Source: Sphaerolaimus hirsutus (lineage: Eukaryota; Nematoda; Chromadorea; Monhysterida; Sphaerolaimidae). Taken from it: a stretch of DNA of 64,000 bases. A program made the position numbers and the translations under genes. Shown here piece by piece: positions 1 to 64,000 of the stretch. Position 1 is the first letter of the stretch, and each line of letters starts with the position of its first letter. The stretch lies in the NCBI GenBank assembly GCA_964036195.1, contig OZ038455.1, positions 1,054,001 to 1,118,000 of the forward strand, in the 5' to 3' direction. The notes beneath the pieces were generated by a model. That model was not told the DNA's origin. It was given only the letters and a program-made list of their open reading frames with translations, and made no database searches.

Positions 1-55
1 TAAGCTCAATACCGTCGGGGGGGCTATTTCGAGTGCTGACATAGCATTTTATCCC

Positions 56-3000
56 ATGACGTTAGTTCATGCAAATCCGATCGATGGAGAAACCTATCGG
101 GTGCGGGCGCCGGTGATGATAATTAATGACGCCAAGCCAAATGCGGTGTTCAGTAAAGAGTTTTTATTGGGCACTGATTTGATGGCACCGCTCCAGTGTC
201 ATCGTCTGGCGATGTTTATTTTAGACTACCAGTGGGTACGGCAGTGTTCGGAAAATTTTGATGCCAAGTCTGTGGCCGAAGTGAACAAAACGCCTTCCCC
301 TTTTGAGAACGTCGCTAATCGAGTTGTATTTTCCAGCAACGCCGAGCCCTGCAACGTGGGCAGCGAAGAAAATCAGTCGGTAAACGAGGTGCTGTCAATG
401 GTCGCGAACACGGAGCTGACGCTAACTCCTCATTCAGCCCGTGTAACACAGCTCAGGCACCAGGATTCTTGCCAGGTGAGCGGGGGACATTTTTCGGGAG
501 AAAAAAAATTGTTCCTGCTGGATAGCGCTCCAAAATATTCTGAGCGGTCGGATTCGTTCTGCAAAGGGATACACATCCTAGGGACGGTTTTTGAAAATGT
601 TGGCCAGGAGGAGGCCCTGCATACGGTGGTGATTACGAATCAGACCGACCAGAATGTGACGGTAAAAAAAGGGACGAAAATTGCGGAGTTGGAGGCTGCA
701 CCCACTTTGTGGCGGGTGGCCTGTGGGGCGATTCATTTGCCCACAGCCCCGAAGCGAAATGACCCTACCTTCGAAGTCCCGCTGGACCCCCTGCGCGCCG
801 CGCAAGTTTTGGAATCGCTCCCAAAGGCGGAATGGGAGGAAGTTCCCGAGACGTACATGGAAAAATTTCAAGATTTAGTGGCGCGCTTTCACGACATTTT
901 TTCGTTGAATGAGCATGAAATCGGGTGCACTCCACTAATAAAACATTCCATTCAGTTGGTGCCCGGGGCTATCCCAGTCAAGATGAAAGTGCGCTACGAA
1001 TCGCCGTCAAAGCGCGAAATTATTAAGGAAACAATAGAAAAATGGGAAAAAATGGGTGTCATTGAAAAATGTGACAGCCCTTGGGGATTGCCTCTGGTGG
1101 TAGCGCCGCGAGGACGGACGGTTGCGGGTGTGTATTGATAGTCGATTTTTAAATGACGTCACTGTCAAATCGGCGTTCGCGTTGCCGCGTATTTCTAATC
1201 TAGTGCAGGAACTGGGGGGAAAATCGATTTTTAGCTCGCTAGACATCCGGGATGCTTATCATCACGTTGAGCTAGCATCAGAGGCGGAAAAAGACATGGT
1301 AGCGTTTGTGTGTAGCGAGGGGTTATTCCACTGCAACCGACTTTCCGTTGGATTGTGCAACGCGCCCGCTACCTATCAAAGGCTTATGAACTTAGTTGTT
1401 TCAGGCTTGAACGAGGACATCCTATTCCCCTGGGTACACTGCTACCTGGACGACGTGTTGATCAGCTCCACATCGTTCGACCAGCACCTCCAGCACCTGG
1501 AGTGGGTTTTTTGCCGCCTGTGATGGGCGGATCTGAAAATGAATCCAAGTAAGTCAAAATTTTGGCGCACACATTTGGATTATTTTGGTTTCGAAATTCA
1601 ACCGGACGGAGTACGTCCGAAATTGTCTAAAGTACAAGCTATTTTGGAACAGCCACTGCCGAAAAATAAGACAGAAATGCGTACGTGGCTGGGCCAAATC
1701 CAGTATTTTTCACATTTCATCGATAAATGGCTGGATTTATCGGCCCCTCTCTATGAGCATCTCAAGGGACGCGTGCCAAAAGGGGATCGCACCCCCATAG
1801 TTTTGTCAGAAAGCGAAATTCAGAACATGGAACAAATAAAACGAATTTTGTGCACGCGACCGTGGCTGTGTTTGCCACGATATGATCGGCCCTTTTATTT
1901 AGAATCCGACGCGAGCGAGTTTGGATTAGGGGTGATGTGCGCCCAGTACCAAGACGATGGCTCTTATAAGCCGTTGGCGTATGCGAGTAAAAAATTGCCG
2001 CCGTGTATGGCGGGGTGGTCAATCCCTCAATTAGAGGCCCTCGCCGTGGCTTTTGGGATAATGAGTTTTTCACACATTTTGGATGGGATGGAAATTGTTG
2101 TGCGCACGGATTGTCGCGCCTTGATTGAAACTTTAGAAAAAAAGGAAAAATCCAAACTCACTCGCTGGAGCGTGTATATGAAAACACAACGAGTGAAAAT
2201 TGAGTTTAAGAAGGGGGTAGAAAATACTTTTGCGGATGGGCTCAGTCGCCTACCGGTGGATACTTCCGACAATAATGAAGTTTTGGAAAAGGCTAAACAG
2301 TTGTTGGGCGAGTGCCACCGCGCGCAGGTAAAAGCCGCCCTTCCTACATTTCAGGAAATCGACTGGGCAAGCAAGCAGCGGGCCGATCCGCGGCTGCTGG
2401 CCGTGATGGAAAATTTGGCCGTGGCAGAAGGCCAGAATGCACGAATGGCAGAAGGCGTCCTGATGCACAAAGGTTGGTGGGGATACCGGCCATGGGCTCC
2501 GGCTCAGTTAAGGGATGAATTTTTGCGGGCAGCGCATCAAGGAAACATTGGAAGTCATGCGGGCCACCAGCGTACTTACCAACTGCTAGCACAGTTCACT
2601 TCCTGGCCTGGGATGATGGCCGCTGTCCAGAAATTTGTGAATGCGTGCGTCGTGTGCCAAAAATCGAAAGTCAAACCGGGCATTCCCTTTGTCCCACTGC
2701 CGTCCAAAATTGAAACAGTTCCATTCAATAAAGTGGGGGTTGATTTGATGAAAATGCCGAAATACGGTCAGTATACGGCCGTGCTCACAGTAATTGACTA
2801 CTGTACGCACTTTGCTATTTTTGCGCCAGTCACCATGACCACTTCGGAAAAAATAGCGGACGGTTTTTTGCGAAATGTAATTTTTCGATATGGCGCGCCA
2901 AAAACAGTAATTTGCAATCGGGGCGCCAAATTTATCGGCCCTGCGTTTCAGCGGCTGGCGGAAAAGTTGAAATATAATATTCATTTCACGCTTCCCCGTA

Positions 3001-3719
3001 ACCCCAGTGCAAATGGCATGGCCAAACGGGCTCATCGCACGCTGCAGCAGAAATTGCGTGCTCAATTTCTCGATCTGGGAAAGGTGAACGCTGCGGGCGC
3101 GGTAGTGAGGCGAAATTGGGTCGAAGAACTGGCGCTCGCCTGTTTTCGATACAATTGCGCCGCAAACCGTTCTACGGGGCTGGCACCTTTCCAAGCCTTG
3201 CATGGATACATGCCGGATTTGATTGTGAAAATGGGCACACAATATAAGCGCATTTCCACCGCGGAGGTGGTCGGCGACGTCGAGGAGCTGCACGCCAAGG
3301 CGCGGGAACAGATTGGCGAACATGAGCCAATTGTGTCTGAGGGAAAATTAGTCATAGGCGATGAAGTGTTCGTAAAGAGGCATTTTGCCTCGCCTCATGT
3401 GGCGGTAAAGAAAATCTCGCCGTTATGGGATGGGCCGTTTACGGTCTTAGCAATTTTTAATAACGTGGTCCAAGTCGAAGACGAAAGCGGGCCCCGTGCC
3501 GTCCCAATTGATTGTGTGACACGTTTTCAGGTCGCAGTTGCCGCCCCCGGCTCGGTTGATCGAGAACTGGCCCGCCCGCGCACCGATCGACACGAGGCCG
3601 AGGTGCTTCGAGTGTCACCAGCCGGGGCACAAGTGGGCGCGGTGCCCGACGCGCAAAGTGGCGCTGTTCGACCAGTACCTGCACCGCATGGATCAGATCG
3701 CGGTGGCGCGCCGGTATGA
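56..3719 (+). pseudogene. pol: Ty3/gypsy pol polyprotein, frameshifted (protease end, RT, RNase H, integrase)
   Basis: Three consecutive open segments in different frames (56-1138, 1122-1523, 1539-3719) carry one pol gene. The first starts in the protease C-terminus (LLGTDLMAPL near residue 40) and ends in the RT N-terminus. The second has SLDIRDAYH and the catalytic YLDD box (about 1442-1453). The third has the RNase H SDASEFGLG motif, the integrase HHCC zinc finger (HQGN...CVVCQ, about 2534-2660) and the catalytic core. Breaks: a frame change near 1120-1138, a stop and frame change near 1521-1539, and probably another near 3530 where the reading leaves the integrase C-terminus. In the integrase core the second catalytic Asp is read as Asn (ICNRG) and the usual Glu of the third position is Lys (MAKRAHRT). 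It is therefore inactive on two counts. Confidence 0.88.
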
Positions 3720-5988
3720 TGTGAACCAGTTTGGAAATTGGGTTGGTTCGAGATGGTTTTATTGTTTTAGTTGGTTTGTTTGCTTTTTATTTTTTTATTT
3801 TTCAAATTTGATTTCGTTTATGAATTTGAAGTGGTGTTTTATTTTCTTGGTGAAATTTGGAGTTTTCGTTGTTCGTGAAAACGTTAGCGAGGTCATAGAG
3901 CTGGTGGTAGATGGTGTAGTGTGGTGTTGGTGTTGTGCTAATTTTTGTTTTTACTTTTGTGGAAGTATAACGGAGTGACTAACAATAACAACAAGGGTTT
4001 CTCTGCTCACGCCGTGTCAACCTGATTTTAGCACGACAGTCTCCAGTACCAGGACTACGTACACCGCATTCGCCGCCCGGCGGTGCCGCCAGCAGATGAC
4101 GAAATCGCGGACTGGGCGTGCCAGTTCGCCGACAACTGGTACCCCCTGGACGTCCTGGAGCTCCAGTACACCGACTCCGAGACCATCGCGCTCATTTTAG
4201 GATCTGAAGTGAACGGGCCCACTCCGGTGCGGTGTCATTTTCCGGCGCCGGCTGTCGAAAATCAGCGCCCGGTCGTGAACGCGCCGTACCTGGCGCGACC
4301 GGTGAGTATAAATGTCGTGTGTGCATGTTTCCCCCTTGCTTGCTGAGTACTCGTGGTCAGGGTGCCAGTTTTGAAAATGATCCCAGGGCACCATTTTGGG
4401 TCGGGCTATGAGACAGCCATACGTCGGGCGACCAAGACCGCGATTGCTCGAACTGCCTGGCCAAGATGAACGGGACGCCCTCCATCGACAACAAAAATCA
4501 CAGTTCGATCAGCGTGTGCGCCAGGGCCACCAGCACGGCCGGGGGCAGGATGCCGAGTGTTTTGGTCTCGCCAACCCGCTGCCCCGACACGGTGTGCAAC
4601 ATCAGGTGAGGGTTCGGCGACAGCAGCAGCGTCGCCGCGATGAGCGCGACCGCAACAACGTTGTCGCTAGGCGCCGCGTGAGTTGCAACGATTTTACATG
4701 TTCTCGTTCCTAAGTTCGCTGGCGCCAATACGCTAGTAAAGGCCAAAATCGCAGTTGGTGCACGAGCGCGCCGCCCGCGACCCCGAACAGGCGCGCCAGG
4801 AGCCAATCCCAAACCCGCCGCGTGGCGAGATCGTGAGGGCCGTCACGCCCGAGCGCCCGAACTCCCCGCCCGCGCCAGCAAACGAGCAGATGCTGATTTT
4901 GCCCCCGACGCGCCGCGCCCAAGCCGTCCAGCAGCATCCGGCTCGCCGCCGCCTGGACTTCGAGGCCCCGCCGCCACAGGTATATACGCTTAAAATAATC
5001 TTGATCAGCGGGAGAGGAAAAATGTTGGGTAGAAAGTAAACCAAAAGAATTCGGAAAACAAAATGTAATTCAGGATTTGGAATTCAGGATAACAAGTTCA
5101 ATAAAAATTCGGTTCTAATCACGACAACAATTACAGGACTCACCCCCCCCGCGCCATTCCCGAGCATTACGGCGGCATCGAGCAGTTTTGGGAGCCCTAT
5201 CCGGGGGTAGGTCACCGTTTTTTTATCGGGGAGGGGGTGAGAGAGAGTTTGTTTTTCGATTGAGTTTCAAGTCCCTGTTTCTAGCGGCTCTGTCGGCTCT
5301 GTCGGCCCTGAAATTTTTGAAGGGTTCTGGATTTAAAAGTGGTCGCTCCAACTTGGATTTCTTAATGGTAATTAACGTGCGAAAACGTGTCGGATTTTTT
5401 TGTTTTAAAACCAACGTGCGAAAACGTGTCGGATTAAAAAAAAAAAAAACCAACTGCCACTTGACGTAGGCCAACGCCGCCATGGTGACGGTGGGCAACC
5501 CGCCCATCGCGGTCGTCAGTGTCGCGCCGCGCGACATCATGGGCAACGTGTTGTTGTCCAGCTCGGCCGCGCTGCCCCTGCCACAGGCGGCGCCCTCGGA
5601 CAGCGTGTAAGTAGTGTTTGGCACGCCGGTGGCGGACCGATCGCTACTAGACGACTGGACACCGAACACGCCGCCGGTAAACGAACCGCTGCCGCACCAG
5701 CCGTGGTCGCCCGAGGAAAGCGCTGAGGCGGTTGAGGCGCGCGCCCGCGCGGCGCTGTTGGCCGATGATGGCATTGGGATGGTGAGTAGCTAGGATGACA
5801 TTGAAGTGTCTGAGCGGGAGTGTGCAGTACAAGGATGTTGACAATCACTACAGGCCAGCCCGTCCATCGACGTCGACGAAAGCGGCGACTTGGTCATCGA
5901 CGAGCTGCCGGACGACGGCACGCTGCGCGACCCCGTGGACATGGACGTCGAGTCGGACAGCGACAGCGACTACCTGCCGGAGGAGTAG
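3538..5988 (+). pseudogene. Third gene of the Ty3 element: seven-exon, zinc-knuckle and acidic-tail protein
   Basis: Downstream of integrase there are seven coding blocks, each bounded by splice consensus: A to 3713, B 4040-4301, B2 4417-4605, C 4755-4979, D 5137-5206, E 5470-5781, F 5854-5988. Donors include GTATGA, GTGAGT, GTGAGG, GTATAT and GTGAGT. Phases match across A-B (phase 2), B-B2, B2-C, C-D and E-F (all phase 0). Block A holds a CX2CX4HX4C zinc knuckle (RCFECHQPGHKWARC, 3604-3645). B has LQYQDYVHRIRRP, resembling LFDQYLHRMDQ in A. C is Pro/Arg/Glu rich. F ends in an acidic Ser-Asp tail (SDSDSDYLPEE) with TAG at 5986. Breaks: D is 70 nt and leaves the frame by one base beside a C8 run, and E has an in-frame TAA at 5608. 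No family recognised. It might be a displaced nucleocapsid-like or accessory gene, or a host gene captured by the element. The start of A is not defined; it overlaps the end of pol in another frame. Confidence 0.6.
3604..3645 (+). other. CCHC zinc knuckle in the +1 frame beyond integrase
   Basis: C-F-E-C, four residues, H, four residues, C is a complete retroviral-type zinc knuckle. It is read in a frame different from the long pol frame that ends at 3719. Knuckles normally sit in Gag, upstream of pol, so finding one after integrase is unusual. The pol frame reads through this DNA as Arg/Ala/Val-rich nonsense, which suggests an indel near 3530. Confidence 0.8.
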
Positions 5989-6649
5989 GGCGAGAAAGAG
6001 GAAAAGTGCGTGTAATTGGTAAAAGGTTTTTTCTGGCGAAAAGTAGGTGGTCAAACTTGGTAATTTTTTTTGTGTGCCTTCGCGTTAGTAGTATTTTTTT
6101 TATCCGTTCCGGCCCGGTACTGAAAAGCGATTGTAAGATAGAGGGCCGGGCTACCCCAGTGTGCCTGTTGTGAAAGAGTTGTATAGTTTTCCGGGTGTAT
6201 GTTTTTTTATGTTGTGACGGGTATCTCGTCAGGGTTTTATTTCTAATAGATCGCTAGGTTTGTTGCGCACGGGAGGTGGGAACTTCGCCCATGCGTTTTT
6301 TTGCTCCCTTGTACAGTTTCCCACGGGTCGGTTTTGGGTATTTTTCTAATGTGTTCTCACCCGTTTCCTTGCCATAATTGTGTTGTTTTATGAGTCACTT
6401 AATTAGCTGGTATTTTTTCTTGCCTCGATTTGTTTTACTGCCACGTCAGGTAATGGTTTTATTTTGTCTTATTTGGTCTTATTCGGTGAGTTTACCGGGT
6501 TTTTTTCTCTTGGCAGGTGGCGTTTTAAAAGAAAAGTTTTTTTGTCTTTTGTCTGTTCGTTTTTTTTGACTCGGGTTTTTTTGTACCCGGTCGGGTTCAC
6601 TCCGGGTTTTGCCCCTGAGGCCCCTACCCTCGTTTTTGCGGGGGGAGGG
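5989..6649 (+). other. Untranslated T-rich stretch before the 3' LTR
   Basis: No coding block was seen between the end of the third gene and the LTR. The stretch is T/G rich. It ends in a purine-rich run (GCGGGGGGAGGG, about 6638-6649) immediately before TG at 6650, as expected for a polypurine tract priming plus-strand DNA. Confidence 0.5.
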
Positions 6650-7138
6650 TGTGGAGGCCAAAAGGCGCCCTGTTCGTCAAGGCCGGCCGATGTTTCGTCG
6701 GCCTGACAAATAAAGCGGCAGTTTGATTCTACGAATCAACGCTGCTTATTGCCGAGTTAAGCTCCGCCCGCTGAGGTGAACCCGGCCTTGCATAAAAGCA
6801 CCGGGCCAAAAAAAGTACCTTTCAGTGTGTGAAAAAGAAATAAATCTTCGCCGCGTAAACTTCTTGGTTTTTCGATCTCCGGCTTGCTGCCGTGCTTACT
6901 CTTCGCTTTGCCCGCTTTTCCGGCTTGCTTTCCAGCTTTTCGCTGCCGCTTTCTCCGCCGCCCTCACCATGAGGGCTCGTCAACTTGGTTAGTTGGGTAT
7001 TTGATTTTCGACGTGCAGTTTCGGCAAGTCTTCTTTCCCCAACTTGGCATTGTGCCAAGTTGGTGGCTTCTTTCCTTGGTCGTCGGTTTTCTCGTGCTGT
7101 TGTGGGAATCTGGGCACTTGCTACACCGTAGTTAAACA
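6650..7138 (+). repeat. Probable 3' LTR of the first Ty3 element
   Basis: The stretch begins TGTGG right after a polypurine tract and can end in TTAAACA (TG...CA ends, 489 bp). It contains a TATA-like CATAAAAG (6791-6798) and a poly(A) signal AATAAA (6839-6844), in the U3-R order of an LTR. The partner 5' LTR is outside the window, so the limits are inferred. Confidence 0.55.
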
Positions 7139-7159
7139 ATTCTAGGCAAAAATTTTGAT

Positions 7160-8190
7160 CACGTGAAAGTGGTAACTAAATGTAAAATAGAATACACAGG
7201 TGAATAACCAATCAGGTAAATAGTAATAAAGTGAAACAAAGTAAATGCGAAAACGTAGAATGCATAAATACGAATGAATGCTGCGCTAATTATCATCAAT
7301 AGGGATGTCACAAATGGGCTTTTATTCTTCAGTTACGGTACCAATCAGAACAGGTGGTGTGTCACTATGTTATCACCTCATGCCGCTTAGGCAAAATATT
7401 TCATTGCCCGCCCAACCAAGGTCGTTGAAAATATGTTTCTCGGGGGTTTGTTCAAGGTTACTTCATTGCAGGGTAATGGGTGGAAATTCTGCGCAGAAAT
7501 ATGTACTACAACGACACTAGCACTTTTGAGTTCACCAAATCACCCTGGGTGATGGGAATTTTAATTGGCACCACAGTGCTCTTCACTTCATGCTGTGCTC
7601 TGCATGTGTCGCGTGTACGCATTGGAAAAGATTAGTTGAGTGCCACTTTCCGCCCATTACCTATTCCTAAATAAGATGCACCTGGTCGAGAGGAATTTCT
7701 AAGGTTATCTTTTGGGGCGCTAAAGAGTGCTAACAAAGTACACACCTTTCTAACTTAGCAAAACTTTCAAATTCCTTTTAGCCCATTTTCAGACACTGCA
7801 CCTTCAAATGGAGAAAAATGCAATCAGTCAAAATTGAAATAAATGTCAAAACTAAACTACTAGAATTACCAATATACCTATTTATGAAGTAAAAATAGGG
7901 AAATGACAAAAATGAAAAATGCGAGGGGATAATGAACGTGTAATTAACGGAGAAACATGAAAACTGTTTCATGGCCGCAGCAGGTTCCATTCGGGCGTAC
8001 CTTCCTGGGGGCTGCAGCCTCGTTGGCGGAGTGGCGGTGCGCAGCAAACTTTGTGTTCACTGTGACTTCCCAGTGCACCGCAGCTCTTTATTCGGTCACA
8101 CATGGTCATTTTCGAGTCGTCAGGTTGTCTGCGCTGAGGGGTCGTTACGTTTTTTCGCATAGTTGCCTAGCCATATTCCTACCTACAGAA
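7160..8190 (+). repeat. Dispersed repeat, copy 1 (about 0.9-1 kb)
   Basis: This stretch matches 30900-31960 on the same strand over most of its length. Shared blocks include GGGGGTTTGTTCAAGGTTA, CACCCTGGGTGATGGGA and GTCCATTCGGGCGTACC. Divergence is moderate, with small indels. No coding frame is shared between the copies, so it is probably a non-coding transposon part. It lies left of the last visible SLC6 exon. Confidence 0.6.
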
Positions 8191-8231
8191 ATACATCCAT
8201 ATCAAAAACCATTAAAAACATGCATTCCCAC

Positions 8232-11200
8232 CTGAAAATATTGTTGTCAAATTTATTGTAGCTGGCCAATGTTGTCAGACTGCCGCCGCCCAAAGACAAG
8301 GAGAAAAATATCTGGAGGCACTCCCAGACTCTGTAAAGTGCCCTGTAAAATGTAAAATGTCATGCAATAGGTGCAAAGTAATGTAAAATGCCCAGAAAAA
8401 TGGCAAACGTCCGTTTGCCATTTTGCAGGGCATTTTCCATTACTTTCGACACTTTGCATGACATTTGACATTTTATTCAGGGTCTGGAAGTGACACCTGG
8501 TGCCGATTCCGCAAGTGGAAAAGTGAAGAGTTATAACTTAAGAGTTGAGTAAAATGATAAATGATAAGTTAAGAGTAAAGTTAAAAGTTAAGAGTTGGGT
8601 AAAATCATTTGTCGTTTCACGCAACTCTTAACTCTTAACTTTACTCATAACTTGTCATTTGTCAATTTACTCAACTCTTAAGTTTTAACTCTTAACTTTT
8701 CTACTTGCGGAACTGGCCCCTGGTTTGCGGCGGCCGCCCAAGTTTTCGACGAAATCAAATTTTCCCATTTTGGCGTCAGATAGAATAGAATTCCATCGAC
8801 AACCCCGTCCCCCAATGTAACCGCCCGAACCAGAAGAATTATTAGAATTACGTATGGAAATGTTGCTGTGAACCAGACTACCTGTGAAGGAAGATGTTTG
8901 ACATTTTCGCTGCACACACTTGTTGCCTAGTGGCGCTCCCAAACCCTGTAAAAAGCCCTGTAAGATGTCAAATGTCATGCAAAGTGTCAAAAATCATATC
9001 GACCATTAAAAGTCTGTTTATGAGTTTACTAATAAGTTTTTTTTCTGACAGTAGACTAGTGTGCACAGCATCAATGTGTGAAACCGAAAATTGGAGAAAT
9101 TGTGTTTGGGGGAATGCTGTCATTTTGTGACACATAGACCCCTTTGAAACCTTTTTTCTGTGATGACTCGGATAACATGAAAAAGTTCAATAATTCGAAA
9201 AAAGTTCCATATTCATAAGATAAAATGGCCAAGTATACATACCACCTAGGCGTATATGCATGCCAAATTGCAGATAAATCGTGCTTGTCATTCAAGAGTT
9301 ATAGACATTTGAAAAATTTTTGCCATTGTCGCTATCTGTGGGGCTCCGACAATGGCAAACAATGGAATATGGAACTTTTTACTTGAATTATTGAACTTTC
9401 TCAAGTTGTCAGCGTCGTCACAGAAAACGAGGTGTAAAAGTGGCCTTTACAGAAATTCCTGTTTACCTAGAGTGAGGGTATAAAGAATTAAGAAATTCAG
9501 AAATGGTGCAAGCCAAAATCGGAATTGTTATCAAAAACGCTAAAAAAATAAGTTTTGGAAAAATTCAAAAACACAAGTAGAAAATTCATTCAAAATTCTC
9601 AAGGCATTTCTCCAGACTAGGGTGTCAAAAAATTTTTTTACGGAAAACGGAAACGGAAACGAAAAAAAAATTTCAGGGGCCGGAAAACGGAACGGAAAAC
9701 GGAAAAAAATTTGCACTTGACAGAAAACGGAAACGGAAACGAAAAAATATTTTCAGTGGCCGGACAACGGAAAAAAGGGCCGGAAAAACGGAAACGGAAA
9801 AATGAAATTTACATGGAAACAGAAAAACTTGCTGAAATTTTGCCAGAAAACGGATAAAATTTGCTGAAATTTTGCTGGAAGTGGAAAAAATTTGCATAAA
9901 TTTTGCTGGAAACAGAAAAAAAAACATAATTGACAATCTGCATGAATGTTTACCAGTTTGGCTGGAACAGAAAACAGAAAGTTGAGCCATAAAAAGGTGA
10001 AATGACGCGCAAAAACCAAAAATTGAGGCAGAAAACAGAAAAAGGTGAAAAAACTGGAAATTGAGCCGGAAAACGGAAAAAAGGCGGGAAAACTGACAAT
10101 TTAGCTGGAAAACGGAAAAAAAGTGACCAGAAAACGGAAAAAAAGTTTCAGCAGACGGAAAACGGAACAGAAAACGGAAAAAAAATTGCCTGCAGCAAAC
10201 GGAAACGGAAAACAGAAAACGGAAATTTGACACCCTACTCCAGAAAAATATTACAAAAATCAGTTTTACTCACCTTTCCAGCAGACTTCACACTACGAAT
10301 AAGGCACAAGAACACCAGCACCCACGCAACAAACAGAGCCAGGACCAAATCCCACTTGGGTGCCCCCAAGCCCCCCAAACCATAGAACCTGCCCGCACCA
10401 AGCACATAGTCACTGAGCGGGATGGTATGCTTTTAGGTTCTAGTGTTGCACGGGTGTAGGGTGTAGGGTTGTAGGATTGCAGGGTTGTATAGTTGTAGGG
10501 TTGTAGGGTTGTAGGGTTGTAGGTTTGCAGCATGGCATGGTTGTAGGGTCATAGGGTTTCAGGGCTGTAGCTTGTAGGGTTCCTGGGCTGAAGATTGTAG
10601 GGCTTCAGGGCTGTAGATTGGAGGGCTGTAGGGTTGTTGGGTTTTAGGTTGTTGGGTATAGGGTTGTATGGGTGTAGGGCTGTAGGGTAGTGGGGTTGTA
10701 GAGCTTTGGGTCTGTAGGGTTGTAAGGTTGTAGGGCTGTAGGGCTGTAGGTTGTAGGGTAATGGGGTTAAATGACTGTAGGTTGTAGGGTAGTAGGGCTG
10801 CTACCACAAATCAAATATGTGATCTTACTCTGGGAACATGGATATGTTTTCCATTTAATGATTGTTTGTCAATCATCTTCCATTTTTATATGTTTCAACA
10901 TTGGATTCTGAATGTTTGAATCTTTTCAATGTGATTTGAAGCACTCAAATGTTGCGCAACTACCTTCCAGGCAACTTTCAACAGCACCAAAAATACGCAT
11001 GAAATTTCCAATCAAATAAATAATATTTCCCAGAAAAACTATCAGGCAAAATACCTCCCACCAACTTGAACTGCTGCGGGGCTGTCTGAGCAGTGAAACT
11101 AGTCTGGTTCCTGTTGTTCAGCTCCATAGCAAAATACTCATCATAAGTTTCATTGTTCACAGTGATGGGAAAGTAGTCGGGCTGGCGGCAGGCGCCCATG

Positions 11201-13276
11201 AAGTGGTAGGGATGCGTTGTGTTGCACTCCTTGGCTCCTTGCCAATCCTTGCACTCTGCAATTGGATGGGTAGGGAGTAGTTGTGTAGAATTTAGTCGCC
11301 AAGTGTCATGATACCCTTTGCATGTACTCCGCAGATTGAATGGTTTGATTTTTTTCTGACGGAGGATCATGAGAGTGCGCAACGGAGGAAACTGCCACAG
11401 TTCCAAAAGTTTGGAACGAAAGTGATTGGACGAGTGACAAGCAGACCTTTAAAGGACAAGTAGGTATTAATATTAAAAAAATAAAGTGAAATATGTATAA
11501 TTATTCACCCAGGTGCCGGTCCCGCAAGGGTATTTACAAGTTACTAGTTAAATCATAAGAGTTGAGTAAAATTACAAATGGTGAGTTAAGAGTAAAGTAA
11601 AAGTTTAAGAGAAGAGTAAAAATTTAAGAGTTGATTTAAATGACAAATGATTGGTTAAGAGATAAGAGTAAAGTTAAGAGTCAAGCAAGTGTATCCAAAT
11701 CTTATTTTTTCCATATCCAGATCTTATGTTTTTGTATCCAAATATTATTTTCTCTCATCTGATTTGGATACAAAAACATAAGATCTGGATATGAAAAATA
11801 AGATTTGGATACACTTGCCTGACTCTTAACTTTACTATTATCGCTTAACTAATCATTTGTCATTTAACTCAACTCTTAAATTTTCACTTTTCTCTTAAAC
11901 TTTTACTTTACTCTTAACTTGCCATTTGTAACTTTACTCAACTCTTATGTTGTAACTAGTAACTTGTACACTTGCGTAACTGGCCCCAGATCAACTGAAA
12001 TTCTAAAACCAATTTTACATAGCTAGTTGCCATCTCATATGTCAAAAAAAATCAGTGGCCTAAACCATCTCCAACCAATTTTATAAATAAATCAAATTCT
12101 GGCCTGAACAAAAATTTGTATGGATTTTCCATTTATATTTGCCAGAAAAAAACACTAAAAAATATTTTCAGCACCAAGGGTGGCCTGAGGGGGTGCCCCC
12201 TTGGGTATATATAGTAGATACTTGGGGGCACCCTCACACTAAGTGACAGCCTGATAGCTTGATTGTGTGATTTTTGAATGTAAGTAAGTGTAAGCAGTGT
12301 TTTAAATTCCTAACAGCAACTTTTTCTCACCAGTCTTTTCTCACTCAACTTGTCACTTTACATACCACTTAAATTGCCCACTTTCCCAGCACTCATCAAC
12401 TCAATCACTTAGCACTTAGCACTTATCACTTAGCCCCAGTGCCACTAACGGGGGGTGTTCCATTCATGGTTGCAGCCCTTCCAGGGGAGGTCGAATATGA
12501 TGGCCGAGTAGAGGTAGCGCAGCGCCCACGCCAGGATCATGATGTAGTAGAAGCCAGTGAACACTGAGATCACCACCATCGTTAAACCTATACCTGGGGG
12601 GGGGGGGGTTGGGGGGGTGATTTGATTTGCCCGACCAGGGGGCACACCCAGACCCTGTAAAATGCCCTGTAAAATGTCAAATGTCATGCAAAGTGTCTAA
12701 AGTCGTGGAAAATGCCCTGCAAAACGGCAACCGAGTTGAGTTGAGTGCCACCACAGTTGCCATTTTGCAGGGCATTTTCCATGACTTTTGACACTTTAAT
12801 ACAGTAAAATACCCACAAAATTTGGCAATCTCTTCAACCAATTGAATATACTAACCTGTGAATATTGGGCACATGCTCCTGTAGAGCAAATGGGGCGTTT
12901 TTGCAGCGAATTGCCCAATGGCCAGTTCCAGGTAAAACACCGGGAAACCGGCCAGGATCATCATTACAAACCAGGGATGAAATTAAATTTGCCCGATTTT
13001 TTGTCGGGCAGCCCGATTTATTGAATTTGTAATTTTGTGATGCGATGCTTTTTCAACATATCAAACTTTTATTTGTGAATTGTCAAAATCGGGTAACCTG
13101 ACAAAAAATGGGGCAAATTGAATCTGGCACCAGGGGATGAGGAAGGCGCCGCCGCCATTCTCGCCGCAGAGGTAGGGGAAGCGCCACACATTGCCCAGGC
13201 CAACTGCGCAGCCGATGCAGGACAGGATGAAGTCGATCTGCCCGCCCCACTGGTCCCGCTCCTGCTCGTTGCCCAT
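8232..13276 (-). CDS. SLC6-family sodium/chloride-dependent neurotransmitter transporter, partial (TM1 to about TM6)
   Basis: Exons in transcription order: 13130-13276 plus 12856-12975 (one exon split by an insertion), 12450-12593, 11062-11255, 10274-10429, 8720-8881, 8232-8311. The first has [40 protein letters not shown] and then [22 protein letters not shown]1-TM2 of the plasma-membrane LeuT-fold symporters that couple Na+ and Cl- to amino-acid or amine uptake. The 11062-11255 exon is the large extracellular loop 2 with glycosylation sites NTT, NET, NQT. Then come [40 protein letters not shown] and [20 protein letters not shown]. All joins have GT-AG sites and matching phases, except the donor at 8720, which an element has split. 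TM7-TM12 were not found to the left, and a 5' exon right of 13276 was not found. The substrate cannot be told. The insertion at 12976-13129 carries stops, so this allele may be non-functional. Confidence 0.88.
8312..8496 (-). mobile_element. Introner: fold-back MITE that forms a whole SLC6 intron
   Basis: On the minus strand the element reads CCAG|GTGTCACTTCC...GTGCCT CCAG|ATATT, where the outer joins are exon Gln|Ile. It is a 185-nt hairpin sequence with imperfect TIRs (plus-strand ends CTGGAGGCACTCCCAGAC and its inverse). Its target duplication is CTGG (8312-8315, 8497-8500). GT comes from the TIR and AG from the duplicated target. The same family occurs at 27546-27738, 39111-39301, 50662-50863 and 60943-61165. 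Confidence 0.8.
8501..8718. mobile_element. Fold-back MITE inserted at an SLC6 exon edge
   Basis: TIRs are TGCCGATTCCGCAAGT and GGCCAGTTCCGCAAGT (inverse of the right end); the interior is a palindrome of GAGTTAAGAGTTAA-like words. The target duplication is CCTGG (8496-8500, 8719-8723). It sits on the exon side of the introner donor, so the exon end CCAG is no longer followed by GT. A GT inside the TIR (CAA|GTAGAA on the minus strand, 15 nt in) would restore a donor in frame, adding five residues. Confidence 0.8.
8924..8992. mobile_element. Half of a GTGCCAG-type MITE
   Basis: CGCTCCCAAACCCTGTAAAA and TGTCAAATGTCATGCAAAGT match the left arm of the fold-back MITE family; no right arm follows. 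It lies 42 bp from the SLC6 exon at 8720-8881. Confidence 0.6.
9618..10237. mobile_element. hAT-type element, family A (TAGGGTGTCAAA TIR, AAACGG-filled)
   Basis: Ends are TAGGGTGTCAAA and TTTGACACCCTA, with an 8-bp duplication CTCCAGAC/CTCCAGAA (7 of 8 identical). Nearly the whole body is repeated ACGGAAAACGG/AAACGG words with short gaps, plus a conserved middle (GACAATCTGCATGA). No transposase is present, so it is non-autonomous. Other copies: 19515-20106, 28329-28989 (inverted) and 49833-49979. Confidence 0.9.
10445..10800. repeat. Minisatellite of GTTGTAGGG-like units
   Basis: About 350 bp of degenerate units such as GTTGTAGGGTTGTAGGG and GGGCTGTAGGG, inside the SLC6 intron between the exons at 11062-11255 and 10274-10429. 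The unit is not a standard telomere repeat. Confidence 0.85.
11513..11985. mobile_element. Fold-back MITE (GTGCCGGTCCCGCAAG) in an SLC6 intron
   Basis: TIRs are GTGCCGGTCCCGCAAG and the inverse of TTGCGTAACTGGCC, with duplication CCAG (11509-11512, 11986-11989). The arms extend about 200 bp inward as GAGTTAAGAGTAAAG-like words and AAATCTTATTTTTTCCATAT, giving a long hairpin. Read on the plus strand, the junctions are CCCAG|GT...CCAG|A, so they have splice-site form on the strand opposite to the host gene. Confidence 0.8.
12638..12800. mobile_element. GTGCCAG-family MITE, right end degraded
   Basis: Left end GGGCACACCCAGACCCTG follows CCAGG, then AAATGTCAAATGTCATGCAA and an inverted right arm (GGGCATTTTCCATGACTTTT) that stops before the terminal bases. 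It lies in the SLC6 intron 12594-12855, whose acceptor tract is a long C run (12597-12625 on the minus strand). Confidence 0.65.
12976..13129. mobile_element. TIR element inserted inside an SLC6 coding exon
   Basis: The ends are GATGAAATTAAATTTGCCC and GGGCAAATTGAATCTGGCA, with a duplication CCAGG (12971-12975, 13130-13134). Removing it and one CCAGG joins FLIPW directly to FVMMILAG, the expected TM1-TM2 sequence. Insert plus one duplication is 159 nt, a multiple of three, but it carries stops in the host frame. On the coding strand the target reads CCTGG, so no AG acceptor is formed. A much longer relative lies at 40241-40869. Confidence 0.85.
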
Positions 13277-13460
13277 TGCCCGACGCCCAATGCCCGATGC
13301 CCGACAAATTGGGAAAACGATGTGTATGGGAAGTAAATCGACGCACCTTCCTTCCCCTGCAATTTATCATTCTGGTGAACAAAAACATAGATTGCCAAGG
13401 TTCTAAGTAACGTTTTTTTTGTATTGCTACCAATTGCATCAGTATAGTAGTTGTAGTAGT

Positions 13461-13649
13461 AGCAGTGACTTCCAGTGATAAAAATTATCCTAGGCATACA
13501 ACAGTTAATTAACAAAAAGTTCATCTAGTGATATGTGCATGATCCTCGTTCCCATTTAGTTGTTTAAATATGTGATAGCTGAGCCCCACCAGGCCAGCAG
13601 ACAGCACTCCAGCCAATGAACCAGCAACCACCAACCAGCTCCACCAACT
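13461..13649 (+). repeat. 5' LTR of second Ty3 element
   Basis: Matches 18798-18986 with very few differences (for example AAAAATTATCC against AAAAATGATCC, CTCGTTCCC against CTCTTTCCC). It probably begins at TGACTTCC (13466) and ends near CTCCACCA. The high LTR identity is striking given the many stops in pol. Confidence 0.85.
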
Positions 13650-14175
13650 GGTGCCGCGACCACGCCGAGCAGTGGAACCTTCTGGCCAGTGAGCAGCAGG
13701 CTTTTAAACCTGTTGGCTTCAACCACTGGACCAGTATCCAGCAGGCATTGACAGCCTGTTAGGACAGACTGTTTTATTAGTGTGTACCTGTTAGTTGTGC
13801 ACCTAGTATAGCTTGGAGTGACTCTAGATGCAAGACTCCTCCAAAGCTTGGCTGACTGTCTAATTGCAGTTCTCTAGGGCACTGCATGTGATACTCGCCT
13901 TGTCACAAATTGACACAGTCAAAGGCCATTGAGCCTGCATCAATAGCAAGGTGGACTCCAAGGTCTGGACTCACACCTTTGCTTTGTTATGAGGTCTGCC
14001 CTAGCGACGCACAAAGTGCACAAAGCAAAAGGCACACGCTCAAACCTGCCACCAGGCAGTGAAATTGAACAAAAGGACCTCTTAAAGGTTGCCCACTACA
14101 AAGTGGTGCTTGACTGCTTTTCAGCAGAAAATTAGCATTGACTGATAAGCTCTGAGTGAGCAGGCATCAATAAAG

Positions 14176-15566
14176 ATGGCCAATGAACAGGGAGCCAATG
14201 AAGGCCCTGCATATCACACTCGCTCACAAATGAGTGATAGTGCCACAGAAAGCAGTGACACAAGGCAAAGTGCTGAGGCACCAGCAGCAAGAACTGCTGA
14301 GAGCAAAAATGACCAAGGCGATATGGTCAAGCACATGTGCACATTCATGCAGAGCATGATGAAACAACAAGAGAATATGGCTGATAAGCAAACAGATGCC
14401 ATGAATAAAATGATGGACAAACAAAATCAAATGATGGAAATATTGACATAAAAATGTCCATCAGGCACACTGGAACTGCACCAAGTGCTGTGCATGATTT
14501 GACCAGTGATGCAAGGTACACATCAGAGCAGCGGCGACTGTGGATGCCACTGTTAAATGACAAATTTTCCACCTTTGATGGTGAAGATCCACTGAAATTT
14601 GAATTGTGGATGGGCGATTTGAAGGCCCGGATCAAGCACACTGAAGTGCCAGATGAGTTTGCAGTGATTCATGTGCTCAAATGCCTGGGTGGCAGAGCAC
14701 TGCGCCAATTTGAGCACCTGTCACATGAGGACAGATTGACCTTTGAACAGGTCTGTGCATTTTTGGAGTCACAGTATGGTGACCATTTTTCTGCACAAAA
14801 TGAAATGAATAAGCTGATCACAACAAAGCAATCAGCAAAGGAACAAGTCAAGGACTTTGGCTTGTTGATTGAGAGTTTGGTGCGCAAAGCGATGCCAAAC
14901 ATTGTTCCAGCAGCTCTCAAAGTGCAATTGAAGCACTATTTTATGTCTGGCTTGCAGAATCAGACACTGCAAAATGCACTGTATGCATTGCCGACTTATG
15001 AGCTCATGACATTCAAGGAGCTGGTTGAAAATGCTGAAAGGCTGGAATTCGCAGAGAAGCGAGTGAAAGTGCATGCACCAAATACACAGAAATTTTGTGT
15101 CATGCATGGCACACACACACATTCAACTGAGGAATGTGACATTGCTGCCAGCCAGGCCAAGCGAATTGCAAATGAAAAGCTGGCAAGGCACAATGGCAAG
15201 CCTGGAACAAATGGCTTCAACAGGCCCAGGCGGTGGAATGCAAAATGCTTCCCACCTAAAATGCAGCAAACTGCTGCAAGTGCTGAAAACAGCCAAATGC
15301 ACCAGAAAAAGTGGTGCAATTTCCACAAGTCTGTCACACATGACACACAAGACTGCTGGATGTCCAAAAGGGACAATTTCAACAAGCACCCTGTGAAAAA
15401 GGAATGGACAAGGTCCAAGGTGCACAATATTGATTGTGACCAGGAGGGTGAACCTCCCAATGCTGTGAATCAGGTGCAGCATGTGGCACAGCCACAGAAA
15501 GTGCAAATGAAGCCAAAAACTGGCTCAAAAGTCAATCAGCCATGTGCCTATTTGAATGGCACATAA
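14176..15566 (+). pseudogene. gag: Gag of second Ty3 element, frame-disrupted
   Basis: Two open segments (14176-14451 and 14454-15566) lie in different frames. The first is a polar, Met-rich N-terminus (HMCTFMQSMMKQQENM). The second has the capsid-like FDGEDPLKFELWMGDLKARI and LKCLGGRALRQFEHL, then two zinc-finger-like motifs with His in the second position: CVMHGTHTHSTEEC and CNFHKSVTHDTQDC (both CX2HX4HX4C). It would form the particle shell and bind RNA. The frame change near 14450 could be a decay event. Confidence 0.8.
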
Positions 15567-18500
15567 TTTGACACTTGTTGCCCAGACAGTGGTGCTGATG
15601 TGACAGTCGTGACCGAAAATGTGGTCAAAAGGTTGGGCTTGATGCCAAGGCCCACCAAGCACAAACTGCTTGCTGCCAATCAGACACCGATTGACACAAA
15701 AGGGTGCGTAGACATCCAAATTGATTATGCAGGTGGCACAGCCATGCATACATGTCAAATTTCAAATGACATTGACTATGATGTCCTGTTGGGACAAGAT
15801 GTGATGCCAAAATTGGGCATTTACATGAGAGCTGCAGATGGCAGTTATTTGCTGCCAGAGGCCAAAAATGTGCCTGTCACAAATGACATTCAAAGGCAGT
15901 TGATCAAACACTGCAAATTGGACAGTGATGACCAGTCAGCACTGGTCATATTTTCTGACAAACAGTGCCAGCCCATGCATGCTGCCCATGTGCCACTGCA
16001 CAAAAATGAGTCACCCACAGAAGTGCTCATTGGCAAAGTGCAAAATTTGGACAAAAGTGAATGGGCAAAAATGCTCAGCATTGCTGACTGCTCAGATGCA
16101 GAAAAATCCAAGTTAGTGGATGCACTGTTTGAGCTGCAGCATGCATTTAGCTCCATGTACAAAACAGATGCATGCCAAAATGTGGATGAAATTGGATGCA
16201 CGGATGTGGAGCATGAAATTGACACTGGTGACACCCTGCCATTTAGAGTTCCACCAAGGTGCATTCCACTTAGACTGCGCCCAGAGGTAGAAAAAATGCT
16301 CAAGGACTTGCTTGACCAAGGGTGCATTGTGCCATCAAATAGCAATTACAGCAGTGCTTTTGTGTCAGTGAAAAAGAAAGATGGCTCATGGTGATTCTGT
16401 GTAGATTTTTGCCAGTTGAATTTGAACACAAAGCGTGACAGTTATCCATTGCCCCGCATGGATGATTTGCTGGATCTGTGGGCTGGAAGGAAATTTTTCT
16501 CCACCATGGACATTAATTTACTACATGTGGATATTACAACATCCGCATCAAAAAAGAAGATCAGCATAAAACTGCATTTACTGCATTGGATCAGTTGTTT
16601 GAGTGGAAGCGCATGCCATTTGGGCTTCACTCGGCTGTGGCTACTTTTCAACAACATGCTGATTGAACATAAAGGCTACTGCAGAGCCTACTTAGATGAC
16701 ATCATTGTGGCATCCACCACACTTGAGGCGCACATTGCTCACCTGAAAGCAGTGATTGCAACAACATGCAAATCTGGATTGAGACTGAATCCACGCAAGT
16801 GCCATTTTCTGAAACACAAAATTCAGTATTTAGGGCATGTGATCAGTGGTGATGGAATCCATGTGGATCCAGACAAAGCCACAGCCATTCAAAATTACCC
16901 ATTGCCTGCCACCAAAAAGAAGGCATTTCTTTCATGAGACTTGTCAGCTACATGCGACGTTTTCACCACAACCTGTCCCATAGGTTGGCGCCATTGTGCA
17001 AATTTTTCCAAGCTGCTGAGAGCAGTAGGGCACATTTGAAATGGACACCTGAATTAGAGAAATTATTCAGGCAGATTTGCACTGAGATGGGTGATCCAAG
17101 GGCATTAGCAATGCCTGTGCCAGGAAATGACTATGTGATAACCACTGATGCTTGTGCCGATGGACTAGGTGCTATGCTAGAGCAGGAAAATGAGCAAGGC
17201 AAGTTGCAGCCAATTGCTTTTGCTAGTCGTGTGACTGCACCTGCCGAAAAGCGCTACTGTGCCACTGCGTTGGAAGCGCGTGCAGTTGTTTATGCACTTC
17301 AAACTTTCAGGCCATAGATTACTGGAGAAAAAGTGACAGTGTTTACTGATCACCATCCCCTGACACAGCTGTTTCAGAACAATAGCCCTTCCCATAGGCT
17401 CTACCGCTGGTGTCTTGTGTTGCAACAGTTTGATGTGAAATTGTGCTATAAGCCAGGAATACAAAATTTAGTGGCTGATGCTCTTTCAAGGGCACCTGCT
17501 GGCACAATTCCTGTTTGCAAGGGGGAAAATGGCTCGATTGACCAGCCAGAAGTCACACTTGATACAGTGTGCAACATCAATTTCATCAGTTTGTCACACA
17601 TTTTAGCCAAATTGGCTGCACAGAAGGTAAGTGCTGTGCACAACATTGCATTGGCAAGTGACAAAGAGTGCAAGGACATGTTGCGCTGGCATCATGAAGG
17701 GCGCTGGGCAGCACATGCAAGTGCCCAGAAAACGTACCAGCGCCTGAGACCATTATATGGTCATGGAACATGGCCCACACTTGCAGCTGATGTGCAAGAG
17801 TATTGCAAAAATTGCAACACATGCAAGCAGCAATCAAATCGCTATGAGGTGCTGCCATTGATGCCAAGGCCACCTCCTGACCAGCCGCGTCGGCGCTGGC
17901 ACATGTATTTTTCCACATTCATGCCAAGCATGTACAGAGGGCCAAAGTACTGCCTTGTTGCAATTGATGCCATATTGCGTTTCATCAAGGCAAAGGCACT
18001 GCAATGCAACTGATGCAAAAAGTGCAGTTAAACTGTACAATGAAATTGTTGACAGACATGGGGTCCCAGAAGAAATTGTGACTGACAGTGGACTCATTTT
18101 AAGTGCCATGAGTTTGAGACCGCTTTGCAGAAACACCAGACAGTTCTGCATGTGACCACTCCTAGTTCCAAAACCAGCAATGGCATCTGTGAAAGAGCCA
18201 TACACACACTGCAAGATGTGCTGTCCAAGAAACAAGCTGATGACCACCAAGCTTGGCACCTGATCCTGCCTGATGCAGTGGCTGCCTACAATGCTACAGA
18301 GCATTCACCTACAGGTGTGTCACCATTTGAAGCTCATTATGGCTCAAAGCGTGCAACAACTGGGCATGAGTTTGAAGTTGCACCGCCGCTTGTCAAATTT
18401 TGGCAGATGATCAATGAAAAAGTGGCAAATGCCCAAAAGAAAGCAGCAAGCTCTGCTTATGTCACAAATCCCACAACCAAGTTCAAAATAGGTGATACTG

Positions 18501-18685
18501 TCTTTGTGAAAGATACGCCTGCCATGGGAAGTTGCAAAGCAAAATTGGACTTGCCCAATTCCAAAGAGGGTGAAATTGTTTCATTTCCATCACCCAAGGC
18601 TGCAACCATAACATTTAGTAATGGTAAAGTGTGTGTTGTCCCCATTAACATGCTGCAGCCCTGTTCTTTAGTTACAGGTACTTAG
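15567..18685 (+). pseudogene. pol: Pol of second Ty3 element (protease, RT, RNase H, integrase), with many stops
   Basis: A stop at 15564-15566 precedes the protease motif DSGADVT (about 15588-15608). RT runs over 16250-16930 with YLDD (about 16689-16700); stops or frame changes occur near 16394, 16416 and 16937. RNase H (TTDACADGLGAM) has a stop near 17317. Integrase has a His/Cys zinc-finger region (CKNCNTCK near 17800-17830), IVTDSG near 18080 and the Glu of ICERA near 18190, with further breaks near 18013 and 18155. The last segment (18125-18685) is the integrase C-terminus. Inactive. Confidence 0.85.
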
Positions 18686-18797
18686 GAGAGGATCAACAGG
18701 AGACCAGTCAAGGAAATTAGGACCAGCACAGGTGATATTGTGATAAATTAGGTTTAGTTATTTGAGGCCAAATACTTCCTGCACCCCCCGAGGAGTT

Positions 18798-18986
18798 AGC
18801 AGTGACTTCCAGTGATAAAAATGATCCTAGGCATACAACAGTTAATTAACAAAAAGTTCATCTAGTGATATGTGCATGATCCTCTTTCCCATTTAGTTGT
18901 TTAAATATGTGATAGCTGAGCCCCACCAGGCCAGCAGACAGCACTCCAGCCAATGAACCAGCAACCACCAACCAGCTCCACCAACT
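18798..18986 (+). repeat. 3' LTR of second Ty3 element
   Basis: Pairs with 13461-13649; it follows the polypurine-like tract and is followed by unrelated AT-rich DNA. Confidence 0.85.
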
Positions 18987-18991
18987 ATATC

Positions 18992-19514
18992 AGCCACTTA
19001 TTTTCGTGTTTTTTTCTTTCAAAATAGCATTTTTTGGCATTTGCCTCTAGCAAGCAATTTTTGAATCAGAAACCTTTTATACTCAAAACTTTTTAAAGTT
19101 ACAATTTTTTTTACTTTAAATATTTTAATACAATATTCTTCAGAATAAATCGATCCAAAAAACACGGGTCATATAAAATTCGCAATGGAAAGTTGGCACT
19201 GAACCAAAAGATGTTGCACAGTGTTATTCCACTTCAAAATATCGCGAAACTAAACTATGAAACAAACATAATCATATGATAAAATTCAAATCTTAGGACA
19301 AAGTATTTGATTTTACTGTAAGAAGTCTACATTTACATCAAAAAGAAACTCATAAAAGAACATGACAATGTGAACACTGAAAAGTACATAAAGTTGCGGA
19401 CAGTTACCAAAGATAAAATCCATTGACCACACACTTTGCAATGGAATCTACCGTACACCATCTGAATAAAAGAATAAAAACTTTTCTCGACCCACTGCAA
19501 TGAGTGAATGTGAT
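18992..19514. other. AT-rich DNA, no gene seen
   Basis: No coding frame, long repeat or TIR pair was recognised here. Confidence 0.4.
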
Positions 19515-20106
19515 TAGGGTGTCAAAAAAATTTTTTTACGGAAAACGGAAACGGAAACGGAAAAAAAATTTCAGCGGCTGGAAAATGGAACGGAAAACGG
19601 AAAAAAAATTGCACTTGGCGGAAAACGGAAACGGAAACGGAAAAAAAATTTATTAGGCCGGAAAACGGAAAAAGGGGCCGGAAAAACGGAAACGGAAAAA
19701 TGGAATTTGCATGGAAATGGAAAAATTTGCTGAAATTTTGCTAAAAAAACGATAAAATTCGCTGAAATTTTGCTGGAAACAGAATTTTTTTTACATAATT
19801 GACAATCTGCATGACTGTTTACCAGTTTGGCTGGAACAGAAAGCAGAAAGTTGAGCCAGAAAATGATGAAATGAGGCAGAAAGCAGAAAATTGAGGCGGA
19901 AAACGGAAAACAAAGCGGAAAAACTGAAAATTTAACCGGAAAACGGAAAATGAGCCGGAAAAACGGAAACGGAAAAAAAGGTTGCCGGAAAACGGAACGG
20001 AAAACGGAAAAAAAATTTCAGCGGCCGGAAAACGGAACGGAAAACGGAAAAAATTTGCCTGCGGAAAACGGAAACGGAAAACGGAAAACGGAAATTTGAC
20101 ACCCTA
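19515..20106. mobile_element. hAT-type element, family A
   Basis: Ends TAGGGTGTCAAA and TTTGACACCCTA, with a perfect 8-bp duplication AATGTGAT (19507-19514, 20107-20114). The body is ACGGAAAACGG words, as at 9618-10237. Confidence 0.92.
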
Positions 20107-20288
20107 AATGTGATGGACAATTTTTCATGTGACTTAATTCAACAAAATACAGTAATACACTTACTCAAATGTGCAGCCCGATTAGTTAAATGTATAAATT
20201 CACATAAACAATTCAGAACAGTATTATTTTAGCAGATATTATGTAAAAATACCGATAAACTTACTTAGGAATTTGCTGAAGCCTCAGC

Positions 20289-21329
20289 CAGTTGTTAAAA
20301 TTACTGAACTTTTTTCTAAGTACCTATATGTGAATATAAAATACTTTTTTACCCAGCCGCGAGTAAAGTAAATGTTTTACTTGTACTCTCGACTCGAGCT
20401 CAAGTAGACATGATTAAAAATACGTTTTTTGGAAATATGTAAATTCGGTACTTTTCTCATAGAATATGTTAAAAAATAGGTACTCTCTTGTGCAAAATAT
20501 AAAAGCGAGTACTTTTGTTATGGAATATGTAAAATGAAATACCTTTTGTAATGACAAATGTATAAGCAAGTAGGTAAAACACTTATTCAAATTCTTACAC
20601 TGGAAGACATAACAGATGTGTTTTCTAATATGCAATTCACCTAAACACATCTTGTAGTCACCTTTTATGTCCCATATTGAAATTGAATACATTTTGTAGT
20701 ATTTAATATTGTAGTAATTCAATCATATTGTACCGTAAATGCTCCAATAAGGCGACTGTCGGTTTATTGTTTTGAGCACATGTTTGGGGGTCACATTATT
20801 GGAGGGGTCGCTTTATTGGAGAGGGTCGCATTGTATTTTTCAACACCTCAACAACTCAACTGTTCATGTAACTCGTATGAGCATGGCGTCGTAAAACAAT
20901 ATTGTAAAGCAAAAATCACCACAAAGCCACAAAATTTGCTCACTTTGCGGCAAAATTTACTGAATTAGCAGCGTCTGAGGATTGCGACATCATTTTCTTA
21001 CGTCCGTTTTTTGTTTATTTTTTTTTCTTTGGGGGTCGGATTATTGGAGGGGGTTGCATTATTGGAGAGGGTCGCATTATACTTACACAACGTGCCAAAG
21101 GGGGTCGTACTATTGGAGAGGTCGCTTTATTGGAGGGGGGTCGTCCTAATAGAGCATTTACGGTAGTAATTCAATCAAATACTACAATTTGAAATTTAAT
21201 ACATTGAATTGAAATACATTTTCGGTACTCATGTACTTTTCAAAGGTATACACAAAGATAGGTACCCCACGTTTTCCAGAGGAAATGTAAATTTATTTCC
21301 TTAATACTCAAATTGTTTTAACAACAGTG
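20289..21329. mobile_element. hAT-type element, family E-like, carrying a nested TA element
   Basis: Ends CAGTTGTTAAAATTACTG and the inverse of TTTTAACAACAGTG, with flanking GCCTCAGC/TCCTCAAC (6 of 8). The body has AGTACTTTTC, GTAAATG and GGTACTC words. A complete TA element (20733-21163) sits inside. Confidence 0.55.
20733..21163. mobile_element. TA-target element, CCGTAAATGCTCCAATAA TIR
   Basis: Ends CCGTAAATGCTCCAATAAGG and the inverse of CTAATAGAGCATTTACGG, flanked by TA on both sides. The interior repeats GGTCGCTTTATTGGAGAGG-like words in both orientations. It is non-coding. A second copy is 24076-26448. Confidence 0.85.
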
Positions 21330-21516
21330 TCCTCAACACAAAACATATGAAAAATGCAAGTGACGTCAATGTCAATAAAGTGCTGAATATATATATAAGT
21401 GTTCAATTATGGATAAGTAAACATCTATGGAGATTTGAGAGAAGTGTGCATAAGATGAAACAAGAGAAAAATTTAACTAGAGACAAAAAAGCTGAGATCC
21501 CATGTTTGTGCTTCTA

Positions 21517-22840
21517 CCGTATTTCCTCGATTTACGCCCGTTGGGTTTATTTTTCAGCGTGGAAACTTTGAGGGGGAATTTCGAGGTCGGGGGTTATTAT
21601 TTCGTCGGTAATTTTCGTGAAAATTCATAGTAAAAATTATGCTTTTTTCATACACGGTATTAATAAACGTGAGATGATATTTAGGTTATATCGGGGCTAC
21701 AGATGTACAGGGTGCGGCAATTTAAACCTGCGATCTAGATTTCGAATAACTTGTCACTGGGTGGTCCGATTAACGTCAAATTTTACGTCAACAGTAACAA
21801 CTAAATAGGCAAGGATTTCTGGAAATATGGCTGCGATAGGTCAACTCGTTCTCAAGTTATTCATCCAAACGCGTACTTGTCACTTTACCACCACCCCATG
21901 ATAGGTTTCAAACGGGATCCACTTTTCGGGACCCGGATCGGGATCAGTATTGTTTTTGCAGTTTTTTTTCTCTTTTTTTTTGCAGCGTCATGCCAAAATG
22001 CGTTCGCGCGCGCCACTAATCCGCCTTACCGATAAGGAAATCGGCAGACGCTTGCGTAATTGGTTGTAAAGCAAGGTGGTAGTAAAGCGACAATTATTGG
22101 TGTTTGCATGAATAACTTGAGAACGAGTGGATCTATCGCTGCCATACATTCAGGGATTCTTTCCTTTTTAGTTGTTAATGTTGACCTAAAATTTGACGTT
22201 AATCCAACCACCCAGTGACAAGTTATTTGAAATCTAAAGCGCAGGTCTAAATTGCCGCACCCTGTACATCGGTACATAAATAAGTGTACACCGTATCACC
22301 TTGCATTATCGCCCCCTTGAATAAACTCCCCTCGAATTACCCCCCCCCTAAAAAAGGGCTGAGGAAATAATCCCCCCCCCCTCGAAATACCCCCCGCTCC
22401 CCTCCGCAATGATGTACATCATATATGCAATGTAGGTACATGATGTATTTATTACTGCTAATTTGTATCGCAGCTACACAGAATTGTTTGTGTAGGTATC
22501 TACATTTTTATGTCCAAATATATTCTGTTTGGACACATTTATTACCTGTTTTGGGTACGCAAATGCCTACTATTTACTACAACCCTTACGCAAATTTCTG
22601 ACGAAATAACCCCCCCCCCCCTTGAATAAACCCTCCTCAAATTTTGCTGACAAAATAAAAAACCCATGGGTATTTCGAGGTCATACGGTATGTGTATCTG
22701 GGATGCAAACTGGCATCAATCAATACACAAGGTACATTTGCATACATGATTTACATCATTCCAGATGGGGGTATTTCAAGGGGGGGGGGGTATTTTTTCC
22801 TCAGCTCGAACACACCTGGGGGTATTTCAAGGAAATACGG
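21517..22840. mobile_element. TA-target element, CCGTATTTCCTCGA TIR, with nested mariner-like element
   Basis: Ends CCGTATTTCCTCGATTTACG and the inverse of TTTCAAGGAAATACGG, flanked by TA. The interior has C and G runs in GGGGGTATTTC/CTCGAATTACCCCC words. An unrelated 557-bp TIR element is nested at 21708-22264. Confidence 0.7.
21708..22264. mobile_element. Mariner-like MITE, CAGGGTGCGGCAATTTAAACC TIR
   Basis: TIRs of about 190 bp start CAGGGTGCGGCAATTTA and are flanked by TA. The interior holds a short piece related to family C (TTTCAAACGGGATCC near 21908). It is non-coding. The TA target and CAGGGTG start suggest the Tc1/mariner superfamily. Confidence 0.75.
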
Positions 22841-24075
22841 TATCTTTTTGTCTTATACTATACGAGTTTCGCACTATTGACTCGTGGACTGACTCATATA
22901 CTAAAAAAAATTTATTTATTTAATTTATTTTAGAGGATAGAGCGGATCAGCGCACGAGATGAAATAACTTATATCACTCACACACCAAGGACAGCCTACA
23001 CGCGGATTTGTCATTCCGCGCACAAGATAAGTTCCAACAAATTTCAAACAAAATTCAATGCTTCACTAGTCTGAAACAAGTATTATTTATATTCACAAAA
23101 GAGGGGGGGCACACTCATCATATGAAGATGATGAGATGCAACCAGTGATTTATACAGAATTTTTGAATTAGAGTGCTTTGTTTACCCTCTGTAATGGTGA
23201 ATGAATGATGGGGGCTTGCTTACCACACAAATCTTACCTACACGAACGGATTCATGCCATAAAACTGGCCTCATCATAGGCACCACAACATGGCACCATT
23301 GGCAATAAGAAACTATAGTTTGACTATCATATTCAATACATATGCAAAGCCAATCAATGATATATTATGCATAATGGTGTGTAAATGCGCACTTGTGCAC
23401 AAAATTTTTGAAAAACATGTCAAAAAATCCATATCCAAATTGAATTTTTTTGGGCATTATTCAATGGGAACCGCGACTCGAAATTTGCCAAAATTTCGAG
23501 TCGAATCGCATCTCGAGTCAGGGCCATATTTTTCCAGTCGAATCGGGCAAGTTAAGTTGGTACCCAATTTTACCCTCGAGTCACGAGTCAAGTAGAGTAG
23601 AGTCGAGTTCGAGCCCTATCTATAACTGTTGAGCTGCAAGCACGATTCTGCAATTTGACATGCATATTCGCCTAGATAGAATGTACAATTGATGAATTTT
23701 TCTCATGAATTTGGAACCTTCTGAGTTGTAAAAGCTGTAAACGCGGCCTAATAGAAATGTCTAAATTTATGACAATTCAACTAATTAATTAGAATCCAAA
23801 TCATTTAGTCCATTGATGATTTTTTTTGCGTAAGGTCATGCCCGAGCTTTTCTCTTGCGGCGCTGGCGAATTGGTGACTGGTGCCTTGAAATAATTTAAA
23901 AAATTTGATGCACCGTGGGTCCAACGTGGTGACAAGCTGTTCAGCACTTGAACAGCGCTGTACGCCAGCATAGAAACAACGTGATGACACATGGAAACAA
24001 CGTCGACCCTTTTGCTTGTCACCACGTTGTTTCCACGTGTCACCACGTTCATGAATCGCTGTGCAGCGATATGTA
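22841..24075. other. AT-rich DNA with scattered repeat fragments, no gene seen
   Basis: This stretch contains a TCGAGTC-rich patch (23465-23615) and an inverted ACAACGTGGTGACA-type repeat (23915-24060). No coding exon was recognised. Confidence 0.4.
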
Positions 24076-24584
24076 CCGTAAATGCTCCAATAAGGCAACG
24101 GTCAGTTTATTGTTTTCAGCACATTTTTTGGGGTCGCATTAATGGAGAGGTCGGTTTATTGGAGAGAGTTGTATTGTATTTTTCAAAAACTCAACAACTC
24201 AACTTTTCATTAAACGCGTATGAGCATGACACTGTAAAGCAATAGGTAATCACATCAAAGAATGAACGGGGAATCATTGTGACGTCGCGTCGCACGCTTT
24301 GATGTGCGTTCAGTTTCTTCAACCAGCTGCAGCTTCTCCTCCAGTGAATAGTGGCGGTGGTGCAGCTTTTTGCATTGTTGCGAACTGCCCGCCAGCTCTT
24401 GTGAATTGTCCGATGGCTCTGGCGAACTGGCCGCCAATTTGTCCGTCAAATAAGCGGCGTCCGAAGATTGCCACATCGTTTTTCATTTTTTTTAATTTTT
24501 ATTTGGGGGTCGGATTATTGGAGGGGGTCGGATTATTGGAGAGGGTTGCTTTATACTTACACAACGTGCCCAAGGGGGTCGTAC

Positions 24585-26387
24585 CAGAGTTGTACAAATA
24601 CTGGTATTTTTAGAAAATGTAAACGTAAACGTAAATACCTTTTCTAATTCAAAAGTATAAATACTAAAACGTAAGGTATTTTTAAAATACCAAGGAATAC
24701 GTAAAAAAAGCGTAAACAGAAAAATGTTATATGTGTCATATTTGCCACTGTGCTTTGGAAAATACTATTATTTTCACCTTTGGATGGGTCAATCGCTGAT
24801 TTCCATGCAATATCTTCATGTTTTTAGCACTACATGCTCACCATAATAAACAACATGAGTGAGACAACTATTATTATTTTTAATTATCAGCTAATTATTT
24901 TAGAAAATTTCGGCCAAATAGCCCATGGCTAAATGGTCTTTCTACAGCCACCTATGTAAGGGAACAGACAGTAATTTCAGTGCATTGAAACTTTGAAAAC
25001 TGTTTTTAGTCTATTTTGGAAAAACACTCCATCAAATATACTGTGAAATCTGCCACACCTTTCTGAAGAGGGTACCTGGAATTGTGTTGAATTTTCAATC
25101 ATAAATATGAGATTTCTTTCACTATTTTGTTCATAATTTGTTGTCAGTTTATTACAAAATACAGTTACCTACATTCTCTGTTGCCATCTTGGCAATAAAC
25201 AGAGAGTGATTTATTTGTGAAAATTTAAGTATATTTATCTAATAATTATTCTAAGTATCAGTGTCACTACATGTGGTAATATTTAAGCAGTAGTGAATAT
25301 GTACATGGGAGCTAATACATGTACACACCTAGGTATATGGTAAGTAGCTTAAATGTTATGTGCTTATTCTAATTTTGATCACTGTTATGTGCTTATTCAA
25401 ATTTTAATCACTGTTATGTGCTTATTCTAAATTTATCACACATTTTATGTCATGCTGCTTGGGCACACTAAATGTCATGGCTCCTTGCCAATAGCCCAGA
25501 TGGTTTTCTGTTTAGGCAGTGATATTGACATCATTGGTTCTGGCACATGGCCAGGTCTTGGCACATAGCCATTCGCCTGGATGGTTTTCTGTTTAGGGAA
25601 CGATGAATTGTATTGCAACTGTTGCCATGGTTACTAGGAAGTGGTGATCAAATGTTGGCAAGTGTCCAAGTAGGCAGTGATTTGATTACGGTATTTATCA
25701 GATGTGACAATATTGTTGTGGTTGTGTGGGTGGATGGTTGAGTATAAAAGTAGCTGCTTGAGGGCTATTCGGGGTAGTCTACCAGAGCTGTGAGGAAGCT
25801 ATAATATTGGTGAAATACTCACAACTTTACTCTAATAAAAGAAAAAATCCATCTCTGAACCTGGACACATGAACTCTCAAACCAAGCCAACCACTTTAGT
25901 CTTCACACAACAACAGAGAACAACCTCAAACACAACCTTCAATCAACAAGCCAAGCTGACTTCCATAAACTAGGGAGAAAATACCCACCACTGACCACAC
26001 AATAACAACATTCTCTGTGCAGCATCGACTTTGGCCGGTAGACAATGGTGACTATGTGTCGGAGTTTATAAAATGTTTTAGCTATTGTTTGTAATCACCT
26101 AATCGCTGCAATAAAGTGGTCGCCACATTTTTCTGATCATTTTAAGTGTTCGACAATCAAAATCTGTAGAGAATTCATGGAAATACGCAGTTCCGTCTGA
26201 GGGCGCAGCCACTAAGAAACTACTAAATATCAGAATGTTTACATTTTCCCTAGTACCCGGGTATTTTGGTCAGGAAAACGTAACAAAACGTAATGGTATT
26301 TTTGGAAAACATAAACGTAAACATAAATATAAATACCCGAATAACCGGGTATTTCGGGTAAACGTAAATACGTTTTTTCCAACTCTG
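24585..26387. mobile_element. hAT-type element, family E (CAGAGTTGTACAAATAC)
   Basis: Ends CAGAGTTGTACAAATACTGG and the inverse of ACGTTTTTTCCAACTCTG, with duplication GGTCGTAC/GGTTGTAC. Both ends are packed with ACGTAAACGTAAATACC words. The middle holds an LTR-like stretch (about 25360-25920). Confidence 0.88.
25360..25920 (+). repeat. Possible solo LTR or promoter-bearing fragment
   Basis: It begins with three near-copies of a 28-30-bp unit (TGTTATGTGCTTATTC), then has TATAAAA (25743-25749) and AATAAAA about 90 bp further on (25832-25838), the spacing of an LTR promoter and poly(A) signal. Clear ends, target duplication or a partner LTR were not found. Confidence 0.3.
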
Positions 26388-26448
26388 GGTTGTACTATTG
26401 GAGAGGTCGCTTTATTGGAGGAGTGTCGTCCTAATAGAGCATTTACGG

Positions 26449-27165
26449 TATGTGATATTGCGCGCTTGTGCGCAAAAATTTGCTACCTAGTGCTTACTAC
26501 TAAAAAGAGCAGATAATAATCGCTGCAGAACATTTTTTTGACAACTTTATAAATTTTCAAGTATCTCTAACTCAGCGGGGATGTGATGTCATCAGAAAAG
26601 TATACAAAAATCCATTTTTCAGACAAATATAAATGTATTTTAGACACGCCTCTTCCCACCTCATGCTGGGTCTAAATACCATGATGACTGCTGGGTTTAA
26701 ATGACTAGCGGGTTTTCATGACCCGCAGGCATACGTTGAAGAATTGCTAAAAATATGTGAAAAATGGCTGAAAATAGATCTAAAAATACATACAAAGTCA
26801 ATAACTGGCAATTGAGTACACAAAAATGTGTATTTGAGGATGTTGAATTGGGGAAAAACAACAAGACTTACCAATTTTGGTGAAAATTATGGGGCAAAAG
26901 CGCTCAAAATTTGCTTCAGATAGATAGCTGCCTACTATGCTACTTATGTGCATCTGCAGTGAAGTGACTATCTGACTAGCCTTAAAACAAGAGTATGACT
27001 TAAGCCCCCCCCCCACCCCCCGGCGCCATTATTTTCGGGTTACACTCTTTGGCGTTTTTCCATCACTGACTTGTTTATCATGAATGGTGACTTATTTATT
27101 TATTTAGGTGCGAGTTCGGTTATCAGACTTTGTCATAGTTGAATACGATACTCAACGTATGACTA
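26449..27165. other. AT-rich DNA, no gene seen
   Basis: No coding exon or paired terminal repeat was recognised. Confidence 0.4.
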
Positions 27166-27323
27166 CCGTATTTCTTCTAATAGAGGTGCGCCGTTCTATA
27201 TTTTTCGTCAACTTTTTTCCCTGCCATTCTATTGGAGGCTGCCGTTCATTGTTTTCGTGAGCACAAAAACGTGCCAAAACCTGTCGTTCAATTGGAGGTG
27301 CCGTTCTATTAGAAGGAATACGG
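27166..27323. mobile_element. 158-bp TA-target MITE (CCGTATTTCTTCTAATAGAGG)
   Basis: Ends CCGTATTTCTTCTAATAGA and the inverse of TCTATTAGAAGGAATACGG, flanked by TA. The interior repeats GGTGCCGTTCTATT-like words. Confidence 0.85.
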
Positions 27324-27478
27324 TAATTATGTCCATACGACTATGCAAACATTGACCAAAATATATACCTAGGTAGATAATGCATGAGAAAACAACGGAG
27401 AAGCAACACTGAATGCCATTCAGTAACTAACTCTGCCTTCGTTTCCACACATTCAAACAAATCAATCAATCCCAGAAA

Positions 27479-30400
27479 ATGCTTTCCCGCCCCCTGGTTG
27501 CCGCGTGCATATGGCTTTTTTGGCTGTGCGCCAACTTGCAGCAGGTGCCAGTCCCGCACCCTGTAAAGTGTACGGTCAAGTGTCAAATGTCATGGAAAAT
27601 GTCATTCAAGTGTCTAGCAAATTGTCAAAACTTCAGTAATAATTCCAGTAAAAATAATAATTCCTTTTCTCGTTTTGATCGCCTTTTGCCATGACGTTTG
27701 ACACTCGACTTTACACTTTACAAGGTGCGTGACTGCCCCAGGGCTCCGCGGCAGAGTTGTCGGACTTTGATGAACAAATCGAGCAGCAGCTAGCAGTGCA
27801 GCAAAGACTCAGGGAGAACAGCGAACTTCTGCGGCAACTTAACGACGCTGGAGCAGGTGTGCAAAATATGATTGTGAGGCATAGTTGTTGAAAGTACTGA
27901 ACTTTTTTCGAAGTAAACCTAAAGTATTTTAGTTTTACTCACCCCTGAGTACAGAAAACGTAAAGTATTTTTTTCACTATTACAGTGCAACTAGACTTTG
28001 AAGAATTTTAAGTATCCAGATCCATTGAAGCCTTTAGGGTATCTAAACTACTTATCTGTCCGAAAAGTCCTCAAAAATCATAATACCGTATTTACTTGAA
28101 TAATTCCCCCCATTGAATAATTTCCCCCCTCGAGTTTTCAGATTTTTAAATCATCCCTAGAAAAAAACACTTAAAAATCGACTTTATTCTAGAAAAAATT
28201 TCGAAAATTTGGAAAACTCTTCGTTTCTTTAGTTTGAAAATCAAAATTTCCGTGCAATGATTGCAAGCAGCAGTCTGACGTGAAATGTCAAGTTGTTCCC
28301 TGACACTGTGACGTGAAATGATGATGACTAGGGTGTCAAATTTCCGTTTTCCGTTTTCCGTTTCCGTTTTCCGCAGGCAAATTTTTTCCGTTTTCCGTTC
28401 CGTTTTCCGGCTGCTGAAATTTTTTTTCCGTTTTCCGTTCCGTTTTCCGGCAACTTTTTTTTCCGTTTCCGTTTTTCCGGCTCATTTTCCGTTTTCCGGC
28501 TAAATTTTCAGTTTTTCCGCCTTTTTTCCGTTTTCCGCCTCAATTTCCAGTTTTTCCGCCTTTTTTCCATTTTCCGCCTCAATTTTCCATTTTTCCACCT
28601 CATTTTACCTTTTTGTGGCTCAACTTTCTGTTTTCTGATCAGCCAAACTGGTGAAAATTCATGCAGATTGTCAATGATGTAAAATTTTTTCCGTTTCCAG
28701 CAAAATTACTGCAAATTTTTTCCACTTCCAGCAAAATTTCAGCAAATTTTATCCAATTTCTGGCAAAATTTCAGCAAGTTTTTCTATTTCCGTGCAAATT
28801 TGATTTTTCCGTTTCCGTTTTTCCGGCCCCTTTTTCCGTTTTCCGGCCGCTGAAATTTTTTTTCCGTTTCCTTTTCAGTTTTCCGCCAAGTGCAAATTTT
28901 TTTCCGTTTTCCGTTCCGTTTTCTGGCCTCTGAAAAAATTTTTCCGTTTCCGTTTCCGTTTTCCGTCAAAAAATTGTTTTGACACCCTAATGATGACGTG
29001 AAATGATAAGAATTGAATTTTTCAATTCGCTCTAGTTGTGGCTGATAACACTCAGTATTGGACACGATTAAGGTATTGATTCATATATTATCCTTAGAAA
29101 ATTGTAGACCCGTAGCATGATCCACACTCGTGTAATAAATTTCACGACGACATTTCACGTCATCATTTCACGTCGAATCGACGCTGAGCTCTAATTCCCG
29201 CTTAACAGCTTGGAAGGCCGTAAAACATTAAAGTGTGTTCAATATTCACCAGAAAAATACCAAAAATGCTATTATTTGATGCAAGTACCAAAAAAAAAAA
29301 TTTGAAAAGTAATAAAAAAGATTAAAAAATTTGAAAACTAAATTCGAAAAATTGAAAATGATTTTCACAAAAAAGTCTAAATTCCAAAGGTCTATTCAGA
29401 AGGACTTAAAAATTCTTCATAAGAAAAACATTAGAAATTGCGAAAAAGAGAGAGTTGGCCAGCGGCCAAGAAATGACGAAATCGTCATTTCCGGGCCAAA
29501 ATCAAAGTAAAACAGGCGCCAGGGAGCCTACGTTCTCATTCCATGATTAGCATTCGAAAAATAACCCGTGATTTATATTTTCAAAAATCACAATAAATAT
29601 AAATAACCCGTGATTTATATATATTTATATTTTTTCCAAATTCTGAGTGATATATTTATATATATTTTTTAAATTTGAAAAAAAATCACTGAGAAAATCA
29701 CTCATACTTGATACATTGTGGTGCAATGATTGCACTTTATGGCTAAAACATGTAATCTGTGCAAGAGAAATTAGTGAGTGCTTTTCTCCAGAAAATCTCT
29801 CTGTTCATGTACAGCATTATTGGGTTAAAATTGTATTTGAAGCAGGTAAATATTGTGCCTACACACACTAGTTTTCACTCTGACTTTTTTGAAAACTGAA
29901 ATGGCCAAAAATGGTGACATGTTTCCATCAAGTTTTCCACTACAAAGCTATTTATATACAGGGTAGCGCACGTCAGGCGCACAGTTTCAATCTGCTCTCT
30001 ACAAGTCAATTTTAAATGAAAACTGTTCAAATTTGATATGGCAGTAGATAAATGCACCCCATTTAGTATGTTAAGAGCACACATTCATATAGCAAGATTT
30101 TTATGTTAGAACGTGTAGCACATTGAATGGGCATTTTCCTTTGCAGTTATGTGAAGGAGAAGGTTACAGTCCACAGTTGCCCAAAATGATGGACATTGAG
30201 CAGTTGAAGCATGTGATGGTCCAGCAGTTCAATGAAATTTTGTGTAGCATGTGTGTGAATGTTGTGGGTGAACTGCTGTCAGATATTTTACGTTTTTACT
30301 AATTTTACTAGTTTCTGTTTTTACCACAAAAATACGCCACTCGTCGAATTTGCCGCAACTGAGAATTGTAAATTCCGGTCCTTTTGCGCTTTTAATTGCG

Positions 30401-33363
30401 TGCGTAATTAGATAAATGTTTGTTTTTATGGTACAGGGATTTTACACGCAAATCAGGAACAGCGCCAGTACCCCTTGGGGTCCTGACAAGTTCCCGAGGA
30501 CGGACACGGCAACTTACCAATCCCTTTCGTAACTGCAGCCCGCGGTTTACTTCGAGTAACTGTTAATAAGCCGTAAATAAAATAAAGCCGTAATTAATAA
30601 AATTCAAATTAAAATTCAAGCAGTTAGTATGCTTCAGGGGGACCAAGTTGGATTCACGGGAACTTTATTTAGCAATATAATCAGAGTCAATTTCACAATA
30701 GCTCAAGTGAGTCGTATAGCCTCTAGTGGGTGAAAAAAATGTAAAATCAGCGCGTTTTATAATCACCAAAAGTCTACCATAATAGAAATGAATACTAAAT
30801 CTGAGACACAACAATTAACCGTAATTAGAGGATTACAAGGCAAAATTAATGATCACTGTAAAAACAATTAACATAGCATACAAGGCACGGGAAAATTAAT
30901 TGAATGCGGGAAAGTAATAAAAAGGATGCAAACGTGAAGTAACTGTAATTAAAAATGACGCAATTAAAATACAAATTATCTCGGAGGTGAGTGTCATAAA
31001 CTGGGTTTTTTATTCAGAGTTTACGGTACAATTTAGAGCAGGTGGTGTGACACGTGTTATCAACCTGCGCCCCTTTAGGTGAAAAATATTTTATAGCGCG
31101 CCCGACCAAGGCCACAGAAAGAACGCTCATTTGCGGGGGTTTGTTCAAGGTTATTGCATTGCCGGGTAAGGGTTGGAACTTCGGGCATGAACACACGCTA
31201 CAAGACACTAGCACTTGCGAGTTCACCAATCACCCTGGGTGATGGGAGTAATTAATTGGCACTGCTGTGCTCTTCACTGTAGACTGTGCTCTGCATGTGT
31301 CTTGCAGTCGCATGTCGACAATAATTGCTGTTTGCCACTTTTCCACCCATTACCTAGTCCTAAGTAAAAATGCACTCGGTCGGGGAATTTTCTGAATGTT
31401 ATCTATCGGGGCGCCTATGTGTTTAACAGAGTCGACACCTTTTAGCTTAACAGGAAACTTTAAAGCTTTTCTAACCCATTCCCAGACACTGCACCCTTTT
31501 GACCAAATATGTAAACTTGATAGAAACCTAAAAATTATAACATTCGAAAGTACATATCAGAAAATGCATTTGAAAAATGAAAGTAATCACTTAATTAACT
31601 TAAAATGCAGGTAACTTAATTAGTTTAATTAATTAAAACAGGGAATGACACAATTAAAATCATACGGGAAGTAGTTACGTAATTAACGGAAAAGAAAAAA
31701 TACTTAATAAAATCATGGCCGCAGTAGTGTCCATTCGGGCGTACCGTCCTGGGGCTGCGGCTTCGTTGGCGGATTTGCAGTGCACAGCGAACCGCACGTT
31801 CACTGTGACTTCCCTGTGCACCGCGGGCCGTCATTCGGTCACACACGGTCGTCCTCGAGTCGTTGGAGTGTCTGCACAAAATTGTCGTTACGTTTTTATG
31901 CATGATTGGCTAGCCATATTTCCACCTACACTGCTTAATCATTTGGGTATTGTCGTATTGCGATAATGGCGGTGGTTCTGTGGAGTGACGTTCTTTCATA
32001 TGGTTTGATGTATGTGAAAAGTTAGCGATATGAATGTGTGCTCTTAACATACTAAATGGGGTACATTTATCTACTGATATACCAAATTTCAGCACTTTTC
32101 ATTAAAAATTGACGTGTTAGGAGCAGATTGAAACTGTGCACCTGACGTGTGCCACCCGGTATGTTCAGTTTTCACAAATGGCATGAATTTTGGTGGGGTG
32201 GTGTTGGCAAATCACTAGTTTGATCACAACTCAAACTCAAATGATGACAAATGGTGACATCACCATCAATTAGTTTTCATTTTGTATGTGACAAAAATGT
32301 AAACTGTTTTAGTAACTTTTTATTAATGTCATCCTGCTATGAATTCTATGGTTATGTTTTAGGTATAAAGCATCTCTCTATCTTATAACATACTTTTCTG
32401 AAATAGAACATGACTTAGAATCAAAAAATGCCAATTTGATGTGATAAAAGTTTATCTACAGTGATTGAAAGCTCAGTTTACCATTTTTGAAAACTGATGA
32501 TGCTTTGTGACTTGCACCAATGTCAGCTGTTTTCAAATATGGGGAAAACTGTCACCATGGTGTCACCAGTGCCACTAGCGTCATCACAATATTGCCAAAA
32601 TGTAGTCATGTGCCCAAAAATGAGTTTTCACAGCACATCACCATTGAAAAAGTGCTGGGCATGAGCACCTATTTAGTCAAACGTCTATTGCCACAACCAG
32701 GCGCTATAGGTTGCAGTGCAAAATATTTTTGAAGTTTTCATTGAGGTTGAACTGAAGGTTGCATTTTTCTGTGATATTTGCTTGATGTTTTCACTTGTAA
32801 AATATTGTATAAATGAATACTGATTGTGGAATGATTATATATGGACTGTGGTATTTTAGAGTACATTTTTTGTGCTTGCAAATGGTAAATAAAGCCCAGA
32901 ATATTTCTTGAAATTGAAATAAAGCGCAAGTGATTTTTTGAGATTTTTTTTGAGCTTAGAGTTATTTTTTCAGTAATTTAATTATATTTTCTGGAGACCT
33001 AGAGTGATTTATATATATTTATATTTTTTCCAATATTGGAGTGATATATTTATATATATTTTCCAAAAAATTGGTGATTTTTTCGAAATGCTATCCATGA
33101 TTAGTAGCCTGCTAGTATCAGGGACATAAAACACTCAAAATAATAACTTGTAACTTTTTTTTACATCCGCAGCCAGGAAAGCAGTTAGAGTATACTCATT
33201 ATATAAGGGAGCGCCCACAGTGAGATTGCCCGATCACGAAAAGCTAACAACTACACCGGCGCCCATTGGAAACAAATTCGAAAAAATCGACCATTTTCTA
33301 AAAGAGATTAAGGATGAAATGGAAACATTGCGTGAAAAGTTGGCTAAGTGCCAATTGAACTGA
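27479..33363 (+). CDS. Small secreted coiled-coil protein, three exons, 123 residues
   Basis: Exons: 27479-27544, 27742-27856, 33173-33363. Phases match (0, then 1) and all borders are GT-AG. Exon 1 is a signal peptide (MLSRPLVAACIWLFWLCANL). Exon 2 is amphipathic and charged (DEQIEQQLAVQQRLRENSEL, LLRQLNDAGA). Exon 3 has a basic stretch (ARKAVRVYSLYKGAPTVRLP), a TTTPAP linker and a C-terminal heptad-like helix (FEKIDHFLKEIKDEMETLRE) with one Cys four residues from the TGA stop at 33361. Not recognised as a known family; the layout suggests a secreted helical oligomer, possibly joined through that Cys. Intron 1 is exactly a fold-back MITE. Intron 2 (5.3 kb) holds at least four nested transposons. 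Choice of start: the ATG directly begins the hydrophobic leader. Confidence 0.7.
27546..27738. mobile_element. Introner: fold-back MITE forming intron 1 of the secreted coiled-coil gene
   Basis: The intron 27545-27741 reads CAG|GTGCCAGTCCCGCACC...GTGACTGCCCCAG|GGC. The element has TIRs of about 50 bp (GTGCCAGTCCCGCACCCTG against GGGGCAGTCACGCACCTTG) and duplicates CAGG (27542-27545, 27739-27742). The whole intron is the element plus target bases: the TIR's first T completes GT, and the second target copy supplies AG. Confidence 0.88.
28258..29210. repeat. TGACGTGAAATG-rich fold-back element, partial, interrupted by a hAT
   Basis: It matches the right part of the complete palindrome at 50946-51475 (TGACACTGTGACGTGAAATG, GATCCACACTCGTGTAAT). 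The hAT at 28329-28989 splits it at GATGATGAC, and the other copy shows that site empty. Confidence 0.75.
28329..28989. mobile_element. hAT-type element, family A (inverted copy)
   Basis: Ends TAGGGTGTCAAA and TTGACACCCTA, with a perfect 8-bp duplication ATGATGAC (28321-28328, 28990-28997). The body is CCGTTTTCCGTTTCCG words. The empty site at 51250-51290 confirms the duplication. Confidence 0.93.
29959..32159. mobile_element. TA-target element with long TIRs (CAGGGTAGCGCACGTCAGG)
   Basis: TIRs of about 150-200 bp (CACGTCAGGCGCACAGTTTC; AAATGGGGTACATTTATCTA on the inverted side) are flanked by TA. The inside contains the second copy of the dispersed repeat (30900-31960). Confidence 0.75.
30900..31960 (+). 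repeat. Dispersed repeat, copy 2
   Basis: Homologous to 7160-8190 (see there); nested in the mariner-like element. Confidence 0.6.
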
Positions 33364-33487
33364 CCTGATTTACATTAGGTATACCCGGCTGACCGCAAGT
33401 ATGTGTCCGAAATTACTCATGTTTTAGTTCATAACTTTCGAGCAGGATACTTATGCCCACACTTTCACAAAAAAAAGCGAAGTAGCA

Positions 33488-34280
33488 CAGAGTTTTGAAA
33501 GTGTATTTACACTTACCCGAAATACCTGGGTAAATGGGTATTTATATTTACACTTACACTTTCATAAAATACCCATACACTTTTTTACACTTTCCTAAGC
33601 AAAATACCCGGGTACAGAAAGTGTATTTTTTCCTTTCAGATGACCCTGTTTTATGCTTTTGAGCAAGCAATTTTGTTTATTGCTTGTTCTTATGTACAAA
33701 AAATAACTGCACAGTGCACACATGCAGTTATGCATTGAATGTAGAAAATATGGCAAATGTACAAACTAGCCTTTGATTTCCAACCTTTGATCAGTACTCA
33801 TGGTATTCTACAGTTTCATCATACTTTTGTAAAAAGGACAAGATCAATGGAAATTCACCAGCTGGACACAAAGTCAACTGGCTTTTGCATTGACATTTGC
33901 TGCATGTCCATTCTTGCATTAAAACAGTGTGTATCGCATTGCTTAATGAGTAAAATATCAACACTGAAAAAGTGCCATTATTGGGGAACTTCATACCACT
34001 ACAGTATTTGTTACAGTCTGAAATGTTTCACAAAAGGCAGTAAAATGTGAAAAAATGCATGAAAATGACAAATAAATTGATCTAAAGGTGGAAACAGTTT
34101 TGTTTTCTAATGCTCAACAGTGAGAGCTCTTTCTAAAAAAAATTTACACTTACACTTTTTTACACTTTCCTAGGTATTTTTAAAATACCTTACACTTTTG
34201 GTATCCATACTCAAAATTTGGAAAGTGTATTTATGCTTACACTTACACTTTCCAAAAATACCGGTATTTTATGAACTCTG
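33488..34280. mobile_element. Family-E-like hAT (CAGAGTTTTGAAAGTG), diverged
   Basis: Ends CAGAGTTTTGAAAGTGTATT and the inverse of GGTATTTTATGAACTCTG. Both ends are filled with TACACTTACACTTT words. The flanks share only AAGT, so the duplication is not secure. Confidence 0.5.
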
Positions 34281-34547
34281 AAGTTTTTCCCGAAACTTCT
34301 TTTGTCCTTATTGGCACAATTTTCATTTTATTAACGATGATGCAATTATGGAGTGTTTCCTTCAAAAAAATGCATAGCATGCGGTCCGTGGAGTATACCT
34401 AGGTACTTTGGTATTTACCTTGGATGCACAATGTACATTGGCTGATTTTTTTGTGAAGTTGACATTATTGTATTCATCTTAGTGTATTTTATCAAAATAT
34501 CACCTAGGGGTTTATTATTTCGCCAGCAAAATTTTACAGCGATATTA

Positions 34548-34854
34548 CCGTACTACCTCCTATATAAGGTACACTTCCGATGACTTTTTTTCAGACTGGA
34601 AATTTTGAGGGGGGGGGGAGGTTGCAACGTACACAGACGTAACAAAATGCAAAAAACCGCCATTTATAAGACTCTGAGTGTGTAGACCCTGTTCTAACAT
34701 AACAGATATTGTTTTTCACGTGTCTTCTGCGTTTCCCGGAGCGTTTGCCATCTACGTACGTTCTTTATACACTGAAATTGGGGGGGGGGGGTATTTCGAG
34801 GGGGTTTATAAATTCATAGTGTCAATTTTGAGGGGGTATTTCGAGGATATACGG
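34548..34854. mobile_element. TA-target element (CCGTACTACCTCCTATA)
   Basis: Ends CCGTACTACCTCCTATA and the inverse of TCGAGGATATACGG, flanked by TA, with G runs inside. Confidence 0.65.
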
Positions 34855-35403
34855 TATTTAGTCACGGTTTATGTCCCATATCGGAATATGGGGTATACTC
34901 GGCGGACATGAATGATACTCTGCCATCGCACTGATTTAGGTCTCGTGTTGGAAGCGTGCAAATGATTATTAAATCATGCGCTTTCCGTAAAAAGGTGAAA
35001 AAGTCATCGATGTGAATAAGTAAATGAATAACATTATAACACAAACAATTTTGTCATCTTTTTCTGAAACTCACATGCGTTAACCATCGTTGGCACACTT
35101 CCAGCAGGAACCACGCGTGCAAGGTGCAAAGTAACCGAGTATACCATATTTCCTCAAAATACCCCTTCCCTGGGGTGATTGTTTCAGAGCGAGAATAAAA
35201 AAGAAGGATAGCCGATGGTTGTTATGTGTTATTTATATTCACTTGCATAGACCTCGTATAGTCTGAAATGAGTAAACATTATTTTATTTTATTTGATCCA
35301 AGAATACAAGTAATGTAAATATAATACACATACAAAAAGTAAAGTAAAGTTCCAATTGAGTAGCGAGTACCCGAACAATGAAATGATTGTGCAAACACAA
35401 ATA

Positions 35404-36620
35404 CCGCAAATCTTCGAATAAGACCCCCCTTGAATAAATCCCACCTGTTTGCGAGGTGAGGGAAAAATAACTCCCCCCTTGAATAACTCCCCCCTCTTGA
35501 ATAACGCCCCCCCCCCCTCAGGATGAAAACGATACAATACAAAAATACAAAAGAATATTAGCATAGAGCAGCGACAGCAGATACATTTTGTGTATGCAAT
35601 TGCAGTGTATACACATCTTTTTATTGTCGTTCGACAGTTAAATACCTTAATTACATGAGTTTACAGCAGAGTTGTACAAATACTGGTATTTTTGGAAAAC
35701 GTAAACGTAAACGTAAATACCTTTTCAAATTTTGGAGTATAAATACTCAAACGTAAGGTATTTTTAAAATACCTGGGAATACGTAAAATAAAACGTAAAC
35801 ATAAAAATTAATATTAAGTGCATCCACTATCACTGAATATAAAAAGAACATTTTTACAACATTATGTATGTTCCTATGATCTTCATTATCATCATCTGTT
35901 TACCTACATACCTGTATTTTACCTATATTTTATATAGAATTATGGGATCGGGATATTGAATTGGGATAGGATCGAAACCGGTTGAGATTTTGCGTCGTTG
36001 TCAACTAGTGCGTGTAGGGTCATATGGTGCCAATTCCTTAAGTGGAGAACAGCAAGTTGAATGGCATATGAAAAGTATAAAAAAACAGTAAATTTATAAG
36101 TGGCAAATGAAATGGCAAATTAAAGGACACATGGCAGGTCACAAGTAGACACTAGTTTTTGACTTTTGACTTAATTTCACTTCTCACTCATAAATTTACA
36201 TTCCTCTCAAATTTTTACTTATAATTTTTAAATTGTTCCAGTTCTCCACTTAAGCATGATTAACTCATCATAATACACTACATTTGTCAAATAATACAGT
36301 TCCGTTAACTTATTTTTTACGTTTTCTCTGGTACCCGAGTAATTGTGCCAGGAAAACGTAACAAAACGTAACGGTATTTTTGGAAAGCGTAAACGTAAAC
36401 GTAAGTATAAATACCCGAATAACCGGTATTTCGGGTAAACGTAAATACGTTTTTGCAACTCTGGTTTACAGACTGCACCCATACAATGAATTAAGTCCAA
36501 GTTATATTTACAAGGAAACAAAAACCCCCCCTTCAAATAACTCCCCCCTTGAATAACTCTCCCCTTAAAAACGTCTGAGGAAAAAATAACTCCCCTGGGG
36601 TCTTATTCGAGGATTTAGGG
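35404..36620. mobile_element. TA-target element (CCGCAAATCTTCGAATAAGA) with nested hAT
   Basis: Ends CCGCAAATCTTCGAATAAGA and the inverse of TCTTATTCGAGGATTTAGGG, flanked by TA. It lies 9 bp beyond the inferred stop codon of the MAM gene. A hAT sits inside at 35667-36463. Confidence 0.85.
35667..36463. mobile_element. hAT-type element, family E
   Basis: Ends CAGAGTTGTACAAATACTGG and the inverse of ACGTTTTTGCAACTCTG, with a perfect 8-bp duplication GTTTACAG (35659-35666, 36464-36471). ACGTAAAC words fill both ends. A fold-back MITE (TGGTGCCAATTCCTTAAGTG, about 36025-36255) is nested inside. Confidence 0.93.
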
Positions 36621-36629
36621 TAACTCGAA

Positions 36630-39600
36630 TCACTGTGGAGGGCAGACCCTTTCACTGGCATCGTTAGGGTCGGTTCCATCTGGCCGCAGCAGCTGGATGT
36701 CGTCTATGCCAAAGGCACCCTGGTTTTTGCCCTCGTTTCGCAGAACCAGGTAAATCTAGAATGACACAGGCAGTTTCAACTGGGAATGTATACTGATTGG
36801 ACTGAAAAGGTGATGTTAAAGTGCCGTGGTATTGGTGCCTGGTGCCTGCCTAGCACCAAAGCAAAAAGCACCATTCACAGCAACAAATACGCATGTGGAT
36901 GGTCAAGCCTATTCCGCATGTAAGCCCATTCCGCATGTAGACCCATTATAGACACATTATACCCACAAGGGTAAGAATGGGGGGTGGGGGACCCCACCCC
37001 AAACTGCCCAGTTATCTATCTATCCCTGGCGCAAACTTTTTTGGCTAAATTCCCCTGAACACCCCCCCCCCCAATTGCCTAGCTATCTAGCTATCCGGAG
37101 TGCTTTTGAGCAATTTTCACACAAAATCACTATAATTTTCATACTTCTTATAGATTTTCACTTTCAAAATAACTAGATCATGTGTTTTATTACCTACTTT
37201 CAGCATACCAGGTAGGTATAAATATTTTCCGGGTCGACATGCGGGATGGGTTTACATGCAGAATAGTGCAGTGAAGCGCCCATGTGGATGCGCAGTGAAG
37301 TGTCATGAAGTGTCTCCACTATTCTGAATGCACCTGAAGCATGCAGTGAAGCTAGGTGAAGCACGTGGAAGATACTTCACCCATAATTTCGTGGTTTCGT
37401 CAGTTCACGCACATCCAGCCTGCTTCCCGACCCATTTTCGCTGCGATGGCTCAGACATTTGGTACATTGTTGCCATGGCGCCATTGGCACTGAGTGCTGG
37501 ATGTCAGAAAAGCACCATGGCGCTCTTGACATTTGACTAGTGATGGAAAAAGCGCCAGACTTTTGGCGCCAAGCGCCAAAAGCGCCATGGCGCTTTTCCG
37601 ACCCCCAGCGCCAAGCGCCAATGGCGCCAGAGCAAAATAGCGCCAAGCGCCAAAAGCGCCATGGCGCTTTTCTGAACCTCAGCGCCAAGCGACAATGGCG
37701 CCAGAGAGTGATGGCGCCAAGCGCCAATAGCGCCAGCACCAAAAACCTTTTATTCTGCATTTTGTTTGTAAATAGAATAATCAATTCGTAATTGTGACAT
37801 ACCGCTGATGTCGCAGTAGTTGATTTAACTTTTGCCATTAAAGTTCAGTCAACCACTACATCATTAAAATCCCAAGGTATACACCTATTTTTCAGCCAAA
37901 CAGCCGTACGATGATAGGTCCTAAATATTGTATCCCATTTAGTCATGTTTAATACCAGTTATGGGTATGTAAATACTTATTCTTTACATGATACTTTACG
38001 AAAATTCCTGGCGAAATAATAAACCACCCGCTCGAAATACCCCCATCAAAATTTGCACTCGGAAAAAATAAACCCCCTGGTGGTATATCGAGGAAAGACG
38101 GTATATTCATTTGCCCCGAATATTACCTAATCAATATTTAGGTAATATAAATGTCCCTTTACACCCTTATATTTAACAATATTTATACAGTTAATCTCAA
38201 AATTTATCAAATGGCTTGTCCATTTTCACTGAATCATAAGAATTTTATAATCATGCTTGGAGCTTTTTTGGCGCTATTTAAAATGCCGGCGTCAGGCGCC
38301 AATAGCGCCACCAGAAAATGGCGCCAAGCGCCAAAAGCGCCATGGCGCTTTCTCAGATCCCAGCGCCAAGCGCCAATGGCGCCAGAGCGTTTTAGCGCCA
38401 AGCGTCAAAAGCGCCATGGCGCTTTTTGCTTTGGCGCTAGCGCCAGGCGCCAGCGCCATGGCGCTTTTCCATCACTACATTTGACACTACTGTATTTCTC
38501 TGTGTAAGGAACCCGGGTGCTACACAAAATTGAGACACCGTCCAGCAACCTTTTTTAAAACTTGTAAATATAACACCTGGGTGTTAGGTCAGGGGGTGTT
38601 ATACATGGAAAAACCTTCAAAGTCAGTGGAAAGAGAGCGGTTTTCTTTTTATGATACACGTCCCTACATATTAAAGCTTCTTTTTCTTTGGTTCCCAGTG
38701 TGCAGCAATTCAATGGGAAAATGCATGCCACAGAATTACAACAATAGCATGTGCTATGCACAATATTTAAGCAATTCAAATTGGGTGATATTTTTGAAAC
38801 CTAGCATATACCACCCTGGGGGTGCTATGCAGCTGTGTAACACCCCGGGTGTTGTGCACAGGGGGGGGGGGGGGGTCCTTTACACAGAGAAATATGGTAA
38901 TGTCCTGGCGTTTTTTACATCACTAGACTGAATTCTATACAAAAGAATAGAATGTTGCACCCATTCACTATTAGTAAAACTGGTGATGGAAAAGGGAGTG
39001 CTAGCAGGATAATCACAGCAACAAAAAGGGAAAATATATTTATGGATGGACGGTCATGAATTTTTTGAAATAACATTAATCACAAATTGACCCCAAAAAG
39101 TGTCACCATGGGGCAGTCCCAAGCCCTGGAAAGTGTGAAGTAAAGTGTCAAATGTAAAGTCAAATGCAAAGTAAAGCATCAATCAAAACAAAAAAGGAAA
39201 GATTCTATTACTGAAATTTGCATTTGCAATTGACAGTTTACTTTGCATTTGACTTTACATTTGACACTTTATTTCACACTTTACAGGGTTTGGGACTGCC
39301 CCCATGTCAGAATTGTCACCAACCTTCTGCGTTCCCTGAGGAATGAGAATGGAATGTGTGAGCCACTGTTGTTCACTGGGATCTGCTTGTCTGTCTGTTT
39401 CAAATGGACAATTGTCGGGACCGTCCAAGCAGATCTGTGGACAGGTATTTTAAAGGTACATTTTTGTGACATTGCAAATACACATCATAATATGTAAAAA
39501 TGGCATGAAAATATGCTAATGCCAGACATTCTGGCAGATGGGCTTATTTAAAAAATATTTTAAGGAAAAGGAAATAAAAAGGAAAAACATTTTTAGTTGG

Positions 39601-42600
39601 TGATTTCTTGAGTTCACTGAGAATTGAACAAAATATTCAGGTCCACCCAGATTGAAAAACAACACTGTTTATAAGAAAATATGGTCAAGCATGCTGCAGG
39701 ACAATAATAATGAACCAAAATCAAACAGTATTGCAGTATCAGAAAACATTCTCACAGCAAAGCATGTGTCCAAAACTAAATACTTATGTCTCTTTCGATA
39801 ACACGCGCGCAGGATACTTATGCACACACTTTCACCAAAAAAAATATTTACAAGGATAAAGGAGGAGTCACTACAAGCAACATATGTTTTAGTCTCCTGA
39901 AAAGTTCTTCCTTTTTGGAACAATTCGTATTTTATGAATGCTGACCTCATAATTATGGAGTATTTCATTCAAAAGAATGCCTAGTGTGTGATTCACATAT
40001 AGTCGGCAGACATGATACTCTACAAATAGATATGATTCATGTCTTCGGCTGGCAGACAGCCAACCGAAAACTTATGAACCGATTGCCCACCGCACTTCAT
40101 CCCGACTCGGGACCGGTTCAGTCAGCCGCAGTTCAGTGCGGACTGCGGTTATGACGTCATGATGGAGTGTTACCTTCAGAAAAAAGTAGGCTATAATGTC
40201 ACCCGAGTATAGCACCATATTTGCTCGAAATACCCCCAGGGGCCAGATTTAATTCTCCCTACAGATTTGTAGGGTAGGGTGTACGCCCGACAGATTTTTT
40301 AAAGTTGAGCCGCATCGACGCACATGCACCGCGAGCAAGGGGGTTCGTAAAATATACGAAAACATCCCTTAAGGTCGCCGATATTGCAATATGACGTATA
40401 TCGCTTCGATTTTGGCACGTAAATCATGTTTTCGTCATTTCTTGGCCGTCAGCCAATTCGTTTTTTATTTTATTTTGTCGGGCGGGTTATGCATAAGTCG
40501 CGCTTTTGTGTAGTCAAGGTGGTCACTTTTTTAGTGTTCACTGTCTGCAACCGAAACCATGAGGGCAGCGACAAGAAAGGAATGCATGCACGAGCGTACA
40601 AAAGCGCGACTTATGCGAGTAACCCGCCCGACAAAATAAAATAAAAAAACGAATTGGCAGACGGCCAAGAAATGCCGAAATCGTGATTTCCGGGCCAAAA
40701 TCGAAGCAATACATGTCATATTGCAATATCGGCGACCTTAAGAGATAGTTTCGTGTATTTTACGAACCGCCTTGCTCTTGCTGCACGTGCGTCGATGCGG
40801 CTGAACTTAAAAAAATCTATCGGGCGTACGCCCTACCCTACAAATCTGTAGGGAGAATTAAATCTGGCACCAGGGGGTTTATTTTTTCAGAGTGAGAATT
40901 TTGATGGAGTTAAACGAGGGGGGCCATCTCGAGGGCGGGAGCGATTATTTCGCCAGAAATTTTTTGAAATCCCAGTACTAAATTGTTGTCTGAAACGTAC
41001 GCAGACGTCGAAAAATGCAACAAAAATTGCCATTTATAAGACTCAAGTGACTTGTATAAGTGTGTAGACGTATAAACACTGTTCTCACATAACAGAGTCA
41101 TCGTTTTTTTTAACGTGTGTTCTGCATTGCCCAGATGACAAACCGCAGCCTTTGTCATTTACGTTCTCTATACAATAAATTGGGGGGGGGGGGTATTTCG
41201 AGGGGGGGTTTATAAGTTCATAGTGTCCATTTTAAGGGGGGTATTTCAAGGGGGGGGGGGGGTTTCCTCGCTCTAATAGCTTTCTCACCTGCCCAAACAT
41301 GTCCCAAGTAGCTTCATAATGTTTGAATCTCAACACTCTGTCTTCGCTGAAGGTGAGTTCTTTTGATTCCATCGCAGCCACATCTCCGGGAAACAAATAC
41401 GTCGCCAGGTATGCATCATTCAGGTTGCCTTCAGCTGCGAACGTGGGGGTATTTTTAGAGCTAATTTCACATTGTGGCCACACAAGCTACCGTATTACCT
41501 CGAATTAATTATTATATGGGGGTTAATTATTTCACCAGCAAATTTTGAGGGGGGGGGGGGGGTTAATTCGAGGGGGGTTTATTCGAGGGAGGGGTTATTC
41601 TAGGGGGCTCTTTTATTTCGCCAGAAATTTTACGGAATTCCACATACTGCAACGTAGAAGAATGCACTAATGATAGAAAGTGTTTATGGTGAAACTGAAG
41701 TGTATATGGACATATAAATATAACTGTATATGTGCATGAACCCTGTCCTCAGGGGTCTGGTAGGGTGGGGGGGGGGGGTCGGGGGGGTTACCCCCCCCCC
41801 CAAACGCTCCAGCTATCTATCTATCCCGAAGGCCGCTCAGCTATCTATCTATCCCGAGGTGAAATTTTTGGCTACTACCCCTGAACCCCCCCCCCCAAAT
41901 CACCAGCTATCTATCTATCATGGAGCGATTGTTGAGAAATTTACCATAATTTTCACTCAAAATCACTACTTTTCATACCTATTTATATATTTTCACTGTC
42001 AAAATCATCAATGTGTATGTCTTATCTAGCATAGAAAAAATCTCTGGGAGATTTATATTTAAAAAATCTCAGAAAATCTCAGAAAATATAAGATTTTCTG
42101 AGATTTATATTTTTTCCATGATTTTCCAGAGAGATTTAATTATATTTTCTCATGATTGAGAAAGTCTCTCGAGAAAATCTCTCTATATTTGCCCATTTTC
42201 ACCTTCAAATTCACTAGTTCATGTGCTTTTTGCCAGTTTTCATCTATTTTTAGCTATTTATATTTTTGCTCATATACCAATTTTTGGCTATTTTCCCTCC
42301 ATTTGTAGTTTTTCCTTCCTTTTTCTGTTCTATGGCATGAAAGAGCCAATAAAAAAGTTATCTGAAATACATTTTCTGTACTCAAGTACTTTCAGGAAGT
42401 ATACATAAAAGAGAGTACTGGTATGTTTTCAGAGGAAATATAGATGTATTTACTTAGTACTCAAGTATTTGTATTTTTTAGTAAACGTAAATATGTTTAA
42501 CCCCTGGACCATACTGAACCCTTGCAGTCCCATGAAAACCCAGTGCTCAAGTATGGGGCTGTATTTAAGCGCTGAGTCTGAATTGGCGCTGGGTGTGCTA

Positions 42601-45600
42601 CTTGTGCAACGGGTAAACTTATGCACTGGGTTCGAGCCGTTTTAACGACAAAACAGTTGACAGCATGTTTTGGAAATATAGTTATCAAATTTTGGTGAAA
42701 AAGTCATCTGATAAATTCTGTGGGGATCAGCACATGTGAAAGTAATTTATTCTACTATGAGGAAAAATGTGCCTAAACCATATTTTTGTTCATTATTCAG
42801 ATACTAAATACATGATAGTACAAAGTTAGCCATCATAAAATAATATGCTATTATCATATGAAATTGTGAATGAAAAAGTCAAACAACACATAATGTGCTT
42901 AATTTCTACTATCAATGGCTCAAACACCTTGAAATATTGATTAAATCATACTTTAAGTTGAGAGATTTTATGAGATTTTTTTGAACTGCAAGAGATTTTC
43001 TCAGAGATTTTATTATATTTTCAAAAATGACCCAAGAGATTTAATTATATTTTTTGCTTGAGAGATTTTCTGAGATAATATTTAATTATATTTTCTCAAA
43101 ATCAGTCGTTTTTTTCAATGCTAGTCTTATCACACATTTTCAGCTATTTTTGGCTATTTATGTGCTTATTTGTACCTACTCTTAACCTATTTTTAGCTAT
43201 GTTTCACCTATTTTTAGCGATTTTTTCAACTTTTTTGGCTTCAAAACCTAAAAATATCCTATATATTGTACCCCCCCAAATTTTTTTCCAGCTATCTATC
43301 CCTCTGGAGGAGCGATTTACTATCTATCTGAACCCCCGCGGGGGTCCAAATCTACAAGACCCCTGCCTGTCCTCATGTCACTCAGTCATTAGTTTTAATG
43401 TGTGTTCTGCATTATACAGATCACAGACGGTGGTATTTGTTGGGGGGGGGGGGTATTTTGAGGGGGGTTTATTATTTCCCCAGCCCATTTTGAGGGGGGG
43501 GGGTTAATTCAAGGGGGGATTAATTTGAGGTAATGCGGTAGTTTTCAACTGAAATTTTGAAAACTTGTAAATCAGCATTGAATGCATTTGAGTTTTCTAG
43601 AATTAGGTGCCCGTCATCTACAGTTGACAGAGAGTAAAAATGACTCATTCTAGAAAACTCAGTTACGCTCAATGCTGATTTACGAGTTTTCAAAGTTTCG
43701 GTTGAAAACTAGCTTGTGTGGCCACATTCAATTCATATTTGTATTTTCTTATCCTGGCTGAAACAGAAATGTTGGCCTAAAAAATGGTGAAAAAATGGAA
43801 AGACGTCTCCACTAGTAGGGGAGAAAAAGTCGATGAAAAAATGGAAAGTCGCCCTTCCATTAGAAGAAATACAGTATGTATTGTTTGTCCAAAGCAACAA
43901 AGGTTATCGAGATCAAGGTGTCCAACACAAAAAAATACCGTATTACCTCGAATTACCTCCCCTTGAATTAACCCCCCTCAAAATACCCCCAGGTGTTTTC
44001 GAGCTGAGGAAAAATACCCCCCCCCCTCGAAATACCCTCGTCTGGAATAATGTACATCATGTATGCAATGTAAATACATGATGTAAATATTTATTGATGC
44101 CAATTTGCATCGCAGATACACATACGCTAATATGCGTACAGATGTCTAAATATTAGGTTGTAAACTAAATAACCTTAATTTTTTTGCGATTTCACAGTCA
44201 TGCGTCCCATTCTGTTGTACATTGGCGGATATAAATACCGTTCGAGTATGTTGGGGTTTGGGGTTGGGGCTATGACGAATCTTTTTTGTTTCCTTGAATA
44301 ATCCCCCAGTCCCGAGATAAGGGGGGTCTATAAAAACATGGTCATTTTGCATTGCCGATCTTGCTGATTGAGTTAGAAGCTTAATAACTCATTCATTTCT
44401 AGGCCAATTTGAACCGTTCAACACTTAAAATGATCGGGACAACCATCAGATTCTATGTTTGACGTCGTATTGGTGATGCCAGAATTTCTTATGCCGATTT
44501 GACCCGGTTTTTAGACGAGTAAAATAAAGTTAACTGAACATGCTATCGTTTACTTTACACCACAAGAAGTCGTATACCAAAAGAATGAGTTCAATATCCC
44601 TTTCCAATAAAAAGTTATAGCACTTCAAACTTTCGCCTCCCATCCACATAAATAACCGCATGAAGAATGATGTGTGCAATGTCAAAACTCTAAATCCGTT
44701 TCTCAGCCGATTTTCACCGATGAACACTTAAAATGATCTCAATAACCTGGAGATCCCATTGTGATGCTCAGGTTATCTCTATGCATTTTCAAAATGATAA
44801 TTTCATACAAGAGTTCGCAATATTTTCTTGTATGGGAAATCTAATTAAATGTACAGATTATCTGAAGATTACAATGGAATCTCCAGGTTATTGTGATCAT
44901 TTTAAGCGTTGATCGACCCAGATCGGTCCAGAAATGGATGATGTACGGAGCTTCAAAAGATCCGTTGAACGTCCAGATCAGCCGTTCAAAATGACACCTT
45001 TTTATAGACCCCCCTTATCTCGGGACTGGGGAATTATATGAGAAAACAAAAAGATTTTGTCATAGCCCCAACCCCAAACCCCAACATACTCGAACGGCAC
45101 TAATATCCGCCAATGTACAACAGAATGGGACGCATGAATGTGAAATCGCATAAAATTAAGGTTATTTAGTTTACAACCTAATATATACACACTATATCCT
45201 AAATTTTTTTCTATCTTATTAGTAATTGAATACCAGTTTTGGGTATGAAAAAGCATAAATACTGTTTACTATGAATTTGAAAAAAAATTCTGACAAAATA
45301 ATAACCCTCCTCCCGTCGAATAAGCCCCCCTCGAGCTACCCCCTGCAAAATATCCACTCTGTAAACATAATTTTCAAGAAAACATAACAAAATTTCCACT
45401 CGGATTTCCCCCCTGGGACTATATCGAGGAAATACTGTATTCAATTTTCATGACAAAAAGAAGGTTGAAAAGGCTCTTGTATCAGTGCATTTAATAAACC
45501 CAACTTTATCCTTGACTAACGTCCGCTGCGGATGCCGGTGACCATGTTCTTGTACCTGCCCCGGGTGCTCTCCAAGCCCTGCGACACTATGGAGCTGAGC

Positions 45601-48600
45601 AGAGACTCCAGGTTGCCGTTCGAGTCTTCCCACTCGCATGTGCCATCTGCGCTACACGCACAGCAAATAATGTGCTCGTGAAGTGCACAGAAGTAGTCTG
45701 AAGTGCCCCTTGTAAGCCTGATCATGCCTGATCTCCAGGCACTTCACTGCCCATGATCACACTTCAGAGCCTGATCACGCCTGATCACCTGGCACTTCAC
45801 CGCCCATGATCACACTTCAGAGCCTGATCACGCCTGATCACTAGGCACTTCACCGCCCATGATCACACAAGCAACTAACTCACCATCACTCTGGCACTCT
45901 ATGAGTGGGCACAGCTCTTTATCAGGGTCAGTTGCCTCTGTGGTTGTGGGTGCCTCAGTCGGTGCCTCAGTTGGTGCTTCAGTGGGTATAGCTGCACATG
46001 GCGGGGGTAGCCAAATTTTCACTCAAAATCGCTAATTTTCGTACATTTTTTGACCATTTTAACCTTCAAATTCAAGTCCATGTGTTATTTGACCTTTTTA
46101 AGCTATTTTTGGAATTTTTTTCCTATTTTTTCTTTTCTCTCCCTTTTTCCCATCTATGCCTTGAAAAAGCCTATTACAGAGCCTATCTAAAATATGTTTT
46201 CAGTACTCCAGTACTTCCAAAAAGTATATGTAAAGGCAAGTATGGGCAGTTTTCTTGAAAGTATATGTAAACGTATTTACTCAGTACATGAGTATACATG
46301 ATGTATTTTTTAAGTAAACGTAAAATCCGGGGTCCAAATCTACAAGACCCCTGCAACCCCCCCTCCCCCTCCCATAACATTTCTGGCAATGTCCAAATAG
46401 TATTTTATTGGCAGCCCATTTTTCACATATATGTTGAGAGTAGGAGTTGAAAATTTGACACTTTATTAGTAACATTTAGAACTTTATGGAGAGCATGAGC
46501 ATGCACTTTCAGACACACAGCTTGAATTTAATGGCCATGTATTGGAAAATGAAACTGAAAATGAAACTTAAAATGTGACTTACTCGAACTCACATTTTGG
46601 TATATGCCTCAATTGAAACTATCCGAGAAACAAAAACTGTCCCAACTAACGTTCAGTGGTGGTGGGCAGCTGCTCCTGTGCACTTTTGTCCTCATCACTT
46701 TCGTCCCCATCAGTTTCGTCCTCGGCGCACTCGCCCAGCGTCACTTCGATGTTGTCTATTGCGACCAGCTCCAGCTCACTGATGAATTTTGATGCTACTA
46801 TCACTATCTGAGTGATGATGCGGGTGTAATGATGGCAAATGAAGATTTGAAAATTGGAAATTTTTTTAAATTTTTCAAAAAAAAATTGGACTTTGTAATT
46901 CAAGGCATTGATGTGTTCTTAAGTTCAACGTTCTAAATCAATTGAGTTGCAGTGTGTCTGAGCTGTAATAAAAATAAAAAGAACATTGAGTTCCGAGTGC
47001 TCTAGAACAGAGGTTATGATTCAAGAGAATTGTAAAGTGTGCAGTAACTACAGATGATTTGTGTGTATTGGCGTTGATTTTGAGAATGTTTTGTTTCATT
47101 GCCTTTACCTGTTTTTGTAACGATGAGTGAATGAAACAAAGATATCATAAACTGGTCCACATACGTGCTTTGATGGATGCAAATGCTAGACAACTGCGAA
47201 AATAAGGTTTAACAACTTATATGAACATGATGACCACCCAAATACTGCACTTCACGCTGCATTTTTAATGGGGAAAAAACGCAAGAAGTGTGTTTTTCCG
47301 ATTTCTTAAAGTCGACAAGTCCATAAATTTCCCATAAGGCAGGCGCAACGCGGGCGGGAACAAAAATGTTGTCGCGTGCAAGAAGTCGAAAAGTCCATTT
47401 CCCTCCCCAAAACAGTTTTGTTCTGTCCGAGTAGAATTTTATAGACACCCTATTTTTCACATGTACGTTGAGAGCAGGGGCTGAAAATTTGACACTTTAT
47501 TGGTAACATTTGGAGCTTAATGTTGAGCATGAGAGAGCCCCATTGGACACGCACCACGGACCTGGAATTGGAAATGAAACTTAAAATGCAATTTACTCAA
47601 AATCGCATTTTGTGGACTTGTCAACTTTTAGAATTAGACGCCTCAAATGCATGCCAAAATGCAAATGAGGCCTCTACTTCTAAAAATCGACAAGTCCACA
47701 AAATGCGATTTTGAGTAAATCGCATTTTAAGTAGTCGATCCAATTCCAGACCCGTGGTGCGTGTCCAATTTGGCTCTCTCATGCTTTCCATTAAGTTCCA
47801 TATGTTGACAATAAAGTGTGAAATTCTCAGCCCCTGCTCTCAACGTATACCGTATTACCTCGAAATACCCCCAGTGGGTTTATTATTTCGCCAGCAAAAT
47901 TTGAGGGGGGGATAATTCGAGGGGGGGTTTATTCGAGGGGGGGGGGTCTATTATTTCGCCAGAAATTTTCAGAAATTCCGCATACTCAGACGTAGAAAAA
48001 TCAAGCAACTACATAGCTGTATATGTGTTTTTAGGCATATATAACTGAGGCGTCCAATTCTAAATGTCGACAAGTCCAAAATATGAAAATTTAGAGTTAG
48101 GCCCGGAAACGTCATCTGGGGCTACTTCTGCACATTTTTCATTATTTTCCATAAATTTTTTGACCTCACATGCCCATATGGCAAAGTGCCAAATCTGACA
48201 TTTTTGGGGGAAAATGCAAAAAGTTTGGGCAAAAAGTCGACAAGTCCACTTAGTTTTGGGCTAAAAGGCGACAAGTCCATCCTCCGCTTCCTTTTTTTAT
48301 GTGAAAAAAACGCAAGAAATGTGATAAGTCCACTATGGGCACCGATTTCTAAAGGGCGACAAGTCCAACTTTTTCCCATAAGGCAGCCTCGGCTTCCCCC
48401 GGAACAAAAATGTTCTTGCCTGCAAGAAGGCGACAAGTCCATTTCCCTCCCCGAAACAGTTTTGCTCTGACCGAATGGAATTTTATGGACACCCCATTTT
48501 TCACATATACGTTGAGATTAGGGGCTGAGAATTTGACACTTTATTGTCAACATATGGAACTTTATGAAAACCATGAGAAAGCCAAATTGGACATGCACCA

Positions 48601-51600
48601 CGGGCCTGGAATTGGATCGGAAACTTAAAATGCGATTTACTCAAAATCACATTTTGTGGACTTGTCGACTTTTAGAATTAGACGCCTCAACTGTATATAC
48701 ACATAAACCCTTCCCTAACATCACTCAATCATCAGTTTTAACGTGTGTTCTGACTTGTACAGATCACAAACTGCGGTATTTGTCATGTACGTTCACGATA
48801 CACTCAATTTGAGGGGGGGTATTTCGAGGGGGGGGGTTATTATTTCCTCAGCCGAAATTTAGGGGGGGGGGTATTTCGAGGGGGGGGTCAATTCAAGGGG
48901 GGGGATAATTCGAGGTAATACGGTATGTGAAAAATGGGGTGTCCATAAATTTCCATTCGGTCAGAGCAAAACTGTTTTTGGGAGGAAAATGGACTTGTTG
49001 ACTTTTTGCACTAGAGAACATTTTTGTTCCCATCTAATTTGCGCCTGCCTTATGGGAAACTTATGGACTTGTTGACTTTTAGAAATCGGTGTCCATGATG
49101 GACTTATCACATTTCTAGCGTTTTTTTCCTATAAAAAATGGCGGCGGAAGGTGGACTTGTCGACTTTTAGCCCAAAACTAAGTGGACTTGTCGACTTATT
49201 GCCCAAAATTTTTGCATTTTTCCCAAAAAATGTCAAATTTGGCACTTTGCCATATGGGCATGTGAAGTCCAAATATTGATGGAAAATGATAAAAAATTTG
49301 CTGAAGTAGCCCCAGATGATGTTTCCGGGCCTAACTCCAAATTTTCAATTTTGTGACTTGTCGACTTTTAGAAGTAGACACCTCAAATGTTGACACACAT
49401 CAAACAATTGTCCCGGTGGCAAAACTGCGGTCACTGGGCCCGGCTCTGACTGCTTTGGCATCTTAACACAATGCACCAGCGGGTTCTCCATTCTTGACGG
49501 GGTGAATGTGTCCTGGATACACACTTGCAGCTCTGCATTCTCTGTTGACCAGTAGCTGCAGAGTTGGTGAATCCCATCATATACACAATACACATGCAGA
49601 AAGTGTTGTCACTTTGGTACTGAACGTCATCTACCCATTACTCATCTTTACCCACTACTCACCTATGGTCATGTATTGCAGCAGTGCAGAATTGAGGATT
49701 AGTGGCAGTGGGTTTAGATGAATGAAGGGATTACCACAGATAATGCAGTGGGCAGCAAACAGAGGCATAGACCAACCTTTTTATATGGCTTTGTGTTTGC
49801 CATCCACACCTAGTGAACAAGCAGGTGTTTAGTAGGGTGTCAAAAAAATTGTTCATGGAAAATGGAAAGGTAAAAAAATTTCATCTGGCGGAAAATGGAA
49901 TGGTAAAAAAATTTCATCTGGCGGAAAATGGAATGGTAAAAAAATTTCATCTGGCACAAAATGGAAAGTTGACAGCCTAGTGTGCAGTGTGTGATACACC
50001 AGCACTGCCACTTCAAAATATGTTGGCATGCTCTTATGTGGTTAATTTTGGTGCACTAGTGTACACTCACAATGCATGCCAATGTATTGTAAATTGATGG
50101 TGCAGGTGTGCTACACACCTGCTCATCCACTAGGTACAGGCAGCATACACAAAGACATACATAGTGCCAGTCTATCCCTCTGTGTTTGCCACCCAGTGCA
50201 TTATCTCTACTAATACCCTAATTCATCTAAACCTGCTGCCAGTGGCAGCCTGCCACTAACCCCCCATTGGTGAGTAGCTGGTATAGATGAGTAGTGGGTC
50301 TAGATGAATAGCGTGTTTACATGAGTACGACACCCCACCCATGAAAAGCACCATATGACACTTTCAGATACCCCAATATTACAAAGCAACTACGTATTTA
50401 GAGCACATTGACATTGTGCAGTATTTCCTCATGACTTATCATTGTAGGGCAGGTGGGGTCACAAAAACTTGACAAGTTGTCAGCTCGCCCCCCCCAAACT
50501 AACTTCAACTTGACATGCACAGGGTCATCAGTGCATCTGACAGTGCAGGACACAAATCTCGCAGTCCAGATCTCATCCTTTGGGGCCTCCCCGCCCACAG
50601 CCAGAAGGAATGGGGGGCTATCTGGTTGCAATAAGGTGTAATGGTTAGAAGTCAGGGCTGGGGCCAGTCCAAGCACCTGTAAAATGCCCTGGGAAATGTT
50701 TTATGCCATGCAAAGTGTCTCAAGCCTGTAAAGTGTAAAACTTTTTACAGGGTATTTTAAATGACTTTTGACACTTTGAATGACATTTCCAGAGCATTTT
50801 ACTTGACTTTAGACACTTCACATTTGAAATTTCCAGGGCATTTTACAGGGTCTACAAGTACACCTGGCTAGGACAAATGCTATACAAGGTTATATACAAC
50901 AAGAGACAGTGGTCAAGTCAATTGATAAGTTTTACCACTAAGGCCGGAATTAGAGCTCAGCGTTGATTCGACGTGAAATGATGACGTGAAATGACGTCGT
51001 GAAATTAATTACACGAGTGTGGATCATGCTACGGGTCTACAATTTTCTAAGGATAATATATGAATCATACCTTAATCGTGTCCAATACTGAGTGTTATCA
51101 GCCACAACTAGAGCGAATTGAAAAATTCAATTTTTATCAATTCACGTCATCATCATTTCACGTCACAGTGTCAGGGAACAACTTGACATTTCACGTCAGA
51201 CTGCTGCTTGCAATAGTATGACGTGAAATGTCAAGTTGTTCCCTGACACTGTGACGTGAAATGATGATGACGTGAAATGATAAAAATTGAATTTTTCAAT
51301 TCGCTCTAGTTGTGGCTGATAACACTCAGTATTGGACACGATTAAGGTATTGATTCATATATTATCCTTAGAAATTTGTAGACCCGTAGCATGATCCACA
51401 CTCGTGTAATTAATTTCACGACAACATTTCACGTCATCATTTCACGTCGAATCGACGCTGAGCTCTAATTCTCGCTTAATGACCAGTTTTATACAGTTTT
51501 TGGAGCCAAGAAAACTTAAGTCGGTAAAACGTTCATTAATAAATAAAAGTGTCACTATTTAAACAGCATGAGTTTACAACTCCCGTATCTTAGAACTTTT

Positions 51601-54600
51601 AACCCAATTTACAAATATATGAGTCAGTATTAGATGTACCAGAAGAATCTTATATTTTACACTATTTTCTATTTAAAGAAATCTTTCACTGAGCAATTGT
51701 TTATTTCCTTAAATAATTCAATTTACCTGGTGGAGGCACACCTCCAAAAGCCTTTTCAAATTTTTTTTCATCAGAAATCTCATTTGCCAGAATCCATTGG
51801 AATTCATCCTGTCCATTTACTTCGTTTCCCCAACAGCAGGAATCATCGAAATTGCATGCCAAATCATCACCATTTTCTATGGGCTGCTCATTTCCTTCGT
51901 AGCCTGTGATTTTATCGGGTAAAATCCAATGCACACACAGATAGGAATACCGTATTTCCTCGAAATACCCCCCGGGGGTGATTGTTTCATAGTGGTCCCG
52001 AGAGGGGGGGGGGTTAAACGAGGGGGTGGGGTATTTCGAGGGGGGGGGGGGTTATTGTTTCACAAGAAAATTTTTGAAAACCAAGAACGAATTTGTCGTC
52101 TGAAACGTACGCAGACGTCGAAAAATGCAACAAAAACCGCCATTTATATGGTTCTGTAGACTTATATTAGTATGTAGATGGTATGTACACTGTTCTAACG
52201 TGACACCGACATTGTTTTAACGTGTGTTCTGCAGTACACACAACACAAACTACAGTTATTGTGATGTACGTTCCCTTTACACTCAATTTGGGGGGGGGTA
52301 TTTCGAGGGGGGGTGATTGTTTCATAGTGGTCCCGAGAGGGGGGGGGTTTGAACGAGGGGGGGGGGTATTTCGAGGTGGGGGGTATTTCGAGGAAATACG
52401 GTAATAGCAAAGAGAAATTCAAAAATTCAAATATGTAATTTGATAGCTTTTTTGGAAAATTGATTGTAGGGAAAAGACTCAAAAATTCACAAAAATTGTG
52501 TTTATCTATATACCAATTAGTGATGGAAAAGCGCCAGAAAAAATGGCGCCAGGCGCCAAGGGCGCCATGGCGCCATTCGGAAAGTGGGCGCCAAGCGCCA
52601 AGGGCGCCACAGAAAAAGGGCGCCAGGCGCCAAGGGCGCCATGGCGCCATTCAGAAAGTGGGCGCCAGGCGCCAGGGGCGCCACGGAAAGAGGGCGCCAA
52701 GCGCCAAGGGCGCCATGGCGCCATTTGGAAAATAGGGCGCCAGGCGCCAAGGGCGCCAGGATAAAAAAGTGCCTACAACACCATGCGTGTGCTAAAAATG
52801 TTTCTACACCACCATTGTACGCGCATTCACTTCTTAATTCGCGTTCTCCAGGATGTAATGAACAAAAACAAGGCTAGCAACAAATTTTTTTTGAATAAAA
52901 TCCAGTTGACGATGTCAATGGAAATTGTCATTTGACAACAATCCATTCATTACAAATAAACCTTTCCAAACAATGTTTCCTAATTGCAACGATTTAAATC
53001 CGTTTATTTATGATTTTGCAAGTTAGACGGTTCATAATTCTTGTCTTCTGATCTGTCAGACAGATCTGGTGAACCGTTGGACGAAGGATTTCCACCCACT
53101 CACACCACTCCGTCCATTTAGATCATCCACGGATCCGTTTTTCATTTTTTTTCGTTTACACAGCACTCACCGTTAAACCCTGCTGGCGCCTTTTTGGCGC
53201 CCTTCTAAAGCAGGGCGCCAGGCGCCAAGGGCGCCACGGAAAAAGGGCGCCAAGCGCCATGGCGCCATGGCGCCTTTCAGAATGTGGGCGCCAGGCGCCA
53301 AGGGCGCCACAGAAAAAGGGCGCCAAGCGCCAATGGCGCCATGGCGCGGCGCCCTTTGGCGCCCTCAAATGGCGCCAGCGCCATGGCGCCATTCCATCAC
53401 TAATACCAATAATGTTAGGAAATCAATAATCATTTCACTCACCACTCTGGTCATACTTCTCTAGTCCATCGATGCCTTTTTCTGTAATGCAAATAAATGT
53501 AAATTTTTTCCAAATGTCACAATTTTCATTCCTAGTATGTTAAATTTTGTTTTTCCCCCGATATCAACTGTTTGCATATTGTGCTTGGCGCCATTCAATG
53601 TAATTGTATTTCCTGGCATGCACATTTTCACATTGAATTAGCTGCATGCTGGGAACTAAAAAATATGCACCATATTTATACTCGGCGGACATCACACTTA
53701 GTATGAAAACCTACCATAACCCATCTGAATAATGAACCAAAAATTATACAGTTTTTTCATTATAATATTTTGATTTTACTACGGAATAATTTATTTCGAA
53801 ATTGATCACAAGATTTTATTCATTAAATTATGGTAGGTTTTCTATACTAGGTGTGCTGTCCGCCGAGTATATCCATGTAAACCGCCTACCGTGCACAACG
53901 CCCGAAGCATTACACAGCTTTTTCAGCGTCCCGGGGCGCTATGCGTTATTTCAGAAACATTAGCACCACAACGGCTGCAACACAGGGTTTTTTCTATTGA
54001 ATTATGCGCTAGGAACAAACAAACATGTGAACACGTAAGGATGTTAAAAGAAAACCGAAGCGCACGTAGCGTTCCAAAAAATGGCCGATTTTGAGAAAAT
54101 GTAATTAAATATAATCTCAGAAAATCTCTCTCAAAATAAAATATAATTAAATCTCTCATGTCATTTGAAAAATATAATTTAATCTCTGAGAAGATCTCCC
54201 ATGCTTGAAAAAATCTCGAAAAATCCCCCTCCTGGAATTTTAGTTTTACACTACCGTGCAGAATAGTTGAGACTTTTCACACATAGAGAAACAGTAGGCT
54301 GGGAGTCCACCACATTTTTTTGCTTCCCAATTTTGATGTCGTTTGAGTATGTTGGGGTTTGATGCTGCGACTACTACGAAAAAATTTTGTTTGCTCAAAT
54401 AATCCCCCAGGCCCGAGATAAGGGGGGTCTATAAAAAGATGGTCAATAAATATACAAAAAATGGGCAATCTGGATGAGTGTCTTTGAAGCTTAATAACTC
54501 AACCATTTCTGGCCTGATTTGAATCATTCAACACTTAAAATGATCGGGACAACCTGCAGATTTTATTTTTGTGGTCAGTTTAGTGATGTCTAAATTCCGT

Positions 54601-56021
54601 ATGTCGATTTGACCTAGTTTTTGAACATGAACAATATTTTTTGAACATGCTATCATATACTTTAGACAACAGGATTTATTCAAAACAAACATGAGTTCAA
54701 TATCTTGTTCCAATCAAAAGTTATGGCACTTCAAAGTTTTCAATGGTGTCTAAATATTTTACGCTTATTTTACTGGGGTTTGCAGCATGAAAATTGTGTT
54801 ATTGAACAGTCTATAACATACTTAAGACAGAGAGAATTAATATGACAAAAATGTTTTTTTCAATATCTCTTTCCAATCAAAAGTTATAGCACTTACAAAC
54901 TTCCATCTTCATTCCATCCAAAAAATTTTTCACATTACTCATTTACAGTTGGGCCAACTTTTCTCCCTAATAGAGCAAAGCCAAAACCTCAAATTTACAC
55001 ACCAAACTAAATTTTTAGAACGCTAAGCGCACGGTCATTTTTGCACTCGTGGTTTCATTTCAATAGCACTTTATGCCGTTCATAATGGCCCCCCTCCCGA
55101 ATGACATAATGCCCGGGCATTATACAAGGTATTAAAGAAGTTGTTGAAAAGTGCCTCGGCTTTGTATCACACCCGGGCGGTTTACACAGAGAAATACAGT
55201 AATGATGTTTATAGAAAATGAAAGCACCTGCACATTTGTGTATTCATAACACCATGCATAACACCGTGATTGACATAACCTGGGTGTTATATAAGTTTTA
55301 AAAAAAATTGCTGAAAAGTGCCACAATTTTGTATAACACATGGATGGTTTACGCATGGAAATTCAGTACTGAGTTTCAGAAGTCAGTGTCCCTTGACGTC
55401 ATTAAACGTGAACACATTTCTGACTTTTTATGACCAAAAATTGCCACAAAATGTACATACAGTATGGAGTTTGAGTCTTATTCAGTGTGAACTTGTCAGT
55501 TTATTGCCTGATTTTTTAGCAAATTGTTTCAAAAGTGTAAAAGTGTGACAATGAAAAAAAAGGCAAGTGAGGGCAAAACTTGGCAAACAAGGAAAATGGT
55601 CAAATAGGCGGACCACTCCTTAAAAATATTCGGGCCAACTCAATTTTCCCAATTTTAAAAGTTATCAACGTTTGCATTTAAACTTTAGCTTGAAAGTTTT
55701 AACATTCAACTTTAATTAATCAATTTTATGCCTCTAAGTATGAGAACTTGAGCAGTGAATCCATCACATATGCTGGCACAGTTGCTCTAAAAATACTCCG
55801 TCTGAATAAAAAATAAATAAACAGGGTGTGCCATTTACCATTAATCATCTCAGCAATGCCATCATCCTCCTGCGGCTCTCCAAACTGTCCCTCAGCCTCC
55901 TGATTGCCATCATCGGTGCCAGTGCCCTCATCACCCCCTTCACCCTCTTCACCAGCTTCACCATCTTCACCCCCTTCACCATCATCACCCCCTTCACCAT
56001 CATCACCACAGGCATTGATGG
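36630..56021 (-). CDS. Extracellular protein with two MAM domains, eleven exons, 5' end not found
   Basis: Exons in transcription order: 55839-56021, 53443-53481, 51727-51903, 50504-50621, 49399-49555, 46651-46807, 45884-45991, 45521-45646, 41289-41434, 39324-39434, 36630-36755. Every join has GT-AG and matching phase; 481 residues are visible. Exon 1 is a Gly/Glu/Asp-rich acidic linker (GDDGEGGDDGEGGEDGEAGE). The first MAM domain starts DLACNFDDSCCWGNEVNGQD, passes YWSTENAELQVC and ends AIDNIEVTLGEC. A Thr/Pro/Glu linker (PTEAPTEAPTEAP) is followed by a second MAM domain: CEWEDSNGNLESLL, LRFKHYEATWDMFGQ, DGPDNCPFETDRQ, GAFGIDDIQLLRP, with stop TGA at 36630-36632. MAM domains are extracellular adhesion modules. 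A signal peptide or membrane anchor would be in unseen 5' exons; none is at the C-terminus. The family is recognised; the specific orthologue is not. Confidence 0.85.
37538..38477. mobile_element. hAT-type element, family B (TAGTGATGGAAAAGCGCC, GGCGCC-filled)
   Basis: Ends TAGTGATGGAAAAAGCGCC and GGCGCTTTTCCATCACTA, with a perfect 8-bp duplication CATTTGAC (37530-37537, 38478-38485). Both ends (200 bp each) are repeated GCGCCAAGCGCCA and GCGCCATGGCGC words. The centre (37741-38270) is AT-rich and includes part of a TA-type element. It lies in the MAM gene intron before the last exon. Confidence 0.94.
38490..38897. mobile_element. TA-target element (CTGTATTTCTCTGTGTAA)
   Basis: Ends CTGTATTTCTCTGTGTAA and the inverse of TTACACAGAGAAATATGG, flanked by TA. 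The interior repeats GGTGTTATAC/AACACCCGGG words. A related piece is at 55130-55370. Confidence 0.75.
39111..39301. mobile_element. GTGCCAG-family fold-back MITE
   Basis: Ends GGGCAGTCCCAAGCCCTGG and the inverse of GGGTTTGGGACTGCCC, with a 5-bp duplication CCATG (39106-39110, 39302-39306). It lies in a MAM-gene intron, 18 bp past the donor of the exon 39324-39434. Confidence 0.9.
40241..40869. mobile_element. 629-bp fold-back element (GGCCAGATTTAATTCTCCC)
   Basis: Long inverted arms (well over 200 bp each) start GGCCAGATTTAATTC and end GAATTAAATCTGGCA, with duplication CCAGG (40236-40240, 40870-40874). The inner arms share TTTATTTTATTTTGTCGGGC. The same TIR is found on the 154-bp insertion in the SLC6 exon. 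A fragment is at 29450-29510. Confidence 0.88.
41750..43366. mobile_element. hAT-type element, family G (CAGGGGTCTNGTAG)
   Basis: Ends CAGGGGTCTGGTAGGG and the inverse of TCTACAAGACCCCTG, with a perfect 8-bp duplication CCTGTCCT (41742-41749, 43367-43374). The subterminal word is CAGCTATCTATCTATCC. Truncated relatives: 36960-37225 and 46000-46350. Confidence 0.92.
42027..43122. mobile_element. hAT-type element, family F (TAGCATAGAAAAAATCTC)
   Basis: Ends TAGCATAGAAAAAATCTC and the inverse of GTTTTTTTCAATGCTA, with a perfect 8-bp duplication GTCTTATC (42019-42026, 43123-43130). Both ends repeat GAGATTTTCTGAGATT words. Confidence 0.92.
43539..43712. repeat. 174-bp palindromic MITE (TAGTTTTCAACTGAAA)
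   Basis: Inverted arms of about 70 bp (TTTTGAAAACTTGTAAATCA). The TA element 41490-43538 abuts its left edge. Confidence 0.7.
43938..45437. mobile_element. TA-target element (CCGTATTACCTCGAATTA) with nested mariner
   Basis: Ends CCGTATTACCTCGAATTA and the inverse of TATCGAGGAAATACTG, flanked by TA; it surrounds the mariner-like element 44153-45181. Confidence 0.7.
44153..45181. mobile_element. Mariner-like non-autonomous element (TTAGGTTGTAAACTA)
   Basis: TIRs of about 200 bp start TTAGGTTGTAAACTAAATAA and are flanked by TA. The TTAGGTTG end is typical of some mariner subfamilies. The interior has no transposase frame. Interior-related stretches recur at 54340-54740, 58440-58640 and 60090-60420. 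Confidence 0.82.
45668..45880. repeat. 53-bp tandem repeat that makes up most of a MAM-gene intron
   Basis: Nearly three units of a 53-bp repeat (CTGATCACNNGGCACTTCAC, CGCCCATGATCACACTTCAG) start at 45728, 45781 and 45834. With the upstream TGCTCGTGAAGTGCAC piece they fill almost all of intron 45647-45883. A second locus with the same order is at 60627-60745. Confidence 0.85.
46829..47240. mobile_element. Family D hAT fragment (TAATGATGGCAAA), inverted relative to 57605
   Basis: One end TAATGATGGCAAATGAAG, 22 bp right of a MAM exon. Positions 46905-47225 match the inverse of 57858-58205 (GTTTTGTTTCATTGCCTTTACC and neighbours). The other end was not found. Confidence 0.65.
47448..49390. repeat. 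Fold-back repeat family with GTCGACAAGTCCAC words
   Basis: Arms with TTTAGAATTAGACGCCTCAA and GTCGACAAGTCCAC recur in both orientations (47448-47850, 48044-48690, 48925-49390). One copy, about 48044-48690, ends GAGGCGTCYAATTCTAAA with AACT on both sides. A TA element (47850-48923) has jumped into another copy. No coding sequence seen. Confidence 0.7.
47850..48923. mobile_element. TA-target element (CCGTATTACCTCGAAATACC)
   Basis: Ends CCGTATTACCTCGAAATA and the inverse of ATTCGAGGTAATACGG, flanked by TA. The host repeat's other copy (48500-48520) reads CAACGTATATGTGAAAA uninterrupted, proving a TA duplication. Inside is the fold-back copy 48044-48690. Confidence 0.92.
49833..49979. mobile_element. 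hAT-type family A, 147-bp deletion derivative
   Basis: Ends TAGGGTGTCAAA and GTTGACAGCCTA; flanking GTGTTTAG/GTGTGCAG (6 of 8). The interior is three near-copies of AAAATTTCATCTGGCGGAAA. Confidence 0.75.
50662..50863. mobile_element. GTGCCAG-family fold-back MITE
   Basis: Ends GGCCAGTCCAAGCACCTG and the inverse of CAGGGTCTACAAGTACAC, with duplication CTGG (50658-50661, 50864-50867). It lies in a MAM-gene intron 37 bp upstream of the exon 50504-50621. Confidence 0.88.
50946..51475. repeat. 530-bp near-perfect palindrome of TGACGTGAAATG words
   Basis: Arms of about 260 bp (AATTAGAGCTCAGCG at both ends, inverted). TGACGTGA/TCACGTCA words, which resemble CRE-type half-sites, occur more than ten times. 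A half copy is at 28258-29210. Confidence 0.85.
51950..52401. mobile_element. TA-target element (CCGTATTTCCTCGAAATA)
   Basis: Ends CCGTATTTCCTCGAAATA and the inverse of TATTTCGAGGAAATACGG, flanked by TA. The interior repeats GGGGGTGATTGTTTCATAGT and G runs. Confidence 0.9.
52518..53402. mobile_element. hAT-type element, family B
   Basis: Ends TAGTGATGGAAAAGCGCC and the inverse of GGCGCCATTCCATCACTA, with a perfect 8-bp duplication ATACCAAT (52510-52517, 53403-53410). GGCGCCAAGGGCGCC words fill 240 bp at each end; the AT-rich core (52765-53180) is non-coding. Confidence 0.95.
53482..55838. other. MAM-gene intron; repeat fragments only
   Basis: This intron contains a family-F fragment (54095-54230), a mariner-interior relative (54340-54740) and an element-end fragment like 38490-38897 (55130-55370). 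No exon was recognised here. Confidence 0.5.
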
Positions 56022-56547
56022 CTGTGAGGGGAAAGGGAGTGTATTAAAGTTCAAATAGGATTAATTTCTCAGGATTAGGATTGGGATTGCTGTCTCAGGA
56101 TCGGGGTCCCAGGATTGGGATCATGATTGGGATTTCAAATTTTTGGAATCAAAATGGGGTTGCTGAATTCCAAAAATTAATTGGATTCAAGATTAGGATC
56201 CTGTTGTAAACTGATAGGTATAAGTGATAGATTGGGTTGATCAACACTTTTTTATTGATATGTATTTTATTTTATTTCTTTTACAGAGAGTACTGAATCA
56301 TGAACAGGGTTGGCAAAATCTTAGAAAAAAATAAAAATAAAATAAAAATAAAATGGAATATTCAATAATAAAATAAAATAAAATAAAATGGAAAATTTAA
56401 GAATAAAAATAAAAATTGTATAAAAATTCGAATTTTTGTAAAATTGTATAAAAATTCGTATTTTTGTAAAATTGTATAAAAATTCATATTTTTTTGTAAA
56501 ATTTTGTCTCATTGCTTGAGTATCTACCTGTTTACTCATGGATCTGG

Positions 56548-56935
56548 GGGCCGTCCCAAGCATTGTAAAGTGTCAAATGTCATGTAAAATGTAATGCAAA
56601 GTGTCAATTGTCATGACAAATGTAACATAAAGTGTAAATTGTCATGTAAAAATGTCATGACATGTAAAAAGTAAAGTATAAATTTTCTAGCAAATTGTGT
56701 TCATATCTGATGTTTTATTTTGAAATCTTATGTTTTGTATCCAAATTGGATCCAAATCTACAAAAACACAAGATTTGGATACACAATTTACACTTTGCAT
56801 GACATTTATCATGACAATTGCCACTTTGCTTGAAATTTTACATGACACTTGACATTTTGCATGACAATTGATACTTTACTTTACATTTGTCAGACAATTG
56901 ACACTTTGCATGACATTTTACAAATGTGCCCAGCA
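56548..56935. mobile_element. GTGCCAG-family fold-back MITE, long degenerate copy
   Basis: Left end GGGCCGTCCCAAGCATTG follows CTGG; arms of AAAGTGTCAAATGTCATG-like words fold on a centre with AAATCTTATGTTTTGTAT. The right end is decayed. Confidence 0.65.
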
Positions 56936-57604
56936 CACTCCAGTAGTCCTTCTACTGAAAATGCAAACCATTCTTATCTATAATTGTAACTTTACACTTG
57001 CAGCTAGCACACAATACATATTGCATGCAACTTTTTAAATGTAAGGGAAAAATTTGTCACAGGTTTTTCATGTATAGGTCTAATTATAAAATTTTTCTGG
57101 CCTTCCATGCATGTTTCTGATTTTTTGTAAAATTTTTGTACAATTTTTGTAAAAATTTTGTAAAATGTGTCATTTTATTTTATTAATGACTTTTGGGAAT
57201 AAAATAAAATAAAATAAAATGAAACAAGAATAAAATAAAAATAAAATAAAATTTTTATACAATTTTAATACAATTTTACTAAAATGAATTTTTATAAAAC
57301 CAACCCTGATCATGAACTGCTTATTATGATTTATAAACTGCTTCCACATCAAGTTCAGCACCATTTTTTATTGTTTTTACAAGTGCCATATCTCCAGCCA
57401 TACACAAGATATGGAGCTGATAATACAGGGGTACTACAGTGTGGGTCACTGAACATGCAACTTTTAATTGTGTATTTTGTGTCTGCCATAAGTTGAGCAC
57501 CCCCACTGCAGATTCCATAACTCCAGCTGTGAGTGCCATAGAATTCTCAAATTTAGAGAGGTGTAACCAACACCCCCCTCCTACTATAACATATTGGGTG
57601 GGCA

Positions 57605-58362
57605 GTAATGATGGCAAACCCTCCTGAAAAAGGTATTTAAATTTTTCAGGATTTTTTCTCAAATGATGTTTCAAATTTGTGAATTTTTCCCAAAAATACT
57701 TTCAAATTTCAAATTTAGTTTTCAAATTTTCAAATTTTTTGGGTAGTTTTCAAATTTTTTGGCAGTTTTCAAAAAAATTTGGGTGGTTTTTAAATTTTTT
57801 AAACAGTTCTCATATTTTTTGAAGAAAAAAAATTGGATTTAAAGCTTAAAACGTAGTATTTGGTGGTCATCATGTTCGTATAACTTTTTAAACCTTATTT
57901 TCACAGTTGTCTAGCATTTGCATCCATCAAAGCACGTATGTGGACCAATTTATGATATCTTTGTTTCATTCACTCATCGTTACAAAAACAGGGAAAGGCA
58001 ATGAAACAAAACATTTTCAAAATCAACGCCAATACACACAAATCATCTGTAGTTACTGCACACACCTTACAATTCTCTTGAATCATAACCTCTGTTCTAA
58101 GAACTCGGAACTCAATGTTCTTTTTCGTTCTTATTACAGCTCAGACACACTGCAAGTCAATTGTCAATTGATTGAGGACATTGAACTTAAGAATACATAT
58201 CAATGCCTTGAATTCCCTAAAAAATTCTGAAAAGTCTGTTCAAAACTTTTGAAAAAGAATGATTTTTGTGTATTTTTTTCACCGCGTGCTCAATAATTCG
58301 AAAAGTCCAAAAAATTTGAAAATTCAAATTCGAATTTTCGAATCTTTTTTTGCCATCGTTAG
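57605..58362. mobile_element. Family D element (TAATGATGGCAAA ... TTTGCCATCGTTA)
   Basis: TIRs are GATGGCAAA-type with TTCAAATTTT/TTCGAATTTT words. The interior 57858-58205 matches 46905-47225 inverted. The flanks share only GGCAG, so the target duplication is not secure. Confidence 0.65.
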
Positions 58363-58636
58363 GCAGCGACCAACTACAGTGTGGGTCATCTGACATCAAA
58401 TTTTTTCATTGGATGAGGAGCATTTTCCATTATGTAGTGATGAAAGGTGTTTGATAAAAATACAAAAATAGCCAATCTGCATGATTGAATTTGAAGTTCA
58501 ATAAATTGACCGTTTCTGGGTCGATTTGGCTCGTTCATCAGCACTTCAAATGATCCGCTATACGTTAAGATTCCATTTTTGAGGTGGGATTAGTGATGTC
58601 TAAATCGCGTATGTTGATTTGACTTGGTTTTACAAG

Positions 58637-60081
58637 TAACGATGGCAAAAAAAGATTCGAAAATTCGAAAACATTTTCGAATTTTCGAATTTTTTCATAA
58701 TTTTCGAATTTTTATTCCACCCCTGGAAAAAACACTTAAAAATCGATTTATTTTTCAAAAAATTCGAAAATTCGAAAATTCAAAAATTCGAAAATAGTTT
58801 TCGAATTTTTCAGGGAATTCAAGGTGACAAAACACACTCTTAAGTTCAGCGTGCAAAATAAAGCGACAATTGATATGTGGTGGGTCTGAAAAAGACTGAT
58901 GTAATAGAAAAAACACATAAAACATTGAAATGGGGTCCGCAGCAACAGCAGCGGACCCGACACATATATTGAGGAATGCACTGAGCCTTGCCGTGCACAA
59001 TTAGAACCGCGGCGCAGAAACGGGGACACAGGTAGGGTTCAAACGGGATCCCGATCCCGATCCCGGATCCCGTGAAATTCCGGGATTTACCAGTCCCGAT
59101 CCCGATCCCGATCCCGAAACCCCAATCCCGATCCCGATCCCGATCCCGAAATCTCAAAAATACCAATCCCGATCCCGATCCCGATCCCGAAAGTTTTCAA
59201 ATCCCGATCCCGATCCCGAGAAACTCCCAAGTCCGGGATCCCGATCCCGGAAAAATTAGTGGAAATTATAAAAAGTGAAATAATGACGTTTTTGCATGCA
59301 AAAAAGTGGATGCAAACCCCCAGCGTCAATTTTATGCCACTTTTCTGGCATCCAACAGTGTTTTGAGACCTTTATGAACAACTGTGAATGCCAGAAAAAT
59401 GGCCAAAATCTCTATCCCTAGAACCCAATCCCGATCCCGGAAAAATGCCTATCCCAATCCCGATCCCGATCCCGTGACCCCAATCCCGGCCAATCCCGAT
59501 CCCGATCCCGATCCCGAAATCTCAAAAAACCAATCCCGATCCCGATCCCGATCCCGAAACCCCAATCCCGATCCCGATCCTGATCCCGAAATCTCAAAAA
59601 GTGAATCCCGATCCCGATCCCGATCCCGAAAAGTCAATCCCGTTTGAACCCTAGACACAGGTCCATCAAAAAGTCCGAGGGGCAGTTACCGTATTTCTTC
59701 GATTTTATTGACTGTCAATGTATTCTTCAGATGCCCTCCAAACCCGTTAAAGTAATCGAGCATGGCCATGTAAATGAACAGTTTAAACACAAGCGTTTTT
59801 TTTGGAAGGCGTTCAGAAATGGTGCAAAATCACAGTGAAATTAAGGTTAAAAGGGGTTCCAAACATGAAAACAGTCTAAATACTGTGTTTTAAGCTCAAA
59901 ATTCAACATTTTGTGAAAAAGATTCGAAAATTGACAAAAAAGATTCGAAAATTCGAAAATTCGAAAATTAAATTCGAAATTCGAAAATTCATTTGGGAAA
60001 AAATTCGAAAATTCGAAAATTCATTTAGGAAAAAACACTTAAAAATTTAAATACTTTTTTTCGGTGGGTTTGCCATCGTTA
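58637..60081. mobile_element. hAT-type element, family D (TAACGATGGCAAA, TTCGAAAA-filled)
   Basis: Ends TAACGATGGCAAAAAAAG and the inverse of GGTTTGCCATCGTTA, with a perfect 8-bp duplication TTTACAAG (58629-58636, 60082-60089). Both ends repeat ATTCGAAAATTCGAAAA. Family C is nested inside. Confidence 0.93.
59033..59653. mobile_element. hAT-type element, family C (TAGGGTTCAAACGGGATC, CCGATC-filled)
   Basis: Ends TAGGGTTCAAACGGGATC and the inverse of AATCCCGTTTGAACCCTA, with a perfect 8-bp duplication GACACAGG (59025-59032, 59654-59661). Almost the whole body outside a 150-bp core is CCCGATCCCGAT words. Confidence 0.95.
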
Positions 60082-60626
60082 TTTACAAGACTAAAAGTAA
60101 ATTGTTCTGAATATGCTATCATATACTTTAGACAGCAAGAATTCACATAAAACAGAACTGAGTTCAATATCTCTTTCCAATAAAAAGTTGTAGAACTTCA
60201 GAGTTATCAGTGGTATTTAAATTCCTTATGCTGATTTAACTGATATGGTTTCCAACATAAAGAATTTTTGAGTATGCTATCTTATACTCTAGATAGACAG
60301 AAGTCATATGTAAAATAAATTATTTCAATATATCATTCCAATCAAAAGTTATAGCACTTCAAACTCCAATCTTCTTTCCCTTACAAAATACCTGAACATT
60401 ACATACTGACAGCTGAGCCAACTTTTCTCAACTAGTCATTAACATTAATGTGAATGCACCACATCAGGTGCTGAACTTGATGGGGTTGTGACAAAAAATT
60501 GCAGTGCCGAACTTGACATGGACAAAAACTGTATCAAAAGAACATTTATGTTTAAAGTTTAAAGAACCCTCACTGTACTGAGTCGCTGCTGCCCACCCGA
60601 TGTTGTATAGTAGGAGGGGGCAAATA

Positions 60627-60745
60627 ATATGCTCGTGAAGTGCACTGAAGTGGTCTCGTGATCACACTTCAGAGCCTGATCACGCCTGATCACCAGGCAC
60701 TTCACCGCCCGTGATCACACTTCAGAGCCTGATCATCACTGATCA
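60627..60745. repeat. Second locus of the CTGATCAC/GGCACTTCACCGCCC repeat
   Basis: Same order as 45668-45880: TGCTCGTGAAGTGCAC, then tandem CTGATCAC units. Confidence 0.75.
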
Positions 60746-60942
60746 CCGATGGAATGCACTACACCGACACATGCAATTTATTACTAAATTGTTTACAGTA
60801 AAAAATCTGAAATTTGTGAAGTGTGTTGTGAGTGTCTGCGTGAAGACGGCAGATCAATAGTGCATTTTTTTGCTGTGGGGGTGTTGGCTTCACTACACCT
60901 CCCAACAGTTCAGCATTCTATGACCCCCAAACCCACAGCTGG

Positions 60943-61165
60943 TGCCAGTCCCAAGCCCTGTAAAGTGTAAAGTAAAGTGTCAAATGTAAAGTCAAATGCA
61001 AAGTAAAGTGTCAAATGTAAAGTCAAATGCAAAGTAATCTGTCAATTGTCATGCAAAGTTCAGTAAAAAATCTTTTCTTTTTTGTTTTGATTGACACTTT
61101 ACTTTGCATTTAACTTTACACTTGACACTTTACTTTACATTTTACAGGGCTTGGGACTATGCCCC
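60943..61165. mobile_element. GTGCCAG-family fold-back MITE
   Basis: Ends TGCCAGTCCCAAGCCCTG and the inverse of CAGGGCTTGGGACTATGCCC, with duplication CTGG (60939-60942, 61166-61169). The arms repeat AAAGTGTCAAATGTAAAG. Confidence 0.9.
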
Positions 61166-61522
61166 CTGGAGTCATGGCATCCGCAGGGGGGGGGGGGTAT
61201 ATTTTGGTGCTGAACTTGAAGCAAACATCAAAAATGCACAAAGAACATTCATGTTCTGCAACCCACACTGTAGTGTTCCTTTTTTATGGAAAAAGGGATG
61301 GTTTTATGTACCATCATATGAAGTATACAGAGCGGAGCTCATACATTGCGCAGAATCCTACCATAATTTAAAGTATAAATTCCTGTGATAAATTTTGTAA
61401 TCAATTATTCTGTTGTAAAAAAAGAAATATTATGATCGAAAAAATGTATAATTTTTGTTCATTATTCAGATGGGTTATGGTTGGTTTCCATGCAAAGTGT
61501 GATGCCCGCAGGGTATATGCAC

Positions 61523-61969
61523 TATAGTTGTTGAAACGTATTTACATTTACTCAAAAAGTATGTATACTCGAGTACTGGGTAAATACATTTACGTATACT
61601 TTGAAAAAAGTAGCTGTACTCGCTTTTACGTAGACTTTTTGAAAGTACTTAAGTACAGAATACATATTTCAAATATAGGCTTTTCAAGGCATTGATGGGG
61701 AAAAGGGGGAGAAAGAGCGAAAAATAGGAAAAAATTGCTAAATAGGCACATAACACGTGTACTTGTGAACTTGAAGTCAAAATGGTCAAAAAGGTACGAA
61801 AATGATTGATTTTGAGTGATAATTTGGCCAAAATTTTCCAAAAATACTTAAAAATACGTTTTCTAGAGGGAAAAGTATTTTACTCATGTTTACTCAGGGG
61901 GTGAGTAAAAAATAAATGCTTTATGTTTACGTATACTTTGAAAAAAGTTTGGTACTTTTAACAACTCTG
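61523..61969. mobile_element. hAT-type element, family E variant (TATAGTTGTTGAAACG)
   Basis: Ends TATAGTTGTTGAAACG and the inverse of ACTTTTAACAACTCTG; duplication ATATGCAC/ATATGCAG (7 of 8). The words are GTATACTTTGAAAAAAGT and ACTCGAGTAC. The inner part 61660-61830 resembles the inverse of 46020-46170. Confidence 0.8.
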
Positions 61970-62692
61970 ATATGCAGTACTGCTGAAGCCCCTGCTGGTG
62001 TATTGCAGGATAGTGGGAGCGCTACATCCTCCCAAATTTCATACTTAACTGGAGCTGGAGCCGTAGCTGGAGATATGGCACTGTATAAAAATCGAATAGG
62101 TGCCGAACTTGATGCGGAAGCAGTTTATTGAACGCTAACACAGTGCCAATCGCAACTATGCCAAAATTCTTGTTGAAAGTTCATAAATGTTAGCAATAGT
62201 AAAAAGTCTGAATAGTTTGTCAACAGTTGCAAATGACATTGTTGTTGAATAATAAATATTTACAATTGAATTAACTTGTCAAAACTACGATCAAATGTTT
62301 TTTTTTAATTTTTATTCGCATTAGCAAAAGTAAAAGCTCAACAAGCCAACCTGTAACTAGCATAAGTCCAAATATGCAAATCAGCATAAATTTTGTTATA
62401 TTCGCCATTTTGAGGTAATTTCAATAAAACGTTAAATGCTCATAAAATTATAGTGAAACGCCAAACAAATTGCGTTCTCGCTTCCCTCAAAATTACAACA
62501 AATGTGAACCTCTGTTGAAATAATGTGAGTGAAATTGAAAAATATAATCTCGCTGCTGTGTCAGTCTACACGATGGCAAATTTTTTCAAATTTTTTTTTG
62601 GTAATTTTTTCGAGTTTTCGAATTTTTATTCTACCATAAGAGAAACAATGAAAATGCATGTACAATTTTTAAACAGCAAATAAACTTGAATT

Positions 62693-63082
62693 TCACGTGG
62701 ATACCTAGCACAGCGAAAAATGGATCCGTGAAGCGTGTGGAAGCGGGCTGGATGCGCCTGAAGCGGCGCGCTTCCACACGCTTCCACCAACATCACGAAA
62801 ATCTCCGTGAAGTGTCTTCCACACGCTTCACCTAGCTTCACCGCGCGCTTCACACGCATCCAAAATGCGGAAGACACTTCACCAAGCTAGAGCTTCCACA
62901 CGCTTCCCCCATGCACACATTTGCATAGGAGCGCAATATTAAGAGGCGTGAAGTGCCTTCACGCAGATTTTCGTGATGTGTGTGGAAGCGCCGGCACGCT
63001 TGGTGAAGCGTCGGGAAGTGTCTGGCGTGAAGACACTTTCCGACGCTTCACCGCGCATCCACACACCCATTTTTTGCAATGT
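62693..63082. repeat. GAAGCGTGTGGAAGCG-filled element
   Basis: Imperfect inverted ends (GCGAAAAATGGATCC; inverse of CACCCATTTTTTGCAATG) enclose repeated CTTCCACACGCTTCAC words in both orientations. The target duplication is unclear. A related piece is at 37255-37400. Confidence 0.55.
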
Positions 63083-63492
63083 AGGTATACTGACGCAGAA
63101 CAAAAATGTCAAACTTTTTTGACAACCTCAAAAATTTGAAAATGATAAAAATCAAGTCGAAAAGTTTGTTAAGTATACCAAAAAATTCGAAAAATAACTT
63201 TAGAAAAACGAAAAATTTGGAAACAATTTTTGGAATGAATTCAAAAATTAATTTTTTTTAAACACTTAAAAAGCAATTTTTCCATTTGCTTTCCATGAGT
63301 TTTTGCCACTGTTACACACACCCGCCAAAAGATATTGTATTCTACGTACACAAGACGTACACATCTGATTAAAGTTTTTTTCGGTGTGCCTCGGTTTGAT
63401 GCGGTGAACCTCAATAGTGTTGGGTTTCTGTCTACTATAGTTTTTTCAACATAAACACTTACCATATTTAAATTTTTTCATCAGACTTTTTG

Positions 63493-63941
63493 AGGGGGCC
63501 AGGCCTCTTTCGCACATAAGCCTGTTTCGCACATACGCGCGTTTCGCACATGGAAGAAACCCTTTACACACAATGGCCAGTTTCGCACATAACTGATGCT
63601 ATGTGCGAAACGGGCCTATGTGCGATGACATGAAATGACATGACATGAAATGACATGACATGAAAAAAACAAAAAAATTTGTTTTTATAAAATGACATAA
63701 AAAATAAAAATCGTTTTTCATGTCATTTTACCATGTGGTGAATAGACATCAAAAACAAAAATTTATATTTGTCATGTCATTTTACTTACCTCTTGGTAAC
63801 ATAGACCTGTTTCGCACTTAGTCCCGTTTCGCACATAGCATCAGCTATGTGCGTACGGGCCATTGTGTGAAACGGCTTTCATCCATGTGCGAAACGGGCG
63901 TATGTGCGAAACTGTCTTATGTGCGAAACAGTGCACCCACT
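63493..63941. mobile_element. hAT-like element, family H (GTTTCGCACATA-filled)
   Basis: Inverted CTTTCGCACATAAG and CTTATGTGCGAAACAGTG ends are flanked by the direct repeat ACTTTTTGAGG (63485-63495, 63939-63949). GTTTCGCACATA words fill both ends around an AT-rich core with repeated TGACATGAAA. Confidence 0.75.
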
Positions 63942-64000
63942 TTTTGAGGCGGTTATTCGAGGCAGTGAATTATTCAAGTGGGGCATAAATTTTTGTAAAA

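Follow-up and report, generated by a model that had tools for sequence, protein, structure and literature searches.

Introners of Micromonas and Aureococcus, the subject of work by Huff et al. in 2016, are reportedly MITE-like, with splice sites shared between the element and its target duplication, and are said to differ from the family reported here in their hosts and target lengths. Introners derived from DNA transposons are known but rare in animals, introners in only two animal groups being reported in the survey of Gozashti et al. 2022 (PMC9860276; here and below, in those sections of the paper that were drawn on). The same survey already describes introners that have terminal inverted repeats and 4-bp duplications and whose splice sites derive partly from the duplication, the closest published cases being those of Symbiodinium (Fig. 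2B) and Florenciella (Fig. 2E). The original prediction, in which a fold-back family making introns in this genome was regarded as new, was therefore overstated on this point.

The family that we analysed has much in common with the introners of that survey: both are non-autonomous DNA elements inserted in coding sequence with a 4-bp duplication (in our family, at those window elements that have two defined ends), where one splice site, here a predicted one, is carried by the element and the other comes from the duplication, so that the mRNA length would stay unchanged. Compared by description, it differs from the published families in its animal host, in having arms of tens of bases, and in a target that is mostly CAG or CCAG. 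Because the copied target is mostly of this type, the 3' AG arrives with the duplication. The family also resembles the introner elements of Amoebophrya (PMC7789003, in the sections drawn on), with their inverted-repeat hairpins, direct repeats of 3-5 nt over the exon borders and many non-canonical ends; that host, however, is a dinoflagellate in which more than 60% of introns are non-canonical, and those sections describe no family-specific inverted repeat. In the open-licence literature, queried otherwise than by the motif, no paper on such an element family in this host was found.

Our window, the whole stretch of 64,000 nucleotides from Sphaerolaimus hirsutus, contains several members of a family that is very probably an introner, that is, a non-autonomous fold-back DNA transposon (MITE) with CAG/CCAG-like targets that itself becomes the intron. 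The element has one terminus starting (G)TGCCAG, and the opposite target copy contributes CAG. Once the stretch between these two is taken out, what lies on either side reads as open coding sequence at many copies, and in conserved genes it joins into contiguous homologous protein. In the mechanism that we propose, a transposase encoded elsewhere would mobilise the element, the transcript would form a long hairpin in which the two ends meet, and G, element and CAG would then be cut out by the ordinary spliceosome, which would restore the reading frame that existed before the insertion.

The focal copy lies within a predicted orphan gene, with the following features:

27479..27544, plus strand: predicted exon 1 of the orphan gene, with an ATG and a hydrophobic, signal-like start; ends in phase 0
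27542..27545, plus strand: left target copy CAGG, whose last G is intron base 1
27545..27741, plus strand: predicted intron with GT-AG borders, 197 nt long and in phase 0, consisting of G, element and CAG
27546..27738, plus strand: focal fold-back element, 193 bp; sense 5' end (G)TGCCAGTCCC, 3' end GACTGCCC
27739..27742, plus strand: right target copy CAGG, whose CAG is the predicted 3' splice site
27742..27856, plus strand: predicted exon 2 of the orphan gene; ends in phase 1
33173..33363, plus strand: predicted last exon of the orphan gene, with the stop at 33361-33363; fits phase 1

What had been claimed about the form of this predicted intron was borne out: it consists of one fold-back element and a CAGG duplication, the element is a single mobile fold-back unit with its target copies, and the intron is in phase. 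Its GT (target G followed by the T of the element) and its AG (from the second CAGG copy) can be read directly in the sequence. The length of the intron is no multiple of 3, and unspliced reading meets an in-frame stop after 49 codons. The arms of the element (27549-27609 and 27675-27735) are 61 nt long and 82% complementary, and the computed RNA fold of the hairpin reaches -72.4 kcal/mol (z = -10.6), a stability equalled by 0/200 dinucleotide shuffles.

The gene itself was originally presented as one for a secreted protein. The three exon phases do agree, but there was no homologue among 10 word-sharing candidates and the codon signal is unconvincing, the scores being matched by 1.7%, 15% and 47% of stop-free windows for exons 1, 2 and 3, respectively. 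The open frame across the focal empty site (38 codons) is not unusual, because the 95th percentile of the null is 87 codons. Open frames across empty sites were rejected as evidence in general, as random places score equally well. The focal gene is hence weak evidence for the introner idea, the case first made for it being one of form alone; we infer that the focal copy is spliced like its siblings.

A blastn search with the focal element against the window retrieved relatives near 60938, 39106, 12636, 56565, 8937, 8319 and 50742. The following elements, listed without strand, are those referred to below outside the interrupted coding sequence of an SLC6 gene:

11513..11985: element C, a relative of element A (see below), with CCAG copies on both sides, inside an SLC6 intron
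39111..39302: relative of the focal element, with CATG copies
40240..40869: 630-bp palindrome sharing the end motif GGGCCAG / TGCCAG with the family, with CCAG copies
50662..50863: relative of the focal element, with CTGG copies; may act as the acceptor of a minus-strand gene that is itself unverified
60943..61165: relative of the focal element, with CTGG copies

All nine window elements with two defined ends (9/9) are flanked by a perfect 4-bp copy, which is CCAG/CTGG in 7, CAGG in 1 and CATG in 1. Given a window share of 0.7% for CCAG plus CTGG, P is about 3e-14, a value to be read in the light of the ends having been picked with the copies in view; random pairs share some 4-mer in 19% of cases with the slack used. 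Four more elements with the same end type (56564, ~12636, ~8937 and 12226-12462) have no matching copies or only one end. The motif GCCAG stands at the ends of at least four interiors, namely those of the focal element, of A and C, of the SLC6 element at 12975 and of the palindrome at 40240. The family has the terminal inverted repeats of a MITE, and words from the elements gave 0 matches in viral and bacterial/archaeal contigs.

Other features of the window include two LTR-type retrotransposon coding regions on the plus strand, one at 1104-3719 with RNase H and integrase parts recognised by Pfam, the other at 14409-18685 with a PNMA-like gag and part of an aspartyl protease. A near-perfect palindrome of 525 bp (50947-51471, 96%) has ends unlike those of the introner family, and islands of degenerate TTTTCCG / CGGAAAA repeats occur in intronic and intergenic positions (9641-10250, 19539-20094 and 28347-28965).

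The elements at 39111, 50662 and 60943 had originally been placed outside splice borders. This still holds for 39111 and 60943, which are intergenic or deep intronic, but is unsafe for 50662, whose end is, on the minus strand, the sole nearby acceptor in phase with a predicted upstream exon. Because neither Pfam nor PDB recognised anything in the predicted gene, we left 50662 uncounted as an intron case. The open pieces of this region (36600-52051, minus strand) carry cysteine patterns recalling a MAM-like extracellular protein; assignment of the gene at ~52-36 kb to the MAM domain was dropped, with no support in Pfam or PDB. Two further relatives, at 8316-8719 and 12975-13129, were missing from the original list, and both interrupt the homology-backed SLC6 gene.

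The weight of the introner idea falls on the rest of the chromosome-scale genome (348 Mb), a search of which produced 86 match rows and 1392 first-look candidates, of which the best 40 were scored and all read as loci. The query contained 4-5 flank bases, and the reading of borders sought GT..AG only. Among the best 40 of the 1392 candidates in this genome-wide look at copies, suggested with the original prediction, GT-to-AG splicing at the element ends leaves 15 or more open codons on each side in 33/40, and an open GT-AG solution is absent in 7/40 (L007, L008, L011, L015, L024, L033 and L041). Open flanks alone mean little here.

Twelve spliced flanks were written out, and 10 of them (leaving out L019 and L029) were sent to Pfam, which matched seven and returned nothing for L004, L036 and L042. 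The match crosses the junction for Sec7 in L002 (3.9e-41, with a gapless alignment to ARFGEF1 also running across), PAP2 in L005 (5e-12), a C2H2 zinc finger in L012 and a tyrosine kinase in L018 (5e-14, with no PDB contiguity at E <= 1e-14). In the guanylate cyclase region of L034, a crossing HNOBA match falls below the cut-off and a gapless alignment from PDB, with the natriuretic peptide receptor, runs across the junction. In L017 (WD40-type, with many WD40 proteins in the PDB search; not counted as crossing) and in L023 (zf-CCHC, zinc knuckles), the matches that are confident fall next to the junction. These seven introns measure 188-207 nt, and 7/7 run into an in-frame stop if unspliced. 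Predicted introns of similar sequence occur in unrelated genes and extend to both predicted borders, with homology across the junction at 5 loci and beside it at 2. This supports the claim that family members fit exactly, from GT to AG, between the coding exons of conserved genes unrelated to one another.

These loci also bear on the idea that ordinary MITEs were inserted into pre-existing introns, near or at splice sites. Members of the same family are indeed intergenic or deep intronic (39111, 60943, C at 11513, and the SLC6 introns near 8937 and 12636), and a longer predicted intron would have the element at 50662 at its 3' end; but at L002, L005, L012, L018 and L034 the exons are separated by the element and its flank copy and nothing else, which makes this idea very unlikely. 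Spread of RNA-borne introners by reverse splicing, a route suggested for fungi, would agree with the sense orientation and intact splice signals of the genic copies. We nevertheless consider it highly improbable, as the long inverted repeats, the flank duplications and the copies away from splice borders all point to DNA transposition.

Removal of L028, L030 and L039 as duplicates left 37 distinct copies, in which the three bases just ahead of the GTGCC end read CAG in 23 and CTG in 7, with AG at both ends in 21; CAG copies are favoured in these counts because the query included flank bases. Perfect 4-mers at the ends, with slack, were found genome-wide in 18/40 loci, as compared to 25% for shuffled ends, and with only this number perfect, either the duplications are eroded or the assigned ends are loose. 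In L026 and L036 (both C4), the element follows AAGCAG and precedes similar predicted coding sequence, as if duplicated together with the intron.

The minus strand of the window carries an SLC6 gene encoding a glycine/proline-type transporter. Pfam SNF matches its exons singly, and the joined exons at 2.3e-100; a profile of 120 homologues places six exons, in order, within the window, and further exons follow in the right order downstream of it (strongest 4.7e-11). The exons read contain no stop codons, and the best relative is a protein 48% identical. The parts adjoining the elements are as follows:

13131..13252, minus strand: SLC6 exon (known part)
12975..13129, minus strand: fold-back element of another interior family, 155 bp, inside SLC6 coding sequence at FLIPW/FVMM
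12856..12971, minus strand: SLC6 exon
8720..8881, minus strand: SLC6 exon
8501..8719, minus strand: fold-back element A, of a second interior family, lying within the target copy that separates the exon from B
8316..8496, minus strand: fold-back element B, of the focal interior family, with CTGG copies (CCAG sense)
8232..8311, minus strand: SLC6 exon

Two introns of this gene (IFT/GIG and AGK/VVWF) have ordinary GT-AG ends with no element at the border, and we take the positions of these canonical introns to be shared with vertebrates. Our literature search found no published account of conserved SLC6 intron positions, a study of the human dopamine transporter gene being unhelpful in the sections drawn on. 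The interruptions at FLIPW/FVMM and AANQ/IFFS consist of elements alone. The first element is flanked by CCAG at 12971-12974 and 13130-13133 (CTGG on the sense strand). The second, candidate intron 8719-8312, contains A and B, and B would provide a CAG acceptor ahead of IFFSLS. Across 8312-8723, A and B, whose interiors differ, are arranged head to tail and have three CCAG copies, one of them shared by both, the second of these two elements having gone into the target copy of the first.

At both of these cut points, an inserted residue is present in 0/120 listed homologues. This contiguity of the protein, like that at L002 and L034, is no guide to where the homologues have their introns. At FLIPW/FVMM (I1), 0 GT-AG or GC-AG exits keep both frames open. 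At AANQ/IFFS (I6) there are 8 GT-AG exits, each adding at least 2 residues where 120/120 homologues have none, and the exact product requires GG-AG. A third cut lies just outside the window (I9; L022, about 4030-3848, minus strand), where a family-1 element interrupts TM8; its single GT-AG solution removes conserved TM8 sequence, and GT-AT in the same register leaves four residues between P and W, as in 52/120 homologues, these 52 being the ones readable by pattern. None of the three cuts, then, has a GT-AG solution that leaves conserved sequence unchanged.

This missing exit, together with the in-frame stops in all tested introns, is what would be expected if the insertions were disabling, so that the struck coding copies were dead genes or alleles with unspliced elements. 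Such decay is very improbable given that both flanks remain open and homologous at the copies in conserved genes, and that the SLC6 gene has ordered downstream exons and is stop-free in every exon read. If the SLC6 interruptions are instead removed as introns, one register fits them and the focal site alike, namely G, the element or elements, and three bases of the second flank copy. It gives GT-AG at the focal site, and would give GT-TG at FLIPW/FVMM (intron 13130-12972), GT-AT at I9 and GG-AG at I6.

We tentatively raise the possibility, which we regard as rather doubtful, that these introns are defined by the splicing register and not by GT-AG: the element would give the 5' site (GTGCCA/GGGCCA) and the flank copy the last three bases, with a CAG copy yielding a canonical intron, and introns with CTG and CAT copies still removed as GT-TG and GT-AT, aided by the hairpin. 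Non-canonical introns are known in other animals, since the spliceosome accepts 3' AT/AC in Fritillaria (PMC13326754, in the sections drawn on) and GG donors in the copepod Eurytemora affinis (PMC5714493), although the latter paper describes no transposon at the copepod introns; the SLC6 GT-TG, GT-AT and GG-AG set beside them here are candidate introns read from sequence. Programmed elimination, in which the elements are precisely removed at the DNA level and GT-AG is unnecessary, would also explain cuts without GT-AG, as copy-to-copy removal restores the SLC6 protein. We find it most unlikely, because GT and AG stand in register at the copies in five conserved genes and elimination needs neither.

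If the register reading holds, these introns would be born non-canonical and later drift to AG. In L005, L018 and L023 the 5' copy is CTG or CGG and yet the 3' copy is CAG; such drift is only suggestive, because the search demanded AG at the 3' end.

Judged from its sequence, the family is a real introner-type DNA transposon; the kind is known, and there may be a non-canonical twist. How new introns arise has been asked for a long time, and few reports of active intron makers come from animals. A chromosome-scale animal genome holding a family with many divergent copies, of which some are flush between conserved exons and others are not, makes intron birth directly testable with RNA. If the SLC6 cuts are spliced, introns would start outside the GT-AG rule.
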